Assembly (NCBI RefSeq): GCF_014635065.1
Contig: NZ_BMCG01000002.1
Span: 620,001-684,000, forward strand
Reading direction: 5' to 3'
DNA: 64,000 nt
Source: Oxalicibacterium flavum
Lineage (GTDB): Bacteria > Pseudomonadota > Gammaproteobacteria > Burkholderiales > Burkholderiaceae_D
The notes under the pieces were generated by a model. The model was not told the DNA's origin. It did not search any database and saw only the letters and a program-made list of their open reading frames with translations. Numbering within the stretch: position 1 is the stretch's first letter; each line of letters begins with the position of its first letter. The translations under genes were made by a program, and so were the position numbers. This document shows, in pieces, positions 1 to 64,000 of the stretch.

Positions 1-532
1 GGAAGAAATCGACCGGGCTGTGACTCTTCACAGGCTCGACCAGCAACAGCCTGGCTGCGTCGCGCGTGATCGCGTAGGCACCGGCGCCCCAGCTTTCCGA
101 GCGCACGCCGTACAGGCTGATCGGCAACACCGAAAGACTCTCCTTCATGTCCAGCAGGACCCGATGCCGGGTTCCCTCGAAACGCACGATGTCGAAATGG
201 CCGAGGTGCTTGCCAAGATTCGTCAACACCATCGGCAAGCTGCTGCTGATATGCACATCGTCCTCGAACACCACGCCGAATCCGGCACTGTCTTCCGCAA
301 TCCGGTTCCAGGCCTGGAAATGGCTGCGAAAGCAACCGATCGCGCCAGGCAGCCAACCATTGGCACGTGCCCGCAGCCGGGCAAACTCCATGCGCTCTTC
401 CACGCTCATCGCCCTGCCGTCAACCGCATCGATGCGTTCGAACGGCAGACCCAGTTCGTCGAGCTTGCTGCGCATCGCCGCCAGCCGGTCGGTTGCACGC
501 GCCAGATTGATCACATAAATCCTGAAATCCAT
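1..532 (-). CDS. Glycosyltransferase family 25 (LPS-type), C-terminus cut by window edge
   Basis: The minus-strand frame opens with ATG at 532 (MDFRIYVINLARATDRLAAM) and runs off the left edge after 177 codons. The N-terminal INLxRxxDR motif, the VFEDDV acidic motif near residue 90 and the GAGAYAITRDAARLLL segment near residue 155 are typical of GT25 enzymes, which add sugars to lipopolysaccharide or other glycans from nucleotide sugars. It lies 53 bases downstream of the GT4 gene at 586-1725 on the same strand, so it is probably the last visible gene of the eps operon. The acceptor and the sugar cannot be told from sequence. Confidence 0.85.
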   Translation of the reverse strand, partial: MDFRIYVINLARATDRLAAMRSKLDELGLPFERIDAVDGRAMSVEERMEFARLRARANGWLPGAIGCFRSHFQAWNRIAEDSAGFGVVFEDDVHISSSLPMVLTNLGKHLGHFDIVRFEGTRHRVLLDMKESLSVLPISLYGVRSESWGAGAYAITRDAARLLLVEPVKSHSPVDFF

Positions 533-585
533 GTCCTTCTCCCCGGCCCATGACCTGTATGGGCAACAGCGCTTCGACCAGATGC

Positions 586-1725
586 CTATCTCACCGCACT
601 ACCTTCGCCTGCCAGCTTTCTGTAAATATCCACATAGCGGTCGGCGATATGCCGCCAGCTGTACTGCGCCGCAAAGCACTGCGCCGATTCGCGCCGCTGC
701 GTGAAGGCTGCGGTGCCGCCGTCGTGCAGCGCCAGAATGCCCGCCACCTGTGCCGCGACATCGTCCCGGCCGATCAGCATGCCCAGGCCGGATTTCTCCA
801 CCAGGTTGCGAAACGGCGGAATATCGCTGAGCAGCGGCGTCAGTCCCGCGCTCATCGCCTCGATCGGCGCAATGCCGAAACCTTCGTGGCGCGACAGGCA
901 GATGTAATAGCCGGCCTGACCGATCAGACCGGCAAGCTCCTGTTCCGACGGGTTCTCGACGATCGTCACGCGCCCTTCCAGACCGGCGCTACGCACCCGC
1001 TCCTGCAGTTCGTCGCGCGTATGGTCGTATTCGCGGCCGGCGACGATGAGCCGCCACTCGGGCCGTGCGTTCGCCAGTTCCCTGAACAGCGCAATCGTTT
1101 CCAGCAACCCCTTGTTGACCGACCAGCGGCCGAAATAGATCATGGTCGGCGTCGGCGTGCGCGCGGCGCGATCGGCGTACTTCTCCACGTTCACGCCGTT
1201 CTCGATCACCGCCAGCCGCGGCGCATGCATGATGTGCGCGAATATCTCGCCGTCGTTCTCGCTGGTCCCCACCACGCGGTCGTAGGCCAGGGAAGTGCTG
1301 CGCGTGACGGTGTTGAAATAGACGCGCTTCAGACGCGAGGCAAAGGCCGTGTGAAAGAAGCCGCCATGGGTGGAAGCCACCAGCGGCTTGCGATGCAGCG
1401 GCTTGGTCAGCGCCAGATAGTCGTAGAAGAAATCGACGCCATGCACGTGCACCACGTCGGCATCGCGCACGTGCCGCAACACGCCCGGCGCCAGCGGATA
1501 ACGCGAGGAACCGCTGTACGGCAGACGCGTCACGCGTATGCCCTGCACCTCGTCCTCGGCCGGCAGGACCTGGTCCGAATTGCGGAACAGCCGGTCGAGC
1601 GTGACGATGCGCGGGCGATGTCCATGCTGCAGCAATTGATGGCGCGCGATGTTCTGCACCACATCCTCCATGCCGCCGACCGAAGGATGATACTGACGCA
1701 CCAGATGAACGACCTTAAGAGACAT
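586..1725 (-). CDS. GT4-family glycosyltransferase of the eps operon
   Basis: A 379-residue GT-B enzyme. The start at 1725 (MSLKVVHLVRQYHPSVGGME) matches the usual N-terminus of the family, with the glycine-rich PSVGGMEDVV acceptor-side loop. A longer frame reaches upstream to 1782 but would run deep into the preceding gene, so I rejected it. The donor-binding half carries YFGRWSVNKG and the SRHEGFGIAPIEAMSAG segment, the E-x7-E motif of retaining GT4 enzymes. The start overlaps the end of the polymerase-like gene by 11 bases, suggesting translational coupling. It probably adds a sugar to the lipid-linked EPS repeat on the cytoplasmic face; the donor is unknown. Confidence 0.88.
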   Translation of the reverse strand: MSLKVVHLVRQYHPSVGGMEDVVQNIARHQLLQHGHRPRIVTLDRLFRNSDQVLPAEDEVQGIRVTRLPYSGSSRYPLAPGVLRHVRDADVVHVHGVDFFYDYLALTKPLHRKPLVASTHGGFFHTAFASRLKRVYFNTVTRSTSLAYDRVVGTSENDGEIFAHIMHAPRLAVIENGVNVEKYADRAARTPTPTMIYFGRWSVNKGLLETIALFRELANARPEWRLIVAGREYDHTRDELQERVRSAGLEGRVTIVENPSEQELAGLIGQAGYYICLSRHEGFGIAPIEAMSAGLTPLLSDIPPFRNLVEKSGLGMLIGRDDVAAQVAGILALHDGGTAAFTQRRESAQCFAAQYSWRHIADRYVDIYRKLAGEGSAVR

Positions 1726-3055
1726 GACTTGCCTTTCTGTTTGCAGACTGCGGTGCCGGCGTATCGGCAAAGCCGCGCGCAACCGCAGGTTTTTCGCGCA
1801 GCGCGCAGCAGCCGATCAGGAACCACAGCACGCCGGCGGTCTTGAGCGCCATCAGCGAGGTGCCGCTGATGGCGAGGATCAGCGACATGTAGAGCGCCGC
1901 GTAGGCGCGGAAACGGATGCCCTGCTCGTCCTTCATGCGGATCATCCAGAAACCGATCCACAACGCCACGAAGAAAGGCAGGCCGAAACGCGTGAGCAGC
2001 ACCGCGTAGCCCATGTCGCCGAAGCCGAGGTTGTAGCCTTTGAGTCCCATCAGCTCGCCGATGCCGAATTCGCTGAGCACCACACCCGTGATGCGCAGCC
2101 GGCCCAGCATGTTGTCGCCGTGATAGTCGGGCAGAAAGAGCGCGATGCCGATCAGCATCAGCACACAGACCAGCGGCAGGAACATCAGCAGGTAATGCAT
2201 GCGCCCGCGAAACGCCAGACGCATCAGGATCAGGCACGAGATCGTCATCAGGCCGTAGCGCGAATCGGCCAGCGTGATCATGAGCATGGCGGCGCCGACG
2301 AAGAACAGCATCCAGCGCCATTCGGTCTTCTCCTTGGACAATCCCCATGCCGCCGTGATGACGGCGAAGTTGCCGAGCGAAACCGGTTCCAGAAAGATCG
2401 ACGATACGCGGTGCGCGCCCAGAAGCCCCGGCAGGATGGTACGGCCTATGCCCTCGGGCCGCATGCTGTTCAATGCGAGCGTGTTGTCCTTGATCCAGTT
2501 GGTGCCGCGCAGGCCGCCCTGGCTTACGTAATACGAAAAGACGTTGAAGACGCGCGAATAGTATTCGACGAAGAACATCTCGAAGAAGCCGAACAGCAGC
2601 ACGACGCCGATCAGGATGCGCAGAAAACGGTCGGCCGTGCGCACGTCGCCGACCGAACGGCCAAGCCAGTAGAACAGCAGCACGATCAGCAGATCGCGAA
2701 AACCCTTGGCATCAAGCGAGCCGCGCAGCAAGGCAAGCAAAAGAAGATACGCGGCACACAAACTCAGGATGGCGACCACGTCGAGCTGCAGCCGTCGCGC
2801 CAGCACCAGCAGGCAGCCGAGGTACAGCACGAACTCGGCGGCGCCGACCATCGCTGTACGCACTGCGAACACGTGCGTGTGCACCAGGCACAGCGCCATC
2901 TGGTACAGCGCCGCGCCGAACAGGATCCACAAGCCGAACAGCCGCCAGCCGTGCTCCTGGCGCGCGGCCTGCTGTGCAGTGGGACGCGGTGTGTAGCCCG
3001 GATGCGCCCAGCCATTGGCGGCCGGCGGAAAGAACAGCGAATCGTGACGCGCCAT
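1715..3055 (-). CDS. O-antigen polymerase/ligase-like membrane protein of the eps operon
   Basis: A 446-residue polytopic membrane protein with roughly ten hydrophobic segments after a soluble N-terminal stretch of about 35 residues. A large loop between the middle segments (about residues 175-225, with the FNVFSYYVSQGGL region) resembles the periplasmic loop of Wzy polymerases and O-antigen ligases. Its place in the eps operon, between epsI and a glycosyltransferase, suggests it polymerises the EPS repeat in the inner membrane. Its ATG overlaps the epsI stop by one base. Sequence in these families is weakly conserved, so polymerase and ligase cannot be separated by eye. Confidence 0.7.
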   Translation of the reverse strand: MARHDSLFFPPAANGWAHPGYTPRPTAQQAARQEHGWRLFGLWILFGAALYQMALCLVHTHVFAVRTAMVGAAEFVLYLGCLLVLARRLQLDVVAILSLCAAYLLLLALLRGSLDAKGFRDLLIVLLFYWLGRSVGDVRTADRFLRILIGVVLLFGFFEMFFVEYYSRVFNVFSYYVSQGGLRGTNWIKDNTLALNSMRPEGIGRTILPGLLGAHRVSSIFLEPVSLGNFAVITAAWGLSKEKTEWRWMLFFVGAAMLMITLADSRYGLMTISCLILMRLAFRGRMHYLLMFLPLVCVLMLIGIALFLPDYHGDNMLGRLRITGVVLSEFGIGELMGLKGYNLGFGDMGYAVLLTRFGLPFFVALWIGFWMIRMKDEQGIRFRAYAALYMSLILAISGTSLMALKTAGVLWFLIGCCALREKPAVARGFADTPAPQSANRKASHVS

Positions 3056-3780
3056 TACGCCTGCCCTCCGGCTTCGGTTCGGCCCGCCAGCCGCACGCGC
3101 TGCTCGGGCGTAAGCGCGTCGAACAAGGCATCGACGAAGCCATTCTGCAGGCGATAGGCGCCCTGCACATCGTTCTGTATCGAAGACACGCGGAAGATCA
3201 GTCCGTCCGGGATCGTGCCGTTGAGTCCGTAGGCGAGCTGTGCCAGCTTGCGGCGCAAGCCGGGCAGCGTCGCCTTGTCGCCAACCGTGACCCAGTAGGT
3301 CAGCGGTTCATGACGCATACCGTTGATGGCGACCAGTCGCCGCACCGGGATCACGCCATGCACGGTCTGCAGTGCATCGACGTGGTTGTCGTGCAGCGAG
3401 AAGCCCTGTGCCGCATAGCAGATCTCGGGGCGGTGCGCCTGCGTGGATTCGCCTCCCTGGTCGCTGCCGTAGGCGATCGACAGCATGATGCGTTCGCCAT
3501 TGCGGTTGACATAGATGCGCGACAGCGTGGTCGCATAGATGCGGCGCAGCGCGGCCTCGGTCTGCGGATTGACCACCGCCGACGCCAGCGCGCGGTCCTC
3601 GTGCCAGTCGCCGAAGGAGGTCGGCACCAGTGCATCCAGATCGACCGCCGGCCGCTGTGCGGCCAGCATGTCGGTCGGCGTCACGAAGGGAATCGCACCG
3701 GCGGTCGAGACCATGATCGCGCCCAGCGCGAGGCCGAACAGCATGGTGCGACGCGTCTGGTCAGGCAGCGGCATCGGCAT
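3055..3780 (-). CDS. epsI: EpsI, exosortase-associated protein
   Basis: A 241-residue protein. The start at 3780 (MPMPLPDQTRRTMLFGLALG) gives a single N-terminal hydrophobic anchor (about residues 13-33) and a periplasmic domain. That domain has the features of the EpsI/DUF3485 family: a PTSFGDWHED-type segment near residue 53, YVNRNGERIMLSIAYGSDQGG, and the conserved cysteine in RPEICYAAQGF. Members stand alone beside, or fused to, exosortases and are needed for EPS export in methylotroph systems; the biochemical role is unsettled. The frame overlaps the 3' end of xrtB by 20 bases. A start further upstream (3825) lies inside xrtB and is unlikely. Confidence 0.88.
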   Translation of the reverse strand: MPMPLPDQTRRTMLFGLALGAIMVSTAGAIPFVTPTDMLAAQRPAVDLDALVPTSFGDWHEDRALASAVVNPQTEAALRRIYATTLSRIYVNRNGERIMLSIAYGSDQGGESTQAHRPEICYAAQGFSLHDNHVDALQTVHGVIPVRRLVAINGMRHEPLTYWVTVGDKATLPGLRRKLAQLAYGLNGTIPDGLIFRVSSIQNDVQGAYRLQNGFVDALFDALTPEQRVRLAGRTEAGGQA

Positions 3781-4666
3781 GGCGTCGCCCCTCCCGATAT
3801 CTGACCCACATCTGCAACAGCGCATCGACGCCGACGATCAGGATCAGTGCGCTGAAGAACAGCACCATGCCGGCAAAGCCGTGCAGGAAACCCTGGCCGG
3901 CCGCATCGCCGAAATGGTAGGTGATCAGGGTCAGCGTCATTACCCGGATCACGTTGGCGGTGAACGAGATCGGCACGATCAGCAAGGCCAGCGCAATGTT
4001 GCGGAAGGCCGAGGCATGCTGCACCACATTCAGATAGAACAGCCCGAGCGATTCCAGCGTCAGCAAGGTCTGCAGACCGGCGCAGGCATCGGCCACCAGC
4101 AACTGGTACTGCCCGATCTGCAGTACCACGCCGTCGCGCGCGATCGGGTAGCCGACGGCGAACAGCACGTGCTCGGTGACCCACGATACCGCGGTCTTCA
4201 TCGGCATCGTCAGTTCGCTGACGATGATGCCGGGCAGCGGCAGCATGAACAGCATGAAGAAGAACGGAAACCACAGCACCTTCAGGCCGGCGAAGCCGCG
4301 CTTGAGCAGCACGATGCCGGCCAGCACCCAGATGAAGGAAGCGACCTCGACCACCGGGATCTGCTGCGAGCGGCCCAGCACATGAAACAACAGTCCGATC
4401 ACGAATACCGGCCAGCCGGTCAGCGCCATGCGCGGCGGTGCCTTCTGCATCATCGCCGGCCATTTACGCCAGATCAGCCACAGCGACAAGGCCAGAATGA
4501 TGGGGCCGTGCCCCTGCTCCTCGGTTCTCCACAATCCCTCGAACAATCCGATGAACATCGGCACGAACAGTGCGAGCAGACCGATGGCGATCGGCAGCCA
4601 TTCCTGCACGTGCGGCTTCCACCGCATCGCCGCGTCGGAAGCCGGTCGCATGGTCCAGGCGCTCAT
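3761..4666 (-). CDS. xrtB: Exosortase B
   Basis: A 301-residue integral membrane cysteine protease-like transpeptidase with about eight membrane segments. All three catalytic residues of exosortases are visible: Cys195 in VADACAGLQT, Arg241 in FTANVIRVMT and His262 in GFLHGFAGM. Exosortases recognise C-terminal PEP-CTERM signals and cleave or transfer secreted proteins at the inner membrane. The B subtype is inferred from its setting between epsG and epsI in an eps operon. Its ATG overlaps the epsG stop by one base. No PEP-CTERM substrate is encoded in this window, so its targets must lie elsewhere. Confidence 0.93.
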   Translation of the reverse strand: MSAWTMRPASDAAMRWKPHVQEWLPIAIGLLALFVPMFIGLFEGLWRTEEQGHGPIILALSLWLIWRKWPAMMQKAPPRMALTGWPVFVIGLLFHVLGRSQQIPVVEVASFIWVLAGIVLLKRGFAGLKVLWFPFFFMLFMLPLPGIIVSELTMPMKTAVSWVTEHVLFAVGYPIARDGVVLQIGQYQLLVADACAGLQTLLTLESLGLFYLNVVQHASAFRNIALALLIVPISFTANVIRVMTLTLITYHFGDAAGQGFLHGFAGMVLFFSALILIVGVDALLQMWVRYREGRRHADAAA

Positions 4667-5544
4667 CAGTCTTCCAGCAGGATCGAGCCGATCACATCCG
4701 CTCCGTAGCGGCCGAGCTGCTCGGCCGCTGCATTGATGTGCGCAATGCGCGTGCGGTTCTTGCGCGCCACCAGCAGCACGCCGCCCGCATGCGTGGCCAC
4801 TGCCAGCGCATCGGCGCCGGTCGAGAACGCCGGCACTTCATACAGCACGACGTCGTAGCCGTGCTCGATATGCTGGTTGAAGCGCGCGAACGAGGAGCGG
4901 CTCAGCAGCTCCTGCGGATTGGGCGGCAGCGTGCCGGCCGACAACACGGACAGGTCGATGAACGGCGCAATCCTGCTGATCGCATCGAGCTCGGCGCGGT
5001 CGGCGAGGATGTCGGACAGCCCCTGGCCGGACGGCAGATTGAAAATGCGATGCTGCTGCGGCGAACGCAGGTTGGCGTCAACCAGCAGCGTCTTTTCGCC
5101 CAGCTGCGAGAACACCACGGCCAGGTTTGCGGCAAACATGCTGGCACCATCGTCTGGATTGATGCTGGCGATGGCAAGCGTCTTGCGACCGCTGCCGAAC
5201 CAGCGCAGCATCAGCTGGCTACGCACGCCGCGCAGCATTTCGACCTGTGCATCGAACGGCCGGTAGGCAGCCACCAGTTCCGGCGAAAAGCCGCCCTGCC
5301 CGGGCCGCAGATACGGGTAGTCGAACTGGTGCGCAAGGACCTGCTCGATATCGGCTTCCGTGACCAGGCCCAGAGCCTGCGCCGCTTCGCCAAAACGCAT
5401 GCCCTTCTCTTTCTGCATCAACAGAATGCGCTCGGCATCGGCTGCCGAGATTTTCCCCATGTCGAGCAGAATGCGGCCAATGTTCGAATCGGGCTTGCGT
5501 CCCTGGGGATTGTGAATGGCGACGGGATTGAATATCCGGTTCAT
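4666..5544 (-). CDS. epsG: EpsG, chain-length-determinant kinase-like protein with degenerate nucleotide motifs
   Basis: A 292-residue cytoplasmic protein. Residues 20-80 form an MshEN-like domain (IGRILLDMGKISAADAERIL), as usual at the start of EpsG. Residues 120-290 are a BY-kinase/MinD-type fold that would pair with EpsF. Its motifs are eroded: the P-loop position reads NPDDGASMF (129-137) with no lysine, Walker A' reads LLVDANLR (153-160) with the second Asp replaced by Asn, and Walker B reads VVLYEVPAF (232-240) with Glu in place of Asp. There is no C-terminal tyrosine cluster. It is probably a partner or regulator of EpsF rather than a working kinase. It lies 24 bases after epsF. Confidence 0.85.
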   Translation of the reverse strand: MNRIFNPVAIHNPQGRKPDSNIGRILLDMGKISAADAERILLMQKEKGMRFGEAAQALGLVTEADIEQVLAHQFDYPYLRPGQGGFSPELVAAYRPFDAQVEMLRGVRSQLMLRWFGSGRKTLAIASINPDDGASMFAANLAVVFSQLGEKTLLVDANLRSPQQHRIFNLPSGQGLSDILADRAELDAISRIAPFIDLSVLSAGTLPPNPQELLSRSSFARFNQHIEHGYDVVLYEVPAFSTGADALAVATHAGGVLLVARKNRTRIAHINAAAEQLGRYGADVIGSILLED

Positions 5545-5568
5545 GTGGACTCCATTTTCGATTCTGTA

Positions 5569-6963
5569 TCAGCGCTGCGGCAGCAGCGGTGGCGTGAAGC
5601 CCAGACGCGGACGTTTCGGCCGGTCCTGCCGCAACACGCCGAGCACCGGCACATTGAGCGCTTCCACCAGATCGCGCGCGGAACGCACACGGCGGTCCAT
5701 GATCTCGGCCACCACCGCCAATCCCAGTCCGAGCATGGCGCCAAAGAAGATTGCCAGCACCATCAGCAACTTGACGTTGGGCGAGCTCGGCGTCAGCGGC
5801 GTCACGGCTTCGTTGAGGATGGCGACGTCGGACTGCATGGAACGCGATTCCAGGCTGGTCTGAGTGTAGCGGTTGGATGCAGCCTCGTAGGCGCGCTGCG
5901 CAGCCTGCACTTCGTTGACCAGCAGCTTCAACTCGTCACGCGCGAGATTGAGCTCCATGACCTTCTTGCGCTGCTCGGCAAGCGCCGCCTCCAGATCGGC
6001 GGCGCGCTTCTTCTGGATGTCGGCATTGCCGCTGACACTGGACGAGGCCAGACCGATCTGCTGGTTCAGGCTCGCGCGCAGCTGATCGACTTCCGCCTTG
6101 GCCGACTGGTACTGCGGATGGTTGACGCTCAGACGCTGCCTGATCTCGGCGAACTTGGTTTCGGCCGCCGCCAGATTGCCGCGCAGCCCCTGGATCACGC
6201 CGTTGTTCATGATGTCGGGCGAGGCACCGGCATTGCGCTGCGCCTGTCCCTGGCGCGAGGATGCATCGATCAGCAGGCCCTGCACCGCCACCAGCTGGCT
6301 CGACAGTTCGTTCATGCGCGCCGTTTCCACATCGAGGCGGTTGTCGGCATCGTCGATATTGTGTTCCTGCTGATAGGCCGTCAGCTTGCGCTGGGCCGCC
6401 TCGAAGTTGTCGCGCAATGCCTTGAGCTGGGTATTGAGAAAACTCGACGCCTTTTGCGCCGGCGCCACCTTCAGCTCGACCGCCGCGGTCTGGTAGGCAG
6501 CGGCAAAGGCATTCGCCATGGTGGCCGCAAACTGTCCATCCGAAGCACTGAAGGAAATATTGATGACACCGCTGTCACGCGACGGCTCGACCGCCACATT
6601 GGACGACAGCAGGCCGGCCAGCCAGTCACGCAGCGAGCCCTGGCCGCCGGTGGCGTCCTGGAACTGCTGGCGCACGGTCGGGCTGTCGGCCATCTTGAGA
6701 TCGTCGATCACCTTGAGCGCGACCGTCTTGCTCTTGATGATGTCAATCTGCGTGGCCATGTAGCCAGGCATCAGCTGCGACGGCAACGCCACCCCGGTGA
6801 CCGGATCGGTGCCCTTGTAGTTGAGGACCAGCGAGGTGGTCGCGGTGTAGGTCCTGGGCAGCAGCAGGACGACCACCAGGGTCAGCGCCGTGATCGCCAC
6901 CAGCGGCAGCAGGATCAGCTTGTAGCGGGCCCGCAGGATGAGCAGGAGCTGGGTCAGGTTCAT
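5569..6963 (-). CDS. epsF: EpsF, polysaccharide chain-length determinant (Wzz/PCP family)
   Basis: A 464-residue inner-membrane protein with the PCP layout: an N-terminal membrane segment (about residues 16-36), a long periplasmic domain rich in coiled coil (about residues 170-390, with repeated LRDNFEAAQRKLTAYQQEH-like heptads), and a second membrane segment near 400-420 followed by a short cytoplasmic tail with the MDRRVRSARDL motif. It sets EPS chain length and couples polymerisation to export with EpsE and EpsG. It sits between epsE and epsG on the same strand, as in other exosortase-linked eps operons. Confidence 0.92.
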   Translation of the reverse strand: MNLTQLLLILRARYKLILLPLVAITALTLVVVLLLPRTYTATTSLVLNYKGTDPVTGVALPSQLMPGYMATQIDIIKSKTVALKVIDDLKMADSPTVRQQFQDATGGQGSLRDWLAGLLSSNVAVEPSRDSGVINISFSASDGQFAATMANAFAAAYQTAAVELKVAPAQKASSFLNTQLKALRDNFEAAQRKLTAYQQEHNIDDADNRLDVETARMNELSSQLVAVQGLLIDASSRQGQAQRNAGASPDIMNNGVIQGLRGNLAAAETKFAEIRQRLSVNHPQYQSAKAEVDQLRASLNQQIGLASSSVSGNADIQKKRAADLEAALAEQRKKVMELNLARDELKLLVNEVQAAQRAYEAASNRYTQTSLESRSMQSDVAILNEAVTPLTPSSPNVKLLMVLAIFFGAMLGLGLAVVAEIMDRRVRSARDLVEALNVPVLGVLRQDRPKRPRLGFTPPLLPQR

Positions 6964-7015
6964 GTTTGCCTCTCGATACGACTCTGTTTCATGCAGTTTT
7001 CCGACGGTGCGCCGT

Positions 7016-7801
7016 TCAGAAGAAGCTTTCCTTCACATAGATCACGTCGTTGACCTGCACGCGATCGTCCTGCTTGACTTCCATGATCTGCATCACGCCC
7101 TGCTCGTCGCGGCGCTTGACGCTGATACCGCGTTCGGTGCCGCGCGGGCTCAGGCCGCCACCGACCGACAGCGCCTGCAGCACATCCATGCCTTCTTCCA
7201 GACGATACGAACCCGGACGCTGCACTTCGCCATAGATATAGAAGCGCGGCGCGCGATCGACGTACACCACGTCGCCCGGCCGCAGCTCCGGATTGACGGC
7301 ACCGTCGCCGCGCATGATGTCGGCGAGGTTGAAGCGTTCGCGCACGGTCTGGCCATCCTTGGTGCGCACCAGTGTCACGCGGTCGTCGGCATCGGGATTG
7401 AGGCCGCCGGCCATCGCCAGGATGTCGGTCAAACTGCGCTTGCCGTCAACCGGGATACGGCCTGGCTTGTTGACCTGCCCCAGCACCGACAACTGCTGGC
7501 TCTGCATCTGCGTGACGATCAGGTTGACGTGCGGCTGGCGGATGAAGCCGCCGCTCTCGAGCAGACCGGCGATCTTGCGCTCGGCCGCGTTCGGCGTCAG
7601 GCCGCCGACCTCGACATCGCCAACCAGCGGATACGAGATCACGCCCGCATCGTTGACACGCGTCTCCACCGCCAGATCGGGATTGCCATAGACCGAAATC
7701 TTCAGCACATCTCCAGGTCCGAGCTGCAGGTCATTGGCCGATGCCGGAATACCGGTCGCCAGCATTGCGAACGCATACAGGGTCATGAACAGTTTTTTCA
7801 T
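7016..7801 (-). CDS. epsE: EpsE, outer-membrane polysaccharide export protein (Wza-like)
   Basis: A 261-residue precursor with a clear signal peptide (MKKLFMTLYAFAMLATGIPA, likely cleaved after ASA at residue 22). Residues 25-105 match the poly-export domain (LGPGDVLKISVYGNPDLAVETRV), followed by two SLBB-like segments (SVLGQVNKPGRIPVDGK and YIYGEVQRPGSYRLEEG). This is the family of outer-membrane auxiliary proteins that form the EPS exit channel. No lipobox cysteine is visible, unlike classical Wza. The gene lies 25 bases downstream of epsD. Confidence 0.92.
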   Translation of the reverse strand: MKKLFMTLYAFAMLATGIPASANDLQLGPGDVLKISVYGNPDLAVETRVNDAGVISYPLVGDVEVGGLTPNAAERKIAGLLESGGFIRQPHVNLIVTQMQSQQLSVLGQVNKPGRIPVDGKRSLTDILAMAGGLNPDADDRVTLVRTKDGQTVRERFNLADIMRGDGAVNPELRPGDVVYVDRAPRFYIYGEVQRPGSYRLEEGMDVLQALSVGGGLSPRGTERGISVKRRDEQGVMQIMEVKQDDRVQVNDVIYVKESFF

Positions 7802-7826
7802 TGCCTTCTTCCTTCCTTGCCAGTCA

Positions 7827-8777
7827 TCATTTTCCGAGCCCGGTCACACCGTGCCCGACATCCTTCGCCTGATCGGCACCTGCCGCCTGCGGCATGGCTG
7901 CAGCTTTCTCCTTGCCGTCCTGCACCTGATCCAGCTGTTCCGAGCCGTTCAGGTATTCCACTTTCGACTCCGTGCGCAGGCGCGCAATCTCGGCCTCGCC
8001 CGCTTCGCGCGATTTCCGCAATTGCAGGTATTGCTCGATGCGCGGCCGTGCCATCGCCAGCGTCAGCGGACTGCTGCGCACGTCCTGCAGCACGGCGAGC
8101 TGACTCTGTTCACCCTGCCGGACCGTGAACGGTTTGCCGGTCGGGATCCTCTCCAGCATCTCCACCAGTTGCGGCGGCAGTTCCGCGCTGTTTCGGATCG
8201 CCTGCGCCGGCACATACTTGACGCCATGCGCATCCAGCCAGCGCTCGACCTCGTCCAGCGAACGTGCCGCTTCCATCTTCTGTATCAGCTCGACGCTCAG
8301 GTCGCGCGTGGCGATGGTCAGCTCACGCGTATCGAACAGCTTGCGCTGCGCGAACATGACCGGATTGTCTTCATAGAACTTCCCTATCTCCGCCTCGCTC
8401 GGTCGCGCCGGCTTGCCGATCTTCGCCTGCAGATAATGCTGCGCCAGAATCTGTTCCTTCGAACGCTCGATCGCCTGCAGTACACGCGGATCGCGATCAG
8501 CCTTTTCCTTCTTCGCCTGCTGCAGCAGCAACTGGCGCCCGATCAGTCCGTCCAGCACGTCCTTGCGCGACACGGGCTGCCCCGCTGGAATGCGTTCTAG
8601 CTCGGCATTCAACTGATGCACCGTGATGTCCTCGCCGTTGACGCGCGCCATCGATTGGCCGGCCGGCTTGCTGCCCTCCTTGTCGCCACCGCAAGCCACC
8701 AGCATCACGCTCATCGTCAGCACGCACATGTGCAGCGCACCGCGGTTTCCGGTCCAACTGTTTCGACTGTTTTTCAT
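7827..8777 (-). CDS. epsD: EpsD, SurA-like peptidyl-prolyl isomerase lipoprotein
   Basis: A 316-residue protein with start at 8777 (MKNSRNSWTGNRGALHMCVL). The hydrophobic stretch ending in LVACGGD gives a lipobox with Cys29 as the predicted lipidated residue. The rest is helical and resembles SurA/PpiD N-domains (NGEDITVHQLNAELERIP, VLDGLIGRQLLLQQA) followed by a short parvulin-like part (TRELTIATRDLSVELIQKM). In eps operons this family is thought to help fold or stabilise secreted EPS machinery; direct isomerase activity is not established. An alternative upstream start at 8849 would add 24 unusual residues and is unlikely. Confidence 0.85.
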   Translation of the reverse strand: MKNSRNSWTGNRGALHMCVLTMSVMLVACGGDKEGSKPAGQSMARVNGEDITVHQLNAELERIPAGQPVSRKDVLDGLIGRQLLLQQAKKEKADRDPRVLQAIERSKEQILAQHYLQAKIGKPARPSEAEIGKFYEDNPVMFAQRKLFDTRELTIATRDLSVELIQKMEAARSLDEVERWLDAHGVKYVPAQAIRNSAELPPQLVEMLERIPTGKPFTVRQGEQSQLAVLQDVRSSPLTLAMARPRIEQYLQLRKSREAGEAEIARLRTESKVEYLNGSEQLDQVQDGKEKAAAMPQAAGADQAKDVGHGVTGLGK

Positions 8778-8872
8778 ATATTTTTCACAACAATCAACAC
8801 ACCATTCATTACAACGGTAGAACTGCCCTCCGCCGCGCCACACCAACAATCGGGAAGAATCCTGGATGACTC

Positions 8873-10279
8873 CTAGTAAGCGTTGTCACGCTGCAGCGCG
8901 ACCTTCACGGTGCGCACGATGATCCACAGATCGAGCAGCAGCGACCAGCGCCGCAGATAGTCGAGGTCATAGGCAATGCGCGCTTCCATCTTTTCCAGCG
9001 TCTCGGTCTCGCCCCGGAAACCGTTGACCTGCGCCCAGCCGGTGATGCCGGGCCGCACCTTGTGGCGCAGCATGTAGCCCTTGATCTGCTTGCGGTAGAG
9101 CTCGTTGTGCGCGACCGCATGCGGACGCGGACCGACGATGCTCATGCGTCCCTGCAGCACATTGATGAACTGCGGCAGCTCGTCGAGCGAACTGCGGCGC
9201 AGGAAGGCACCGATGCGCGTGACGCGCTTGTCGTTGCGCGTGGCCTGCGTGACCTGCGCGCCATCTTCCGCCACCGTCATCGAACGGAACTTGTAAACAA
9301 TGATCTCTTCGCCATAGAGGCCGTAGCGGCGCTGCTTGAAGATCGCCGGCCCCGGCGAACCGAGCTTGACCGCGATCGCGATCGCCAGCATCACCGGCAG
9401 CAGCATGATCAGGATCAGCGTGCCGAGCACCACGTCGCTGACGCGCTTGACCATGTTGTTCATGCCGGTGAACGGTGTCTCGCAGATCGCCACCACCGGT
9501 ACCCCGGCCACGCTGTCGAAGCGCGCCTGGATCAGGTCGAACACATACAGGTCGGGCAGGAAATAGATCGAGGCCGTGGTGTCCTGCAGTTCGTCGAGCA
9601 GCTTGCGGATGCGTGGCTGCGCCGACATCGGCTGGCTGATGAAGATGGTGCTGATGTTGTGCGCACGCGCATAGCCCGGCAGGTCGTTCATGCTGCCGAG
9701 CAGCGGAATCCTTGTTCCCTCGGGCTGGCGCGACAGGTCGCGGTCGTCGAAGAATCCCTCCACATGCATCAACAGCCCCGGATGCTCCTCGATGCGCTGT
9801 GCCAGCTTGAGCGCCACGTCGTTGACGCCGACGATCAGCACCGAACGCACCAATCCGCTCTTGCGCAGGCTGTAGCTGATGCGATGCGCAGCGATCTGAC
9901 TGCCCACCAGCGCCACCGGCGTCAGTGCGAACCACAGTACCAGCGTTTCCATCGCGAACAGGCTGAAGAAACCCGTCAGGTAACCGAGCAACAATAGAAA
10001 GCCGATCACGATCATCCAGTTCAGCAGCGCCGCCTTGGTGAAATCCCAGAAGGTCGCATCGCGCGGCATGTGACGCTGTTCGCCGAAACCGAACAGCGTG
10101 GAGCTGATGAAGAAAGTGATGATGGCAAGCACCGCATGATTGCCGGTGATCTCGTCTCCGGTCGCCAGCGCCACCAGGTACAGCATGACGATGGCAACCA
10201 CCGGTTCGATCAGGCGCATGCCCCATGAGCGGGCATGCATGTCGTTCGGTGTCTGAATATGGCTGAGCTTAGAATTCAT
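8873..10279 (-). CDS. epsB: EpsB, polyprenyl-phosphate sugar-1-phosphate transferase
   Basis: A 468-residue initiating transferase. The start at 10279 (MNSKLSHIQTPNDMHARSWG) overlaps epsL by 11 bases. It has four or five N-terminal membrane segments (within residues 20-130), a Rossmann-like CoA-binding domain (about 140-260), a membrane helix at 278-303 and a C-terminal phosphoglycosyltransferase domain with KFRSMT (330-335), DELPQF (366-371) and IVGPRPHA (381-388). It would move a hexose-1-phosphate from a UDP-sugar to undecaprenyl phosphate, the first step of EPS repeat synthesis. Glucose is the usual donor of the family, not proven here. Confidence 0.93.
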   Translation of the reverse strand: MNSKLSHIQTPNDMHARSWGMRLIEPVVAIVMLYLVALATGDEITGNHAVLAIITFFISSTLFGFGEQRHMPRDATFWDFTKAALLNWMIVIGFLLLLGYLTGFFSLFAMETLVLWFALTPVALVGSQIAAHRISYSLRKSGLVRSVLIVGVNDVALKLAQRIEEHPGLLMHVEGFFDDRDLSRQPEGTRIPLLGSMNDLPGYARAHNISTIFISQPMSAQPRIRKLLDELQDTTASIYFLPDLYVFDLIQARFDSVAGVPVVAICETPFTGMNNMVKRVSDVVLGTLILIMLLPVMLAIAIAVKLGSPGPAIFKQRRYGLYGEEIIVYKFRSMTVAEDGAQVTQATRNDKRVTRIGAFLRRSSLDELPQFINVLQGRMSIVGPRPHAVAHNELYRKQIKGYMLRHKVRPGITGWAQVNGFRGETETLEKMEARIAYDLDYLRRWSLLLDLWIIVRTVKVALQRDNAY

Positions 10280-11525
10280 AGCGGGTCGCAATCTGGAAGC
10301 CCTTGGTCCGGTACGTCGTGGCAGACGTCGCATCGGAATTCAGGCGCTGATCGTAAACAGACAGTCGAATGTTGAGTTGCCTCAACGGCAGATACGTCAT
10401 CCCCAATGTGCTCTTGCGGTATCGATCCGATCGGTCGATCCGGTTGTAATCCCTGTCCTCCGACTGCAGCATGGCATCGAAGCCCATCTTGGCGGTCGCC
10501 TGCCAGTTGGCCTTGATGCTCGCACCGGTGTTGCGCGAGTAATTCGAGCTCAGGTCATCGGGCTCGCCGACGATCGCCTCGCGATCGTAGCGATAGATGC
10601 CGGAACCCAGTTCACGCCATGCCGCCAGCGTAAAGCTGGTCTTGCCGGTCGCCGCCCAGTTGGCCGTAAGGCGCGCATCGGGCCCGGTGAAATCGCGGCC
10701 CACCTGCGAATCGAAACGCCGTCGTGCCCAGCCGCCAAGGAACTGCAGATCGGTCTTGCCGGTCAGCCGCCACTTGACGTTGGCCTTGACCTCGTCCTGC
10801 GTGTAATCGCTGCCCAGGCCCGGCAACTGGTTCGGATAAGTCGCATCGCTGTGCCGCAGCACCAGGCCGATCCGGTTCTGGCTGCGCGCGATGTAATCGA
10901 TGCCGACCTCGCTCGCGTCGATGCTCAAACGCGCCGAGGGAATATCTTCGTAATTCACGTCGTCGCGGCTCACGCCCGCCGTCACGCGCCACGCCGGATG
11001 GAAATGCCAGCCGCCGTTGGCGAACGAGCGGCGCTGCGTGCGCACGCTGCTCGGCAACGGCGTGCCGTCGGCCGCAACGTCGTTGAACGGCGTCAGCGTC
11101 TCGATGTAGCTGGTGCCCACGTTGCCGCTGAAGCGATTGCCCATGACCCAGTTCCAGTTCGCCAGCAGGCGACGCCCGTCGTTGTCGAAACGGCTGAAGT
11201 CGTCGTACCTGGTGTCGTTGAGCGAAGCATCCACACGCACGCGCTGACGGCTGATTTCCTTGTCGAATCGAATTCCCACTGTCGTCTTCCGCCAGGTATC
11301 TCCCGACCGCACGCCATCGTCCGGTTGGCGGGAAATGTTGTCGTCGTGATAGATGCCATAACCTACATACGGGGTGAACGTATCGCCCTCGGCCGCCAGC
11401 ACCGGCTGCGCCGCGATCAGCAGACACACGCCGAGTTGCACCACACCGATCCGCAAGCGCACCGTTTCACCGCAACCCTTGCCGATCCCGTGCGAATGAA
11501 GCGCTGCGGCAATGCCAGCCTGCAT
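10269..11525 (-). CDS. epsL: EpsL, outer-membrane beta-barrel protein of the eps operon
   Basis: A beta-rich outer-membrane protein whose export signal core (IGVVQLGVCLLIAAQPVLA) ends just before the mature start AEGDTFTPYVGYGIYHDD. The rest alternates short amphipathic strands and turns, and the C-terminus TKGFQIATRYEF ends in the aromatic residue typical of barrels. It is the first gene of the eps operon and matches the EpsL family, possibly an outer-membrane EPS secretin. The start is uncertain: ATG at 11525 has a GAGGGGG ribosome site eight bases upstream, but an in-frame TTG at 11573 with GGGAGAGG upstream is also possible. Confidence 0.82.
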   Translation of the reverse strand: MQAGIAAALHSHGIGKGCGETVRLRIGVVQLGVCLLIAAQPVLAAEGDTFTPYVGYGIYHDDNISRQPDDGVRSGDTWRKTTVGIRFDKEISRQRVRVDASLNDTRYDDFSRFDNDGRRLLANWNWVMGNRFSGNVGTSYIETLTPFNDVAADGTPLPSSVRTQRRSFANGGWHFHPAWRVTAGVSRDDVNYEDIPSARLSIDASEVGIDYIARSQNRIGLVLRHSDATYPNQLPGLGSDYTQDEVKANVKWRLTGKTDLQFLGGWARRRFDSQVGRDFTGPDARLTANWAATGKTSFTLAAWRELGSGIYRYDREAIVGEPDDLSSNYSRNTGASIKANWQATAKMGFDAMLQSEDRDYNRIDRSDRYRKSTLGMTYLPLRQLNIRLSVYDQRLNSDATSATTYRTKGFQIATRYEF

Positions 11526-11837
11526 AGGCATCACCCCCTCGGATTCGGAACGATTACTGTGACTTTTATGCAAGACAAACCTCTCCCAAAAATTATGTCC
11601 ATACCTCTCGACTGCACGTCGGCGTATGGCGTTTTAGAAGATACCGGCAGATTTTAGTTCAAAAAAGACAATGAAAAAAAGACAATAATCTTGTCATGGG
11701 AATTCGTGGCAAAAAAGCGCCATTGCCTGCATTCATGCGGGTTTCCAGCCGGAACGAAAAATCCGGGATTACCTGATTGACGGAAAGAGAAGCGAGTAAC
11801 GTGCCAGAACGGCAAGAAAAAACGAAGAGAAAGCAAA
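11526..11837. other. Gap between epsL and tRNA-Pro; eps leader region
   Basis: Apart from the possible longer epsL start (to 11573), I see no convincing gene here. The part next to epsL should hold the eps operon promoter and leader, but I could not find a good -10/-35 pair. The AT-rich 11655-11700 stretch has only short A runs. A 73-codon minus-strand frame at 11654-11875 overlaps the tRNA terminator and has no supporting feature. Confidence 0.5.
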
Positions 11838-11870
11838 AAGGGACGTAAAGGCAAAACCTTTACGTCCCTT
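11838..11870 (-). terminator. Rho-independent terminator of tRNA-Pro
   Basis: A perfect 14-bp stem (11838-11851 with 11857-11870) and a five-base loop. Read on the minus strand it is followed at once by CTTTTTGC. It lies ten bases past the tRNA 3' end and would end that transcript. Confidence 0.92.
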
Positions 11871-11879
11871 CGCATTTAT

Positions 11880-11956
11880 TGGTCGGAGTACTAGGATTCG
11901 AACCTAGGACCCTCTGCTCCCAAAGCAGATGCGCTACCGGGCTGCGCTACACTCCG
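11880..11956 (-). tRNA. tRNA-Pro (anticodon TGG)
   Basis: The 77-base cloverleaf reads on the minus strand from CGGAGTG to an encoded CCA. The acceptor stem pairs CGGAGTG with TACTCCG (one G-T pair); the D-arm contains AGCGCAGCCCGGTAGCGCA. The anticodon arm CTGCT-TTGGGAG-CAG exposes TGG, and the T-arm is CCTAG-GTTCGAAT-CCTAG. Discriminator A precedes the genomic CCA. It has its own promoter and terminator and is not part of either flanking operon. Confidence 0.97.
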
Positions 11957-11967
11957 AAAAGAAAAAG

Positions 11968-11996
11968 ATCATACCGCACCGGCGCACTGCGGTCAA
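11968..11996 (-). promoter_or_regulatory. Sigma-70-type promoter of tRNA-Pro
   Basis: On the minus strand TTGACC (11991-11996) and TATGAT (11968-11973) are separated by exactly 17 bases. The -10 lies 11 bases upstream of the tRNA 5' end, which is the expected spacing. Confidence 0.85.
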
Positions 11997-11997
11997 T

Positions 11998-12022
11998 ATA
12001 AAAGAAGACGTTGTCACGTCTT
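11998..12022 (-). terminator. Terminator after glmM
   Basis: A 7-bp stem AAGACGT/ACGTCTT (12005-12011 with 12016-12022), a four-base loop and, on the minus strand, CTTTTAT after the stem. It begins directly after the glmM stop codon and separates the ftsH-folP-glmM operon from tRNA-Pro. Confidence 0.75.
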
Positions 12023-13360
12023 TCAGGCAGCGACCTTGTCGGCGATACGGCGCGCCATCCGCTCGGCCACGGCAGCATCGGCTGCCTCCACCATCACGCG
12101 AATCAACGGCTCGGTACCCGAGGCACGCAACAGGACCCGGCCATTGTCGCCAAGCTCCCTTTCCACAGCCTCCTTCTCCGACTGCAAGGCCTGGTTGTTC
12201 TTCCAGTCGAAGCCCGGCTGCACGCGCACGTTGACCAGACTCTGCGGATACAGCGCGATATCTTCCGTCAGTTGCGCCAGCGTCGCGCCACTGCGCTTGA
12301 GTGCCGACAGTATCTGCAAGGCCGAGATGATACCGTCGCCGGTGGTGTGCTTGTCGAGGCACAGCATGTGGCCCGAGCCTTCGCCGCCGACCAGCCAGCC
12401 GCGCTCCTGCAGCGCTTCCAGCACATAGCGATCGCCGACGTTGGCCCGCACGAAACCGATACCCATCTTGCGGAAGGCGACTTCGAGCGCCATGTTGGTC
12501 ATCAGCGTACCGACCGCGCCTTCCAGCGGACGCGTCTCCATGCGGTCGCGCACCATGATGTAGAGCAGCTCGTCGCCATTGAAGATGCGTCCCTTGGCGT
12601 CAACCACGATCAGGCGGTCTGCATCGCCGTCGAGCGCGATGCCGATGTCCGCCTTGTGCTGCTGCACTGCCTCGACCAGCGCCTGCGGCGCGGTGGCGCC
12701 GACCTTGTCGTTGATGTTGAAGCCGTTCGGCTTGTCGCCAATGGCGATCACTTCCGCCCCGAGTTCGTGGAACACGTGCGGCGCAATGTGGTAAGCGGCG
12801 CCGTGTGCGCAGTCAACGACCATTCTGGTACCGCGCAGATCGAGTTCGTTGGGAAAGGTGCTCTTGCAGAACTCGATGTAGCGTCCGCGCGCGTCGTCGA
12901 GACGCGTGGCGCGGCCCAGCCTCCTCGATTCCACGCAAGCCATCGGGACTTCGAGCGCGGCTTCGATCTCGAGCTCCACGGCGTCAGGCAGCTTGTTGCC
13001 GGATGCCGAGAAGAACTTGATACCGTTGTCTTCATATGGATTGTGCGAGGCAGAAATCACCACCCCGGCAGCGAGACGCAACGCGCGCGTCAGATAGGCG
13101 ATCGCCGGCGTCGGCATCGGGCCGGCCAGCATGACATCTACACCAGCGGCTGAAAAACCCGCTTGCAGCGCCGCTTCCAGCATGTAACCCGAAATGCGCG
13201 TGTCCTTGCCGATCAGGACGACCGGCCGGCTACCCGGGATCTCCGCCTTCGCCAGCACCGTGCCGGCGGCATAGCCGAGCCGCATCACGAAATCCGGCGT
13301 GATCGGCGCTTCCCCTACTCGTCCTCGTACGCCATCGGTACCAAAATATTTACGTGCCAT
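12023..13360 (-). CDS. glmM: Phosphoglucosamine mutase
   Basis: A 445-residue enzyme converting glucosamine-6-phosphate to glucosamine-1-phosphate for UDP-GlcNAc, hence for peptidoglycan and LPS. The N-terminus [20 protein letters not shown] is diagnostic. The catalytic phosphoserine loop is [15 protein letters not shown] (Ser105), the metal loop is ALDGDADRL near residue 240-250, and the sugar-phosphate loop is [15 protein letters not shown] near the C-terminus. Length is normal for the family. It is last in the run rlmE-ftsH-folP-glmM on the minus strand, the order also seen in other proteobacteria. Confidence 0.98.
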
Positions 13361-13411
13361 TTTCTGTTTTTTGCTTGTATGAAATGAATTCTTCGTGTGG
13401 ATTGTCGGCCA

Positions 13412-14245
13412 CTAGGCCAGCGCTTCCCAAACCTTCAGCGCATCGACGGTCGAGGCCACATCGTGCACACGCACGATGTGCGCTCCATGCGCAGCTGCCG
13501 CCAGCGCCGCTGCCACGCTGCCCGCCGCGCGCTGCTCGATCGGACGTCCGGTCAGCGTGCCGATCATGGTCTTGCGCGACACGCCTACCAGCAACGGCGT
13601 ATCGAGCGCCTTCTGCATGTCGCCGATACACCCGAACAATGCCAGGTTATGCTCATGCGTCTTGCCGAAGCCGAAACCCGGATCGATGCACAGACGCTCG
13701 TCGGCAATGCCGGCCCGGCATGCCTGCGCAATGCGCCGTGCCAGAAAGGCCGTTACCTCCGCCACCACATCTGCATATACCGGATTCTGCTGCATGCTTT
13801 GCGGCTCGCCCTGCATGTGCATGATGCACAGCGCGCAATCGGAACCCGCAACCGCTTCCCACGCGCCCTCGCCGCGAAAGCCGTTGATGTCGTTGATCAT
13901 GTCGGCACCGGCCGCGATCACCTCGCGCATCACCGCCGGCTTGTAGGTATCGATCGACAGCGGCACGCCAAGCTCGCGCAGTCCGAACACCAGCGGCATC
14001 ACGCGATCGAGTTCTTCCTGCAGCGACAGCGGCTGCGATCCCGGTCGGCTCGACTCGCCGCCGATATCGATGAGATCCACGCCATCGGCGATCATCGCCT
14101 CGGCGTGCGTGAGCGCCGCATCAAGCGAATGATAGCGGCCGCCGTCCGAAAACGAATCCGGCGTCACATTGAGGATACCCATCACCAGCGGCCGCCGCCG
14201 CGTGAGCGGAAGACGAAAACGTCCGCATTGCAAATAAGTCTGCAT
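13412..14245 (-). CDS. folP: Dihydropteroate synthase
   Basis: A 277-residue TIM-barrel enzyme that joins p-aminobenzoate to dihydropterin pyrophosphate in folate synthesis, the target of sulfonamides. Visible motifs are MGILNVTPDSFSDGG (pterin/pyrophosphate loop), DIGGESSRPGSQPL, NDINGF and the C-terminal region with GVSRKTMIG and RVHDV. The start at 14245 (MQTYLQCGRFRLPLTRRRPL) is chosen because the longer frame, to 14491, runs into ftsH. It lies between ftsH and glmM, an order also known from E. coli. Confidence 0.97.
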   Translation of the reverse strand: MQTYLQCGRFRLPLTRRRPLVMGILNVTPDSFSDGGRYHSLDAALTHAEAMIADGVDLIDIGGESSRPGSQPLSLQEELDRVMPLVFGLRELGVPLSIDTYKPAVMREVIAAGADMINDINGFRGEGAWEAVAGSDCALCIMHMQGEPQSMQQNPVYADVVAEVTAFLARRIAQACRAGIADERLCIDPGFGFGKTHEHNLALFGCIGDMQKALDTPLLVGVSRKTMIGTLTGRPIEQRAAGSVAAALAAAAHGAHIVRVHDVASTVDALKVWEALA

Positions 14246-14346
14246 GGATTCCCCTTTTTGGGAGCAGGCGCAAGACTGCGCGCCCCCCAAACAAAAAGGG
14301 CAAGGATTTCTCCTCACCCTCGTTACTGCCAGCCCGGTTGATCGGA

Positions 14347-16233
14347 TCAGGCCGGTGCCGTTGCGTTCGGCGCCACGTCGTCGGATGGATTGCCCGGCGG
14401 CTGGTTCTTGACCGGCAGACCCGACTTCGGCGGACGCGGCTCGCGGCCTTCCATGATGTCGTTGATCTGATCGGAGTCGATGGTTTCCCAATCCAGCAGC
14501 GCCTTGGTCATCATCTCGACCTTGTCGCGGTTTTCCTCGAGCAGGCGGCGCGCCAGCGCGTACTGCGTGTCGAGGATGGTGCGGATTTCCTGGTCCACCT
14601 TCTGCTGCGTGGCTTCCGACACGGTCTTGGCGCCCATGCGGCCCATGTAGGTATCCTGATCGGTATCCTCATAGACCATGGTACCCAGCGTTTCCGACAT
14701 GCCGTAGCGCGTCACCATCGCGCGTGCCAGCTTGGTCGCACGCTCGAAGTCATTGGAAGCGCCGGTCGACATCTGGTGCATGAAGATTTCCTCGGCAATG
14801 CGGCCGCCGAACAGGATGGAAATCTCTTCCAGCATCTTGTCCTTGTACATGTTGATGCGGTCATGTTCGGGCAGCTGCCAGGTCAGGCCCAATGCAAAAC
14901 CGCGCGGCATGATCGTGACCTTGTGCACCGGATCGGCCTTGGGCAGCAGCTTGGCAACCACCGCATGACCCGACTCGTGGTAGGCCGTGTTGCGACGCTC
15001 TTCCTCGCGCATGACGGCCGACTTGCGTTCCGGTCCCATGACGATCTTGTCCTTGGCATCCTCGAAGTCCTGCATCTCGACCAGACGCTTGTTGCGGCGT
15101 GCCGCAAACAGCGCCGCCTCGTTGACGAGGTTGGCCAGATCGGCGCCCGAGAAGCCCGGGGTGCCGCGTGCCAGGATGTCGGCCTTGACGTCGCTGGAGA
15201 TCGGGACCTTGCGCATGTGCACGTTCAGGATCTGTTCGCGGCCGCGGATGTCCGGCAGGCCGACAATGACCTGGCGGTCGAAACGGCCCGGGCGCAGCAG
15301 CGCCTTGTCGAGCACGTCGGCGCGGTTGGTCGCGGCGATCACGATGACGCCCGAGTTCGGCTCGAAACCGTCCATCTCGACCAGCATCTGGTTCAGGGTC
15401 TGTTCGCGCTCGTCGTTGCCACCGCCCATGCCGGCACCGCGATGACGGCCGACCGCATCGATCTCGTCGATGAAGATGATGCAGGGCGAATGCTTCTTGG
15501 CGTTTTCGAACATGTCGCGCACGCGCGATGCGCCGACGCCCACGAACATCTCGACGAAGTCGGAACCGGAGATCGTGAAGAACGGCACTTTTGCTTCGCC
15601 GGCGATGGCACGTGCCAGCAGGGTCTTACCGGTACCCGGCGGGCCGACCATCAACACGCCGCGCGGAATGCGACCGCCAAGTTTCTGGAAGCGCGTCGGA
15701 TCGCGCAGGAATTCGACCAGTTCGCCAACTTCTTCCTTGGCTTCGTCGCAACCGGCGACGTCGGCAAAGGTCACGGCATTCTGCGTTTCATCCAGCATGC
15801 GCGCCTTGGACTTGCCGAACGAGAACGCCCCGCCCTTGCCACCGCCCTGCATCTGGCGCATGAAGAAGATCCAGACACCGATCAGCAGCAGCATCGGGAA
15901 CCAGGAAATGAAGATCTGCGACAGGAAGGATTGTTCTTCCGGCTGCTTGACGTCGAACTTGACGCCGTTGTTCACGAGGTCGCCGATCAGGCCGCGATCC
16001 AGATAGGTGATCGCGGACTTGATCTTCTTGCCATCGGTGGTGGTCGCGACGATGACGCGGTCCTCGATGGTCGCCTCGCGGATGCGCTTGGCTTTGACTT
16101 CGTCCAGGAAATCGGAGTAAGGAATAGGCGTGGCGGAACCGGAAGCGGTGCGGCCGTCGAACTGCTTGAAGACGGTGAAAAGGACCATCCCGATGACCAC
16201 CCAGATCGCGGCCTTGGAAAACATGTTATTCAC
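14347..16233 (-). CDS. ftsH: ATP-dependent zinc metalloprotease FtsH
   Basis: A 628-residue membrane-anchored AAA+ protease that degrades misfolded membrane proteins and regulators. Two N-terminal membrane segments (about 8-24 and 100-120) flank a periplasmic domain. The AAA module has Walker A GPPGTGKT and Walker [13 protein letters not shown], plus the second-region-of-homology segment [17 protein letters not shown]. The zinc site is HESGHA near residue 420. The start is GTG at 16233: AAGGAG lies five bases upstream, whereas the ATG three codons later is too far from it. It follows rlmE by 124 bases, the common rlmE-ftsH order. Confidence 0.98.
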
Positions 16234-16357
16234 TGAGACTCCTTGGACGCCAGCGCGCCTTTTTCTATGGATGTAAGACCGATTCTACCTGCAAAAACCC
16301 AGCCGTGCAGTATCCGGTATTGGGGTTAAAGTGCCGGAAACAAGGCCGAAATGGCCA

Positions 16358-17002
16358 TCAAAGCGGATTTTTCAGCGTTTTGCCGAGCAAAAAGACTTCC
16401 GACGATTTATCGCGGCTGGCCTTGGGCTTTTTCTGCACCACGGTCTTGAATTCGGCACGAAATTTTTCCACCAGGTACTGGTATCCGGAACCGTTGAAAC
16501 ATTTGACCAATAACGCGCCCGAGGGCTTCATGTGGTGCTGGGCGAAATCCACTGCCAGATCGACAATATCCTGCACGCGCGCCGCGTCGGCCACCGCGAT
16601 GCCCGACAGATTGGGCGCCATGTCCGACAGCACGATATCCGCCTTGCGTCCTTCCAGCACCGCTTCCAGCTTTTCCAGTACGTCCTGCTCGCGGAAGTCG
16701 CCGAGGATGAAATGGACGTCGGCAATCGGCTCCATCGGCAGCATGTCGAGGCCGATGATGGTGCCATTGATGCCGCCGCCTTCGGCCCCGGCCAGCTTGT
16801 TGCGCGCATATTGCGACCAGCTTCCCGGTGTGGCGCCCAGATCGACGATCACCTGCCCGGGACGGATCAGTTTTTCCTCCTCGTCGATTTCCTTGAGCTT
16901 GTAGACGGCACGCGCCCGGTAACCTTCCTTCTGCGCCTGCTTCACATAGGGATCGTTGATGTGGTCGTGCAACCAGCTTTTGTTCAATTTCTTCTTGGCC
17001 AT
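16358..17002 (-). CDS. rlmE: 23S rRNA 2'-O-methyltransferase RlmE (RrmJ/FtsJ)
   Basis: A 214-residue SAM-dependent enzyme that methylates U2552 of 23S rRNA late in 50S assembly. The fold is visible from the basic N-terminus ([20 protein letters not shown]) through [14 protein letters not shown] (SAM loop), [14 protein letters not shown] (catalytic Asp) and [13 protein letters not shown] (catalytic Lys). The conserved K-D-K-E set appears complete. It is divergent from yhbY and upstream of ftsH. Confidence 0.96.
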
Positions 17003-17090
17003 TCGCGTAGAATACTGGTTTTAAATCATGCGGGACAGCACTACCGGCGCCTGCGCCGCTGCTTTCTCTTCCCGCCCATTCGTCATCATC

Positions 17091-17561
17091 ATGTTCAAAC
17101 TCACCGCGGCCGAACGCAGCACCCTGCGCGCCGAAGCCCACGCCCTCAATCCTGTCGTCATCGTCGGCGAAGCCGGTCTCACCGACGGCGTGCTCAAGGA
17201 AATCGATGCCAGCCTCAACGCCCACGGCCTGATCAAGGTACGCGTGTTCGGCGACGAGCGCGAGGAACGCCTCGCCATCTACGAAACGATCTGCGACAAG
17301 CTTGGTGCCGCACCCGTACAGCACATCGGCAAGCTGCTGGTGCTCTATCGTCCCAAGAAGGAAGCGGAAAAGACGCGCAGCGAAACGCGCGGCAAGGGCC
17401 TGCGCGAAGTCACCATCGTCAAACCCAGCCCCAGCGGCACCAAGCGCCCGACGGTCACCAAGGTCATGGTCAAGGGCAACGAGCGCGTCACCCAGGGCGG
17501 TTCGATCAAGCGCGCCAAACCGCGTCAGGGCAGCAAGAAGAAATCGGCGCTTGGACGTTAA
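17091..17561 (+). CDS. yhbY: YhbY-family RNA-binding protein
   Basis: A 156-residue protein. Residues 1-95 form a CRS1/YhbY (CRM) domain: MFKLTAAERSTLRAEAHALN, then PVVIVGEAGLTDGVL with the glycine-rich GxxG-type loop, then LIKVRV. YhbY binds pre-50S ribosomal particles. The C-terminal 60 residues are a basic, low-complexity tail (KRPTVTKVMVKGNER, KRAKPRQGSKKK), longer than in E. coli YhbY. I chose the ATG at 17091 because the family begins right at this LTxxxR helix. It is divergent to rlmE, and its transcript ends at the hairpin 70 bases downstream. Confidence 0.92.
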   Translation: MFKLTAAERSTLRAEAHALNPVVIVGEAGLTDGVLKEIDASLNAHGLIKVRVFGDEREERLAIYETICDKLGAAPVQHIGKLLVLYRPKKEAEKTRSETRGKGLREVTIVKPSPSGTKRPTVTKVMVKGNERVTQGGSIKRAKPRQGSKKKSALGR

Positions 17562-17628
17562 TGTTCACTCCAACCGTCAGGCACCTCACAGCCTGATGGA
17601 CTGGAAGGCCAGCCGCAGTCAAAAAAAC

Positions 17629-17655
17629 AAGGCGCGTACCAACGCGCCTTTTTAG
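17629..17655. terminator. Bidirectional rho-independent terminator
   Basis: A 9-bp stem AAGGCGCGT/ACGCGCCTT with a four-base loop. The plus strand continues TTTTTAG, and a run of seven A on the other side gives a U-tract for minus-strand transcripts. It closes yhbY, and also the minus-strand carAB-greA-DUF4149 run that ends at 17696. Confidence 0.9.
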
Positions 17656-17695
17656 TTTCCCGCCTGCGCGGATCGGCAACAGCTCTCGCTGCCGA

Positions 17696-18148
17696 TCACC
17701 GCACCTTCACGATCAGCGCCACACCAAGCAGACTCTGCACGACATAGACTACCGTCGATGCGCCATGCAACAGGCCAAACTGCCGACGCAAGTCAGCGAT
17801 CTGCACCGGATCCTGCAGACCGTGCAAAGCCTCGCGCAGCTCCGCCATGAAGGGTTGCAGACAGAAATAGCCAAGCACCGTGCACGCCATCATGGCAATC
17901 ACCAGCCAGTGCAGCGGACGGCCATCGTCGGCAGCGAATGTACGCGTGCGCAACCGCTGCGTCAGTAACAGGAACACGCCACAGCCGATCGACAGCCACG
18001 CCATCACACGAAACAGGTTGCCGGCGATGCTGCCAGCCAGTTCGCGATCGCCGAGCGTGGAAAACAGCGTGGGCGCGACGATGAAACCGATCGTCCACAG
18101 CGCGCCGACCCACAGCGTGGCGACCAGGATGCGGCTGGCGCGCAGCAT
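17696..18148 (-). CDS. DUF4149 membrane protein
   Basis: A 150-residue protein with four predicted membrane helices: LVATLWVGALWTIGFIVAPT, MAWLSIGCGVFLLLTQ, LHWLVIAMMACTVLGYFCL and STVVYVVQSLLGVALIV. This is the layout of the DUF4149 family, common beside greA in betaproteobacteria. The function is unknown. Its ATG overlaps the greA stop codon by one base, so the two are probably translated together. Confidence 0.88.
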   Translation of the reverse strand: MLRASRILVATLWVGALWTIGFIVAPTLFSTLGDRELAGSIAGNLFRVMAWLSIGCGVFLLLTQRLRTRTFAADDGRPLHWLVIAMMACTVLGYFCLQPFMAELREALHGLQDPVQIADLRRQFGLLHGASTVVYVVQSLLGVALIVKVR

Positions 18149-18621
18149 CAGATGTACTGCACCTTGAGCACTTCGTACTCGCGCAGGCCGGCCGGCGCCT
18201 CGACCGCGATCACGTCGCCCTCGTGCTTGCCGATCATGGCGCGTGCGATCGGCGAGGTCACGGACACCTTGTTCTCCTTCAGGTCGGCCTCGTCGATGCC
18301 GACGATCTGATAGGTGACCTTGTCGCCCGAATCGAGGTCTTCCAGTTCCACGGTGGAACCGAACACCACGCGGCCGTCCGCATCCAGCGACTTGGGATCG
18401 ATGATCTGCGACGAACCGAGCTTGCCCTCGATATCGGCGATGCGGCCCTCGATGAAACTCTGACGTTCCTTGGCGGCATCGTACTCGGCGTTTTCAGACA
18501 GATCGCCCTGCGCGCGCGCTTCGGCGATCGCATTGATGACGGCCGGCCGGTCCTTGGATTTCAGTCGCTGCAATTCCTCTTTCAGGAGGTTCGCTCCGTG
18601 AAGCGTAATGGGTGTGCTCAT
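18148..18621 (-). CDS. greA: Transcription elongation factor GreA
   Basis: A 157-residue factor that rescues backtracked RNA polymerase by stimulating transcript cleavage. The N-terminal coiled coil ([20 protein letters not shown]) holds the catalytic acidic tip [16 protein letters not shown]. The C-terminal FKBP-like domain is [16 protein letters not shown] through [14 protein letters not shown]. The ATG at 18621 is the family start; the longer frame to 18669 would run into the upstream hairpin. It follows carB by about 100 bases. Confidence 0.98.
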
Positions 18622-18645
18622 GTTTTTCCGTCCATACAAGTGGAA

Positions 18646-18704
18646 AACCACAGAGGCCGCAGATGGCACCGGAAGACCCGATGCCGTCTGTGACCTCTGT
18701 GGTT
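18646..18704 (-). repeat. Long imperfect hairpin between carB and greA
   Basis: AACCACAGAGG (18646-18656) pairs with CCTCTGTGGTT (18694-18704), and inner blocks around CAGATGGCA and TGCCGTCTG extend the stem. On the minus strand it is followed only by TTTTCC. It may be an attenuator or mRNA-processing hairpin that lowers read-through from carAB into greA. Confidence 0.6.
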
Positions 18705-18723
18705 GATTTATTGGGTTGTCGGC

Positions 18724-21946
<3,223 letters not shown>

Positions 21947-21954
<8 letters not shown>

Positions 21955-23101
21955 TTTTGTTTTTCTCCATCATCGCCACGAAGCGATCGAACAAGGGGGC
22001 GATGTCATGCGGGCCGGGCGAGGCTTCCGGGTGACCCTGGAAGCAGAAGGCCGGCTTGTCGGTACGCTCGAAGCCCTGCAGCGAGCCGTCGAACAGCGAC
22101 ACGTGCGTGACGCGGCAGTTGGCGGGCAAGGTATCCGCATCGACCGCGAAGCCGTGGTTCTGCGAGGTGATCATCACCTTCTTGCTGTCGAGGTCCTGCA
22201 CCGGGTGGTTGGCGCCATGGTGGCCGAATTTCATCTTGAGCGTCTTGGCGCCAGAGGCCAGCGCCATGATCTGGTGGCCGAGGCAGATGCCGAAGGTCGG
22301 AATGCCGCGCTCGATCAGTTCCTTGGCGGCTGCGATCGCATAGTCGCAGGGTGCCGGATCGCCGGGACCGTTGGCGAGGAAGATGCCGTCCGGATTCAGC
22401 GCCAGCGCCTCGGCCGCCGTGGCTTGCGCCGGCAGCACCGTGATCTTGCAGCCGCGCTCGGCGATCATGCGCAGGATGTTGAACTTGACGCCATAGTCGA
22501 AGGCGACCACGTGATACTTGGGCGTGATCTGCTTGCCGTAGCCCTTGCCGAGCGTCCATTCGGTTTCCGACCACTGGTACGGCTGCTTGACCGAGACCAC
22601 CTTGGCCAGGTCCAGGCCGTTGAGGCCGCGGAACGACTTCGCCAGTTCCAGCGCCTTCTCCGGCGTGGCATCGGCGCCGGCCAGGATCGCGCCGTTCTGC
22701 GCGCCCTTCTCGCGCAGGATGCGCGTCAGCTTGCGGGTATCGATGCCGGCGATGCCGACCACGTTGCTGTCCTTCAGGTAATCGGACAGGCTCTGGGTCG
22801 AGCGGAAATTGGAAACCTGGATCGGCAGATCCTTGATGATCAGGCCGGCGGCATGGATGCGCACGGCTTCGACGTCTTCAGGGTTCACACCGGTGTTGCC
22901 GATGTGCGGATAGGTAAGCGTGACGATCTGGCTGTTGTAGCTGGGATCGGTGAGAATTTCCTGGTAACCGGTCATCGCCGTGTTGAACACGACTTCGCCG
23001 ATCGTGTGGCCTTCGGCACCGATGGAAAATCCCATGAAGACCGACCCGTCTGCCAGCGCCAGGATGGCGGGAACTGTGTGGCCGTAAAAGAATGGCGGCA
23101 A
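21947..23101 (-). CDS. carA: Carbamoyl-phosphate synthase small subunit, TTG start
   Basis: A 384-residue glutaminase subunit feeding ammonia to CarB. The N-terminal domain begins [20 protein letters not shown]. The C-terminal class I amidotransferase has the nucleophile in [10 protein letters not shown] and the catalytic His-x-Glu in [13 protein letters not shown]. The start is taken as TTG at 23101: an AGGAG site lies seven bases upstream, there is no ATG near it, and family members start at this point. The frame stays open upstream to 23194, but that stretch looks like untranslated leader. Confidence 0.95.
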
Positions 23102-23280
23102 GGGGTAACTCCTGAGGTTGTTACCGCCGTTGCGCGTGCCGGAAGCCCCGTCGAACCCCGCGCGCATTCTTGCGCGCCACATGCCCGAACACAAGCTTGA
23201 TCAGGGTGTCGTACAGGTCTTTTCGAGACGATGGGAAGTGGGTATGCGCTACGGCGGAATAAAATTGGCTAAACCGACGA

Positions 23281-23310
23281 ATTATAGCGCAATTCCCCTC
23301 CGACTGGCAA
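23281..23310 (-). promoter_or_regulatory. carAB promoter
   Basis: On the minus strand TTGCCA (23305-23310) and a perfect TATAAT (23281-23286) are 18 bases apart. The start point would be near 23274, giving a leader of about 170 bases before carA. That leader holds a GCGCGC hairpin near 23160. Confidence 0.8.
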
Positions 23311-23348
23311 CCGCAAACGGCGCCTGCGGAGGGGTTCAGAAGTGTTGA

Positions 23349-23756
23349 TCAGACGCCGAGCGCTGCGATGCCGGCCTTGGCAATCTGTACATCCTCGACC
23401 GATTTGACGCCGGAAACGCCGACCGCGCCGACGCACACGCCATTGACCAGAATCGGCACGCCGCCTTCGAGCATGCCTTCCAGCGTGGGAGCCGTCATGA
23501 ACGAGAAGCGGCCGCCGTTGATCATGTCTTCGTAGATTCTCGACTCGCGACGGCCCAGCGCAGCGGTCTTGGCCTTGGCCGGTGCGATATGCGAGGAAAT
23601 CGGCGCCGCGCCATCCATGCGCTGCAGCCACAGCAAGTGTCCGCCATCGTCAACGACCGAGATCGTCACGTTCCACTTGTTCAACGTCGCCTCCGTCTCG
23701 GCCGCGGCCGCAATCTTCTTGACGTCTTCAAGCGTGAGAATTGGTTTTGTTTGCAT
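23349..23756 (-). CDS. GlcG/HbpS-family protein (DUF336)
   Basis: A 135-residue protein of the GlcG/HbpS fold. The start at 23756 (MQTKPILTLEDVKKIAAAAE) is the usual one. The signature WNVTISVVDDGGHLLWLQRMDGA and the glycine-rich GGVPILVNGVCVGAVGVSG are visible. Relatives bind heme or sit in glycolate and aldehyde metabolism, but many have no known role. It stands alone between carA and an NlpC gene, so context does not help. No signal peptide is seen. Confidence 0.85.
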   Translation of the reverse strand: MQTKPILTLEDVKKIAAAAETEATLNKWNVTISVVDDGGHLLWLQRMDGAAPISSHIAPAKAKTAALGRRESRIYEDMINGGRFSFMTAPTLEGMLEGGVPILVNGVCVGAVGVSGVKSVEDVQIAKAGIAALGV

Positions 23757-23980
23757 GATGCCTCCTGTGAAAGATGCAGGCATTGTACGACAGGCAATCC
23801 ACGCGGTCATCGTGCCGAGGCTGAATGTCTCCGAGCTTGAATACCTATTTCGCATTCTTCATGACCGCGAGCGCGTCCATATACCCGCACGCGAGACCAT
23901 TTATTACGCCAGAAGCTTTGACACCAGCCCCATATTCCCTTACATTCGCTCGATCGCGAACGAACAAGAAGCAAAAGCAG

Positions 23981-24529
23981 ATGGCTTTTTTTCAATCCTT
24001 TTCCCGCATCCGCCTTCCCGTACGCCCCGCCCTTCTTGCCGCCGTTATCGCAGCCAGCCTGTCCACGGCCGCCCCCGCATGGAGCGTGGATAAAGCCGCG
24101 CAAGACCCTCAGAAACACTCCAAACTGCAAACCCTGAGCCACCGCGCCTCCGAACTGGCGCTGTATGCCATGGGCATGCTCGGCATCGACTACAAGTACG
24201 GCGGCAACACGCCGGAAGAAGGACTCGACTGCAGCGGCCTGGTCAAGCTGATCTTCAAGGAAGCGTGGGACAAGGAACTGCCGCGCACCGCCAAGGAACT
24301 GAGCCGCGAAGGACAACGCATCGACAAATCCGAGCTGCAGCCGGGCGACCTCGTCTTCTTCAATACGCTGCGCCGCAGCTTCTCGCACGTCGGCATCTAT
24401 CTCGGCGACCACAAGTTCATCCACGCACCTTCTTCCGGTAGCCAGGTTCGCATCGAAAGCATGGACGTCAACTACTGGAAGAAACGCTTTAACGGCGCAC
24501 GCCGCATCAGCGAACCGTCGATCGACTGA
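23981..24529 (+). CDS. NlpC/P60-family cell-wall hydrolase
   Basis: A 182-residue exported protein. The start at 23981 (MAFFQSFSRIRLPVRPALLA) gives a signal peptide ending near AAPAWS. The catalytic domain (about 60-170) has the Cys-His-His set: nucleophile in GLDCSGLVKLIFK, first His in SFSHVGIYLGDHK and the third polar position in FIHAPSSG. Such C40 peptidases cut peptide stems of peptidoglycan. The upstream frame to 23825 contains no sensible signal and is probably untranslated. It is convergent with the patatin-like gene. Confidence 0.92.
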   Translation: MAFFQSFSRIRLPVRPALLAAVIAASLSTAAPAWSVDKAAQDPQKHSKLQTLSHRASELALYAMGMLGIDYKYGGNTPEEGLDCSGLVKLIFKEAWDKELPRTAKELSREGQRIDKSELQPGDLVFFNTLRRSFSHVGIYLGDHKFIHAPSSGSQVRIESMDVNYWKKRFNGARRISEPSID

Positions 24530-24566
24530 TCACGGCGGTCCACAAACACTCTCTTTAATTTCGGAA

Positions 24567-24598
24567 GCTCAGGCATCTGAGCGTTGAATCAACGCTCA
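24567..24598. terminator. Overlapping hairpins between convergent genes
   Basis: GCTCAG/CTGAGC (24567-24572 with 24577-24582) and TGAGCGTTG/CAACGCTCA (24578-24586 with 24590-24598) share bases, so they exclude each other. They lie between two convergent genes and reach into the last codons of the patatin-like gene. No clear T-tract follows, so a terminator role is only plausible. Confidence 0.4.
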
Positions 24599-25497
24599 CG
24601 CATCGCCTTCAGCTTGCGCCGAATCTCCGCCATTTGCGCCGTCGCAGCCTGCTCCCCCGCCAGCACCGCCAGATTACGGCCGGCAAAGTCCGTTCCCTTC
24701 ATCATCCCCAACGCCGGACGGATCACAATATCTGCGCCCTTCAGCTCATCACGGTTGATGCGCTGGCCCATGATGGCAAAGGTCTGCAGCAGCACATCAA
24801 CCGAACTCGAGGCAAGCTGGCCTTCCGGCTCCACCGAGATGTTCACGGCGATCACGAAATCCGCCCCCATCTCGCGCGCAAAGCTGACCGGCACCGGCGC
24901 CACCAGTCCGCCATCGACATACAGGCGATCACCGATGCGCACCGGCTGGAACACGCCGGGCACCGATGAGGAAGCACGCACGGCCAGCCCGGTATTGCCG
25001 CGCCGGAAGACGATAGGCGCACCGCTGTTGAGATCGGTCGCCACCGCCGCAAACGGCATCTTCAAACGCTCGATCGGCTGGTTGCCGACCGCCTTGTTGA
25101 CGTAGTTCTGCAGGGCATCGCCCTTGAGCACGCCGCTCGAGCGCGCAAAGAATGGCACCGACCAGTCGGAAATCGCCGCCTCGTCCATCGCCAGCGCCAT
25201 CTTCTGCAGGGCGAAGCCATTATTGCCGGCCGCGTACAGCGCGCCCACCACGCTGCCGGCACTGGTACCAACCACCATGTCCGGCACGATGCCCTGCGCT
25301 TCCAGCGCCTTGATCACGCCAATATGCGCAAAGCCGCGCGCAGCACCGCCACCCAGCACCAGCGCCACCTTGACCGGCGCTGCAGCCTTCGGCTGATCTG
25401 GAACGGCAACCGGCGCCTCCGGCGCGAATGGGGAGAGAGATGCGCAACCGGCCAGGAACAATGGCAGAACGAGCTTTGCAAGAGATGCGATACGCAT
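24589..25497 (-). CDS. Patatin-like phospholipase lipoprotein
   Basis: A 302-residue protein with a lipoprotein signal (MRIASLAKLVLPLFLAGCAS, lipid on Cys18). The patatin domain shows the oxyanion loop VLGGGAARGFAHIG, the nucleophile elbow GTSAGSVVGAL and the catalytic Asp in YVDGGLVAPVPV. It is a serine lipase or acyl hydrolase of the RssA/NTE type, probably facing the periplasm. A start three codons upstream (25506) is equally possible. It is divergent from the iron-binding protein gene. Confidence 0.92.
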   Translation of the reverse strand: MRIASLAKLVLPLFLAGCASLSPFAPEAPVAVPDQPKAAAPVKVALVLGGGAARGFAHIGVIKALEAQGIVPDMVVGTSAGSVVGALYAAGNNGFALQKMALAMDEAAISDWSVPFFARSSGVLKGDALQNYVNKAVGNQPIERLKMPFAAVATDLNSGAPIVFRRGNTGLAVRASSSVPGVFQPVRIGDRLYVDGGLVAPVPVSFAREMGADFVIAVNISVEPEGQLASSSVDVLLQTFAIMGQRINRDELKGADIVIRPALGMMKGTDFAGRNLAVLAGEQAATAQMAEIRRKLKAMRER

Positions 25498-25575
25498 GGC
25501 AATCATCGGATTTGAAAAGAAAGCCGCAAGGTTACCCTCAACCGCAATCGCGTGCATGGAAAGCATTTTCCAATG

Positions 25576-25614
25576 TTGAGAACAATTCCCATTTAATGAA
25601 ATCTCCTCTATACT
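25576..25614 (+). promoter_or_regulatory. Fur-box-like operator and -10 for the iron-binding protein
   Basis: TTGAGAACAATTCCCATTT (25576-25594) matches 15 of 19 positions of a palindromic Fur box of the form ATGAGAATGATTCTCATTT. A TATACT -10 follows at 25609-25614, so the box covers the -35 region. Bound Fur-Fe(II) would block the promoter, giving expression under iron shortage. Confidence 0.65.
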
Positions 25615-25669
25615 TTAACGAATTCCTAACAACACACTTCGCCCATCTCAACAACCCAAGGAACGTCCG

Positions 25670-26710
25670 ATGAAACAACGCCTTGTCCCTGCCCTTGTTG
25701 CCCTTACGCTCGCTGCGCCGCTCGCCTTTGCACAGGCCGAAGAAAAAGTGCTGAATCTCTACTCGGCACGCCATTACCAGACCGACGAACAACTCTATGG
25801 CGAATTCACCCGCCAGACCGGCATCAAGATCAACCGCATCGAAGCCAACGATGCCGCGCTGTTCGAACGACTGAAGAATGAAGGAAAGAACAGCCCGGCC
25901 GACGTCATCATCATGGTTGACGCTGCCCGCATCTGGCGCGCCGAGAACGACGGTTTCTTCCAGCCGGTCAAATCAGCGGTCCTCGACCAGCGGATTCCCG
26001 CCAACCTGCGCGGCAAGGACGAAGGCCAGGGTTCACCGTGGTACGGCTTTTCCAAACGTGCGCGCGTGATCGTCTATAACAAGGCGACGGTCAAGCCGGA
26101 AGACGTCGCCACCTACGAAGCGCTGGCTGATCCCAGGAACAAGGGCAAGGTCTGCACCCGCTCCGGTTCGCATCCCTACAACCTGTCGCTGGTCGGCTCG
26201 CTGATCGAGCGCAACGGCGAGAAGGCCGCCGAGGAATGGGCCAAGGGCATGGTCGCCAACTTTGCGCGCCCTCCTCGCGGCGGTGACACCGACCAGATCA
26301 AGGGTGTGGCAACCGGTGAATGCGGCGTCGCCATCACCAACTCCTACTACTATGTGCGCCTGCTGCGCTCCACCAAACCGGAAGAAGTCGAGCTGATGAA
26401 GAACGTCGGCTTCGTCTGGCCAAACGCCGCCACAACGGGCACGCACTTCAACATCGGTGGCGGTGGCGTGGCTGCCCATGCACCGCATCGCGAGAACGCC
26501 ATCAAGTTCCTCGAATACCTGGCAAGCGATGAAGCCCAGCACTATTTCGCCGATGGCAACAACGAATGGCCGGTCGTCGCCAGCGTGCCGGCAAAGAATC
26601 CGACGCTGGATTCCCTCGGCACATACAAGATCGAGAACGTGTCGGTCGCTGCGATCGGCAAGAACCAGATTGCCGCACAGCGGATTCTGGATCGGGTCGG
26701 CTATAAATAA
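25670..26710 (+). CDS. Fe(3+) ABC-transporter substrate-binding protein (FbpA/FutA-like)
   Basis: A 346-residue periplasmic protein with a signal peptide (MKQRLVPALVALTLAAPLAF, cleaved near AQA). The mature part begins KVLNLYSARHYQTDEQLYG, with the His-Tyr pair of ferric-binding proteins. The paired tyrosines that hold Fe(III) are in AITNSYYYVRLL. AAGGAACG precedes the ATG. Periplasmic iron-binding is strongly supported by sequence and by the Fur-like site upstream. No permease or ATPase gene lies next to it, so it must share a transporter coded elsewhere. A strong hairpin terminator follows the stop. Confidence 0.93.
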   Translation: MKQRLVPALVALTLAAPLAFAQAEEKVLNLYSARHYQTDEQLYGEFTRQTGIKINRIEANDAALFERLKNEGKNSPADVIIMVDAARIWRAENDGFFQPVKSAVLDQRIPANLRGKDEGQGSPWYGFSKRARVIVYNKATVKPEDVATYEALADPRNKGKVCTRSGSHPYNLSLVGSLIERNGEKAAEEWAKGMVANFARPPRGGDTDQIKGVATGECGVAITNSYYYVRLLRSTKPEEVELMKNVGFVWPNAATTGTHFNIGGGGVAAHAPHRENAIKFLEYLASDEAQHYFADGNNEWPVVASVPAKNPTLDSLGTYKIENVSVAAIGKNQIAAQRILDRVGYK

Positions 26711-26730
26711 TCCGTCCCGGGTTGATATGC

Positions 26731-26759
26731 AAAGAGCCGGCAGATGCCGGCTCTTTTAG
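26731..26759 (+). terminator. Terminator of the iron-binding protein gene
   Basis: An 11-12 bp stem AAAGAGCCGGC/GCCGGCTCTTT followed by TTTTAG on the plus strand; the A-rich left arm may also serve rfbD transcripts from the other side. Confidence 0.9.
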
Positions 26760-26833
26760 TTTGATGTTACTGACGAATAGTCTTCGACACGCAAGAAACA
26801 AAGTCGCAATCCTTCTGCGGAATTTAGCAAAGT

Positions 26834-27718
26834 CTATTCGAGCTCCGTCAAGCATGACGTCAACGCCTCATCCCACGCCGGCAAAATGCCAAACGTGCGG
26901 ATGAATTTTTCCGATGACAGGATGGAATTGGCCGGTCGCCTGGCAGGCAGCGGATAGTCTGCTGTTGTGATTGGAGTGACGACCGGCTTACTCGCCGCCA
27001 TGCTCTTGTCAACGATGGCCTGCGCAAAACCACACCAGCTCGTTCGGCCCTGCGCAGTCAAATGGTAAAGCCCACCCTGCTCATGCCAACGATCCCGAGC
27101 CGGCTCGCCCGTCGAAGCCTGCAAAGCCTTGACGGCGGCCACAGTCGCCTGCGCTACCGTGCGCGCCCAGGTCGGTGTGCCAAACTGGTCGGCCACGATA
27201 CGCAACTCCGTCCGATCATGTGCCAGCCGGCGCACCGTCTGCAGAAAATTCCGGCCATGCAGCCCATAGACCCAACTGGTACGCAAGATCAGATGTGGCA
27301 CACCGCTGGCACGAATCGTCTCTTCACCCGCCAGTTTGCTGCGACCATAGGTATTGAGCGGATGCGTCTCATCTTCCTCGACATAGCCCCCCTGCTTATC
27401 GCCATCGAACACGTAGTCCGTCGAATAATGCACCAGCATCGCTCCGAGTCTGGCCGCCTCCTCCGCCATGATGGCCGGTGCTTCAGCGTTGATGCGCATC
27501 GCCAGCGCAACTTCTTTCTCCGCCAGATCGACCGCTGTATAGGCGGCCGGATTGATGATCAAGGCGGGACGAACAGTGCGTATCGTTGCGCGCACCTGAT
27601 CGAGATCGGATAAGTCCATCCCGACACGCTCAAAGGAAACGACCTCGCCCATCGTTGGCAACAGACGCGCCAGCTCATGGCCGATCTGGCCTGTTTTTCC
27701 CGTAAGCAGGATCTTCAA
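26834..27718 (-). CDS. rfbD: dTDP-4-dehydrorhamnose reductase, TTG start
   Basis: A 294-residue SDR enzyme catalysing the last step to dTDP-L-rhamnose. The Rossmann motif is KILLTGKTGQIGHELARLLP, and the catalytic pair is YSTDYVFDGDKQGGYVE with TYGRSKLAGE (YxxxK). The start is a TTG at 27718 that overlaps the rfbC stop (TTGA), giving the family N-terminus directly; no ATG is available nearby. It is last in the rfbBACD run. Its stop lies about 75 bases from the convergent terminator. Confidence 0.96.
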   Translation of the reverse strand: MKILLTGKTGQIGHELARLLPTMGEVVSFERVGMDLSDLDQVRATIRTVRPALIINPAAYTAVDLAEKEVALAMRINAEAPAIMAEEAARLGAMLVHYSTDYVFDGDKQGGYVEEDETHPLNTYGRSKLAGEETIRASGVPHLILRTSWVYGLHGRNFLQTVRRLAHDRTELRIVADQFGTPTWARTVAQATVAAVKALQASTGEPARDRWHEQGGLYHLTAQGRTSWCGFAQAIVDKSMAASKPVVTPITTADYPLPARRPANSILSSEKFIRTFGILPAWDEALTSCLTELE

Positions 27719-28260
27719 GGGAATACTTCGGCCAGTGCCAACGGCACACCGCGCTGGTCTTTTGCGGAAAGAATGGGCGGGCCATCGAGCGGCCATTGGA
27801 TGCCGATGGCAGGATCGTTCCAGGCAATGCAGCGCTCATGCTCGGGCGCATAGTAATCAGTGGTCTTGTAGAGCAGTTCGGCTGCAGCGCTGGTCACGAC
27901 AAAGCCATGCGCAAAACCTTCGGGTATCCACATCTGCTTCTTGTTTCCTGCAGAAAGCACTGCTGCCACCCACTTTCCATAAGTTGGCGAGGAGCGGCGC
28001 AAATCCACTGCCACATCGAATACCTCACCGGAAACGACCCGGATCAGCTTGCCCTGCGGCTGCCTGATCTGATAGTGGAGACCGCGCAATACATTGCGTA
28101 CCGAATGGGAATGATTGTCTTGAACAAACGAGATTTCTTTTTCAATGACTTCAGCAAACTGCGCTGCATTGAAGCTCTCGAAAAAGAATCCGCGTTCGTC
28201 ACCAAATATCTGTGGCTCCATCAACAGCACGTCCGGAATTTCCATGGCCGTTGCACGCAT
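27715..28260 (-). CDS. rfbC: dTDP-4-dehydrorhamnose 3,5-epimerase
   Basis: A 181-residue cupin enzyme. Catalytic His is in RGLHYQIRQPQGKLIRV, and the Asp/Tyr region is FDVAVDLRRSSPTYGKW and TTDYYAPEHERCIAWND. The N-terminus after the ATG at 28260 ([20 protein letters not shown]) and the segment GDERGFFFESFN are typical. It epimerises C3 and C5 of the keto-sugar made by RfbB. The start overlaps the rfbA stop by one base, and the stop overlaps the TTG of rfbD. The long upstream frame lies within rfbA and is not coding. Confidence 0.97.
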   Translation of the reverse strand: MRATAMEIPDVLLMEPQIFGDERGFFFESFNAAQFAEVIEKEISFVQDNHSHSVRNVLRGLHYQIRQPQGKLIRVVSGEVFDVAVDLRRSSPTYGKWVAAVLSAGNKKQMWIPEGFAHGFVVTSAAAELLYKTTDYYAPEHERCIAWNDPAIGIQWPLDGPPILSAKDQRGVPLALAEVFP

Positions 28261-29168
28261 CAAAACACCCTGTCCTTCAGGATGCGCATCAGGTAGTCGC
28301 CATAACCATTCTTCTTCAACGGTTGAGCAAGTCTCTCCAATTGGGCCGCATCGATATAGCCCTTGCGAAATGCCATCTCTTCGGGACACGCGACTTTCAA
28401 GCCTTGACGATTTTCTATGGTGGCAATGAACTGACCAGCTTCCAACAGCGATGCGTGCGTACCGGTATCGAGCCAGGCCATCCCACGTCCCATCACCGTC
28501 ACATTCAACTGCCCGCGCTCCAGGTAATAACGATTGATATCCGTGATCTCCAACTCTCCGCGTGTCGAAGGACGGATCGATCCGGCAATATCGCAAACCT
28601 GGTTATCGTAAAAATACAGGCCAGTTACCGCATAGTTCGATTTCGGCTCGATTGGCTTTTCCTCGATGCTGATCGCACGCTGGTTGCCATCGAACTCGAT
28701 AACGCCATATCGCTGCGGATCCTGCACGTGATAGGCAAATACCGTCGAACCTTGTTCCAGCTCGGAAGCCTGCGCCAGTTGCCGATCGAACGCATGTCCG
28801 TAATAGATGTTATCGCCCAATATCAGTGCGGAGGGATGGTCGCCAAGGAAATCGCGGCCAATGATGAACGCCTGCGCCAAGCCATCCGGAGATGGCTGCA
28901 CCGCATAACGAATCTCGATCCCCCATTGACTGCCATCGCCGAGCAATTCATTGAACCGGGGGACATCCTGTGGCGTAGAAATCAGCAGAATCTCCCTTAT
29001 ACCCGCCATCATCAGCGTGGTCAGCGGATAGTAGATCATCGGCTTGTCATAGACAGGCAGCAATTGCTTGGAAATCGCCAGTGTCACGGGATAAAGCCGC
29101 GTGCCGTAACCGCCGGCGAGAATGATGCCTTTGCGAGCCATCGTATGTTCGGAAGAACTGTCCATCAT
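28260..29168 (-). CDS. rfbA: Glucose-1-phosphate thymidylyltransferase
   Basis: A 302-residue nucleotidyltransferase making dTDP-glucose. The signature [20 protein letters not shown] binds d[12 protein letters not shown] carries the metal-binding Asp; [11 protein letters not shown] and [18 protein letters not shown] are further family motifs. The start is at 29168, where ATGA overlaps the rfbB stop. ATG at 29165 or at 29141 ([11 protein letters not shown]) are alternatives; the last is nearest the usual family start. Confidence 0.96.
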
Positions 29169-30229
29169 GTCCCGCTCTGAAAAAAGCTTCGGTCACGCCA
29201 CTTCATGTAGTCGCCAGACTGCACGTCATGTACCCAATCCTGATTGTCCAGGTACCATTGCACAGTCTTTGCGATTCCGCTTTCAAACGTTTCTACCGGC
29301 TGCCATCCGAGTTCGCGAGCAATCTTTCCCGCATTGATGGCATACCGACGATCATGTCCGGGACGATCGGTAACAAAGGCGATCTGCTCCCGATAGCTGC
29401 CATTCTTCTTTGGCACCAGTTTGTCCAGAATGTCGCAAATGACATGCGCGACCTCCAGGTTGGTTTTCTCGTTCCAGCCCCCAACGTTGTATATGCCCCC
29501 GGATGTGCCATTCCTCAGAACACATCGGATCGCCGCGCAATGATCCCTTACATGCAACCAGTCACGAACCTGCAAACCATCACCGTACAAGGGCATCGCC
29601 TCATTGCTCAATGCACGACAAATCATCAAGGGAATCAGTTTTTCGGGAAACTGGTACGGCCCATAGTTATTGGAACAGTGAACCGTCACAGTAGGCAAAC
29701 CATAGGTCTGGTGATAACACCGCACAAGATGATCTGCAGCCGCCTTGGATGCGGAATAAGGGCTATTCGGCGCATAAGGACTTTGCTCGCTGAATGGCGG
29801 CGAGAACGGTGCGAGTGCCCCGTACACTTCATCGGTGGATACATGCAGAAAACGGAAGGCTTCCTTCTCCGCTACCGATAACGACAACCAATATTCCCTG
29901 GCAGCTTCCAGCAAAGTGAAAGTGCCGTTGATATTCGTTTTGATGAAATCAGCCGGCTCACTGATCGAACGATCAACATGGCTTTCTGCCGCGAAGTGAA
30001 CGACTGCCAGCGGACGATACATCTCGAACAGGGATCGCATCTTCTGCATGTCACAGATGTCAGCATGCTCGAATACATGCCTTTTGTCCGCCTTCAGAGA
30101 TGCGAGATTGTGCAGGTTACCGGCATATGTCAGCTTATCGACATTGACGACTGGCCGATCCTCGGCGGAGAGCCAGCTTGTGATGAAATTGGAGCCAATG
30201 AAACCGGCGCCCCCGGTAACCAGAATCAT
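29165..30229 (-). CDS. rfbB: dTDP-glucose 4,6-dehydratase
   Basis: A 354-residue extended SDR. The NAD loop is [15 protein letters not shown]; the active site includes [11 protein letters not shown] with Asp-Glu, and [13 protein letters not shown] (YxxxK). [17 protein letters not shown] is the usual substrate region. It converts dTDP-glucose to the 4-keto-6-deoxy sugar, the first dedicated step to dTDP-L-rhamnose. It lies 68 bases after the sugar transferase gene and heads rfbBACD. Confidence 0.97.
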
Positions 30230-30297
30230 CCAACACCCTCAGAAAATGACCTGCACAAGTTTATCAGCAGGAAGCGATAACACTAAAAAGTCGAATC

Positions 30298-31572
30298 CTA
30301 GCGCGAACCAAAACCATTCAACATGATACGAACGGTCATCAATACAATGATCAGGTCCAGCGAGAAGGAACAGTTCTTGATGTAATAGAAATCGTGCTCG
30401 ATCTTTACCTGCGTTTCATCGCTGCTGGCGGTGTAACCGTGTCTCACCTGCGCCCATCCGGTAATGCCCGGCTTCACAATATGGCGATAGCTATAGAACG
30501 GAATTTTCTCATCATATTCGGCAACAAAACTGGGCTGCTCCGGCCTTGGCCCGATCAAACTCATATCGCCTTTGAGAACATTGAGAAACTGCGGAAACTC
30601 GTCTATCCGCAGCTTGCGAATGATGCGTCCAACCCGGGTAATACGCAGATCGCTTTCTCCGGCAAACTGCTCAGGCGCGTTGCGATCGAAGCGCATACTG
30701 CGGAATTTATAGATCGTGAACGGCCGGTTTCCCTGACCAATCCTCGTCTGCGTATAAATGACAGGGCCGGGACTTTCCAGCTTGATAAGCACAGCGACTA
30801 CCGCACCGACCACTACCGTAACAGGAAGCGTCAAAAGCACGATCCCGACATCCATGCAGCGCTTGATGACCTCGTAAAGCGGAGATGGGAGCAGTGACCC
30901 CATGTTGTTTTCCGACATACGATGAATCTTGACGCGCCCCGTCAACGATTCATAAATCTGTTTTGCGTCATAGACCGCCGTTCTGTTCAACGCGCACTGC
31001 GCCAGGAAACGCTGCGTGGGAATGTCGATATCCTCGAAATCGGCAACCACCCCGTCATAACGAATGCCGTTCAGGGAAAGCCCCGTCAAAGCATGGGAAT
31101 CAACCACAGGTTGCGAAAGGACTTCGGCAGTGTATTTCCCACCGGGTATGACTGCCAGCTTAAGCCGCATGTGCTTGTAGGTAAGCAAATGCTGGCTATA
31201 CATCCAGATCAAGGCACACGTGCTGCTGCTCAATAACAGATAACGAGAAACTGCCACATGGATCATGAATGTGGTCAGGGCAAACAGGCCATAAACGATC
31301 AGTATGGTCGGTGCGATAAATCCGGCCGCGCGCCCTCCCGGGTAGAGCGTCCGTATTTTTATGACCGCCAGGTGCGTGACCAGGTATGCGAGGCTCGTGA
31401 CGATAAAAGCGGTTTTCTGACCGTCGTCGGGATGCCACAAAGCATTCCACGACCAGAACAAGAGATAAGGCAACACCACCGTGAGCACCCATCCTGCCAG
31501 AATCATGAAAAATCGCGACAGGAGTATCTGCTCATGCCAGCGATCGTGACGCCGTGGAAAAGAGAGATTCAT
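30298..31572 (-). CDS. Polyprenyl-phosphate sugar transferase (initiating enzyme)
   Basis: A 424-residue membrane enzyme. Four or five hydrophobic segments fill residues 20-125, a soluble linker follows, then a membrane helix near residue 240 and the C-terminal transferase with LESPGPVIYTQTRIGQGN, YKFRSMRFD, RIDEFPQFLNVLKGDMSLIG and KPGITGWAQV. This is the WbaP/WcaJ type that puts the first sugar phosphate on undecaprenyl phosphate. It is a second initiating enzyme besides EpsB, suggesting that the rfb locus builds its own lipid-linked glycan. The sugar is unknown. Confidence 0.92.
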   Translation of the reverse strand: MNLSFPRRHDRWHEQILLSRFFMILAGWVLTVVLPYLLFWSWNALWHPDDGQKTAFIVTSLAYLVTHLAVIKIRTLYPGGRAAGFIAPTILIVYGLFALTTFMIHVAVSRYLLLSSSTCALIWMYSQHLLTYKHMRLKLAVIPGGKYTAEVLSQPVVDSHALTGLSLNGIRYDGVVADFEDIDIPTQRFLAQCALNRTAVYDAKQIYESLTGRVKIHRMSENNMGSLLPSPLYEVIKRCMDVGIVLLTLPVTVVVGAVVAVLIKLESPGPVIYTQTRIGQGNRPFTIYKFRSMRFDRNAPEQFAGESDLRITRVGRIIRKLRIDEFPQFLNVLKGDMSLIGPRPEQPSFVAEYDEKIPFYSYRHIVKPGITGWAQVRHGYTASSDETQVKIEHDFYYIKNCSFSLDLIIVLMTVRIMLNGFGSR

Positions 31573-31730
31573 TGGAGATAAAAAAATAATTGGCTGGCTT
31601 GTAATTAAGTGTTTGAATGTACCAAAGCGAGGGCGTTTCTAGGCCCGTCTCAAAATAAAATCGTGGAGCATATCCCAACAATTCAGCCGCTCCGGTAGTC
31701 AACCGCTCCAATTTAAGAACGACGCGCTCG

Positions 31731-32840
31731 CTATTTTCCAACCATTTCGTGATAAATCCTGCAATAGGAATCCGCCATTTTGTCGGCAGTAAAATGCTGC
31801 ACATATCGATGGCGCGCAGCACGTCCCATTTCCGATGCCTTGTCCGGATTGTCCCAAAGAAAACGCATCGCATCCGAAAATGCCTTGCTGTCATCGGGAG
31901 GCGTCACAAGCCCTGTTTCCCCTTGGAGATTGATAAAAGTCGTGCCGGTACCAATTTCACAGGAAATCATTGGCTTGCCAAACATGGCTCCTTCCAGCAA
32001 CGAAATACCAAACGCCTCAGAGCGTAGATTGGAAGGAAAGACGACGCCATAGCACAGCGTCAACAGGGCATTCTTGTCCGGATCGGGAAGCTCACCCAGG
32101 AAATATATATTCTGTAGATTCCACTGCTGTGCCAAGGCGCGTAGCCGGCTTTCTTCCGGGCCGCCACCGACAATGACAACCGGGCAGTCGTTTTCCCGCA
32201 TTGCTGCCAATAGGACATCCAGCCCCTTGTAATATCGCAATACCCCGACAAACAGGAAAAATTTGGGAGGAAGCTTTGCTCTCCAGCTTGCCACGACATT
32301 TTCATCCGCCGGAATAGACATGGATTCGTCCAGGCCGATCGGAATGACGTCGGTCTTCTGCCTGTAATTTTGCAGGGTAGAACTCGATTCGAGATAATTG
32401 GGCGACGTCACGACAATGCGATCCACACTACGCAGAAAAGCCTTCTGCAATGGCGCATACAATTTCAACAGATTGCGCTGCCGGACAATGTCGGAATGAT
32501 AGGTAACGACAGACGGCTTCTTGCACCCTGTCGCAAAATGAACGAGGTCCATGAATGGCCATGGATAGTGATAATGAATGACATCCACTGTTTCAGCCAA
32601 GGACCGGAAGGCTCCGCACACCTGCCATGAGAATCCGTTAGATGCGATCTGCATCCCGAGCTTTGCCTGATATACCTCATGATGCGGAAATGCGATTCGT
32701 CCCTTTGGATTGGCACTCAATGTCAGTACCTTTGTCTCCACTCCGAGAAATGAAGATTTTTCCGCAATCTGATAAATGACCTGCTCTATCCCGCCAAAGG
32801 TATCCGGGAAATAGGTTCGATAGAAATGTAATATGCGCAT
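31731..32840 (-). CDS. GT4-family glycosyltransferase
   Basis: A 369-residue GT-B enzyme. The N-terminus is MRILHFYRTYFPDTFGGIEQ; the donor half holds FFLFVGVLRYYKGLDVLLAA, GGGPEESRLRA and SEAFGISLLEGAMFGKP with the E-x7-E motif. It resembles mannosyl- and rhamnosyl-transferases of O-antigen loci. It lies between the wzx-like gene and the initiating transferase, with a 158-base gap downstream in which I see no gene. Confidence 0.9.
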   Translation of the reverse strand: MRILHFYRTYFPDTFGGIEQVIYQIAEKSSFLGVETKVLTLSANPKGRIAFPHHEVYQAKLGMQIASNGFSWQVCGAFRSLAETVDVIHYHYPWPFMDLVHFATGCKKPSVVTYHSDIVRQRNLLKLYAPLQKAFLRSVDRIVVTSPNYLESSSTLQNYRQKTDVIPIGLDESMSIPADENVVASWRAKLPPKFFLFVGVLRYYKGLDVLLAAMRENDCPVVIVGGGPEESRLRALAQQWNLQNIYFLGELPDPDKNALLTLCYGVVFPSNLRSEAFGISLLEGAMFGKPMISCEIGTGTTFINLQGETGLVTPPDDSKAFSDAMRFLWDNPDKASEMGRAARHRYVQHFTADKMADSYCRIYHEMVGK

Positions 32841-32923
32841 CGATCGTCTTGATTCTTGAAATCCGAGCGGAGTATCGAGGACACTCTTGATTACCTGTCA
32901 CCCAGGTATCGGACAAGCTCTTT

Positions 32924-34126
32924 CTATATATTTTCTCGATTTCGGTGACGCCAAAGTCCGAGTCCGATACAGCAACCAAGCAGTCCTTCAGTCACGACCG
33001 TCATCCAGGCCACGCCTACCAGGCCATGCGAAGGAATCAACAATATATTGCCTGCTATGTTAATCACAGCCACAAATGATGCAGATATGGCCAGCCAACG
33101 CTCAATACCCAATGCCAGTGCAGCCTGAGTCAACACACCGTTTGGCAAAATGAAAAGTAATGCAACACCCAGGATAGCCAGAATATGATCAGCTCCCGCA
33201 TAAGCATGTCCATACACCAGACTAATCAACGGCGTACTGCACACAAGAAGAAAAATCATGACTAACAAACCAACTACCTGTGCCCCGATCAAGGCAGGCA
33301 GCATGTTTTGCAACATTTGTTTGGGCGATCCGCTACTAAGACGAAATTTACGAAACAGTATCAAACCGACCGGGGAGGCAAGCAAAATCACCGCTTCGAT
33401 CAGCCTGTAGGCAACGCCATACTTACCAACTTCAAATTTGGGCACATCCAGCCACTCCAGCAGCAGCATATCCGCCCGAAAGTAAAGAACCGTCGCCAAG
33501 TCGAGCCACACGAATGGTAAGGTAGCCGCATAAATGGAAGGAGGAATCTTCCACAAAGGGCGCGTGCGCAGATAGCGCATGATCAATAGCCCGAAAGCGG
33601 TCGCACCAATAAACTGGGCAAAGAAAATCTGCCAAGGCTTCTCCGCCCCCATCAAAATGACAGAGACTACGCACAAAGCAGTAAAAGTGCGGTTACCTAT
33701 CTGCCACGAAGCATCTCGCACCATTCGCCCATCGCCTCTGAGGATCGACAAGCCAAATTGATTGGTCACGGACGCTGCAAAGAACCAGATGACAGCAACA
33801 ATTGTCAATGCATGCTTGGGTAACACCAGCATGGCGATCAATGAAAATATGCTGGCAGCAATAATTACGTGCCCAAGCGCAGCTTGAGGCAGCAATGGCA
33901 GAAATTGGAGCAATGCAGGAGTAGGATGGGCCCGCTCTCTCTGCAACAACCGACAAAAGCCACCATCCAGCAGGATGGCGACAATAGCCCCTCCAGACAA
34001 TGCAACCGAATAAACCCCGAACGACTCCGGCCCAAGAACCCGAGCGATCAAAATGCTTACCGTCAGGGAGATTATTCCGACAAAACCGACGGCGAGCCAT
34101 TGTGCGCCCAGAAAACGGATGATCAT
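32924..34126 (-). CDS. wzx: Wzx-like polysaccharide flippase
   Basis: A 400-residue protein with about twelve hydrophobic segments, starting MIIRFLGAQWLAVGFVGIIS and with the ARVLGPESFGVYSVALS segment typical of the PST/MATE-type exporters. Wzx proteins flip undecaprenyl-linked repeat units to the periplasmic face of the inner membrane. No classical Wzy polymerase is seen nearby; the closest candidate is the membrane protein at 1715-3055. The assignment rests on topology and context, since sequence conservation is low. Confidence 0.85.
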   Translation of the reverse strand: MIIRFLGAQWLAVGFVGIISLTVSILIARVLGPESFGVYSVALSGGAIVAILLDGGFCRLLQRERAHPTPALLQFLPLLPQAALGHVIIAASIFSLIAMLVLPKHALTIVAVIWFFAASVTNQFGLSILRGDGRMVRDASWQIGNRTFTALCVVSVILMGAEKPWQIFFAQFIGATAFGLLIMRYLRTRPLWKIPPSIYAATLPFVWLDLATVLYFRADMLLLEWLDVPKFEVGKYGVAYRLIEAVILLASPVGLILFRKFRLSSGSPKQMLQNMLPALIGAQVVGLLVMIFLLVCSTPLISLVYGHAYAGADHILAILGVALLFILPNGVLTQAALALGIERWLAISASFVAVINIAGNILLIPSHGLVGVAWMTVVTEGLLGCCIGLGLWRHRNRENI

Positions 34127-34159
34127 AAAAGAAAGGAATGCGATATGAAGGTGCGTTGA

Positions 34160-35298
34160 TTACGCAGCCTCTCGCGTCTTTTTATAGACGTCAAGCGTCA
34201 TTGAGGCTGTTCGATCCCATGAATACGACAATGCGCGCTCTTGACCTTTCCTCTTGTAGCTATCGGCCAATTCTGGCTGCTCCAATATCAATTGCATCGC
34301 GGCGGCGATCTCACTAACGTCCAGAGGATTAATCAGCATGGCCGCGTCACCCGCCACCTCGGGAAGAGAAGTGGTATTGGAAGTAATAACGGGTGTTCCC
34401 GCCGCAAAAGCTTCTATTACAGGCAAACCGAACCCTTCGTATAGCGAAGGAAAAATCAAGGCCGTAGCGCCCTTCAACACTGCAAGCAAATCGTCATCCG
34501 GCAAATGCTTGAGCCACCGTAGAGAATTGCACGAAGACGAGGACGTCAACATTTCAACGACCTCCTCACATCGCCAGCCGGCCCGACCAACAACGACAAG
34601 CGGCACCTCATTACGGACCTCTTTGGACAAGGAACGATGTGCTTCAATTACCCGTGCAATATTCTTCCTCGGCTGCAGTGTTCCCACGACCAGAAAATAG
34701 TGTTGTGGCAAATCGTACCGCTTCAGCACTCCCCTCATAATCTCATCTTCGAGCGGCCGGAACCATCTCGCATCCACCCCAAGAGGAATTGCACTGATCT
34801 TCTGCGTATCAATGCCAAAATGTTGCGCAATCTCCTGTTTCGAATATTCGGAAATGGTAATGATATGAGATGCCCACTGCGCGGAGCGCTTCCATAAGGC
34901 ATTCTTCATTTTGCGCAACTTGAGGGATACCCATTCCGGATGTGACAAGGGAATTGCATCCATGATGGATGCAATGACAGGAATCTCACCGTAGTTGGGG
35001 ATAAGATGATCCGGGGCATGAATCAGGTCAACACACTCCTTCAGTTGCGCTGTTCCCGGAAAGGGAAGCCCGGATACAACCGATGCTGCTGCAAACGGGG
35101 CATATCGTCCAAATGTAGTCGGAGCACGTGAGCCGATAGGAAACTGCGACGGAGAATACCCGTAAGAGATGGGGAAAAGCTCAACAGCTGAGTCAGCCTC
35201 AAGCCTTTTCATCAACTCCCGGGTATAACTACCAATCCCATCGATCCCGCCCAGCGCCAGGCAACGCGCAAGCACGGTGACGCCAAAACCTACCCTCA

Positions 35299-35302
<4 letters not shown>
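34160..35302 (-). CDS. GT4-family glycosyltransferase
   Basis: A 380-residue GT-B enzyme: N-terminal GFGVTVLARCLALGGIDGIG loop, middle HIITISEYSKQEIAQHFGID, donor half with YFLVVGTLQPRKNIARVIEA and the E-x7-E segment SLYEGFGLPVIEAFAAGTP. The pattern is close to mannosyl/rhamnosyl-transferases of the WbpX-WbpZ kind. Its ATG region overlaps the end of rmd (35299) by four bases, so it is coupled to GDP-rhamnose synthesis, hinting at GDP-D-rhamnose as donor; this is inference. Confidence 0.9.
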
Positions 35303-37398
<2,096 letters not shown>

Positions 37399-38583
37399 TC
37401 AAGTATTAATCCATCTGCCAGGTGGATGGAACGGAGCCAAGCCTGTTACTCCGCTTTTGCATCGAAAAGGTTTCCATGGAGTATAGGAAAGCAAAGAACA
37501 GCCATCTCTGTCATGAACAGCCATATTTAATCGATACACACCTGAATTCAAGTAAAAGGGGCCGATTTCACAGTGAAAAGGCTGCAAGGCATTTATTCCA
37601 CCATCGCGATCGCTGCGATATTCAAATAATGCTCTGCCTGCATCATCAGTGATATTGATCGATACTATACATTCAGATGGCAGGGTGTGCGGCTGTACTT
37701 TTATTATCAATCCCTCCCCCATACCGATCACAGGAATTCCGTCTATCTCCGAGAAATGATTTGTAGTGATATTGAATGTCAAAGCATCTGCATTAAGTCC
37801 TTGCATCTTCTTTGGACCACTACTAACACCGCCTTCTTGATACAAATCTATTGCTTCCTGCACATCACCGTAATGTTTCATTTTACCGCTTTCCAAAACC
37901 ATCCCCAGATTACAAAATCTTTTAATGTGAGCCAGGGAATGCGAAACAAATATTAATGCAGTATCTTCCAGATAATTAGAAATAAATTCATAACATTTCA
38001 AGCGAAAATCAAGATCTCCGACAGCCAGTGCCTCATCGATTATCAAAATATCAGGCTTGTTCATTGTTGAAACTGCAAATCCCAATCTCGCACGCATGCC
38101 TGAACTATAGTACTTTACAGGGGTGTGAATTGAGTCTTGCAGCTCTGCAAAATCAACTATTCTCTTTATTTCTCGTTGAAAATCACTTTCGCTAACCCCT
38201 TTTATACGGGCTCGTAATCTAGCATTTTGATAACCTGTCATCATCGGATGAAATCCACTGGTGAGCTCGATCATCTGATCCATTTTACCTGCAACGCTAA
38301 CCCTGCCCTCTGTTGGCAAAGTAATTCCAGAAATGATTTTCATCAAGGTGGATTTGCCGGCTCCGTTTTTTCCCAACACTCCGAGCCGGTCTCCCCTTTT
38401 TAACGAAAAAGAAATATTGCGCAATGACCAAAATTCATTTTGCCTGAGTTTTTTTGGCTCACTGTCATTTGAAAAAATACCTCTAATAGAATCAGAAAAT
38501 CCATACTTAAGAGAAAGAGCCAGATTTCTACAATACTTCTTGGATACGCCATCAACTTCCAAAAGGAGTTTTTCTGAAGACAT
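37399..38583 (-). CDS. wzt: Wzt, ATP-binding subunit of a polysaccharide ABC exporter
   Basis: A 394-residue ATPase. Residues 1-245 are the ABC domain with Walker A GKNGAGKST (71-79), signature YSSGMRARLGFA and Walker B PDILIIDEALAVGD. Residues about 250-394 form an extra beta-rich domain (VIGMGEGLIIKVQPHTLPSE, GVYRLNMAVHDRDG). This matches the Wzt C-terminal carbohydrate-binding domain that in E. coli O9a reads the modified chain end. Its presence suggests that the exported chain is capped and finished in the cytoplasm. It pairs with Wzm just upstream. Confidence 0.93.
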   Translation of the reverse strand: MSSEKLLLEVDGVSKKYCRNLALSLKYGFSDSIRGIFSNDSEPKKLRQNEFWSLRNISFSLKRGDRLGVLGKNGAGKSTLMKIISGITLPTEGRVSVAGKMDQMIELTSGFHPMMTGYQNARLRARIKGVSESDFQREIKRIVDFAELQDSIHTPVKYYSSGMRARLGFAVSTMNKPDILIIDEALAVGDLDFRLKCYEFISNYLEDTALIFVSHSLAHIKRFCNLGMVLESGKMKHYGDVQEAIDLYQEGGVSSGPKKMQGLNADALTFNITTNHFSEIDGIPVIGMGEGLIIKVQPHTLPSECIVSINITDDAGRALFEYRSDRDGGINALQPFHCEIGPFYLNSGVYRLNMAVHDRDGCSLLSYTPWKPFRCKSGVTGLAPFHPPGRWINT

Positions 38584-39399
38584 TCAAAGCCTCTCCATCA
38601 CCAATGGCATTACGATTCGATACCCTGCCATCATAATGACAGATAATATTAAAAGTACCACGCTCCATATAATGGCTGGAATTAAAAAATTCAGATCCCC
38701 TCCAAACATGAAGTCTCTGGCAGTTACCAATGTAGCTGCAAATGGATTACATACTTGAATCCAATATGCTACAGAATCGGGCGAGCTGGAGGCTTGATAA
38801 AAAACAGGGCTTCCTATAAGCAACACAAAGGAAATTGAAGAAATAAATTTGGAAATATCACTGTAAAAGCTGGAAGGTAGCGCCAGGACATATCCGATAG
38901 CACTTCCCGTGAATATCGCAAGCACCATAAAAAATACAGACAATATCCAAGACAATGTCGGTGGCACACCAAAAATTAAACTGACTCCAACAATCAGTAC
39001 AATACGAACACCAAGATCCAGAAAAGAAAGAATAATTTGAGAAACAGCAAATATCTCCGGCTGTATTTTCATGTTTTTTAAGAAAGCACTGCCTTTTCTT
39101 AAATAATTCAGTTGGTTGGTTAATGCCTCAAACCAGACTTGATAAAGGCATATCCCAAAAAATGCGAAAACAACTGGGTTAACACCGTTTGTACCAATTT
39201 CGACACCATGCTGAGTAAGCGCACCTCTTACAAATATAAATGCAACCCCATATAAAGCAGGAGACAACAATACCCAGAAATATCCTGCTTTCGATCCTAT
39301 ATAACGCGCCTGAAAATCCCGCCATGCTAAAACCCAAGCAAGGGAAACTGTATGGGGAAACTCTCTCAAAGATAAAAAAAGTTCAGAACCAAATTTCAT
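38584..39399 (-). CDS. wzm: Wzm, permease of a polysaccharide ABC exporter
   Basis: A 271-residue ABC-2-type permease with six hydrophobic segments and the usual N-terminal stretch LAWRDFQARYIGSKAGYFWV. The motif SPALYGVAFIFVRG and the C-terminal helices fit Wzm/RfbA-type exporters. It moves the whole undecaprenyl-linked chain across the inner membrane. Stop and wzt start are directly adjacent, so the two subunits are co-translated. Base composition here is clearly AT-rich. Confidence 0.93.
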   Translation of the reverse strand: MKFGSELFLSLREFPHTVSLAWVLAWRDFQARYIGSKAGYFWVLLSPALYGVAFIFVRGALTQHGVEIGTNGVNPVVFAFFGICLYQVWFEALTNQLNYLRKGSAFLKNMKIQPEIFAVSQIILSFLDLGVRIVLIVGVSLIFGVPPTLSWILSVFFMVLAIFTGSAIGYVLALPSSFYSDISKFISSISFVLLIGSPVFYQASSSPDSVAYWIQVCNPFAATLVTARDFMFGGDLNFLIPAIIWSVVLLILSVIMMAGYRIVMPLVMERL

Positions 39400-39412
39400 A
39401 TATACTCACCAA

Positions 39413-39787
39413 CTATTCCTTCAGGGCAGTGCTATTCTTCAAACCAACAACAATCGTATTTTTGCCCCCACTCATGGCTGCAAAAGATTTTTCTAAAGAA
39501 TCGAGATGCTTTGCAAGCTCTCCTATACATTCCATCAATAGCAAATCTACATCTTGATTTCTTAAAGAAATTTTCTTTCTCTCACTTATTGAAATTTCCA
39601 AATCATGTATCTTGTTTTGCGAAGAGCCCAGTTCCTTTTTCAGCTCAATTAGATCAACTCGCAACATTTTCATTTCAGAAGAAATTTTGTTTAACTCGTC
39701 ATTTATTTGACCAAGAGATTTAACCACTGAATTCGGCGTCAAGAAACTTCTGAAAGTTTCAATGAACTTACCTAAATAATTTTTCAT
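39413..39787 (-). CDS. Small coiled-coil protein next to Wzm/Wzt
   Basis: A 124-residue protein I do not recognise. Residues 1-18 (MKNYLGKFIETFRSFLTP) could be an amphipathic helix. Residues about 22-72 show heptads (LGQINDELNKISSEMKML, LRVDLIELKKELGSSQNKIH) and strongly suggest a coiled coil; the end is polar. It lies two bases after a methyltransferase gene and 13 before wzm, so it is probably coupled to both. A chain-length ruler role as in the WbdD coiled coil is a guess from position and shape, with no sequence family behind it. Confidence 0.7.
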   Translation of the reverse strand: MKNYLGKFIETFRSFLTPNSVVKSLGQINDELNKISSEMKMLRVDLIELKKELGSSQNKIHDLEISISERKKISLRNQDVDLLLMECIGELAKHLDSLEKSFAAMSGGKNTIVVGLKNSTALKE

Positions 39788-39789
39788 AT

Positions 39790-40500
39790 CTAAGCCTCAT
39801 CTTTGAGCATATCGCGAACTCTTTTTAATTTATTTTCAATCCGCTTGGCTATTCCACCTCCCGTCAAAGATGAATTTTCATCCAGAAAGCGATCAAAATC
39901 TTTCGTATATATCGCTTCCAATCCACTCTTACTACAAAGATAAGCAAGTAATTCTTTGGGATACGGACGAATATGTGTCGGGTCTCGGTAGAAGGAACCT
40001 AACATCACGCGAAAATCCTTGGCGTTTGGAGTGACAATTATTGCCATTCCTCCTGGAGTCAGAACTTTTGCTATATTTGCCACAAGAAGTTCTGCGATTT
40101 CCCCATTCATATGTTCAATCAGATGCAAACAAGAAACCATATCGAATTGAACGTTTCTTTGAATCATTGCATCCAAAACCAATAATGCATCACCATGGAA
40201 AACTGAATGGCCTCTAACAGTGCTTTCTTTAGCCAAGCCTGGATCAAGTTCGATTCCATAACATTCAATTTTCTTGCGCTCCAGAACTTCTAGAAACGTT
40301 CCCCTTCCACTTGCAATATCTAACCAGGATCCTATGTGTTGTCTGGTTGTAGAAACCCACTGAATTATGTTATCCAATTCAGCCATACGACGAATATAAG
40401 TCGCTTCTTCTCCTCGAAAATAATCCTCGTATTGATGATAATCAGCACCTAACGGAGTTATATCTATTCTCCATTCTGACAATAGATCTTTAATCTCCAT
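39790..40500 (-). CDS. SAM-dependent class I methyltransferase
   Basis: A 236-residue protein with the SAM-binding glycine motif WLDIASGRGTFLEVLERKKI, the acidic end of strand two in CYGIELDPGLA, and FDMVSCLHLIEHMNGEIAEL, which is typical of UbiE/WbdD-like methyltransferases. TPGGMAIIVTPNAKDFRVML follows. Beside Wzm/Wzt it may methylate the non-reducing end of the chain, a known termination signal. No kinase domain is present, unlike WbdD. AT-rich composition like its neighbours. Confidence 0.87.
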   Translation of the reverse strand: MEIKDLLSEWRIDITPLGADYHQYEDYFRGEEATYIRRMAELDNIIQWVSTTRQHIGSWLDIASGRGTFLEVLERKKIECYGIELDPGLAKESTVRGHSVFHGDALLVLDAMIQRNVQFDMVSCLHLIEHMNGEIAELLVANIAKVLTPGGMAIIVTPNAKDFRVMLGSFYRDPTHIRPYPKELLAYLCSKSGLEAIYTKDFDRFLDENSSLTGGGIAKRIENKLKRVRDMLKDEA

Positions 40501-40519
40501 TTAAAACTCCTCAATAAAA

Positions 40520-41929
40520 TTAGGAGACACTTTCCCAACAATCACTAAGACATTTAACAGAAATTTCTTGACTGTACTTTTGAAGAATATTTTCACGAGC
40601 ACGAATCCCTAGATTTTCGGCAAAATGCGGATTTTTTATTATTTTTATAATCGCATCAATGAATCCCTCGGTATCCCCAGGTGGAACAAGTAATCCAGTT
40701 TGACCATGAGCAATGCTTTCGACAATTCCGCCCACCGCATAAGCTACGACAGGTTTTTTTGATATTCCAGCTTCCAACGGAACCCGGCCGAACGGCTCAG
40801 GCCATTTGTTAGGACAAGCAACTACTGTAGCTCTGGCATAAGCTCTATATAGCTCCTCTCTGGAAAGATATCCAGTAAACGCCACCCGGTCAGCATGTCC
40901 GGTCATAGCTAACGATCTTCTTAAGGATTTTTCTACATTATCACCACGCCCGGCTAACGTAATCTTAAAATCAGATAATTCTGCGCCCAGTTTTTCAAGC
41001 CATTTTATTATTTCCAATTGCCCTTTATTGGCATTAAGCATACCAACAATTAAAATTTCCGGAGGTGAAGCCTGATAAACAACTTGCCTTTCCGCCAAAT
41101 CGTATTCACCTGCGGGATTTGGAACAAGACACATCTTGTCGGCAGGCACTATTTCTGCGACTTGCTGCTGCAAAAATCGACTGGTTACTATGACCTTATC
41201 TGCTTTTCGAAGTGCCGCTTGACGAAATTTTTTATCCTCAAATAACTGTCGTTTTACCAACTTTCTGCAACTATCTGATAATGATTGCGCACATTCAAAA
41301 TTGCAGGTATTACATATCCTGCCATCTATGTTCATGGACTGCGATCGATCTATGCAGTAAAACCTGTTATCTCGCACTTGTGCGACCACGGGCACACCAA
41401 AATCTATTCTAGAAGCCAACAAAATGCTCCTAAAATTATCTGCGTGCACAAGCTGTGGATTAAAGGAGGAAGCTATTTTTTTTATGTTTACCAATGTCTC
41501 TTTAACATCAGATATTTCCTCGTCCATTATTGGTAAAAATCCGATTTTCCTCGACCGCTTGAGAGAAAGAGCCAATCTTAATTTGCGCAACCTCTTTAAA
41601 ATCGAAGCATAATTAAAATCAGAAAATATATATTTTGCTCCATCCATGAGCAAATAAACGTGTCGAGAGGCAAAAAAATTTCGTCGCCTTTTTATACTAT
41701 TGCTGCGAACAGTTGGCCACCTCGAAGAATATGGAACCTTGAAAACTTCAACTCCCTGATAATTAGTCTTTTCAACTTTTCCAAGTTGTTCATTTAGCGT
41801 AATTACCGCCACTTGATTATTTGCATCCACAATTTGCTTCAAGAGAATATGCAAACTTATTTCTGCCCCACCCTCTGCAAAAGGAGGATAGCGATCAGTA
41901 ATTACCAGAATGCGCTTTCCTGAAATCAT
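40520..41929 (-). CDS. GT4-family glycosyltransferase with a cysteine-rich insert
   Basis: A 469-residue GT-B enzyme starting MISGKRILVITDRYPPFAEG. An insert near residue 210-230 (ICNTCNFECAQSLSDSC) carries four cysteines, seen in some large GT4 proteins. The donor half contains ILIVGMLNANKGQLEIIKWL, TLAGRGDNVEKSL and WPEPFGRVPLEAGISKKP. Substrate unknown. The ATG overlaps the end of the upstream GT4 gene by four bases. In the ABC-type module it probably extends the chain. Confidence 0.88.
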   Translation of the reverse strand: MISGKRILVITDRYPPFAEGGAEISLHILLKQIVDANNQVAVITLNEQLGKVEKTNYQGVEVFKVPYSSRWPTVRSNSIKRRRNFFASRHVYLLMDGAKYIFSDFNYASILKRLRKLRLALSLKRSRKIGFLPIMDEEISDVKETLVNIKKIASSFNPQLVHADNFRSILLASRIDFGVPVVAQVRDNRFYCIDRSQSMNIDGRICNTCNFECAQSLSDSCRKLVKRQLFEDKKFRQAALRKADKVIVTSRFLQQQVAEIVPADKMCLVPNPAGEYDLAERQVVYQASPPEILIVGMLNANKGQLEIIKWLEKLGAELSDFKITLAGRGDNVEKSLRRSLAMTGHADRVAFTGYLSREELYRAYARATVVACPNKWPEPFGRVPLEAGISKKPVVAYAVGGIVESIAHGQTGLLVPPGDTEGFIDAIIKIIKNPHFAENLGIRARENILQKYSQEISVKCLSDCWESVS

Positions 41930-43149
41930 CCCCTCACCTTCCTAGCAACATTCTCTGAAATTGAATTCCAATTGAATTTGGAGTCTATTTGTGAGCGTGC
42001 TCTTTCTACCAATTCAATACTTAATGCATCGTCGCCAACCAACTTTAACACTTTGTCGGCAAGATCTTTTTCATCATTTGGATCACATAAAAATCCTGTA
42101 TTTCCATTGGTGACGACATCAGTCATTCCTCCGCTTCTAGCGGCAATTACCGGAGCACCTGCGGCAGTACCTTCCAGAAGCACAATACCGAACCCCTCAA
42201 CCGCTCCGTTTGGCAATTCTTTTGATGGCAACACTAAAACATCTATTGCCCGTAATACTTGCCATTTCGTTTCTTCGGATACTGCTCCCAGCCACGTTAT
42301 TCTGGACGATACGCCGATTTCCTCTGACAAGCGCTGTAGCTTGATACGTTCTGGTCCATCGCCAAACACTACCAACTGGACATTAGGTGCATGCTTTAAT
42401 GCTCGCACTAACAAATCGACATTTTTCGATGGGACTAAACGTCCCGCGAATCCTATTGTCCGGTCTGTTGACAAGCTGAGTTCAAGTCGTCTTTCTTCTC
42501 TTTCTTTTCTATCAAATACTGGACTTAATGCACACTCTCTAGAGTAATCATCTACGCTAATTCCACATCCGGAAATAGAAATTTGATCTGTCTTTTTTGG
42601 TTGCAGCGCTGTTACCAAATTTTTTGTATACCCACTTATGGCAAAAATATGATCTGATTTTCCAATGACATAGCGTGTTTTCGCAAGCAAAGATCCTCGC
42701 TTCCCCATGAAATAATCAAGAATACGCCGCTTCAATGAACGTTCGCCAACAATCAATGATCTTAATTCGTAACCGTAGAAAAAGGACGTCAATAAAATTT
42801 TTTTCCTAAAGCAGAAACTTGCAACCGCAGTCCCATAATAAAACGGATGCATCAACATGATGCAATCAAATTGTTTGCTTTTATGAATATCTTCCAGCAA
42901 TGAAAAAATACGCGCCTCTTCTTCAGATGAATTCCAGCTAGCACGTTTTTTTACATTCGAACCTTGATCCACAATCAAATCGTATTCACAAGGGAAATCT
43001 GGTGGAATTGAGCTACCTTGTGGTCCTAATACCGCCACAGTACATCCTTGTCCAACCAGAGCATTTGCCAAATGATGAATCATTGTAGAAATACCACCAA
43101 CACTCGGCAGAAAATCTACCGAGACAATTAAGATTCTATTATTTTTCAC
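41926..43149 (-). CDS. GT4-family glycosyltransferase
   Basis: A 407-residue GT-B enzyme: ILIVSVDFLPSVGGISTMIH at the N-terminus, GFAGRLVPSKNVDLLVRALK and VFGDGPERIKLQRLSEEIG in the donor half, and LPNGAVEGFGIVLLEGTAAG with the E-x7-E motif. The resemblance to PimB/mannosyltransferase-like enzymes fits a mannose or rhamnose donor, but this is inference. It lies 46 bases after the zinc-ribbon methyltransferase gene. Confidence 0.9.
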   Translation of the reverse strand: MKNNRILIVSVDFLPSVGGISTMIHHLANALVGQGCTVAVLGPQGSSIPPDFPCEYDLIVDQGSNVKKRASWNSSEEEARIFSLLEDIHKSKQFDCIMLMHPFYYGTAVASFCFRKKILLTSFFYGYELRSLIVGERSLKRRILDYFMGKRGSLLAKTRYVIGKSDHIFAISGYTKNLVTALQPKKTDQISISGCGISVDDYSRECALSPVFDRKEREERRLELSLSTDRTIGFAGRLVPSKNVDLLVRALKHAPNVQLVVFGDGPERIKLQRLSEEIGVSSRITWLGAVSEETKWQVLRAIDVLVLPSKELPNGAVEGFGIVLLEGTAAGAPVIAARSGGMTDVVTNGNTGFLCDPNDEKDLADKVLKLVGDDALSIELVERARSQIDSKFNWNSISENVARKVRG

Positions 43150-43195
43150 AAAATACCTATCTAATGATACGACCGATACGACTCAAAAAGCGCTA

Positions 43196-43963
43196 CTATT
43201 TCCCCAATGAAAACCATTGTTTAAATAAGTTAACAGAAGGCTTTTTATAAACAAATACTGTAGAACCTGAAATCCCCAATACTTGCTCATATGGAATTCC
43301 ATATTGCTCCAATTCATTCTTTGTCCCTAACATCTGAGGATCAAATTTTTGGCAGTGTTCACCAAAAATGCTATGAAGCAATTGTATAAAATCACATTTC
43401 CCAAAAATTCTCATATGATCTGCTTGGCCAAATCGACGAATCCTTTCTTCCAGGGCCAAATTCATATCGAGACATTCATCCGTGGATTCGGCCTCTCTAA
43501 AAGGAACACTAAAAATAAAATACCCTTCCGGCCTTAATATCCGCACATGCTCTTTGAGAACGGGCCCTACAGCGCATGGAATATGTTCCAATACGTGGTT
43601 ATGCACTATCAGATCAAAACTGGCATCAGGAATTTTATACAGATCTGAACATAGATCTATTTTGTGCATTAAACCCAATGTGGCGTATCTTTTATTTTCT
43701 GGGTCAATATCACATGGATGATATTTATTAGCGTCCGATTTCGAGAAAAAGTCATACAATGCTTTTTCTGGGGCGACGTGCAATACACTTCCACCGCTTT
43801 TGGGGAGACCAAGATATTTCAATACCAAGAATTGAAACCTTGTTCTTTCCAAGCTTCGACACGAAACGCAAATCGCGTTAGGCCTTGAGTTATATTCCTT
43901 GAATTTTTTTCCACCACATATTGGACAGGTTGCGATGGAGCTATTTTTATTGAAACCAAACAC
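43196..43963 (-). CDS. Methyltransferase with N-terminal zinc-ribbon
   Basis: A 255-residue protein. The N-terminus carries two CxxC pairs (TCPICGG and AICVSCRS, about residues 13-36), a likely zinc ribbon. The class I methyltransferase part shows VLHVAPEKALYDFFSK, HPCDIDPENKRYATLGLMHK, FDLIVHNHVLEHIPCAVGPV and RPEGYFIFSVPFRE, a Methyltransf_11-like pattern. This zinc-ribbon type appears in several polysaccharide clusters. It may methylate a sugar of the ABC-exported chain. The start at 43963 is well supported; the gap to manC is 96 bases. Confidence 0.87.
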   Translation of the reverse strand: MFGFNKNSSIATCPICGGKKFKEYNSRPNAICVSCRSLERTRFQFLVLKYLGLPKSGGSVLHVAPEKALYDFFSKSDANKYHPCDIDPENKRYATLGLMHKIDLCSDLYKIPDASFDLIVHNHVLEHIPCAVGPVLKEHVRILRPEGYFIFSVPFREAESTDECLDMNLALEERIRRFGQADHMRIFGKCDFIQLLHSIFGEHCQKFDPQMLGTKNELEQYGIPYEQVLGISGSTVFVYKKPSVNLFKQWFSLGK

Positions 43964-44059
43964 TTCACCCTCCTTTGATTTTTACATCCTAAAAATATGT
44001 GGTGAAGCGTTCCGGCTAAAAATTTAGGGTTTCCCCATGTTTTCAGATTTCTGAACGTC

Positions 44060-45487
44060 CTATGGCACTCGCCCATAATTGTCTTGAAACCGCACAATGT
44101 CATCCTCTCCCAGATATTCGCCGCTCTGTACTTCAATCATGACAAGATCGAGTACGCCGGGATTCTCCAAACGATGCTTGTGCCCTGCGGGGATATAGGT
44201 TGATTCATTTTTGTTGACAAGCAGTTCACGCTCGCCATTGACGACCTTGGCCATACCGCTCACCACGATCCAATGCTCACTGCGGTGATGATGCATCTGC
44301 AGACTTAGACTCGCGCCTGGCTTCACCTCAATCCTTTTGATTTTGAAGTTATTACCTTCTTCCAAGACAGTATATGTCCCCCAAGGGCGATGTACCTTAC
44401 GGTGATAATTAGCCGTGGCATGAGATTTAAGCTTAAGCTGCTTGACTACAGCCTTTACATCCTGCGCTCTGGACTGGTGCGCCACTAGTAGCGCATCCGG
44501 TGTATCAACAACCAGCAAATTATCGAGACCGATACCAGCGACAATACGAGACTCACTCTGAATATAGCAATTGTCCACATCGACCAGAAGCGTCTCGCCA
44601 TTGATCCTATTCCCACGTGCATCGGGCTTGACCAGTTCAGCCAGTGCACTCCATGACCCGATGTCGCTCCAGTCAAAATCTGCCCCAATAACAGCCACCT
44701 TGGAGGAGCGCTCCATAACGGCATAGTCGATGGAAATATCGGGACTCAATGCAAAAATTTCTTCATTCAGCACGACTGGCGTAATTTCCGGATTACTTCC
44801 CTGCAGAGTTTGCTCTACAGACGTCAGCACTTCGGGGGCAAACTCACGCAACGCAGCGATCATGTTCCCTGCGGTAAAACAGAACATGCCTGAATTCCAG
44901 GTAAAACGGCCAGACGCGATATATTCCTTCGCCGTTTGCAAGTCGGGCTTTTCGACAAACCTGGCAACCTTATGCGCGTCGGTTTTACCGATTTTTTCGC
45001 CGCTCTCTATATAACCGTAGCCTGTTTCCGGTCTTACTGGCTCCACACCAAAAGTTACCAGCCAACCATTCCGTGCAAGTTCGGTAGCTGCTGCCACCGC
45101 TTTGGAAAACGTCTCTTGATTACCAATCAAATGGTCTGCTGGCAGAACCAGTAAAACAGTGTCTTCACCATATTTTCCTCCCGCATATCGAGCGGCAGCA
45201 GCAACAGCCGGAGCCGTATTTCGGCCAACAGGTTCAAGCAGATAGTCGTGGGCGACAGGAGTACCAGTCACCTGGTATTCATCACGAGTCAGAAAATAGT
45301 ATTCCTTGTTTGTAACCGTTAGGACCCGTTCCACCCCGTCCAGCGAAGCTGCGCGTTGCAATGTCTTTTGCAACAGGGTGCCACCATCTGGCAGTTCAAT
45401 AAATGGCTTGGGCAACGTCTCACGTGATACTGGCCATAAACGCGAACCAGCTCCGCCAGACATGATTACAGGAAGAAACATCCTCAT
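44060..45487 (-). CDS. manC: Mannose-1-phosphate guanylyltransferase / mannose-6-phosphate isomerase
   Basis: A 475-residue bifunctional enzyme. The nucleotidyltransferase part begins FLPVIMSGGAGSRLWPVSRE with the pyrophosphorylase motif. The C-terminal cupin part (from about 365) has RPWGTYTVLEEGNNFKIKRI and LSLQMHHHRSEHWIVVSGMA, the metal-binding isomerase motif. It makes GDP-mannose for Gmd and mannosyltransferases. No phosphomannomutase gene is in the window; a mutase made elsewhere must supply mannose-1-phosphate. It is the first gene of the AT-rich module. Confidence 0.96.
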   Translation of the reverse strand: MRMFLPVIMSGGAGSRLWPVSRETLPKPFIELPDGGTLLQKTLQRAASLDGVERVLTVTNKEYYFLTRDEYQVTGTPVAHDYLLEPVGRNTAPAVAAAARYAGGKYGEDTVLLVLPADHLIGNQETFSKAVAAATELARNGWLVTFGVEPVRPETGYGYIESGEKIGKTDAHKVARFVEKPDLQTAKEYIASGRFTWNSGMFCFTAGNMIAALREFAPEVLTSVEQTLQGSNPEITPVVLNEEIFALSPDISIDYAVMERSSKVAVIGADFDWSDIGSWSALAELVKPDARGNRINGETLLVDVDNCYIQSESRIVAGIGLDNLLVVDTPDALLVAHQSRAQDVKAVVKQLKLKSHATANYHRKVHRPWGTYTVLEEGNNFKIKRIEVKPGASLSLQMHHHRSEHWIVVSGMAKVVNGERELLVNKNESTYIPAGHKHRLENPGVLDLVMIEVQSGEYLGEDDIVRFQDNYGRVP

Positions 45488-45570
45488 TCCTTAAATAAAT
45501 TGGGCAAACCGGGAATTGTAAATGCTTATGCATGGATACCCTCCCCATAAACATGGGAAATCTCTATGGA

Positions 45571-46737
45571 TTAGTCATTTCCGAACAAATCCCGGGTATA
45601 TATCTTGTCCTGAATATCCATCAGTTGCGCATCCAGCCGATTGGCCACAATCACATCCGCCTCTCGTTTGAATGCTTCCAGATCATTCACCACCCTGGAA
45701 CGGAAAAATTCACTCTCCTCCAGGACAGGCTCATAAACGATCACCTCGATGCCTTTGGCCTTGATGCGCTTCATGATTCCCTGGATGCTCGAAGCTCGGA
45801 AATTGTCCGAGCCGGCCTTCATGATCAGGCGGTAGATACCAACGACCTTGGGATTTTTCCGCACGATGGATTCGGCAATGAAATCCTTGCGGGTGGTATT
45901 GGATTCCACGATGGCGTGCACAAGATTCTGCGGAACATCGCGGTAATTGGCGAGCAATTGCTTGGTGTCCTTGGGAAGGCAGTAGCCGCCATAGCCAAAC
46001 GATGGATTGTTATAGTGGTTGCCGATTCGCGGATCCAGCGCCACACCCTCAATGATTTGGCGTGTATCGAGGCCATGCGTTGCTGCGTAGGTATCCAGCT
46101 CGTTGAAATAAGCCACGCGCATGGCAAGATAGGTATTAGAAAAAAGCTTGACGGCTTCAGCCTCGGTGGCGTCAGTAAACAGCACCTGGGCATCCTTTTT
46201 TACCGCGCCTTCGACCAACAAGTCTGCAAATACCCGCGCCCGCTCGGAGCGCTCGCCAATGATGATCCGTGAAGGGTAAAGGTTGTCATACAACGCCTTG
46301 CCTTCACGCAGGAATTCCGGCGAGAACATGACGTTCTCACAACCGGTCTTTTCCTTGATTCCGGCCGTGTATCCGACAGGGACCGTGGACTTGATCACCA
46401 TGACCGCGCGTGGATTGATCTGCCGGACATCGGCGATGACGGATTCGACGGAACGAGTGTTGAAGTAATTGGTATCGGCGTCGTAGTCGGTAGGCGTGGC
46501 AATGACGACAAAATCGGCGCCTTCATAGGCTTCCTGCTTGTCCAGAGTCGCCGTCAGATCAAGCGCTCGGTTCTGCAGAAAATCTTCGATCTCGGCATCG
46601 ATGATTGGTGATTTTCCACCATTGATTGTTGCAACCCGGTCGGGATTGATATCGATTGCAACCACTCGGTGATGCTGCGCCAACAGAACGGCGATGGACA
46701 TCCCTACATAACCTGTGCCGGCAATGGCAATTTTCAA
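45571..46737 (-). CDS. ugd: UDP-glucose 6-dehydrogenase
   Basis: A 388-residue enzyme oxidising UDP-glucose to UDP-glucuronate. The NAD loop is [37 protein letters not shown] and [20 protein letters not shown] are family motifs; the catalytic cysteine is Cys253 in GGYCLPKDT. The short length matches the E. coli Ugd type. It lies on the minus strand 83 bases upstream of manC, so the polysaccharide may contain glucuronate or a derivative. Base composition is near the chromosomal norm. Confidence 0.96.
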
Positions 46738-46948
46738 TTTTTTGTCTCCGGCATGACGAGCTGAACTTTAAGCCTCTCCGCAACTGCACTCTTGCGAAAA
46801 TAATGATTTCCATACGGAAATTATGGGCCATAACCATTTTGCCACACCATCATGCAATTTTGTTATCTATTACATTTTGTCACTTCAACGGTACCCGTCA
46901 GCAATCCTTGACAGCGGCCGCCACTACGACGTGGATGCAACAATAGTT

Positions 46949-48241
46949 TTAGCGCAACAGATGAGTCGAGTTGAAAATGGCAAGGAACGTACTACCCTTC
47001 CCCTCCTCCGACTCGATCTCCAGCACCGCCCCATGCCGCAACAGCACATGCTTGACGATGGCCAGGCCGAGGCCGGTGCCCTGGGTTTCGCGGGAGCGGC
47101 TTTTATCGACGCGGTAGAAGCGCTCGGTCAGGCGGGCGATGTGTTCGGCGCGGATGCCGATGCCGCTGTCCTTGACCGAGAACTGCGGCCCTTTCGCGGT
47201 CTGTTGCCACTGAATGTGGATGTGGCCGCCATCCGGCGTGTAGCGGATGGCGTTGGTGACGAGGTTGCCGAAGGCACTGCGCAACTCGTCGGTGTTGCCA
47301 TCGATGTCGGGACCATCGATGTCGAGGGAAATCTTGTGGCGACCGCCGGAGAGCGCGTTGGCCTCCTGCAGCAGCTGTCCGAGCAGGTTGCGGATGTTGA
47401 CCTGCTCGGTGCGCAGCGGATAGTCGATCGATTCCAGCCGCGTCAGGGTCAGCATGTCCTCGATCAGGTTCTGCATGCGCTGGCCCTGCTCGATCATCAG
47501 CTTGAGGTGCCCCATGCGCACCGATTGTTCGAGATCCGGCTGGGCTTGGGCGATTTCCAGGAAGCCGTTGATGACGGTCAGCGGCGTGCGCAACTCATGC
47601 GAGGCGTTGGCGATGAAATCGCGGCGCATCATGTCGATGCGCTCGGTCTCGGTCACATCGTGAGTGACCAGGATCTGGCGGCGATTCTCGAACGGGATAA
47701 TCTGGACGATCAGCTTGCGATCCTTGACGTTGAGTGTCAGCGGCTGCTCATAGTGGCCGAGGATGATGTAGTCGATAAAGGCCGGATCGCGGATCAGATT
47801 GGTGACGCGCATGCCCTTGTCGCGCGTGTTGCTGAGTCCCAGGTGCTTTTCGGCAGCAGGATTGCACCATTCGAGGAACAGCACGTCGTCCATGATGGCG
47901 ACGCCGTCCGGCAGCAGGCTCATGGCCTGGCGGAAACGGGTCAGCCATTCACTGAGTTCCTTGCGGTTGCGCTCGTCGTCGCGGCGCAGGCGATACAGGC
48001 GCGAGAAGACATCGGTCCATGCGCCCCAGCCATCGGGCAGTTTTTCGCTTTCGGGATGATCGAGCCAGCCGGAGAGCAGATACAGATAATTGAGCTGAAC
48101 CAGCACCAGCGCCAGCAGGAACAGCAGGCCGGCCGCCAGCCCGGCGGTCAGGCCAAGGAAATAGCCGACCACTGCCGCCGCCGCCAGTACGATGACAAGC
48201 CGCAAGGCAGCAGGGATCCAGAACAGCAATTGGGGACTCAT
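46949..48241 (-). CDS. phoR: Phosphate-regulon sensor kinase PhoR
   Basis: A 430-residue membrane histidine kinase. Two membrane segments lie at the N-terminus (about 8-55), a PAS-like domain around 95-200 (LLPDGVAIMDDVLFLEWCNP), the H-box FIANASHELRTPLTVINGFL, the N-box FGNLVTNAIRYTPDGG and the G-boxes KDSGIGI and TQGTGLGLAIVK. It senses Pst status and phosphorylates PhoB. It follows phoB by 12 bases. The 211-base gap between phoR and ugd (46738-46948) holds only a weak hairpin ATTTCC-GTAT-GGAAAT. Confidence 0.95.
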   Translation of the reverse strand: MSPQLLFWIPAALRLVIVLAAAAVVGYFLGLTAGLAAGLLFLLALVLVQLNYLYLLSGWLDHPESEKLPDGWGAWTDVFSRLYRLRRDDERNRKELSEWLTRFRQAMSLLPDGVAIMDDVLFLEWCNPAAEKHLGLSNTRDKGMRVTNLIRDPAFIDYIILGHYEQPLTLNVKDRKLIVQIIPFENRRQILVTHDVTETERIDMMRRDFIANASHELRTPLTVINGFLEIAQAQPDLEQSVRMGHLKLMIEQGQRMQNLIEDMLTLTRLESIDYPLRTEQVNIRNLLGQLLQEANALSGGRHKISLDIDGPDIDGNTDELRSAFGNLVTNAIRYTPDGGHIHIQWQQTAKGPQFSVKDSGIGIRAEHIARLTERFYRVDKSRSRETQGTGLGLAIVKHVLLRHGAVLEIESEEGKGSTFLAIFNSTHLLR

Positions 48242-48253
48242 CGGCAGACCGGC

Positions 48254-48946
48254 TTATTTTTCGGAAAGCATATAGCCTACACTGCGCACGGTCTTGATCA
48301 GGGATTCCGCCTCTTTCAATGCCTTGCGCAAGCGCAGCACGTGGACGTCCACCGTGCGTTCCTCGATCACCACGTGGTCGCCCCATACCTTGTCGAGCAA
48401 CTGATTGCGCGAGAACACGCGTTCCGGATGCGCGAGGAAGAACTTGAGCAGCTTGAATTCGGCATGGCCGATGTCGATCTTTTCGTTGTGCAGGCTGACC
48501 GTGCAGCTGATCGGATCGAGCGTTACCGCTCCCGCCGTCATCAGCGTCTGCGAATGCTCGGGCGTCTTGCGGCGCAGCAGCGCATTGATGCGCGCGGTCA
48601 GTTCGCGCGGCGAGAACGGCTTGGTGACGTAGTCGTCGGCGCCGTTGTCGAGGCCGGCGATCTTGTCTTCTTCCATGCTCTTGGCAGTCAGCATGATGAT
48701 CGGCAGTTCGTTGAACTGGCGGTCGCCGCGGATGCGCGAAAGCAGGCGCAGACCGCTCTGGTCGGGCAGCATCCAGTCGAGCAGGATCAGTTGCGGCAGC
48801 CGCTGCTGCAGGAAATCCCAGGCTTCGCCGGCGGTCTGTGCCGCCACCACGTTCCAGCCAGCACCTTTCAGGGTAAATGTCACCAGTTCGACGATTGGGG
48901 CTTCGTCTTCGACGATCAGGATGGTCGGTTTGTCGGCGGTGGCCAT
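48254..48946 (-). CDS. phoB: Phosphate-regulon response regulator PhoB
   Basis: A 230-residue OmpR-type regulator. The receiver domain carries ILIVEDEAPIVELVTFTLKG, the phospho-acceptor in LILLDWMLPDQSG and the conserved Lys in VTKPFSPREL. The winged helix (about 130-225) includes EFKLLKFFLAHPERVFSRNQ and RTVDVHVLRLRKAL. The start at 48946 (MATADKPTILIVEDEAPIVE) is the family start. It would bind the Pho boxes at 53952, 54010 and 59688. Confidence 0.96.
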   Translation of the reverse strand: MATADKPTILIVEDEAPIVELVTFTLKGAGWNVVAAQTAGEAWDFLQQRLPQLILLDWMLPDQSGLRLLSRIRGDRQFNELPIIMLTAKSMEEDKIAGLDNGADDYVTKPFSPRELTARINALLRRKTPEHSQTLMTAGAVTLDPISCTVSLHNEKIDIGHAEFKLLKFFLAHPERVFSRNQLLDKVWGDHVVIEERTVDVHVLRLRKALKEAESLIKTVRSVGYMLSEK

Positions 48947-49062
48947 GTTGTTGGTTCTATTCCTTCTCTTTACTTGGTTAACGAAGACGATGCTAAACGT
49001 AGAATGCATCCGCATTAGTCGCTTCTACTGTGCTGAAACCACCCAACTACGCATTTCCTTCG

Positions 49063-49180
49063 CCGTCATTCCCGCGTAGGCGGGAATCCAGCACGTATAA
49101 CATTGCTCCGCTGTCAGTTTATTGCCTTGACATGCGTGATGCCTTAATTCCCTGGATTCCCGCCTACGCGGGAATGACGG
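49063..49180. repeat. Pair of dRS3-like repeats, inverted, between phoB and phoU
   Basis: Two perfect 29-base copies face each other: 49063-49091 (begins CCGTCATTCCCGC) and its reverse complement at 49152-49180, with 60 bases between. Each copy has the core ATTCCC-N8-GGGAAT and is itself a hairpin. Together they could fold into a long stem in the phoU-phoB mRNA. The rest of the 348-base gap (48947-49294) shows no gene and no clear Pho box. Confidence 0.9.
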
Positions 49181-49294
49181 AGAAAATAGTGCGGCGTAGT
49201 GGCAACAAATATGCTGAATGAAGGCGGGCGGCCGTCGCTTGAAGTGCGGAAAACGATCACACATTCGCCGCTCAGCATACCACCCCGCAGCATC

Positions 49295-49993
49295 CTACTC
49301 CGTCAGCTGCGCTGCCGCATAGTCGGTATGGCGAATATCCTTGCCTTCGACGATATAGATGACGTATTCGGCGATGTTCTTGGCATGGTCGCCGATGCGC
49401 TCGATCGCCTTCGCCACCCATAGCGTATCCAGCGCGCAGGAGATGGTGCGTGGATCCTCCATCATGAAGGTGATCAGGCTACGCATGACGGAGCGGAACT
49501 CGTGGTCGACCACGGCATCCTCCGCGATCAGGCGGACGGCTTGCTTGTCGTCGAGGCGTGCAAAGGCATCCAGTGCATCGTGCAGCATCTTGCTGGCACT
49601 GGCTGCCATCACACGGATGTTCTCGTAGTGGTTGATGGCGGTCAGGCCGCGTTCGCCGATGGCCTTGCCGGCACGCGCGATCTTGGTCGCCTCGTCGCCC
49701 ACGCGCTCGAGGTCGGTGATGACCTTGATGGTCGCCATCACGGTACGCAGGTCGTTGGCGGCCGGCTGGCGCTTGACGATCAGGTGGCTACAGGCATCGT
49801 CGAGCGAGACCTCGAGATTGTTGACGTTCTCGTCGGCCTTGATGATCTGTTCGGCCTGGTTGACGTTGCCGGTACGGAAAGCGGTGATCGCATCCTGGAA
49901 CTGGCTTTCGACGAGGCCGCCCATCAGCAGCACCTTGGAGCGGATCGTTTCCAGATCCATGTCGTACTGCTTGGAAGAGTGTTCGCCTGGCAT
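49295..49993 (-). CDS. phoU: Phosphate transport regulator PhoU
   Basis: A 232-residue protein of two PhoU helical bundles: MDLETIRSKVLLMGGLVESQ with the acidic metal-binding set in the first, and LRTVMATIKVITDLERVGDE and VAKAIERIGDHAKNIAEYVI (two ExxxD-type repeats) in the second. PhoU links the Pst transporter to PhoR and keeps the Pho regulon quiet when phosphate is high. AGGAGAATCACC precedes the ATG. It lies 34 bases after pstB. Confidence 0.96.
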   Translation of the reverse strand: MPGEHSSKQYDMDLETIRSKVLLMGGLVESQFQDAITAFRTGNVNQAEQIIKADENVNNLEVSLDDACSHLIVKRQPAANDLRTVMATIKVITDLERVGDEATKIARAGKAIGERGLTAINHYENIRVMAASASKMLHDALDAFARLDDKQAVRLIAEDAVVDHEFRSVMRSLITFMMEDPRTISCALDTLWVAKAIERIGDHAKNIAEYVIYIVEGKDIRHTDYAAAQLTE

Positions 49994-50027
49994 GGTGATT
50001 CTCCTGAATATGCTGTGGTTGTCGCGA

Positions 50028-50813
50028 TCAGCCGAAGCGGCCGGTGATGTAGTCCTGGGTATCCTTCTTGGCCGGGTTCATGAAGATCTGGTCGGTCTCG
50101 CCGAATTCGACGAGCTCGCCCAGGTACATATAGGCCGTGAAGTCCGAGCAGCGTGCCGCCTGCTGCATGTTATGAGTCACGATGGCGATCGTGTAGTCGC
50201 CCTTCAGCTCGCTGATCAGTTCCTCGATCTTGGCGGTCGAGATCGGATCGAGCGCCGAGGTCGGCTCGTCGAGCAGCAGCACGTCGGGCTTGACCGCCAC
50301 GCCGCGCGCGATGCACAGGCGCTGCTGCTGGCCGCCGGACAGCGACAGGCCGCTCTTGTTGAGCTTGTCCTTGACCTCGGTCCACAGCGCGGCCTTGTTC
50401 AGCGCCCATTCGACGCGCTCGTCCATCTCGCCCTTGGGCAGGTTTTCATAGAGACGCACGCCGAAGGCGATGTTGTCGTAGACCGACATCGGGAATGGTG
50501 TCGGCTTCTGGAACACCATGCCGACCTTGGCGCGCAGCATGTTGACGTCCTGCCCCGGCTCGAGGATGTTGCTGCCGTGGTAAAGAATCTTGCCTTCGGC
50601 GCGCTGACCCGGATACAGGTCGTACATGCGGTTGAAGGTGCGCAGCAGCGTCGATTTGCCGCAACCCGACGGTCCGATGAAGGCCGTGACCTTCTTGTCG
50701 TGGATGTCGAGGTTGATGTTCTTCAGTCCCTGGAATCCACCGTAGTAGAAATTGAGGTTCTGGATCTGCAGCGTCTTCTTGTTGATCGTATCGATCGTGG
50801 ATTGAGTGGTCAT
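50028..50813 (-). CDS. pstB: Phosphate ABC transporter ATP-binding protein PstB
   Basis: A 261-residue ATPase: Walker [21 protein letters not shown], signature [20 protein letters not shown] and Walker [41 protein letters not shown] is the Q-loop of the PstB subfamily. It powers high-affinity phosphate uptake through PstA and PstC. It lies 12 bases after pstA. Confidence 0.97.
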
Positions 50814-50825
50814 GGCTTACCCGAA

Positions 50826-51701
50826 TCAGTGTTGGTTCTTTTGGTGGAACATCGCGCGCGACAGGATATTGAGCGCCAGCACGCTGAAGGTGATCAGCAG
50901 CGCCCCGCCCCATGCCAGCTCGCGCCAGTTGTCGTAGGGACTCATGGCGAACTGGTAGATCACTACCGGCAGGTTGGCCATCGGCGCGTTCATGTTGGTG
51001 CTGAAGAACTGGTTGTTGAGCGCGGTGAACAGCAGCGGCGCGGTTTCGCCCGAGATGCGCGCCACCGCCAGCAGCACGCCGGTGATGACGCCGGCCTTGA
51101 CCGCGCGCAGGCGGACGAAGGTCGCCACGCGCCAGCGCGGCGCGCCGAGTGCGAACGCCGCCTCGCGCAGGCTGGTCGGCACCAGGCCGAGCATGTTGTC
51201 GGTAGTACGCACCACCACCGGAATCGCGATCAGCGAGATCGCGAAGCTGCCGGCCCAGCCCGAAAAATGCTGGACGTTGGCTACGTAGATCGCATAGATG
51301 AACAGGCCAATCACGATCGACGGCGCCGACAACATGATGTCGGTGACGAAGCGCGTCACCTTGGCGAACAGGCTGACCTCGCCGTACTCAGCCAGATAGA
51401 CACCGGCCAGGATGCCGATCGGCGTGCTGATGAAGGTGGCGGCGCCGACCATCAGCAGGCTGCCGACGATGGCATTCATCAGACCACCGCCCTCGCTGCC
51501 CGGCGCCGGCGTGGTATGGGTGAAGATATCGAGGCCGATCGCGCCGATGCCCTTGACCACCAGCGTGAACAGAATCCAGCCGAGGAAGAACAGGCCCAGC
51601 ACCATCGCCAGGAAAGACAGCGCGATACCCGCGCGGTGGATCATCAGACGCTTGCGGTAGACCGGATTGCCGGCCGCCGCCTGCATGACGTCATTGCTCA
51701 T
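50826..51701 (-). CDS. pstA: Phosphate ABC transporter permease PstA
   Basis: A 291-residue permease with six membrane segments. The start is ATG at 51701 ([20 protein letters not shown]), overlapping the pstC stop (ATGA). A much longer frame runs antisense-like through pstC in another reading frame and is not coding. The EAA-type loop is [20 protein letters not shown]. Typical PstA features include the [20 protein letters not shown] periplasmic segment. Confidence 0.95.
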
Positions 51702-52726
51702 TTTCCGCCCTCCTTGTGGGCCATGCCAAGCAGCATCAGCTTGGCAGCCGACAGCACGACAAAAGTGATCAGGAACAGGATCAGACCAAGTGCGAACAGC
51801 GAGGACACGTGCAGCACGGTTTCGGCCTCGGCGAATTCGTTGGCCAGCGTCGAGGCGATACTGTTGCCGGCCGCGAACAGCGACCACGACAGCTTGTGCG
51901 CGTTGCCGATCACGAAGGTGATCGCCATCGTCTCGCCAAGCGCGCGGCCCAGACCCAGCATGACGCCGCCGACCACGCCGATGCGCGTGTAAGGCAGCAC
52001 GATCTTGCGCACCACTTCCCACTTGGTGCAGCCCATCGCGTAGGCCGACTCCTTGAGGACCGGCGGCACGATCTCGAACACGTCGCGCATCACGGAGGCG
52101 ATGAACGGGATGATCATGACAGCCAGGATGATGCCGGCCGCCAGGATGCCGATACCCATCTGCGGGCCGCGGAACAGTTCGCCGATCACCGGCAGCTGCC
52201 CCAGCGTCGAGGCCAGCGCCGGCTGGATGTAGTCGGAGAACAATGGCGCGAACACGAACAGGCCCCACATGCCGTAGATGATGCTGGGCACGCCGGCCAG
52301 CAGTTCGACGGCGGTGCCGAGCGGACGCTTGAGCCAGTTGGGGCAGATTTCGGTGAGGAACAATGCGATGCCGAAGCTGACCGGAAACGCGATCAGCAAG
52401 GCGAGAAACGAGGTCACCAGCGTGCCGACGATGGCGATCGCCGCACCGTACTGGTCGTTGACAGGATCCCATTCCACGCTGGTGAGGAAGGGCAACCCGA
52501 ATTCCTTCAATGCCGGCCATGCGCCTATCATCAGCGAGGCGATGATGCCCAGCAAGACCAGCAGCACGGTCAATGCAAAAAGGAAGGTGACTTTGTGAAA
52601 CAGGAAATCCTGCACCCGCTGGCGACGCATGGTGGCCATCAACGCCTTGCCGAAGGCGGCTTCTCTCTGGGCGGCGGCGTCATGCGTGATCATGGGTTCG
52701 GATAGGGAATTTGGATTGGCGCTCAT
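51698..52726 (-). CDS. pstC: Phosphate ABC transporter permease PstC
   Basis: A 342-residue permease with about six to seven membrane segments and a long cytoplasmic N-terminus. The EAA-type loop is [40 protein letters not shown] is the usual periplasmic stretch. It forms the channel with PstA. The gap to pstS is 115 bases. Confidence 0.95.
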
Positions 52727-52841
52727 GTTTTTCTATGCCCGAAGGGGCTGCCACGTTGTCGATGTCTGATTTGGCATCGTCACCGGGGCAACCCTTGCAA
52801 CTTCATTCAAACAGCGAAGGATTCGCTATACACAAGAACCA

Positions 52842-53885
52842 TTACCAGACGGCCTTGCCGGAAGCGTCCTTGACGTTGGCTTTCCATGCGTCCTGGACCA
52901 GCTTGACGACCGGCGCCGGCATTGCCACGTAGTCGAGTTCGGAAGCTGCCTCGCCGCCGTTCTTGTAAGCCCAGTCGAAGAACTTCAGGACTTCCTTGCC
53001 GCGCTCAGCCGAAGCCTGCTGCTTGTGAACCAGGATGAACGAAGCACCCGTGATCGGCCAGCTGGCCTTGCCCGGCTGGTTGGTCAGCACCACGCCCATG
53101 CCCGGAGCCTTGGCCCATTCGGCGCCGGCTGCGGCTGCCTTGAAGGACGCATCGTCAGGCTGCACGAACTCACCGGCGCTGTTCTTCAGCTGGGTGTGCG
53201 ACATCTTGTTCTTCTTGGCATAGGCATACTCGACATAGCCGATCGAACCGCGGATACGCTGCACGTTGGCGGCCACGCCTTCGTTACCCTTGCCACCCAC
53301 GCCGGTCGGCCATTTGACGGCGGTACCGGCACCCACGCCTTCCTTGAACTCAGGCACGGTCTTCGACAGGAAATCGGTCCACAGGAAGGTAGTGCCCGAA
53401 CCATCCGAACGGTGGACCACGGTGATGTCCGAATCCGGCAGCTTGACGCCCGCGTTCAGCGCGGTGATCTGCGGATCGTTCCATTTGGTGATCTTGCCGA
53501 GGTAGATGGCAGCGATCACTTCCGGAGTGAATTTCAGTTGACCAGGCGCCACGCCGTCGAGGTTGACGATCGGCACCACGCCGCCCATGATGGCCGGGAA
53601 CTGCAGCAGGCCTTCTGCTTCCAGGTCTTCCGCTTTCAGCGGCATGTCGGATGCGCCGAAATCGACGGTCTTGGCCTTGATCTGCTTGATGCCACCGCCC
53701 GAGCCGATCGACTGGTAGTTCAGACCGGTACCGGTGGAAGCCTTGTAGGTTTCAGCCCATTTGGAATAGATGGGGTATGGGAAAGTCGCACCGGCGCCGG
53801 TGATATCGGCGGCCATTGCGGACGACAGTGCCATGGCTGCGCTGGCGGCAACGAAGGCGGATTTGACAAGATGATTCAATCGCAT
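52842..53885 (-). CDS. pstS: Periplasmic phosphate-binding protein PstS
   Basis: A 347-residue precursor with a signal peptide (MRLNHLVKSAFVAASAAMAL, cut near AMA). Phosphate-ligand motifs are visible: ITGAGATFPYPIYSKWAETY, IGSGGGIKQI, DFGASDMPL and VVHRSDGSGTTFLWTDFL. It hands phosphate to PstCA. AAGGAGCAGTC precedes the ATG, and a Pho box lies about 67 bases upstream. It heads the pstSCAB-phoU-phoB-phoR run. Confidence 0.97.
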   Translation of the reverse strand: MRLNHLVKSAFVAASAAMALSSAMAADITGAGATFPYPIYSKWAETYKASTGTGLNYQSIGSGGGIKQIKAKTVDFGASDMPLKAEDLEAEGLLQFPAIMGGVVPIVNLDGVAPGQLKFTPEVIAAIYLGKITKWNDPQITALNAGVKLPDSDITVVHRSDGSGTTFLWTDFLSKTVPEFKEGVGAGTAVKWPTGVGGKGNEGVAANVQRIRGSIGYVEYAYAKKNKMSHTQLKNSAGEFVQPDDASFKAAAAGAEWAKAPGMGVVLTNQPGKASWPITGASFILVHKQQASAERGKEVLKFFDWAYKNGGEAASELDYVAMPAPVVKLVQDAWKANVKDASGKAVW

Positions 53886-53951
53886 GACTGCTCCTTAGAG
53901 TTGACTTACTGACTTTCGCTAACAAGACAGGGCGAACTCTAAATGTCGAAT

Positions 53952-53969
53952 ATGACAGGCATATGACTT
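53952..53969 (-). promoter_or_regulatory. Pho box of pstS
   Basis: On the minus strand AAGTCAT (53963-53969) and CTGTCAT (53952-53958) are separated by four bases, and a weaker third unit GACATTT follows at the same 11-base step. This is the PhoB direct-repeat pattern. It lies 67 bases before the pstS start. Confidence 0.82.
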
Positions 53970-54009
53970 GCCAAAAAACATGTCATAAAGTGGCGAATAT
54001 GCAAAAAAT

Positions 54010-54027
54010 CTGTCATCAAGTTGTCAT
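54010..54027 (+). promoter_or_regulatory. Pho box of ppk
   Basis: CTGTCAT (54010-54016), the spacer CAAG, and TTGTCAT (54021-54027) match the PhoB direct-repeat consensus on the plus strand. TAGACT near 54038 may be the -10. The ppk start is 31 bases downstream of the box. Confidence 0.82.
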
Positions 54028-54057
54028 ACTTGCTCTCTAGACTCTGCGGAATCCCCC

Positions 54058-56178
54058 ATGGCCAAAGTCAAGAAAATGCACAAGAAAGCTGTCGCTGCTG
54101 CCGTGCCGCAACCGGTCCCGCCGAAAAGCGCCCTGTTCCTGAACCGTGAACTGTCGCAACTTGCATTCAACCGGCGCGTGCTGGCACAGGCCGAAAATCC
54201 TGCAGTGCCGCTGCTCGAGCGTCTCAAGTATCTGTGCATCGCCAGCAGCAACATCGACGAACTGTTCGAAGTACGCATCGCCAGCCTGCTGGCCAACAAC
54301 CATATAGATGGCGAAAAGATCGAGGAAACGCCGGCGCTGTCCGCCGCACTCGAGATCGCCGGCGCCGAATGCCACCAGATCGTTGAGCGTCAGTACCGCG
54401 TGCTGAACGAAAGCGTGCTGCCGCAGCTGGCCGCGCAAGGCATTTATCTGCTGCGCGACCAGGACCGCAATGAGGCGCAACGGGCATGGGTCAAGTCCTA
54501 CTTCGACCGCGAGGTACGGCCGCTGCTGACGCCGATCGGCCTCGATCTTGCGCACCCTTTTCCGCAGGTAGTCAACAAGAGCCTGAACTTCATCGTGGAA
54601 CTGTCGGGCAAGGATGCCTTCGGCCGCGGCACGGCGATCGCCATCGTCAAGGCGCCACGCGTGCTACCACGCGTGATCCAGCTGCCGCCCGAACTGTCGA
54701 AGGACGGCGTAGCCTTCTGCCTGCTGTCGTCGATCATCCACGCACACATCAACGATCTGTTTACCGGACGCGAGGTGCTGGCCTATTCGCAGTTCCGCGT
54801 TACGCGCAACAGCGACCTCTGGGTTGACGAGGAAGAGGTCAAGAACCTGCGACAGGCGTTGCAGGGCGAATTGCAGAGCCGCAACTTCGGCGTGGCGGTA
54901 CGGCTCGAAGTCGCCAAGAACTGCCCGCCGCATCTGTCGCGTTTCCTGCTCGAACAGTTTTCCATCGCGGAGAATCGCCTATATGCGGTGGATGGCCCGG
55001 TCAACCTGGTGCGCCTGTCGGAACTGATCGATCTGGTCAACAAACCGGAACTGCGCTTCACTCCCTATGTGCCGGCCTATCCGCCCAAGCTCGTCAACGC
55101 CGACTTGTTTGCCACCATCCGCAAGCACGACGTGCTGCTGCACCATCCGTTCCAGTCGTTCCAGCCGGTGCTGGAGTTCGTGCGCGATGCATCGCGCGAT
55201 CCTGCCGTGGTGGCGATCAAGCAGACCATTTACCGCACCGGCATGAACTCCGACCTGATGGAATCGCTGATCTACGCGGCCCAGCACGGCAAGGAAGTCA
55301 CCGTCATCGTCGAACTGATGGCGCGCTTCGACGAGGAAGCCAACATCAACTGGGCCGACCGTCTCGAGCGCGCCGGCGCGCAGGTGGTCTATGGCGTAGT
55401 CGGGCTCAAGACGCACGCCAAGCTGGCGCTCGTGATCCGACGCGAGGACAGCGGCTTCCGCTACTACGCGCATCTGGGCACCGGCAACTACCATCCGAGC
55501 ACCACCAAGTTCTATACCGACTTCGGCCTGCTGACCGCCAATCCGGCCATCGCCACCGAAGTCAACGAAGTCTTCATTCACCTGACCAGCCTGACCAAGC
55601 CGAAGAAACTCGACCGTCTGTGGCTGGCCCCGTTCTCGCTGCAGAAGGAATTCATCAAGGCGATCGGCAACGAAGCGCGCATCGCGCGCGCCGGCCGCCC
55701 GGCGCGCATCATCGCCAAGATGAACGCCCTGCTCGACGAATCGGTGATTCGCGCGCTGTATGCGGCCTCGGCGGACGGCGTCAAGATCGACCTGATCGTG
55801 CGCGGTGCCTGCGCGCTGCGTCCCGGCGTGCCTGGGCTGTCGGACAACATTCGCGTGCGCTCCATCGTCGGCCGTTTCCTCGAACACAGCCGCATCTACT
55901 ATTTCCGCAACGACCTCGCGCACGATGTCTATCTGTCCAGCGCCGACTGGATGAACCGCAACCTGTTCCGCCGCATCGAGGTCGCCTTCCCCATTCTCGA
56001 CCCGGCGCTCAAGAAGCGCGTCATCAACGAAGGCCTGAATCCCTATCTGAAGGACACCAGCAACGCCTGGGAACTGGACGCCAACGGCAACTACCGCCTG
56101 CGTCGTCCTCGCGGCAAGACCGCGCCGTTCAGCGCCCAGTCATGGCTCATGCAACTGCACGGCAACTCGATGGAGTAA
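54058..56178 (+). CDS. ppk: Polyphosphate kinase 1
   Basis: A 706-residue enzyme that polymerises ATP gamma-phosphates into polyphosphate. The N-domain begins FLNRELSQLAFNRRVLAQAE. The catalytic part has HHPFQSFQPVLEFVRDASRD, VVALKQ-like VVAIKQTIYRTG and GLKTHAKLALVIRREDSG with the autophosphorylated His. The second His is in RFLEHSRIYYFRN. Length is normal. Its Pho box and position opposite pstS say it is made under phosphate stress. sixA follows after three bases. Confidence 0.97.
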   Translation: MAKVKKMHKKAVAAAVPQPVPPKSALFLNRELSQLAFNRRVLAQAENPAVPLLERLKYLCIASSNIDELFEVRIASLLANNHIDGEKIEETPALSAALEIAGAECHQIVERQYRVLNESVLPQLAAQGIYLLRDQDRNEAQRAWVKSYFDREVRPLLTPIGLDLAHPFPQVVNKSLNFIVELSGKDAFGRGTAIAIVKAPRVLPRVIQLPPELSKDGVAFCLLSSIIHAHINDLFTGREVLAYSQFRVTRNSDLWVDEEEVKNLRQALQGELQSRNFGVAVRLEVAKNCPPHLSRFLLEQFSIAENRLYAVDGPVNLVRLSELIDLVNKPELRFTPYVPAYPPKLVNADLFATIRKHDVLLHHPFQSFQPVLEFVRDASRDPAVVAIKQTIYRTGMNSDLMESLIYAAQHGKEVTVIVELMARFDEEANINWADRLERAGAQVVYGVVGLKTHAKLALVIRREDSGFRYYAHLGTGNYHPSTTKFYTDFGLLTANPAIATEVNEVFIHLTSLTKPKKLDRLWLAPFSLQKEFIKAIGNEARIARAGRPARIIAKMNALLDESVIRALYAASADGVKIDLIVRGACALRPGVPGLSDNIRVRSIVGRFLEHSRIYYFRNDLAHDVYLSSADWMNRNLFRRIEVAFPILDPALKKRVINEGLNPYLKDTSNAWELDANGNYRLRRPRGKTAPFSAQSWLMQLHGNSME

Positions 56179-56181
56179 ACA

Positions 56182-56640
56182 ATGGACCTGATCCTGTGGC
56201 GACATGCGGAAGCGGAAATGGGCGAGCCCGACGAAGGCCGTGCGCTGACCTCCAAGGGCCACAAGCAGGCCGCCCGCATGGCGGAATGGCTGGACCGTCA
56301 CCTGACGCAAAGTTGCCGCATCCTGGTCAGCCCGGCCACGCGCACCGTGCAGACGGCGGAGGCACTGTGCCGCAAGTTCAAGATCGTACCCGACCTCGCC
56401 CCCGACTCCACCGCCGAACGCATCATCGCAGCCTCCCACTGGCCCGACAGCCGCGAACCGGTCCTGATCGTCGGTCACCAGCCGACGCTGGGCCAGGTCG
56501 CCTCCACCATCCTGACTGGTGTCGAACAGGACTGGACCATTCGCAAGGGCAACATCTGGTGGATCGTGCGCCGAGAACGCGAAGGCGTGACGGATCACTA
56601 TCTGCGCACGGTGTTGTCGCCGGAGTTGGCGGGGAAATAA
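56182..56640 (+). CDS. sixA: Phosphohistidine phosphatase SixA
   Basis: A 152-residue histidine phosphatase: the catalytic LILWRHAEAEMGEPDEGRAL (RHG-type motif as RHA), RILVSPATRTVQTAE, and the second His in VLIVGHQPTLGQVAS. SixA dephosphorylates histidine phosphocarrier proteins such as ArcB or PTS(Ntr). GGAG precedes the ATG. Co-transcription with ppk is common in betaproteobacteria; the functional link is not clear. Confidence 0.93.
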   Translation: MDLILWRHAEAEMGEPDEGRALTSKGHKQAARMAEWLDRHLTQSCRILVSPATRTVQTAEALCRKFKIVPDLAPDSTAERIIAASHWPDSREPVLIVGHQPTLGQVASTILTGVEQDWTIRKGNIWWIVRREREGVTDHYLRTVLSPELAGK

Positions 56641-56720
56641 GGGCGAGTCGGGATTCGAGATAGAGAAGGCTCTTTCGCACTGCGTCCGCTACTTTTTAGA
56701 CTGCCATGAGTCGCATCCAT

Positions 56721-56920
56721 CTGGATTCCCGCCTGCCGCGCGCATCGGCACTTGCAGGTGCCGACCGTTGCGCAGGCGACTGGCGTGCCAGTCGAATTCC
56801 CTGCTTCATCCTGCGCGGGAATGACGGAGTAGGTTGAAGCGTATGCTCTCTGTGGAGGCGTCGAATCAGTCCGTATGCTTCAAATCAACTTCCGTCATTC
56901 CCGCGCAGGCGGGAATCCAG
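56721..56920. repeat. Split and intact dRS3-like repeats between sixA and agt
   Basis: An intact 29-base copy is at 56892-56920. Upstream, 56721-56736 and 56810-56827 are the two halves of a second, inverted copy. Both halves carry CCTGC (56732-56736 and 56810-56814) around a 73-base insert. The insert includes ACTGGC-GTGCCAGT and a stretch that might be another degenerate unit. The rest of the 354-base gap (56641-56994) between the convergent genes has no gene that I can support. Confidence 0.8.
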
Positions 56921-56994
56921 TACTGAGTCTCCTCGAAGAACAACCGTACAGAAAGCAACATCCGCTTCCAACCGCCAGGCAGACAAGACAGCCT

Positions 56995-58029
56995 TTACCC
57001 CACCGTCGCCATCTTCCCCACCACCGCCCGACTGCGCACAGGATGCAGGTGATTGACAAACTGCTGCGTCGCCGTCGCCCATGAATAACCGAGCGCATAT
57101 TCGCGCACGGCCGAGCGTTTCAGGTTCAGGGCATTGAAGCAGGCAGTGGTCAGGTTGTGGTCGAGCACGCCGCTGCGGCCGTCGGCCACCACGTCGATCG
57201 GGCCTTCGACCGGATAAGCGGCAACCGGCACGCCGCAGGCCATGGCCTCGATCATGACGAGGCCGAAGGTATCGGTACGGCTCGGGAAGACGAACACGTC
57301 GGCGCAGTTGTAGTAGGCCGGCAGCGCGTCGTGCGGCTTGCTGCCGAGGAAGCGCACCTTCGGATAGCGGCGTTCCAGCTCGTCGCGCAACGGTCCGTCG
57401 CCGATCACCCATTTCGAACCCGGCAGGTCGATGTCGAGGAAGGCCTGCACGTTCTTCTCCACCGCCAGGCGGCCGACGTACAGGTACAGCGGCCGGCTCA
57501 GCGACGATTCCTCGCGCGGGCCGGGGCGGAAATGATCGGTATCGACACCGCGGCTCCATTGCACCACGTTGCGGAAACCGCTCTTCTCCAACGCCTGCTG
57601 CACGCGCGGCGTCGGCACCATGATCGCCTTGGACGGACCATGGAACCACTTGAGCCAGCGATAGGTGACCGCCAGCGGCAGGCGGAAGCGCGCGCGCAGG
57701 TATTCGGGGAAGCGCGTGTGATACGCGGTCGTGAAGTTAAGGCCGTGCGACAGGCAGTAGCGGCGCGCCGCCAGTCCCATCGGCCCTTCGGTCGCGATGT
57801 GGATGCAGTCCGGCTCGAAAGCATCGAGCACCGACGAAACCTTGCCGTAGGGCTTGTACGCCAGGCGGATCTCGGGATAGGTCGGGCAGGAATAGCTGCG
57901 CAGCCCCTCGGGCGTCACCATCATCACGGTGTGGCCCATGCGCCGCAGCTGGCGACGCGTGTTGCGCAGGGTGTTGACGACGCCGTTGACCTGGGGCGCC
58001 CAGGCGTCGGTTACGATGGCGATACGCAT
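56995..58029 (-). CDS. agt: GT4 glycosyltransferase, Agt-like glycolipid synthase candidate
   Basis: A 344-residue GT-B enzyme: MRIAIVTDAWAPQVNGVVNT with the NGV acceptor loop, GLNFTTAYHTRFPEYLRARF, YLYVGRLAVEKNVQAFLDID, VIGDGPLRDELERRYPKVRF and SRTDTFGLVMIEAMACGVPV (E-x7-E). This is the GT4 type close to diacylglycerol glucosyl/glucuronosyltransferases that stand beside plcP. The start overlaps plcP by 19 bases, and a GGAGG site is present. It would glycosylate the diacylglycerol released by PlcP; the sugar is not known. A mannosyltransferase role is an alternative. Confidence 0.8.
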   Translation of the reverse strand: MRIAIVTDAWAPQVNGVVNTLRNTRRQLRRMGHTVMMVTPEGLRSYSCPTYPEIRLAYKPYGKVSSVLDAFEPDCIHIATEGPMGLAARRYCLSHGLNFTTAYHTRFPEYLRARFRLPLAVTYRWLKWFHGPSKAIMVPTPRVQQALEKSGFRNVVQWSRGVDTDHFRPGPREESSLSRPLYLYVGRLAVEKNVQAFLDIDLPGSKWVIGDGPLRDELERRYPKVRFLGSKPHDALPAYYNCADVFVFPSRTDTFGLVMIEAMACGVPVAAYPVEGPIDVVADGRSGVLDHNLTTACFNALNLKRSAVREYALGYSWATATQQFVNHLHPVRSRAVVGKMATVG

Positions 58030-58865
58030 GGTTCGTCTGCCTCCTCATGATGGTGCGACACGGTGCTGCCGACGATGTCCTGCCAGGTGACCAGGCGCAG
58101 CGCGCCAGCCCTGTCCTCGACCAGCGCGCTCAGGCTTTCGACCCAGTCGCCGTCGTTGCAGTAAAGGATGCCGTCGATGTCGCGTATTTCGGGTTTATGG
58201 ATGTGGCCGCAGATCACGCCATCGAGTCCGCGCCGGCGTGCCTCGTCGGCCAGCGCGGTTTCGAACGAGGTGATGTAGCTGACGGCGTTCTTGACCTTGA
58301 GCTTCAGGTATTGCGAGAGCGACCAGTACGGCAGGCCGGCGCGCGCGCGCCAGCTGTTGAGCCACTGGTTCCACTTCAGGATCAGCGTGTAGAGGTTGTC
58401 GCCCACGTAGGCCAGCCACTTGGCGCAGGCGATCACGCCGTCGAAGCGGTCGCCGTGCAGCACCAGCATGCGCTTTCCCTGGGCAGTCGTGTGCACAAGC
58501 TCGTCGCGCACACGGATGCCCCCGAAATCGAGGTCGATGAACTGGCGTACCGCTTCGTCATGGTTGCCCGGCACGAAGATGACCCTGGTACCCTTCTTGG
58601 CCTTCTTCAGCACCGTCTGGATCAGGTTGTTGTGGGCCTGATCCCAATACCAGCGGCGCTTGAGCTGCCAGCCGTCGATGATGTCGCCAACCAGATACAG
58701 TGTGTCGGATTCGGTACGGCGCAGGAACTCGAGCAGACGCTGTGCCTGGCAGCCGGTGGTCCCCATGTGCACGTCGGAAATCCAGATCGTGCGAAAGCGC
58801 AGCGGTTCGCGCCGCGCCTCGCCCTTGAAGAAATCGCGTGTCAGGAACGAATCGTGTGGTTTCAT
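58011..58865 (-). CDS. plcP: PlcP-type phospholipase C (calcineurin-like phosphoesterase)
   Basis: A 284-residue metallophosphoesterase. Metal ligands appear in order: TIWISDVHMGTTGCQAQRLL (D-x-H), YLVGDIIDGWQLKRRWYWDQ (GD), FVPGNHDEAVRQFIDLDFGG (GNHD), LVLHGDRFDGVI and VICGHIHKPEI (GHIH). NDGDWVES is characteristic of PlcP, which splits phospholipids under phosphate limitation to diacylglycerol. It is usually annotated as a UDP-2,3-diacylglucosamine hydrolase, but it differs from LpxH. Its ATG overlaps the olsB stop (ATGA), and AAGGAGAGG precedes it. Confidence 0.85.
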   Translation of the reverse strand: MKPHDSFLTRDFFKGEARREPLRFRTIWISDVHMGTTGCQAQRLLEFLRRTESDTLYLVGDIIDGWQLKRRWYWDQAHNNLIQTVLKKAKKGTRVIFVPGNHDEAVRQFIDLDFGGIRVRDELVHTTAQGKRMLVLHGDRFDGVIACAKWLAYVGDNLYTLILKWNQWLNSWRARAGLPYWSLSQYLKLKVKNAVSYITSFETALADEARRRGLDGVICGHIHKPEIRDIDGILYCNDGDWVESLSALVEDRAGALRLVTWQDIVGSTVSHHHEEADEPCVSPS

Positions 58866-59629
58866 GCCGCCTCTCCTTCCTTCAGGTAGTGCCGCGCGTA
58901 ACGGCTGTCGAGTCTGGCCAGCGGCAGCATCATGAACATGTCGGCGCTGTGGAATTCGGCATCCCATGCAGGTTCGCCGCAAATCCAGGCACCGCTGCGC
59001 AGGTATCCCTTGATCAGGGGCGGCATCACCGGGCGGTTGTCGCTGCGCGGCGGCGCGATCGGAAAGGCGAGATGCGGCTTGACGCGGTACTCGACGGGCG
59101 CCATGTTGGTCTCGGCGAGCGCGTGATAGATGGCTGCGGCATTGTGTCCGCCATCGGCCAGACTGACGCTGGCGCAGCCGATCAGGTATTCGCAACCATG
59201 CTTTTGCATGTAGGCGGCAATCCCCGCCCACAGCATCATGATGACGGCGCCGCTGCGATACTTGGGATGAATGCAGGCGCGGCCGGCTTCCGTCATGCGG
59301 CCGCGCAGATGATCGAGGCGGGCCAGGTCGAACTCCTGCTCGGAATAGAAGGCACCATGGCGTTGCGCCGCTTCCGGACTCAGCACGCGATAGGTGCCCA
59401 CCACCTTCAGCGTGGCCGAGTCGCGCACGATCAAATGATCGCAGTAGTCGTCGAACGCATCGCGGTCCAGACGCTCCGGATTGCGCAGGGCATCCAGTCC
59501 CATGCCTTCGATGAACACCTTGTAGCGCAAGCGCTGCACTTCGCGCACTTCCTTTGGCGTAGTCGCCATGCTCAGCGTCAGCCGCGATGCGGCGGCGTTC
59601 TGATCGTTGGAAGTCGTCAATCCTTGCAT
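58862..59629 (-). CDS. olsB: Ornithine-lipid N-acyltransferase OlsB
   Basis: A 255-residue acyltransferase of the GNAT-like OlsB family: VREVQRLRYKVFIEGMGLDA, FDDYCDHLIVRDSATLKVVG, GAFYSEQEFDLARL and TEAGRACIHPKYRSGAVIMM are its usual blocks. OlsB joins a 3-hydroxyacyl group to L-ornithine, the first step to phosphorus-free ornithine lipids. The start at 59629 (MQGLTTSNDQNAAASRLTLS) has AGGAG eight bases upstream; the longer frame is the leader, including the Pho box. No OlsA gene is in the window. It heads olsB-plcP-agt. Confidence 0.88.
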   Translation of the reverse strand: MQGLTTSNDQNAAASRLTLSMATTPKEVREVQRLRYKVFIEGMGLDALRNPERLDRDAFDDYCDHLIVRDSATLKVVGTYRVLSPEAAQRHGAFYSEQEFDLARLDHLRGRMTEAGRACIHPKYRSGAVIMMLWAGIAAYMQKHGCEYLIGCASVSLADGGHNAAAIYHALAETNMAPVEYRVKPHLAFPIAPPRSDNRPVMPPLIKGYLRSGAWICGEPAWDAEFHSADMFMMLPLARLDSRYARHYLKEGEAA

Positions 59630-59687
59630 ATGCTGGTCTCCTTTTCGTTGTGACGGAGCCAGCGTAGCCAGCGATTGCTTCAGCAGA

Positions 59688-59716
59688 ATGACAGTTGCAT
59701 GTCCGTTCGATGACAT
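59688..59716 (-). promoter_or_regulatory. Triple Pho half-site of olsB-plcP-agt
   Basis: On the minus strand ATGTCAT (59710-59716), CGGACAT (59699-59705) and CTGTCAT (59688-59694) repeat at exactly 11 bases, each followed by a four-base spacer (CGAA, GCAA). They match the PhoB half-site CTGTCAT at 6, 5 and 7 of 7 positions. They lie 59 bases before the olsB start. Confidence 0.8.
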
Positions 59717-59821
59717 GACAACAAGAGCGATGTGGCGGACTTACTCACACCGGCCTGGAAGAATCAGACGCCGCATTCTTGCCGGAATGCATGCATCTGG
59801 ATGTCACCTCAAACAAAAAAA

Positions 59822-59845
59822 AGGCCGATGCACAAGCATCGGCCT
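59822..59845 (-). terminator. Terminator of the histone-like/RHH gene
   Basis: A perfect 10-bp stem AGGCCGATGC/GCATCGGCCT with loop ACAA. On the minus strand a run of T follows (TTTTTTTGTTTG). It lies 45 bases after the stop of the gene at 59890-60585. Confidence 0.93.
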
Positions 59846-59889
59846 CGATTTCGCCCCGGCAGCGCAGCCACCGCCACGCTACCGCGCAA

Positions 59890-60585
59890 TCACTTTTCCT
59901 TCTTTGGCCGCCCCGCCTTGATCGGCGTCAGCTTCGCAATCACCTCATGCAGCTTGCTGAACTCCAAGCTCTGGATCAACGCCACGCCGGCGCGCAGCAG
60001 TTCGCTCTTCTTGATCGATACACCCGCCTTGAGAAAAGCCTTCTTCACGTCGGCCAGCACCTGATACTCGAGTTCAGGCATGGTGAAGCTGTCGCGTACC
60101 AAGCGTGGCTTGCGGGTCTTGCTCTTTGTCGCGCCGTGCTTGCTGCCCGACTTGGCCTCGGCGCGTGCCTTGCTCTTGTCTGCCTTGGCCTTGCCGGCGC
60201 TGGCGACTTTTGCAGCGCGCTTTCCAGCCGGTGCAGTGACGGGCTTGGCAGCAGACTTGTCAGCTACCGAAGCCGACTGAACCGTGCTCTTTGTTACGGG
60301 TGAAGATTTGGCTGCATCCGACGATGTCTTCCTGGCCGTGCCGGAGAGGGCCGATTTTTTTGCAGGCGCCTTCTTCGCAGCGGTCCTGGTGGTTGTCTTG
60401 GCAACCGACGCCGACTTCCTGGCCGCCGGCTTTTTCGCTGCAGATGCCGCAACCGGCTCCGCGACGGAACTGCCCGCGCGCTTGGCCGGTGATTTTGCTG
60501 CCGTCTTGGCAGTCGTGGTTTTTCTGGAGGTTGCGGCAGTCGTCCTGCCTGCCGGTGCTGCCTTGACTTCGGTTTCCTGCGACAC
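59890..60585 (-). CDS. Histone-H1-like tail fused to a ribbon-helix-helix domain
   Basis: A 231-residue protein with two parts. Residues 1-160 are a low-complexity, Lys/Ala/Ser/Thr-rich tail with repeats such as AAKKPAARKSAS and KAPAKKSALSG, like histone H1 or AlgP-type bacterial tails. Residues 162-231 look like an RHH domain: strand LVRDSFTMPE, helix ELEYQVLADVKKAFLKAG and helix IKKSELLRAGVALIQSL. The end KAGRPKKEK resembles an AT-hook. The start is GTG at 60585 because AAGGAG lies six bases upstream; an ATG at 60603 lacks one. It is probably a nucleoid-associated or regulatory DNA-binding protein, perhaps controlling itself. Confidence 0.8.
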   Translation of the reverse strand: MSQETEVKAAPAGRTTAATSRKTTTAKTAAKSPAKRAGSSVAEPVAASAAKKPAARKSASVAKTTTRTAAKKAPAKKSALSGTARKTSSDAAKSSPVTKSTVQSASVADKSAAKPVTAPAGKRAAKVASAGKAKADKSKARAEAKSGSKHGATKSKTRKPRLVRDSFTMPELEYQVLADVKKAFLKAGVSIKKSELLRAGVALIQSLEFSKLHEVIAKLTPIKAGRPKKEK

Positions 60586-60616
60586 GATCGACTCCTTTTC
60601 CATAAATAGTATAAAT

Positions 60617-60645
60617 AATATATACAATTTATTATCCGCACGCAA
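60617..60645 (-). promoter_or_regulatory. Promoter of the histone-like/RHH gene
   Basis: TTGCGT (60640-60645) and TATATT (60617-60622) are 17 bases apart on the minus strand. The region is a run of A and T with partial symmetry (ATAAATAATATATA), which could also be an operator. The start codon at 60585 is about 25 bases after the likely start point. Confidence 0.7.
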
Positions 60646-60722
60646 GAAATCGGCCGGTATTTCATGATGCCGTCATATTCGGCTACCACAATCGTGGTCC
60701 GACCTGCTCACGGCCATCATCC

Positions 60723-61835
60723 ATGTTCCTGCGCAACCTGCTGCTCTCGCTTGCCTGCACGGCCTTCATTGCATCGTCGCCGGCTGCTGCCGACAACGAC
60801 ATCGTGATCGGCCAGGTGATCGATCTGTCCAGTCCCAATGCCTCGCTCGGCCGCGACTATGTGGCCGGCATCCGTACCTGCTTCGACATGCTGAATGCGG
60901 CCGGCGGCATCAACGGCCGCAAGATCCGCTTCGTGACGCGTGACGACCAGGCCTCGCCGGCGGTAGCCGCCCGCATGGCGACCGAGTTGATCGAGAACGA
61001 AGGCGCCGACTACCTGCTCGGCGGCATCGGTGAAGAAGTGACACAAGCCATTCTCGCCGCACCGGCCTTTCGCCGCAGCAGGCTGCAGCTCTATGCACCG
61101 CTGCTGAGCAATATCTCCGCCACAAATGGGCATGAACTGGCGCTATGGCGCCCCGATTACCTGCATGAAGTGCGCCACATGCTCTCGCATTTCGGTCCGC
61201 TCGGCATGACGCGTGTCGGCATTGCCTTCCAGGACGATGCCGGCAACCGCCAGACCATGAACATGTTGATGGAAGAGCTGAAGCGGCGCGGACTGCAACT
61301 TGCCGCGACCGCGCGCATCAGCAGCAACGAAAAACAAACCGCCGAGGAAGCCGCGCGGCTGGCCGCGGCGACACCGGGCGTGGTGATCGTGGTCGGCGAC
61401 ACCATCAATACCGGCCTCTTCCTCAAGGCGTTCCGCCCGCAGGCGCCCAAGGTCTATGTGGCGGGCACCTCCCTCATCAATCTGGATACGCTGCGCGAAC
61501 TGGCTGGTGCACGTGCGGTGGAATGGACCGTGTTCTCGCAGGTGGTACCGAATCCGGCCAACGGCAAGACCACGCTGCAGCGCGAACACCTGGCGATGAT
61601 GAAGAAATACCGCGACGAACCACCCTCGACGCTGACGCTCGAAGGCTTCGCAGTAGCCAAGACGCTGGCGCTCGCGATCAAGCGCGGCAAACCCGCCACA
61701 ACCGGCCGTCAGGAACTGCTGCGCGAGGGCGACGCGCTGGATATCGGCGGCATATCCGTACGCAGCGGTGCCGGACGCCAACTTTCAGACTATGTGGACA
61801 TTGCGCTGTTCCGCCGCAACGGCCTGGTGTTCTGA
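60723..61835 (+). CDS. Orphan Leu/Ile/Val-type periplasmic binding protein
   Basis: A 370-residue precursor with a signal peptide (MFLRNLLLSLACTAFIASSP, cut near AAA). The mature part begins DIVIGQVIDLSSPNASLGRD, then AGIRTCFDMLNAAGGINGRK and RDDQASPAVAARMATELIEN, the usual LivJ-type pattern. Later blocks are VGIAFQDDAGNRQTMNMLME and SLINLDTLRELAGARAVEW. No transporter genes lie nearby, so it may feed a distant transporter or act as a receptor. Its stop codon touches the dedA stop on the other strand. Confidence 0.88.
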   Translation: MFLRNLLLSLACTAFIASSPAAADNDIVIGQVIDLSSPNASLGRDYVAGIRTCFDMLNAAGGINGRKIRFVTRDDQASPAVAARMATELIENEGADYLLGGIGEEVTQAILAAPAFRRSRLQLYAPLLSNISATNGHELALWRPDYLHEVRHMLSHFGPLGMTRVGIAFQDDAGNRQTMNMLMEELKRRGLQLAATARISSNEKQTAEEAARLAAATPGVVIVVGDTINTGLFLKAFRPQAPKVYVAGTSLINLDTLRELAGARAVEWTVFSQVVPNPANGKTTLQREHLAMMKKYRDEPPSTLTLEGFAVAKTLALAIKRGKPATTGRQELLREGDALDIGGISVRSGAGRQLSDYVDIALFRRNGLVF

Positions 61836-62438
61836 TCAGGACTGCTGCGGCTTGAAGCGGATGAAGCGGTAGAGATAGATGCCGATGATCAGCAGCATGA
61901 CCGACTTGGAAATCGGATCGATCCATTCCTCGATCAGCTCGTACTGCGACTCCAGCACATAGCCGGCAAAGGCAAGAAACGCCGTCCACAGCAGCGAGCC
62001 GACCGTCGAGAAGAACAGGAACGGCAGCATGCGCATGCGGACGATACCGGCCGGCACCGAGATCAGCGTGCGCACCGCCGGCACCAGACGGCCAAAGAAG
62101 ACGGCGCTGATGCCGTAGCGCGCAAACCAGTCGGAAGCCTGGTCGATATCGGCCGGCGTCATCGTCAGCCAGCGACCGTGCCGCGCGGCAATTGCCTTCA
62201 GGCGATCCTTGCCGAACAGCAGACCGGCGTAATACCAGGGCAAAGCGCCGACCACCGAACCGGCGGTACCGGCCAGAATCACCATGATCATGTCCATGTC
62301 GCCGCGCGCGGCGGCAAAGCCGGCCAGCGGCATGATCAGCTCAGACGGGATCGGCGGAAAAATGTTTTCCGCCAGCATCAGCAGGAAGACTCCGAGGTAG
62401 CCGGCCTGGGCGGCCATATCGACGATTTCATTGAACAA
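61836..62438 (-). CDS. DedA-family membrane protein, TTG start
   Basis: A 200-residue membrane protein with hydrophobic segments near 15-35, 50-75, 140-160 and 175-195. The DedA motifs are LAENIFPPIPSELIMPLAGF near the N-terminus and FFGRLVPAVRTLISVPAGIV in the middle, with the conserved Glu and Arg residues. DedA proteins are undecaprenyl-phosphate or lipid transporters/scramblases. The start is TTG at 62438 because GGAG lies seven bases upstream, and the frame has no earlier ATG. Confidence 0.92.
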   Translation of the reverse strand: MFNEIVDMAAQAGYLGVFLLMLAENIFPPIPSELIMPLAGFAAARGDMDMIMVILAGTAGSVVGALPWYYAGLLFGKDRLKAIAARHGRWLTMTPADIDQASDWFARYGISAVFFGRLVPAVRTLISVPAGIVRMRMLPFLFFSTVGSLLWTAFLAFAGYVLESQYELIEEWIDPISKSVMLLIIGIYLYRFIRFKPQQS

Positions 62439-62584
62439 TTGGGTGCTCCATCAGATAGGCAGGCCATTCGCGGCCTGTTGCATGGGTGTCATTATTGCGC
62501 CAAACGATCAGAAGCGCGGAGTAGGGAAAGGTTCATTTTGCGAGCAGCGTTGTTTGGGCGACGGATCTTCGAACAAACTCAGCG

Positions 62585-62696
62585 CTGGATTCCCGCCTGC
62601 GCGGGAATGACGGAGCGTATAGAACTTATTCAGGGCTTTGCCAAGTCAGCCGTCGGTAACTTAAAACCCGTCATTCCCGCGCAGGCGGGAATCCAG
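62585..62696. repeat. Pair of dRS3-like repeats, inverted, between dedA and ppx
   Basis: Two 29-base copies face away from each other: 62585-62613 (begins CTGGATTCCCGCC) and 62668-62696 (begins CCGTCATTCCCGC), with 54 bases between. Both have the ATTCCC-N8-GGGAAT core. The rest of the 300-base gap between ppx and dedA shows no gene. Confidence 0.9.
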
Positions 62697-62738
62697 AGGC
62701 ATCACCTATCACCGTAGCGTTCAAGACCATCGCCGCAA

Positions 62739-64000
62739 CTAACTCCCCAACCGAATCGAAAAGTCGATTCCGACCTCGCCCCACGCATCCTTTTCCTTCT
62801 CGATCCAGTAGGCCACGGTCGGATGATCGCGCACCCAGGCGCGACGCAGTTCGAGTTCGATGCGGTTCTTCATCCTGATGCGCACCGCTCCCGGATCGGC
62901 GGCCACATCGATGCGCGCATGCATGAACATGGCCGCCAGCCTCAGCGCCAGCACGGCCTTGGCAAACCCCGGATCGGACAGATTGTCCGTCACCTTGCGC
63001 AGATTGCCCTTCTGCGCCAGCACCAGACGGCTCATGGCGCGCTGCTCGCGCGTGGTGAAACCGGGCAGATCCGCATTCTCGATCATGTAGGCCGCATGCT
63101 TGTGAAAGCCGCTGTGCGAGACGATCAGGCCGATCTCGTGCAGCAGCGCGCTCCAGTACAGCAACCGGTTGTACTTGTCGTCCGCAGGCTTCAGCAGCGA
63201 CAGCATGATGCCGGCGATCTGCGCAGTACGGTCGGCCCGCTGTTCATCGACACGGAAACGCCGCTGGAACTCGCGTACCGATTCCTCGCGGCGATCGCGC
63301 TGCATGGCACGCAACTGCAGGTCGCGCAGCACGCCCAGACGCAGGCCGGCCTCGACCGGCTTCACCTCGCGGATGCCGAACTCGTGCATGGCGCCGATCA
63401 GGATCGCCAGGCCGCCGGCAATGCTGGTGCTGCGATCGGCCTTCATGCCCGCCAGATCGATGCGTTCGGCGTGGCCGAAGGCGATCAGTCTGTGCCGCAG
63501 CGCTTCGAGGCTCTTGAGCGTCATGCGGCCGTCGCCGAGCGCATTGCGCGCGATCGCCTCGCCAATCGCACGCGCGGTGCCGGAAGAACCATAAGCCTGC
63601 GTCCAGAGACTTCTATCGTATTCGGGCGCGATGTCCTCGAAGCGCGAGCGCGCCGACAGGATCGCCGCCTCGAAGGCCTCGGCCGTGATGCGCCCGTCGC
63701 CGAAGAAACCGGCGTTCTGCGGCACGGTGCCGATGCTGAAGGATTCGACCTTGAGGATTTCGAAGCCGCGCCCGAGCACTACCTCGGTGGAACCGCCGCC
63801 GATGTCGATCACGAGCCGCCCTTCGTCCGGCGGCAGCACGCTGGCCACGCCCATGTAGATCAGGCGGCCTTCTTCCTCGCCGGAAATGATCTCGATCGGA
63901 TAGCCGATGGCGGCCTCGGCCGCTGGCAGGAACTGCGCGGCATTTCTCGCGATGCGAATGGTATTGGTGGCGACCACGCGCGCGGCGTTGAGCGGATAGG
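62739..64000 (-). CDS. ppx: Exopolyphosphatase (Ppx/GppA family), 5' end cut by window edge
   Basis: The frame enters from the right edge with YPLNAARVVATNTIRIARNA and gives about 420 residues to the stop. It lacks only the N-terminal phosphate-1 loop. GRLVIDIGGGSTEVVLGRGF is the phosphate-2 loop of the actin-like fold; YGSSGTARAIGEAI and GLAILIGAMHEFGI follow. The C-terminal HD-like helical part has LLYWSALLHEIGLIVSHSGF. It degrades polyphosphate or pppGpp. It is the natural partner of ppk, although plcP, sixA and other genes lie between. Confidence 0.94.
   Translation of the reverse strand, partial: YPLNAARVVATNTIRIARNAAQFLPAAEAAIGYPIEIISGEEEGRLIYMGVASVLPPDEGRLVIDIGGGSTEVVLGRGFEILKVESFSIGTVPQNAGFFGDGRITAEAFEAAILSARSRFEDIAPEYDRSLWTQAYGSSGTARAIGEAIARNALGDGRMTLKSLEALRHRLIAFGHAERIDLAGMKADRSTSIAGGLAILIGAMHEFGIREVKPVEAGLRLGVLRDLQLRAMQRDRREESVREFQRRFRVDEQRADRTAQIAGIMLSLLKPADDKYNRLLYWSALLHEIGLIVSHSGFHKHAAYMIENADLPGFTTREQRAMSRLVLAQKGNLRKVTDNLSDPGFAKAVLALRLAAMFMHARIDVAADPGAVRIRMKNRIELELRRAWVRDHPTVAYWIEKEKDAWGEVGIDFSIRLGS

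Follow-up and report, generated by a model that had tools for sequence, protein, structure and literature searches.

PlcP-Agt operons, in which a PlcP gene is followed by one for a GT4 glycosyltransferase of the Agt type and preceded by a Pho box, are described in Pseudomonas aeruginosa (PA3219-PA3218), Methylosinus trichosporium and Candidatus Pelagibacter HTCC7211, in papers on the PlcP-Agt route and on MGDG/GADG during P stress (PMC8528852, PMC9239053, PMC4796936). One of these sorts plcP neighbourhoods into six types, and in its types 3 and 5 other glycosyltransferases follow plcP, one of them making di- and triglycosyl-diacylglycerol (PMC4796936); the term olsB is absent from the main text of that paper. 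In P. putida BIRD-1, PlcP and OlsAB depend on PhoBR (PMC5082522). A further precedent is the OlsBA pathway (S. meliloti; the olsBA operon of P. aeruginosa), with an OlsB-type N-acyltransferase under Pho-type control.

The window analysed here, a stretch of 64,000 nucleotides of DNA from the betaproteobacterium Oxalicibacterium flavum, carries a predicted operon that represents a variant form of the PlcP-Agt remodelling system already known. It shares PlcP, the GT4 Agt and the upstream Pho box with the published operons, and its PlcP-Agt pair is 50-56% identical in protein sequence to a P. aeruginosa pair, but it adds olsB as the first gene of an overlapping unit. In the OlsBA pathway olsB is paired with olsA; here its coupled partner is plcP, and no olsA of this genome could be recognised whose occurrence follows that of olsB across a sample of 107 family genomes. 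The enzymes are individually of known types; a single switchable unit that unites the three is little described, and it recurs in related bacteria. The features of the locus are as follows.

59821..59846, minus strand: intrinsic-terminator-like hairpin, probably belonging to the upstream gene (59890-60645)
59688..59716, minus strand: Pho box with half-sites ATGTCAT, CGGACAT and CTGTCAT in an 11-nt register, 58 nt before the olsB start
58862..59629, minus strand: olsB, predicted OlsB-type ornithine N-acyltransferase, 255 aa (Pfam PF13444, E 4.5e-36)
58011..58865, minus strand: plcP, predicted PlcP-type metallophosphoesterase (phospholipase C), 284 aa, by homology to PlcP references
56995..58029, minus strand: agt, predicted GT4 diacylglycerol glycosyltransferase of the Agt type, 344 aa (PF13439, PF13692)

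A reading made from the sequence alone had proposed three overlapping genes here, and the window's open reading frames agree: minus-strand frames 58862-59716, 58011-58865 and 56995-58029 correspond to olsB (later shortened), plcP and agt, with overlaps of 4 nt (58862-58865) between olsB and plcP and 19 nt (58011-58029) between plcP and agt. Its description of olsB as fused into the unit stands for translational coupling only; there is no protein fusion. The start at ATG 59716 that had been given to olsB was rejected, as this ATG lies within the Pho box, in its first half-site. ATG 59629 is favoured: it is preceded by an AAGGAGA ribosome site, and in 13 of the 15 loci compared from relatives its counterpart is the most upstream ATG or GTG in frame, the exceptions being L011, where the frame is split, and L014, with a candidate start 54 nt further up. 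The correction shortens OlsB from 284 to 255 aa and leaves a three-gene operon spanning 59629-56995 on the minus strand.

The hairpin at 59821-59846 probably ends the upstream gene, so that the operon would begin as a separate unit. It is the one intrinsic-terminator-like hairpin found on both strands of 56500-60000, where shuffled sequences gave 2.3, and is weak evidence alone; by eye, similar hairpins lie at the same place in several relatives. Simple scans of 56500-60000 found no sigma-70-like promoter and, on either strand, no terminator 3' of agt. A single transcript is predicted to cover olsB-plcP-agt.

The operon lies in a region rich in Pho genes and sites, where the presence of Pho regulators claimed earlier was confirmed; the pst genes are named from generic Pfam domains and their context.

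46949-48241, minus strand: phoR (TIGR02966, 405.6 against a cut-off of 334.2)
48254-49015, minus strand: phoB (TIGR02154, 296.4 against a cut-off of 296.2)
49295..53885, minus strand: phoU (PF01895), pstB, pstA/pstC and pstS (generic Pfam transporter domains and context)
53952-53969: Pho box before pstS, by consensus match
54010-54027: Pho box before ppk1, by consensus match
54058..56640, plus strand: ppk1 and sixA, convergent with the operon

The expected Pho-box array was found upstream of olsB as three half-sites in an 11-nt register, with 2 and 3 mismatches to the consensus. At up to two mismatches, CTGTCATNNNNCTGTCAT matches the 64-kb window at 53952 (before pstS), 54010 (ppk1) and 59688 (olsB). 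The whole genome has 17 such sites, four of which fall within 10.5 kb, before pstS, ppk1, olsB and ppx; at three mismatches Pho-like sites become frequent, with 141 genome-wide compared with 82 for the pattern reversed. Alignment by eye indicates that the footprint is kept in relatives. Among 80 named loci of olsB relatives, the best 80 of 589 confirmed stretches, 46 have a Pho box (up to three mismatches, within 230 nt upstream), against 0.94 expected. The prediction that the operon is under Pho control holds in silico.

Comparison of the phosphoesterase with PlcP and LpxH models had been set beforehand as a test of the PlcP call, and did not place the protein firmly in LpxH: it scores 46.5 and 41.2 bits against LpxH cut-offs of 134 and 190, within the 38-55 bits that reference PlcPs reach on these models. 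It is 55.5% identical over 236 aa to a plasmid-borne PlcP-type protein of P. aeruginosa and 49.6% over 248 aa to the PlcP of S. meliloti Ak57, which we take, from its AHL-synthase and LuxR neighbours, to be SMc00171. In a tree of the 43 loci with a plcP match, minus two with fewer than 200 aligned residues, it clusters with the PlcP references, distant from LpxH. The genome has a separate frame at G000:C2:527023 (L002), called LpxH-like by similarity, with the motif GNRDF where PlcP has GNHDE. On these grounds LpxH was rejected as the identity of the phosphoesterase. In public records, plcP genes are commonly annotated as UDP-2,3-diacylglucosamine diphosphatase.

The predicted Agt is 49.7% identical over 326 aa to a P. 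aeruginosa Agt1-type protein, likewise encoded after plcP. The PlcP and Agt calls of the sequence-only reading held up computationally, and protein identity already settles the predicted family membership of both.

In each of the 11 plcP-bearing loci from the same genus, agt lies directly 3' of plcP. Across the 26 olsB-plcP loci among the best 80 of 589, agt takes third place in 7, and in 9 that place goes to a GT28 glycosyltransferase of the MGDG-synthase or diglucosyl-DAG-synthase type; 9 have neither, and in one the contig ends. GT28 calls were made by tblastn; four of the nine were also scanned with NCBIfam and one of those four with Pfam, and the L047 match comes from tblastn alone, with no long forward frame listed at that locus. 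Collimonas and Oxalicibacterium are examples of hosts with agt, and Undibacterium has neither a GT4 Agt nor this GT28 beside plcP. One slot after plcP is filled by two predicted DAG glycosyltransferase families, GT4 or GT28. Since the glycosyltransferase after plcP, where present, is one or the other, a glycolipid role is supported. The nine GT28 loci resemble the published plcP types 3 and 5, whose glycosyltransferases we would guess to be GT28 as well; the window differs from those types in having a GT4 and in being led by olsB.

For the acyltransferase, the highest-ranking NCBIfam family is OlsB (E 3e-50 and 5e-48; next OlsF, 6e-19), far ahead of the models for GlsB, AHL synthase and exosortase acyltransferase, a check also set beforehand in case the protein should fall outside OlsB. 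The earlier olsB call stands as to family and falls short of the equivalog cut-offs (171.4 against 320, 164.2 against 350), and identity to S. meliloti OlsB is 33%. The S. meliloti protein itself clears one NCBIfam model, at 511.5, and at 242.3 misses the cut-off of 350 of the other, so these models are clade-specific; we therefore name the gene OlsB-type rather than proven OlsB.

The operon is predicted to encode only the first of two ornithine-lipid steps, and completion of the lipid is the weak point. No olsA lies in the operon or beside the window olsB, the genome's three genes with PF01553 being on other contigs. The best OlsA candidate, the PlsC-type gene L034 (G000:C3:339046-339840), is 33% identical to S. 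meliloti OlsA and scores best with OlsA models (E 6e-36). Its relatives occur in 106 of 107 family genomes whether or not olsB (78 of 107) is present. By this phyletic test it was rejected as a dedicated olsA partner, though kept as a candidate, and its near-universality makes a general role probable. A second L034-like copy (43% identical) lies about 1.1 kb from olsB in G104, which has a 54% copy elsewhere, and the sole L034-like copy of G076 (37%) adjoins olsB.

Recurrence was assessed in 60 relatives, the 107 family genomes and the 80 named loci, which as the best of 589 lean towards close relatives. In 31 of the 107 genomes, the window's own included, olsB is directly upstream of plcP, and each of the 11 plcP-bearing loci of the genus keeps the order olsB-plcP-agt (olsB split in L011). 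Ten further loci, from 2 Polynucleobacter and 8 family genomes, have a second order, plcP-agt-dgkA-(sixA)-olsB, in which the dgkA product, a DAG kinase, would use the same DAG. For these comparisons we fetched the loci of 9/9 genomes with plcP and olsB on the same strand and 3/4 with them on opposite strands (G121 left out). The OlsB tree includes all 92 loci L047-L138; second fragments of G027 (3643112-3643429) and G130 (11126-11449) were omitted from the OlsB list, leaving per-genome counts unchanged. Occurrence in two orders, olsB-plcP-GT and plcP-agt-dgkA-sixA-olsB, suggests a module that recurs. Its three genes are separable, given that 23 of the 78 olsB genomes have no plcP match and that 9 of the 26 olsB-plcP loci from the best 80 of 589 have neither glycosyltransferase.

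We consider it very likely that olsB-plcP-agt is a PhoB-controlled operon for membrane phospholipid replacement. Judged from homology, the Pho box and the recurrence of the arrangement, the predicted induction, reactions, substrates and joint effect would be these. At low phosphate, a single transcript would be switched on by PhoR-PhoB through the Pho box at 59688-59716, with translation of olsB, plcP and agt coupled through their overlapping frames. PlcP would cleave the phosphate-bearing head group off membrane phospholipids to give DAG, to which Agt would add a sugar (by analogy, glucose or glucuronic acid), yielding a phosphorus-free glycolipid. OlsB would turn ornithine into lyso-ornithine lipid by N-acylation; the ornithine lipid would be finished by an O-acyltransferase whose gene lies elsewhere, L034 being the best candidate. 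Of the two phosphorus-free replacements that one operon had been thought to supply, the predicted glycolipid branch is complete and ornithine lipid is only begun.

Three other explanations were weighed. The phosphoesterase might be a second LpxH in an operon for lipid A or envelope polysaccharide, the GT4 acting on lipopolysaccharide or polysaccharide. LpxH models are indeed its best NCBIfam matches, nine distinct PDB LpxH chain sequences match weakly, and the window has two more GT4-like matches (G000:C2:662088 and 654337). We nevertheless regard this as highly improbable, with LpxH scores far under cut-off and in the PlcP range, an identity that reaches 50-56% with PlcPs and 25-30% with the genome's own LpxH-like protein, a Pho box, and a GT28 DAG glycosyltransferase that swaps in among relatives.

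That the genes are mere neighbours in a Pho island, PlcP feeding a DAG kinase and phosphate recycling while OlsB acts alone, would fit the olsB genomes without plcP, the olsB-plcP loci without agt or GT28 and the dgkA of the second gene order; we think it improbable in view of the overlapping frames, the single Pho box and the return of the three genes together in two orders. Somewhat less doubtful, if still unlikely, is an N-acyltransferase whose substrate is an amino acid other than ornithine, or whose product is a free lyso-lipid or a signal, so that the second product would be a different aminolipid. Sub-cut-off OlsB scores, 33% identity to the S. meliloti protein and the lack of an olsA tracking olsB in the family sample speak for it; the lead of OlsB models over the GlsB, AHL-synthase and exosortase-acyltransferase models speaks against it, as do relatives of 51-58% identity that adjoin olsA-like genes in 26 of the best 80 of 589 loci.

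On the phospholipid-replacement reading, the operon probably serves, at phosphate shortage, to remove phosphate from the membrane lipids of the cell itself and to start two phosphate-free lipid kinds. We are evenly divided on a wider proposal, that it represents a family cassette in which one Pho switch joins phospholipid dismantling, a glycolipid and the launch of an aminolipid, with GT4 and GT28 exchangeable and, for want of a dedicated olsA, either lyso-ornithine lipid as product or a borrowed housekeeping acyltransferase. How ornithine lipid is completed without a dedicated olsA, and how the exchange of GT4 for GT28 affects the lipid made, become questions, and the named hosts allow one to ask how the shares of glycolipid and aminolipid balance. 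If true, the destruction of phospholipids and two phosphorus-free substitutes would be tied to one switch in a betaproteobacterial family.

The operon read from the sequence alone, joining genes for an ornithine-lipid acyltransferase, a PlcP-type phospholipase C and a glycosyltransferase, is real and was well read. Its three minus-strand genes overlap by 4 nt and 19 nt, and Pfam assigns their products, in order, to PF13444 (GNAT N-acyltransferase, E 4.5e-36), the calcineurin-like phosphoesterases and GT4:

59688-59716: Pho box
58862-59629, minus strand: olsB
58011-58865, minus strand: plcP
56995-58029, minus strand: agt

The olsB start first placed at ATG 59716 was not borne out, that ATG belonging to the Pho box. 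An AAGGAGA site precedes ATG 59629, whose counterpart is the upstream-most ATG or GTG of the olsB frame in 13 of 15 relatives' loci; with the start moved there, OlsB therefore has 255 aa. Upstream, 59890-60645 (minus strand) encodes a Lys- and Ala-rich protein of 251 aa without a Pfam or NCBIfam match, and inspection by eye shows a coding sequence with a comparable end preceding olsB in several loci of the genus. Five perfect palindromes, ATTCCCGC-N4-GCGGGAAT, all intergenic, occur at 49068-49175, 56897-56916 and 62589-62692 (expectation at up to two mismatches, 0.07). They are a repeat family, presumably of REP or dRS3 type.

The phosphoesterase is most probably PlcP, as proposed, and an LpxH identity was rejected. 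Its top NCBIfam models are those of LpxH, with scores of 46.5 and 41.2 bits (cut-offs 134 and 190), which match the range of reference PlcPs on the same models (38.1 and 38.9 for S. meliloti, 55.1 and 44.5 for the P. aeruginosa type). It shares 49.6% identity with S. meliloti PlcP, 63.6% with a PlcP-type protein of Mitsuaria and 55.5% with that of P. aeruginosa, versus 30% across 117 residues with the LpxH-like protein of its own genome. The latter has GNRDF where all 15 aligned PlcP rows have GNHDE, and a 47-row tree gives it a very long branch to itself. The S. meliloti reference was taken from a record named pSymB; we take it to be the chromosomal SMc00171, which its AHL-synthase and LuxR neighbours fit.

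The OlsB call holds in silico. OlsB models score best (NCBIfam, E 3e-50 and 5e-48), but both matches fall below the equivalog cut-offs and the protein shares 33% identity with S. meliloti OlsB, so it is best described as OlsB-type. In the named olsB scan, covering the best 80 of 589 confirmed stretches, script rules found an OlsA-like neighbour in 26, plcP directly downstream in 26 and neither in 28. The OlsA-like neighbours support the naming of the group, though not its substrate; the 26 relatives that have them share 51-58% identity with the window protein and are therefore not its closest. Ornithine lipid requires a second acylation. The best of three PF01553 proteins in the genome is a PlsC/OlsA-like acyltransferase closest to OlsA models (E 6e-36, below cut-off):

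L034 1261-2058 (G000:C3:339046-339840): PlsC/OlsA-like acyltransferase gene, adjoining a dihydroorotase-like gene

Its relatives occur in 106 of 107 family genomes, too widely for a link with olsB. For the aminolipid branch there are three possible endings: the lyso-lipid as final product, completion by this general enzyme, or completion by one that was not recognised.

The window GT4 protein is 49.7% identical (326 aa) to the product of the gene after plcP in a P. aeruginosa plasmid stretch, a pair that by gene order and annotation would be the counterparts of PA3219 and PA3218. Published work describes PA3219 as PlcP and PA3218 as Agt1, with a Pho box, MGDG and GADG (PMC8528852), the absence of GADG from a plcP-agt deletion mutant (PMC9239053), and MGDG and GADG formation by HTCC7211 agt in E. 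coli (PMC4796936). After plcP in the 26 named olsB-plcP loci, a subset of those best 80 of 589, tblastn found agt in seven, GT28 in nine, neither in nine and a contig end in one. The four GT28 proteins compared with NCBIfam matched diglucosyl-DAG synthase best, below cut-off, and the one of them compared with Pfam as well passed the cut-off for MGDG_synth (PF06925). Because a DAG glycosyltransferase of another family fills the same place, the third gene's product would act on DAG. For four of the nine loci with neither glycosyltransferase, Pfam identified the next genes as bamD-type, pseudouridine-synthase-type, sixA, EamA transporter and uracil phosphoribosyltransferase genes. Adjoining phoR, 45571-46737 (minus strand) encodes a UDP-glucose 6-dehydrogenase (NF011631 below cut-off, TIGR03026 above) that could supply UDP-glucuronate for glucuronosyl-DAG; the window scan found no Pho box near it at up to three mismatches.

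Pho control, the other part of the sequence-only reading, appears well founded. With the consensus quoted in PMC8528852, the window has three sites at up to two mismatches, before pstS, ppk1 and olsB, and a fourth lies just beyond it, some 190 nt ahead of the start of ppx; the genome has 17. At up to three mismatches the window has 10 against 4.6 expected, and the genome 141 against 82 for the reversed pattern, so single weak sites carry little weight. Among the olsB upstream regions of the best 80 of 589 stretches, 21 have a box at up to two mismatches and 46 at up to three (dinucleotide shuffles, 0.12 and 0.94), and the other 34 have none at up to three. This comparative count is strong evidence for predicted Pho control of olsB. 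PhoB and PhoR both exceed their equivalog cut-offs, PhoB barely (296.4 versus 296.2).

Eleven of 12 other same-genus genomes, in a sample of 60 relatives, carry plcP at high identity, all in the order olsB, plcP, agt; none was found in the twelfth, which is 90% complete. In one same-genus locus (L011 712-1468, genome G003) olsB lies in two frames with about 20 residues absent between them, beside full-length matches to plcP and agt; it is a pseudogene or an assembly error. Across 107 family genomes, counting the window's own, olsB occurs in 78 (E <= 1e-20), plcP in 57 (E <= 1e-40) and both in 55. In the 57, a same-strand olsB immediately precedes plcP in 31 and follows it at 2-3 kb in nine; olsB is near on the opposite strand in four, on a different contig in 10 and far away in one, and two lack it. 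Eight family genomes share a second order, plcP, agt, dgkA, sixA, olsB, and in six of them the fetched stretch also includes a downstream, co-directional part of ppk; in the ninth same-strand case neither agt nor dgkA was found. Two Polynucleobacter loci, among the 28 "neither" cases of the best 80 of 589, have plcP, agt, dgkA, olsB on one strand, and a gene 36-39% identical to L034 divergent beside plcP. Pfam confirmed dgkA for two second-order loci (L124 and L127), tblastn for the other eight. In the window, sixA and ppk1 are convergent neighbours of the operon, and both dgkA genes of the genome lie away from it.

On an OlsB tree of 94 rows the arrangement types are clustered (15 changes versus 52.9 for shuffled labels), most of them with several changes. 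Two Pseudomonas OlsBs, about 60% identical to the window protein, nest within Oxalobacteraceae, which suggests that their genes were likely acquired by transfer:

L077 4001-4777: olsB of Pseudomonas brenneri
L090 4001-4762: olsB of P. proteolytica

In P. putida BIRD-1, PhoBR dependence is reported for PlcP, OlsAB and UDP-glucose dehydrogenase (PMC5082522); olsAB (PPUBIRD1_0974/0975) and plcP (1390) lie at separate places there. The titles, abstract starts and main-text passages found in the open-licence literature describe no single operon of olsB with plcP-agt; an earlier mention may exist. Every part of the operon is of a known kind; what appears new is that olsB is joined to plcP-agt, that the glycosyltransferase is exchanged between loci and that a second gene order exists.
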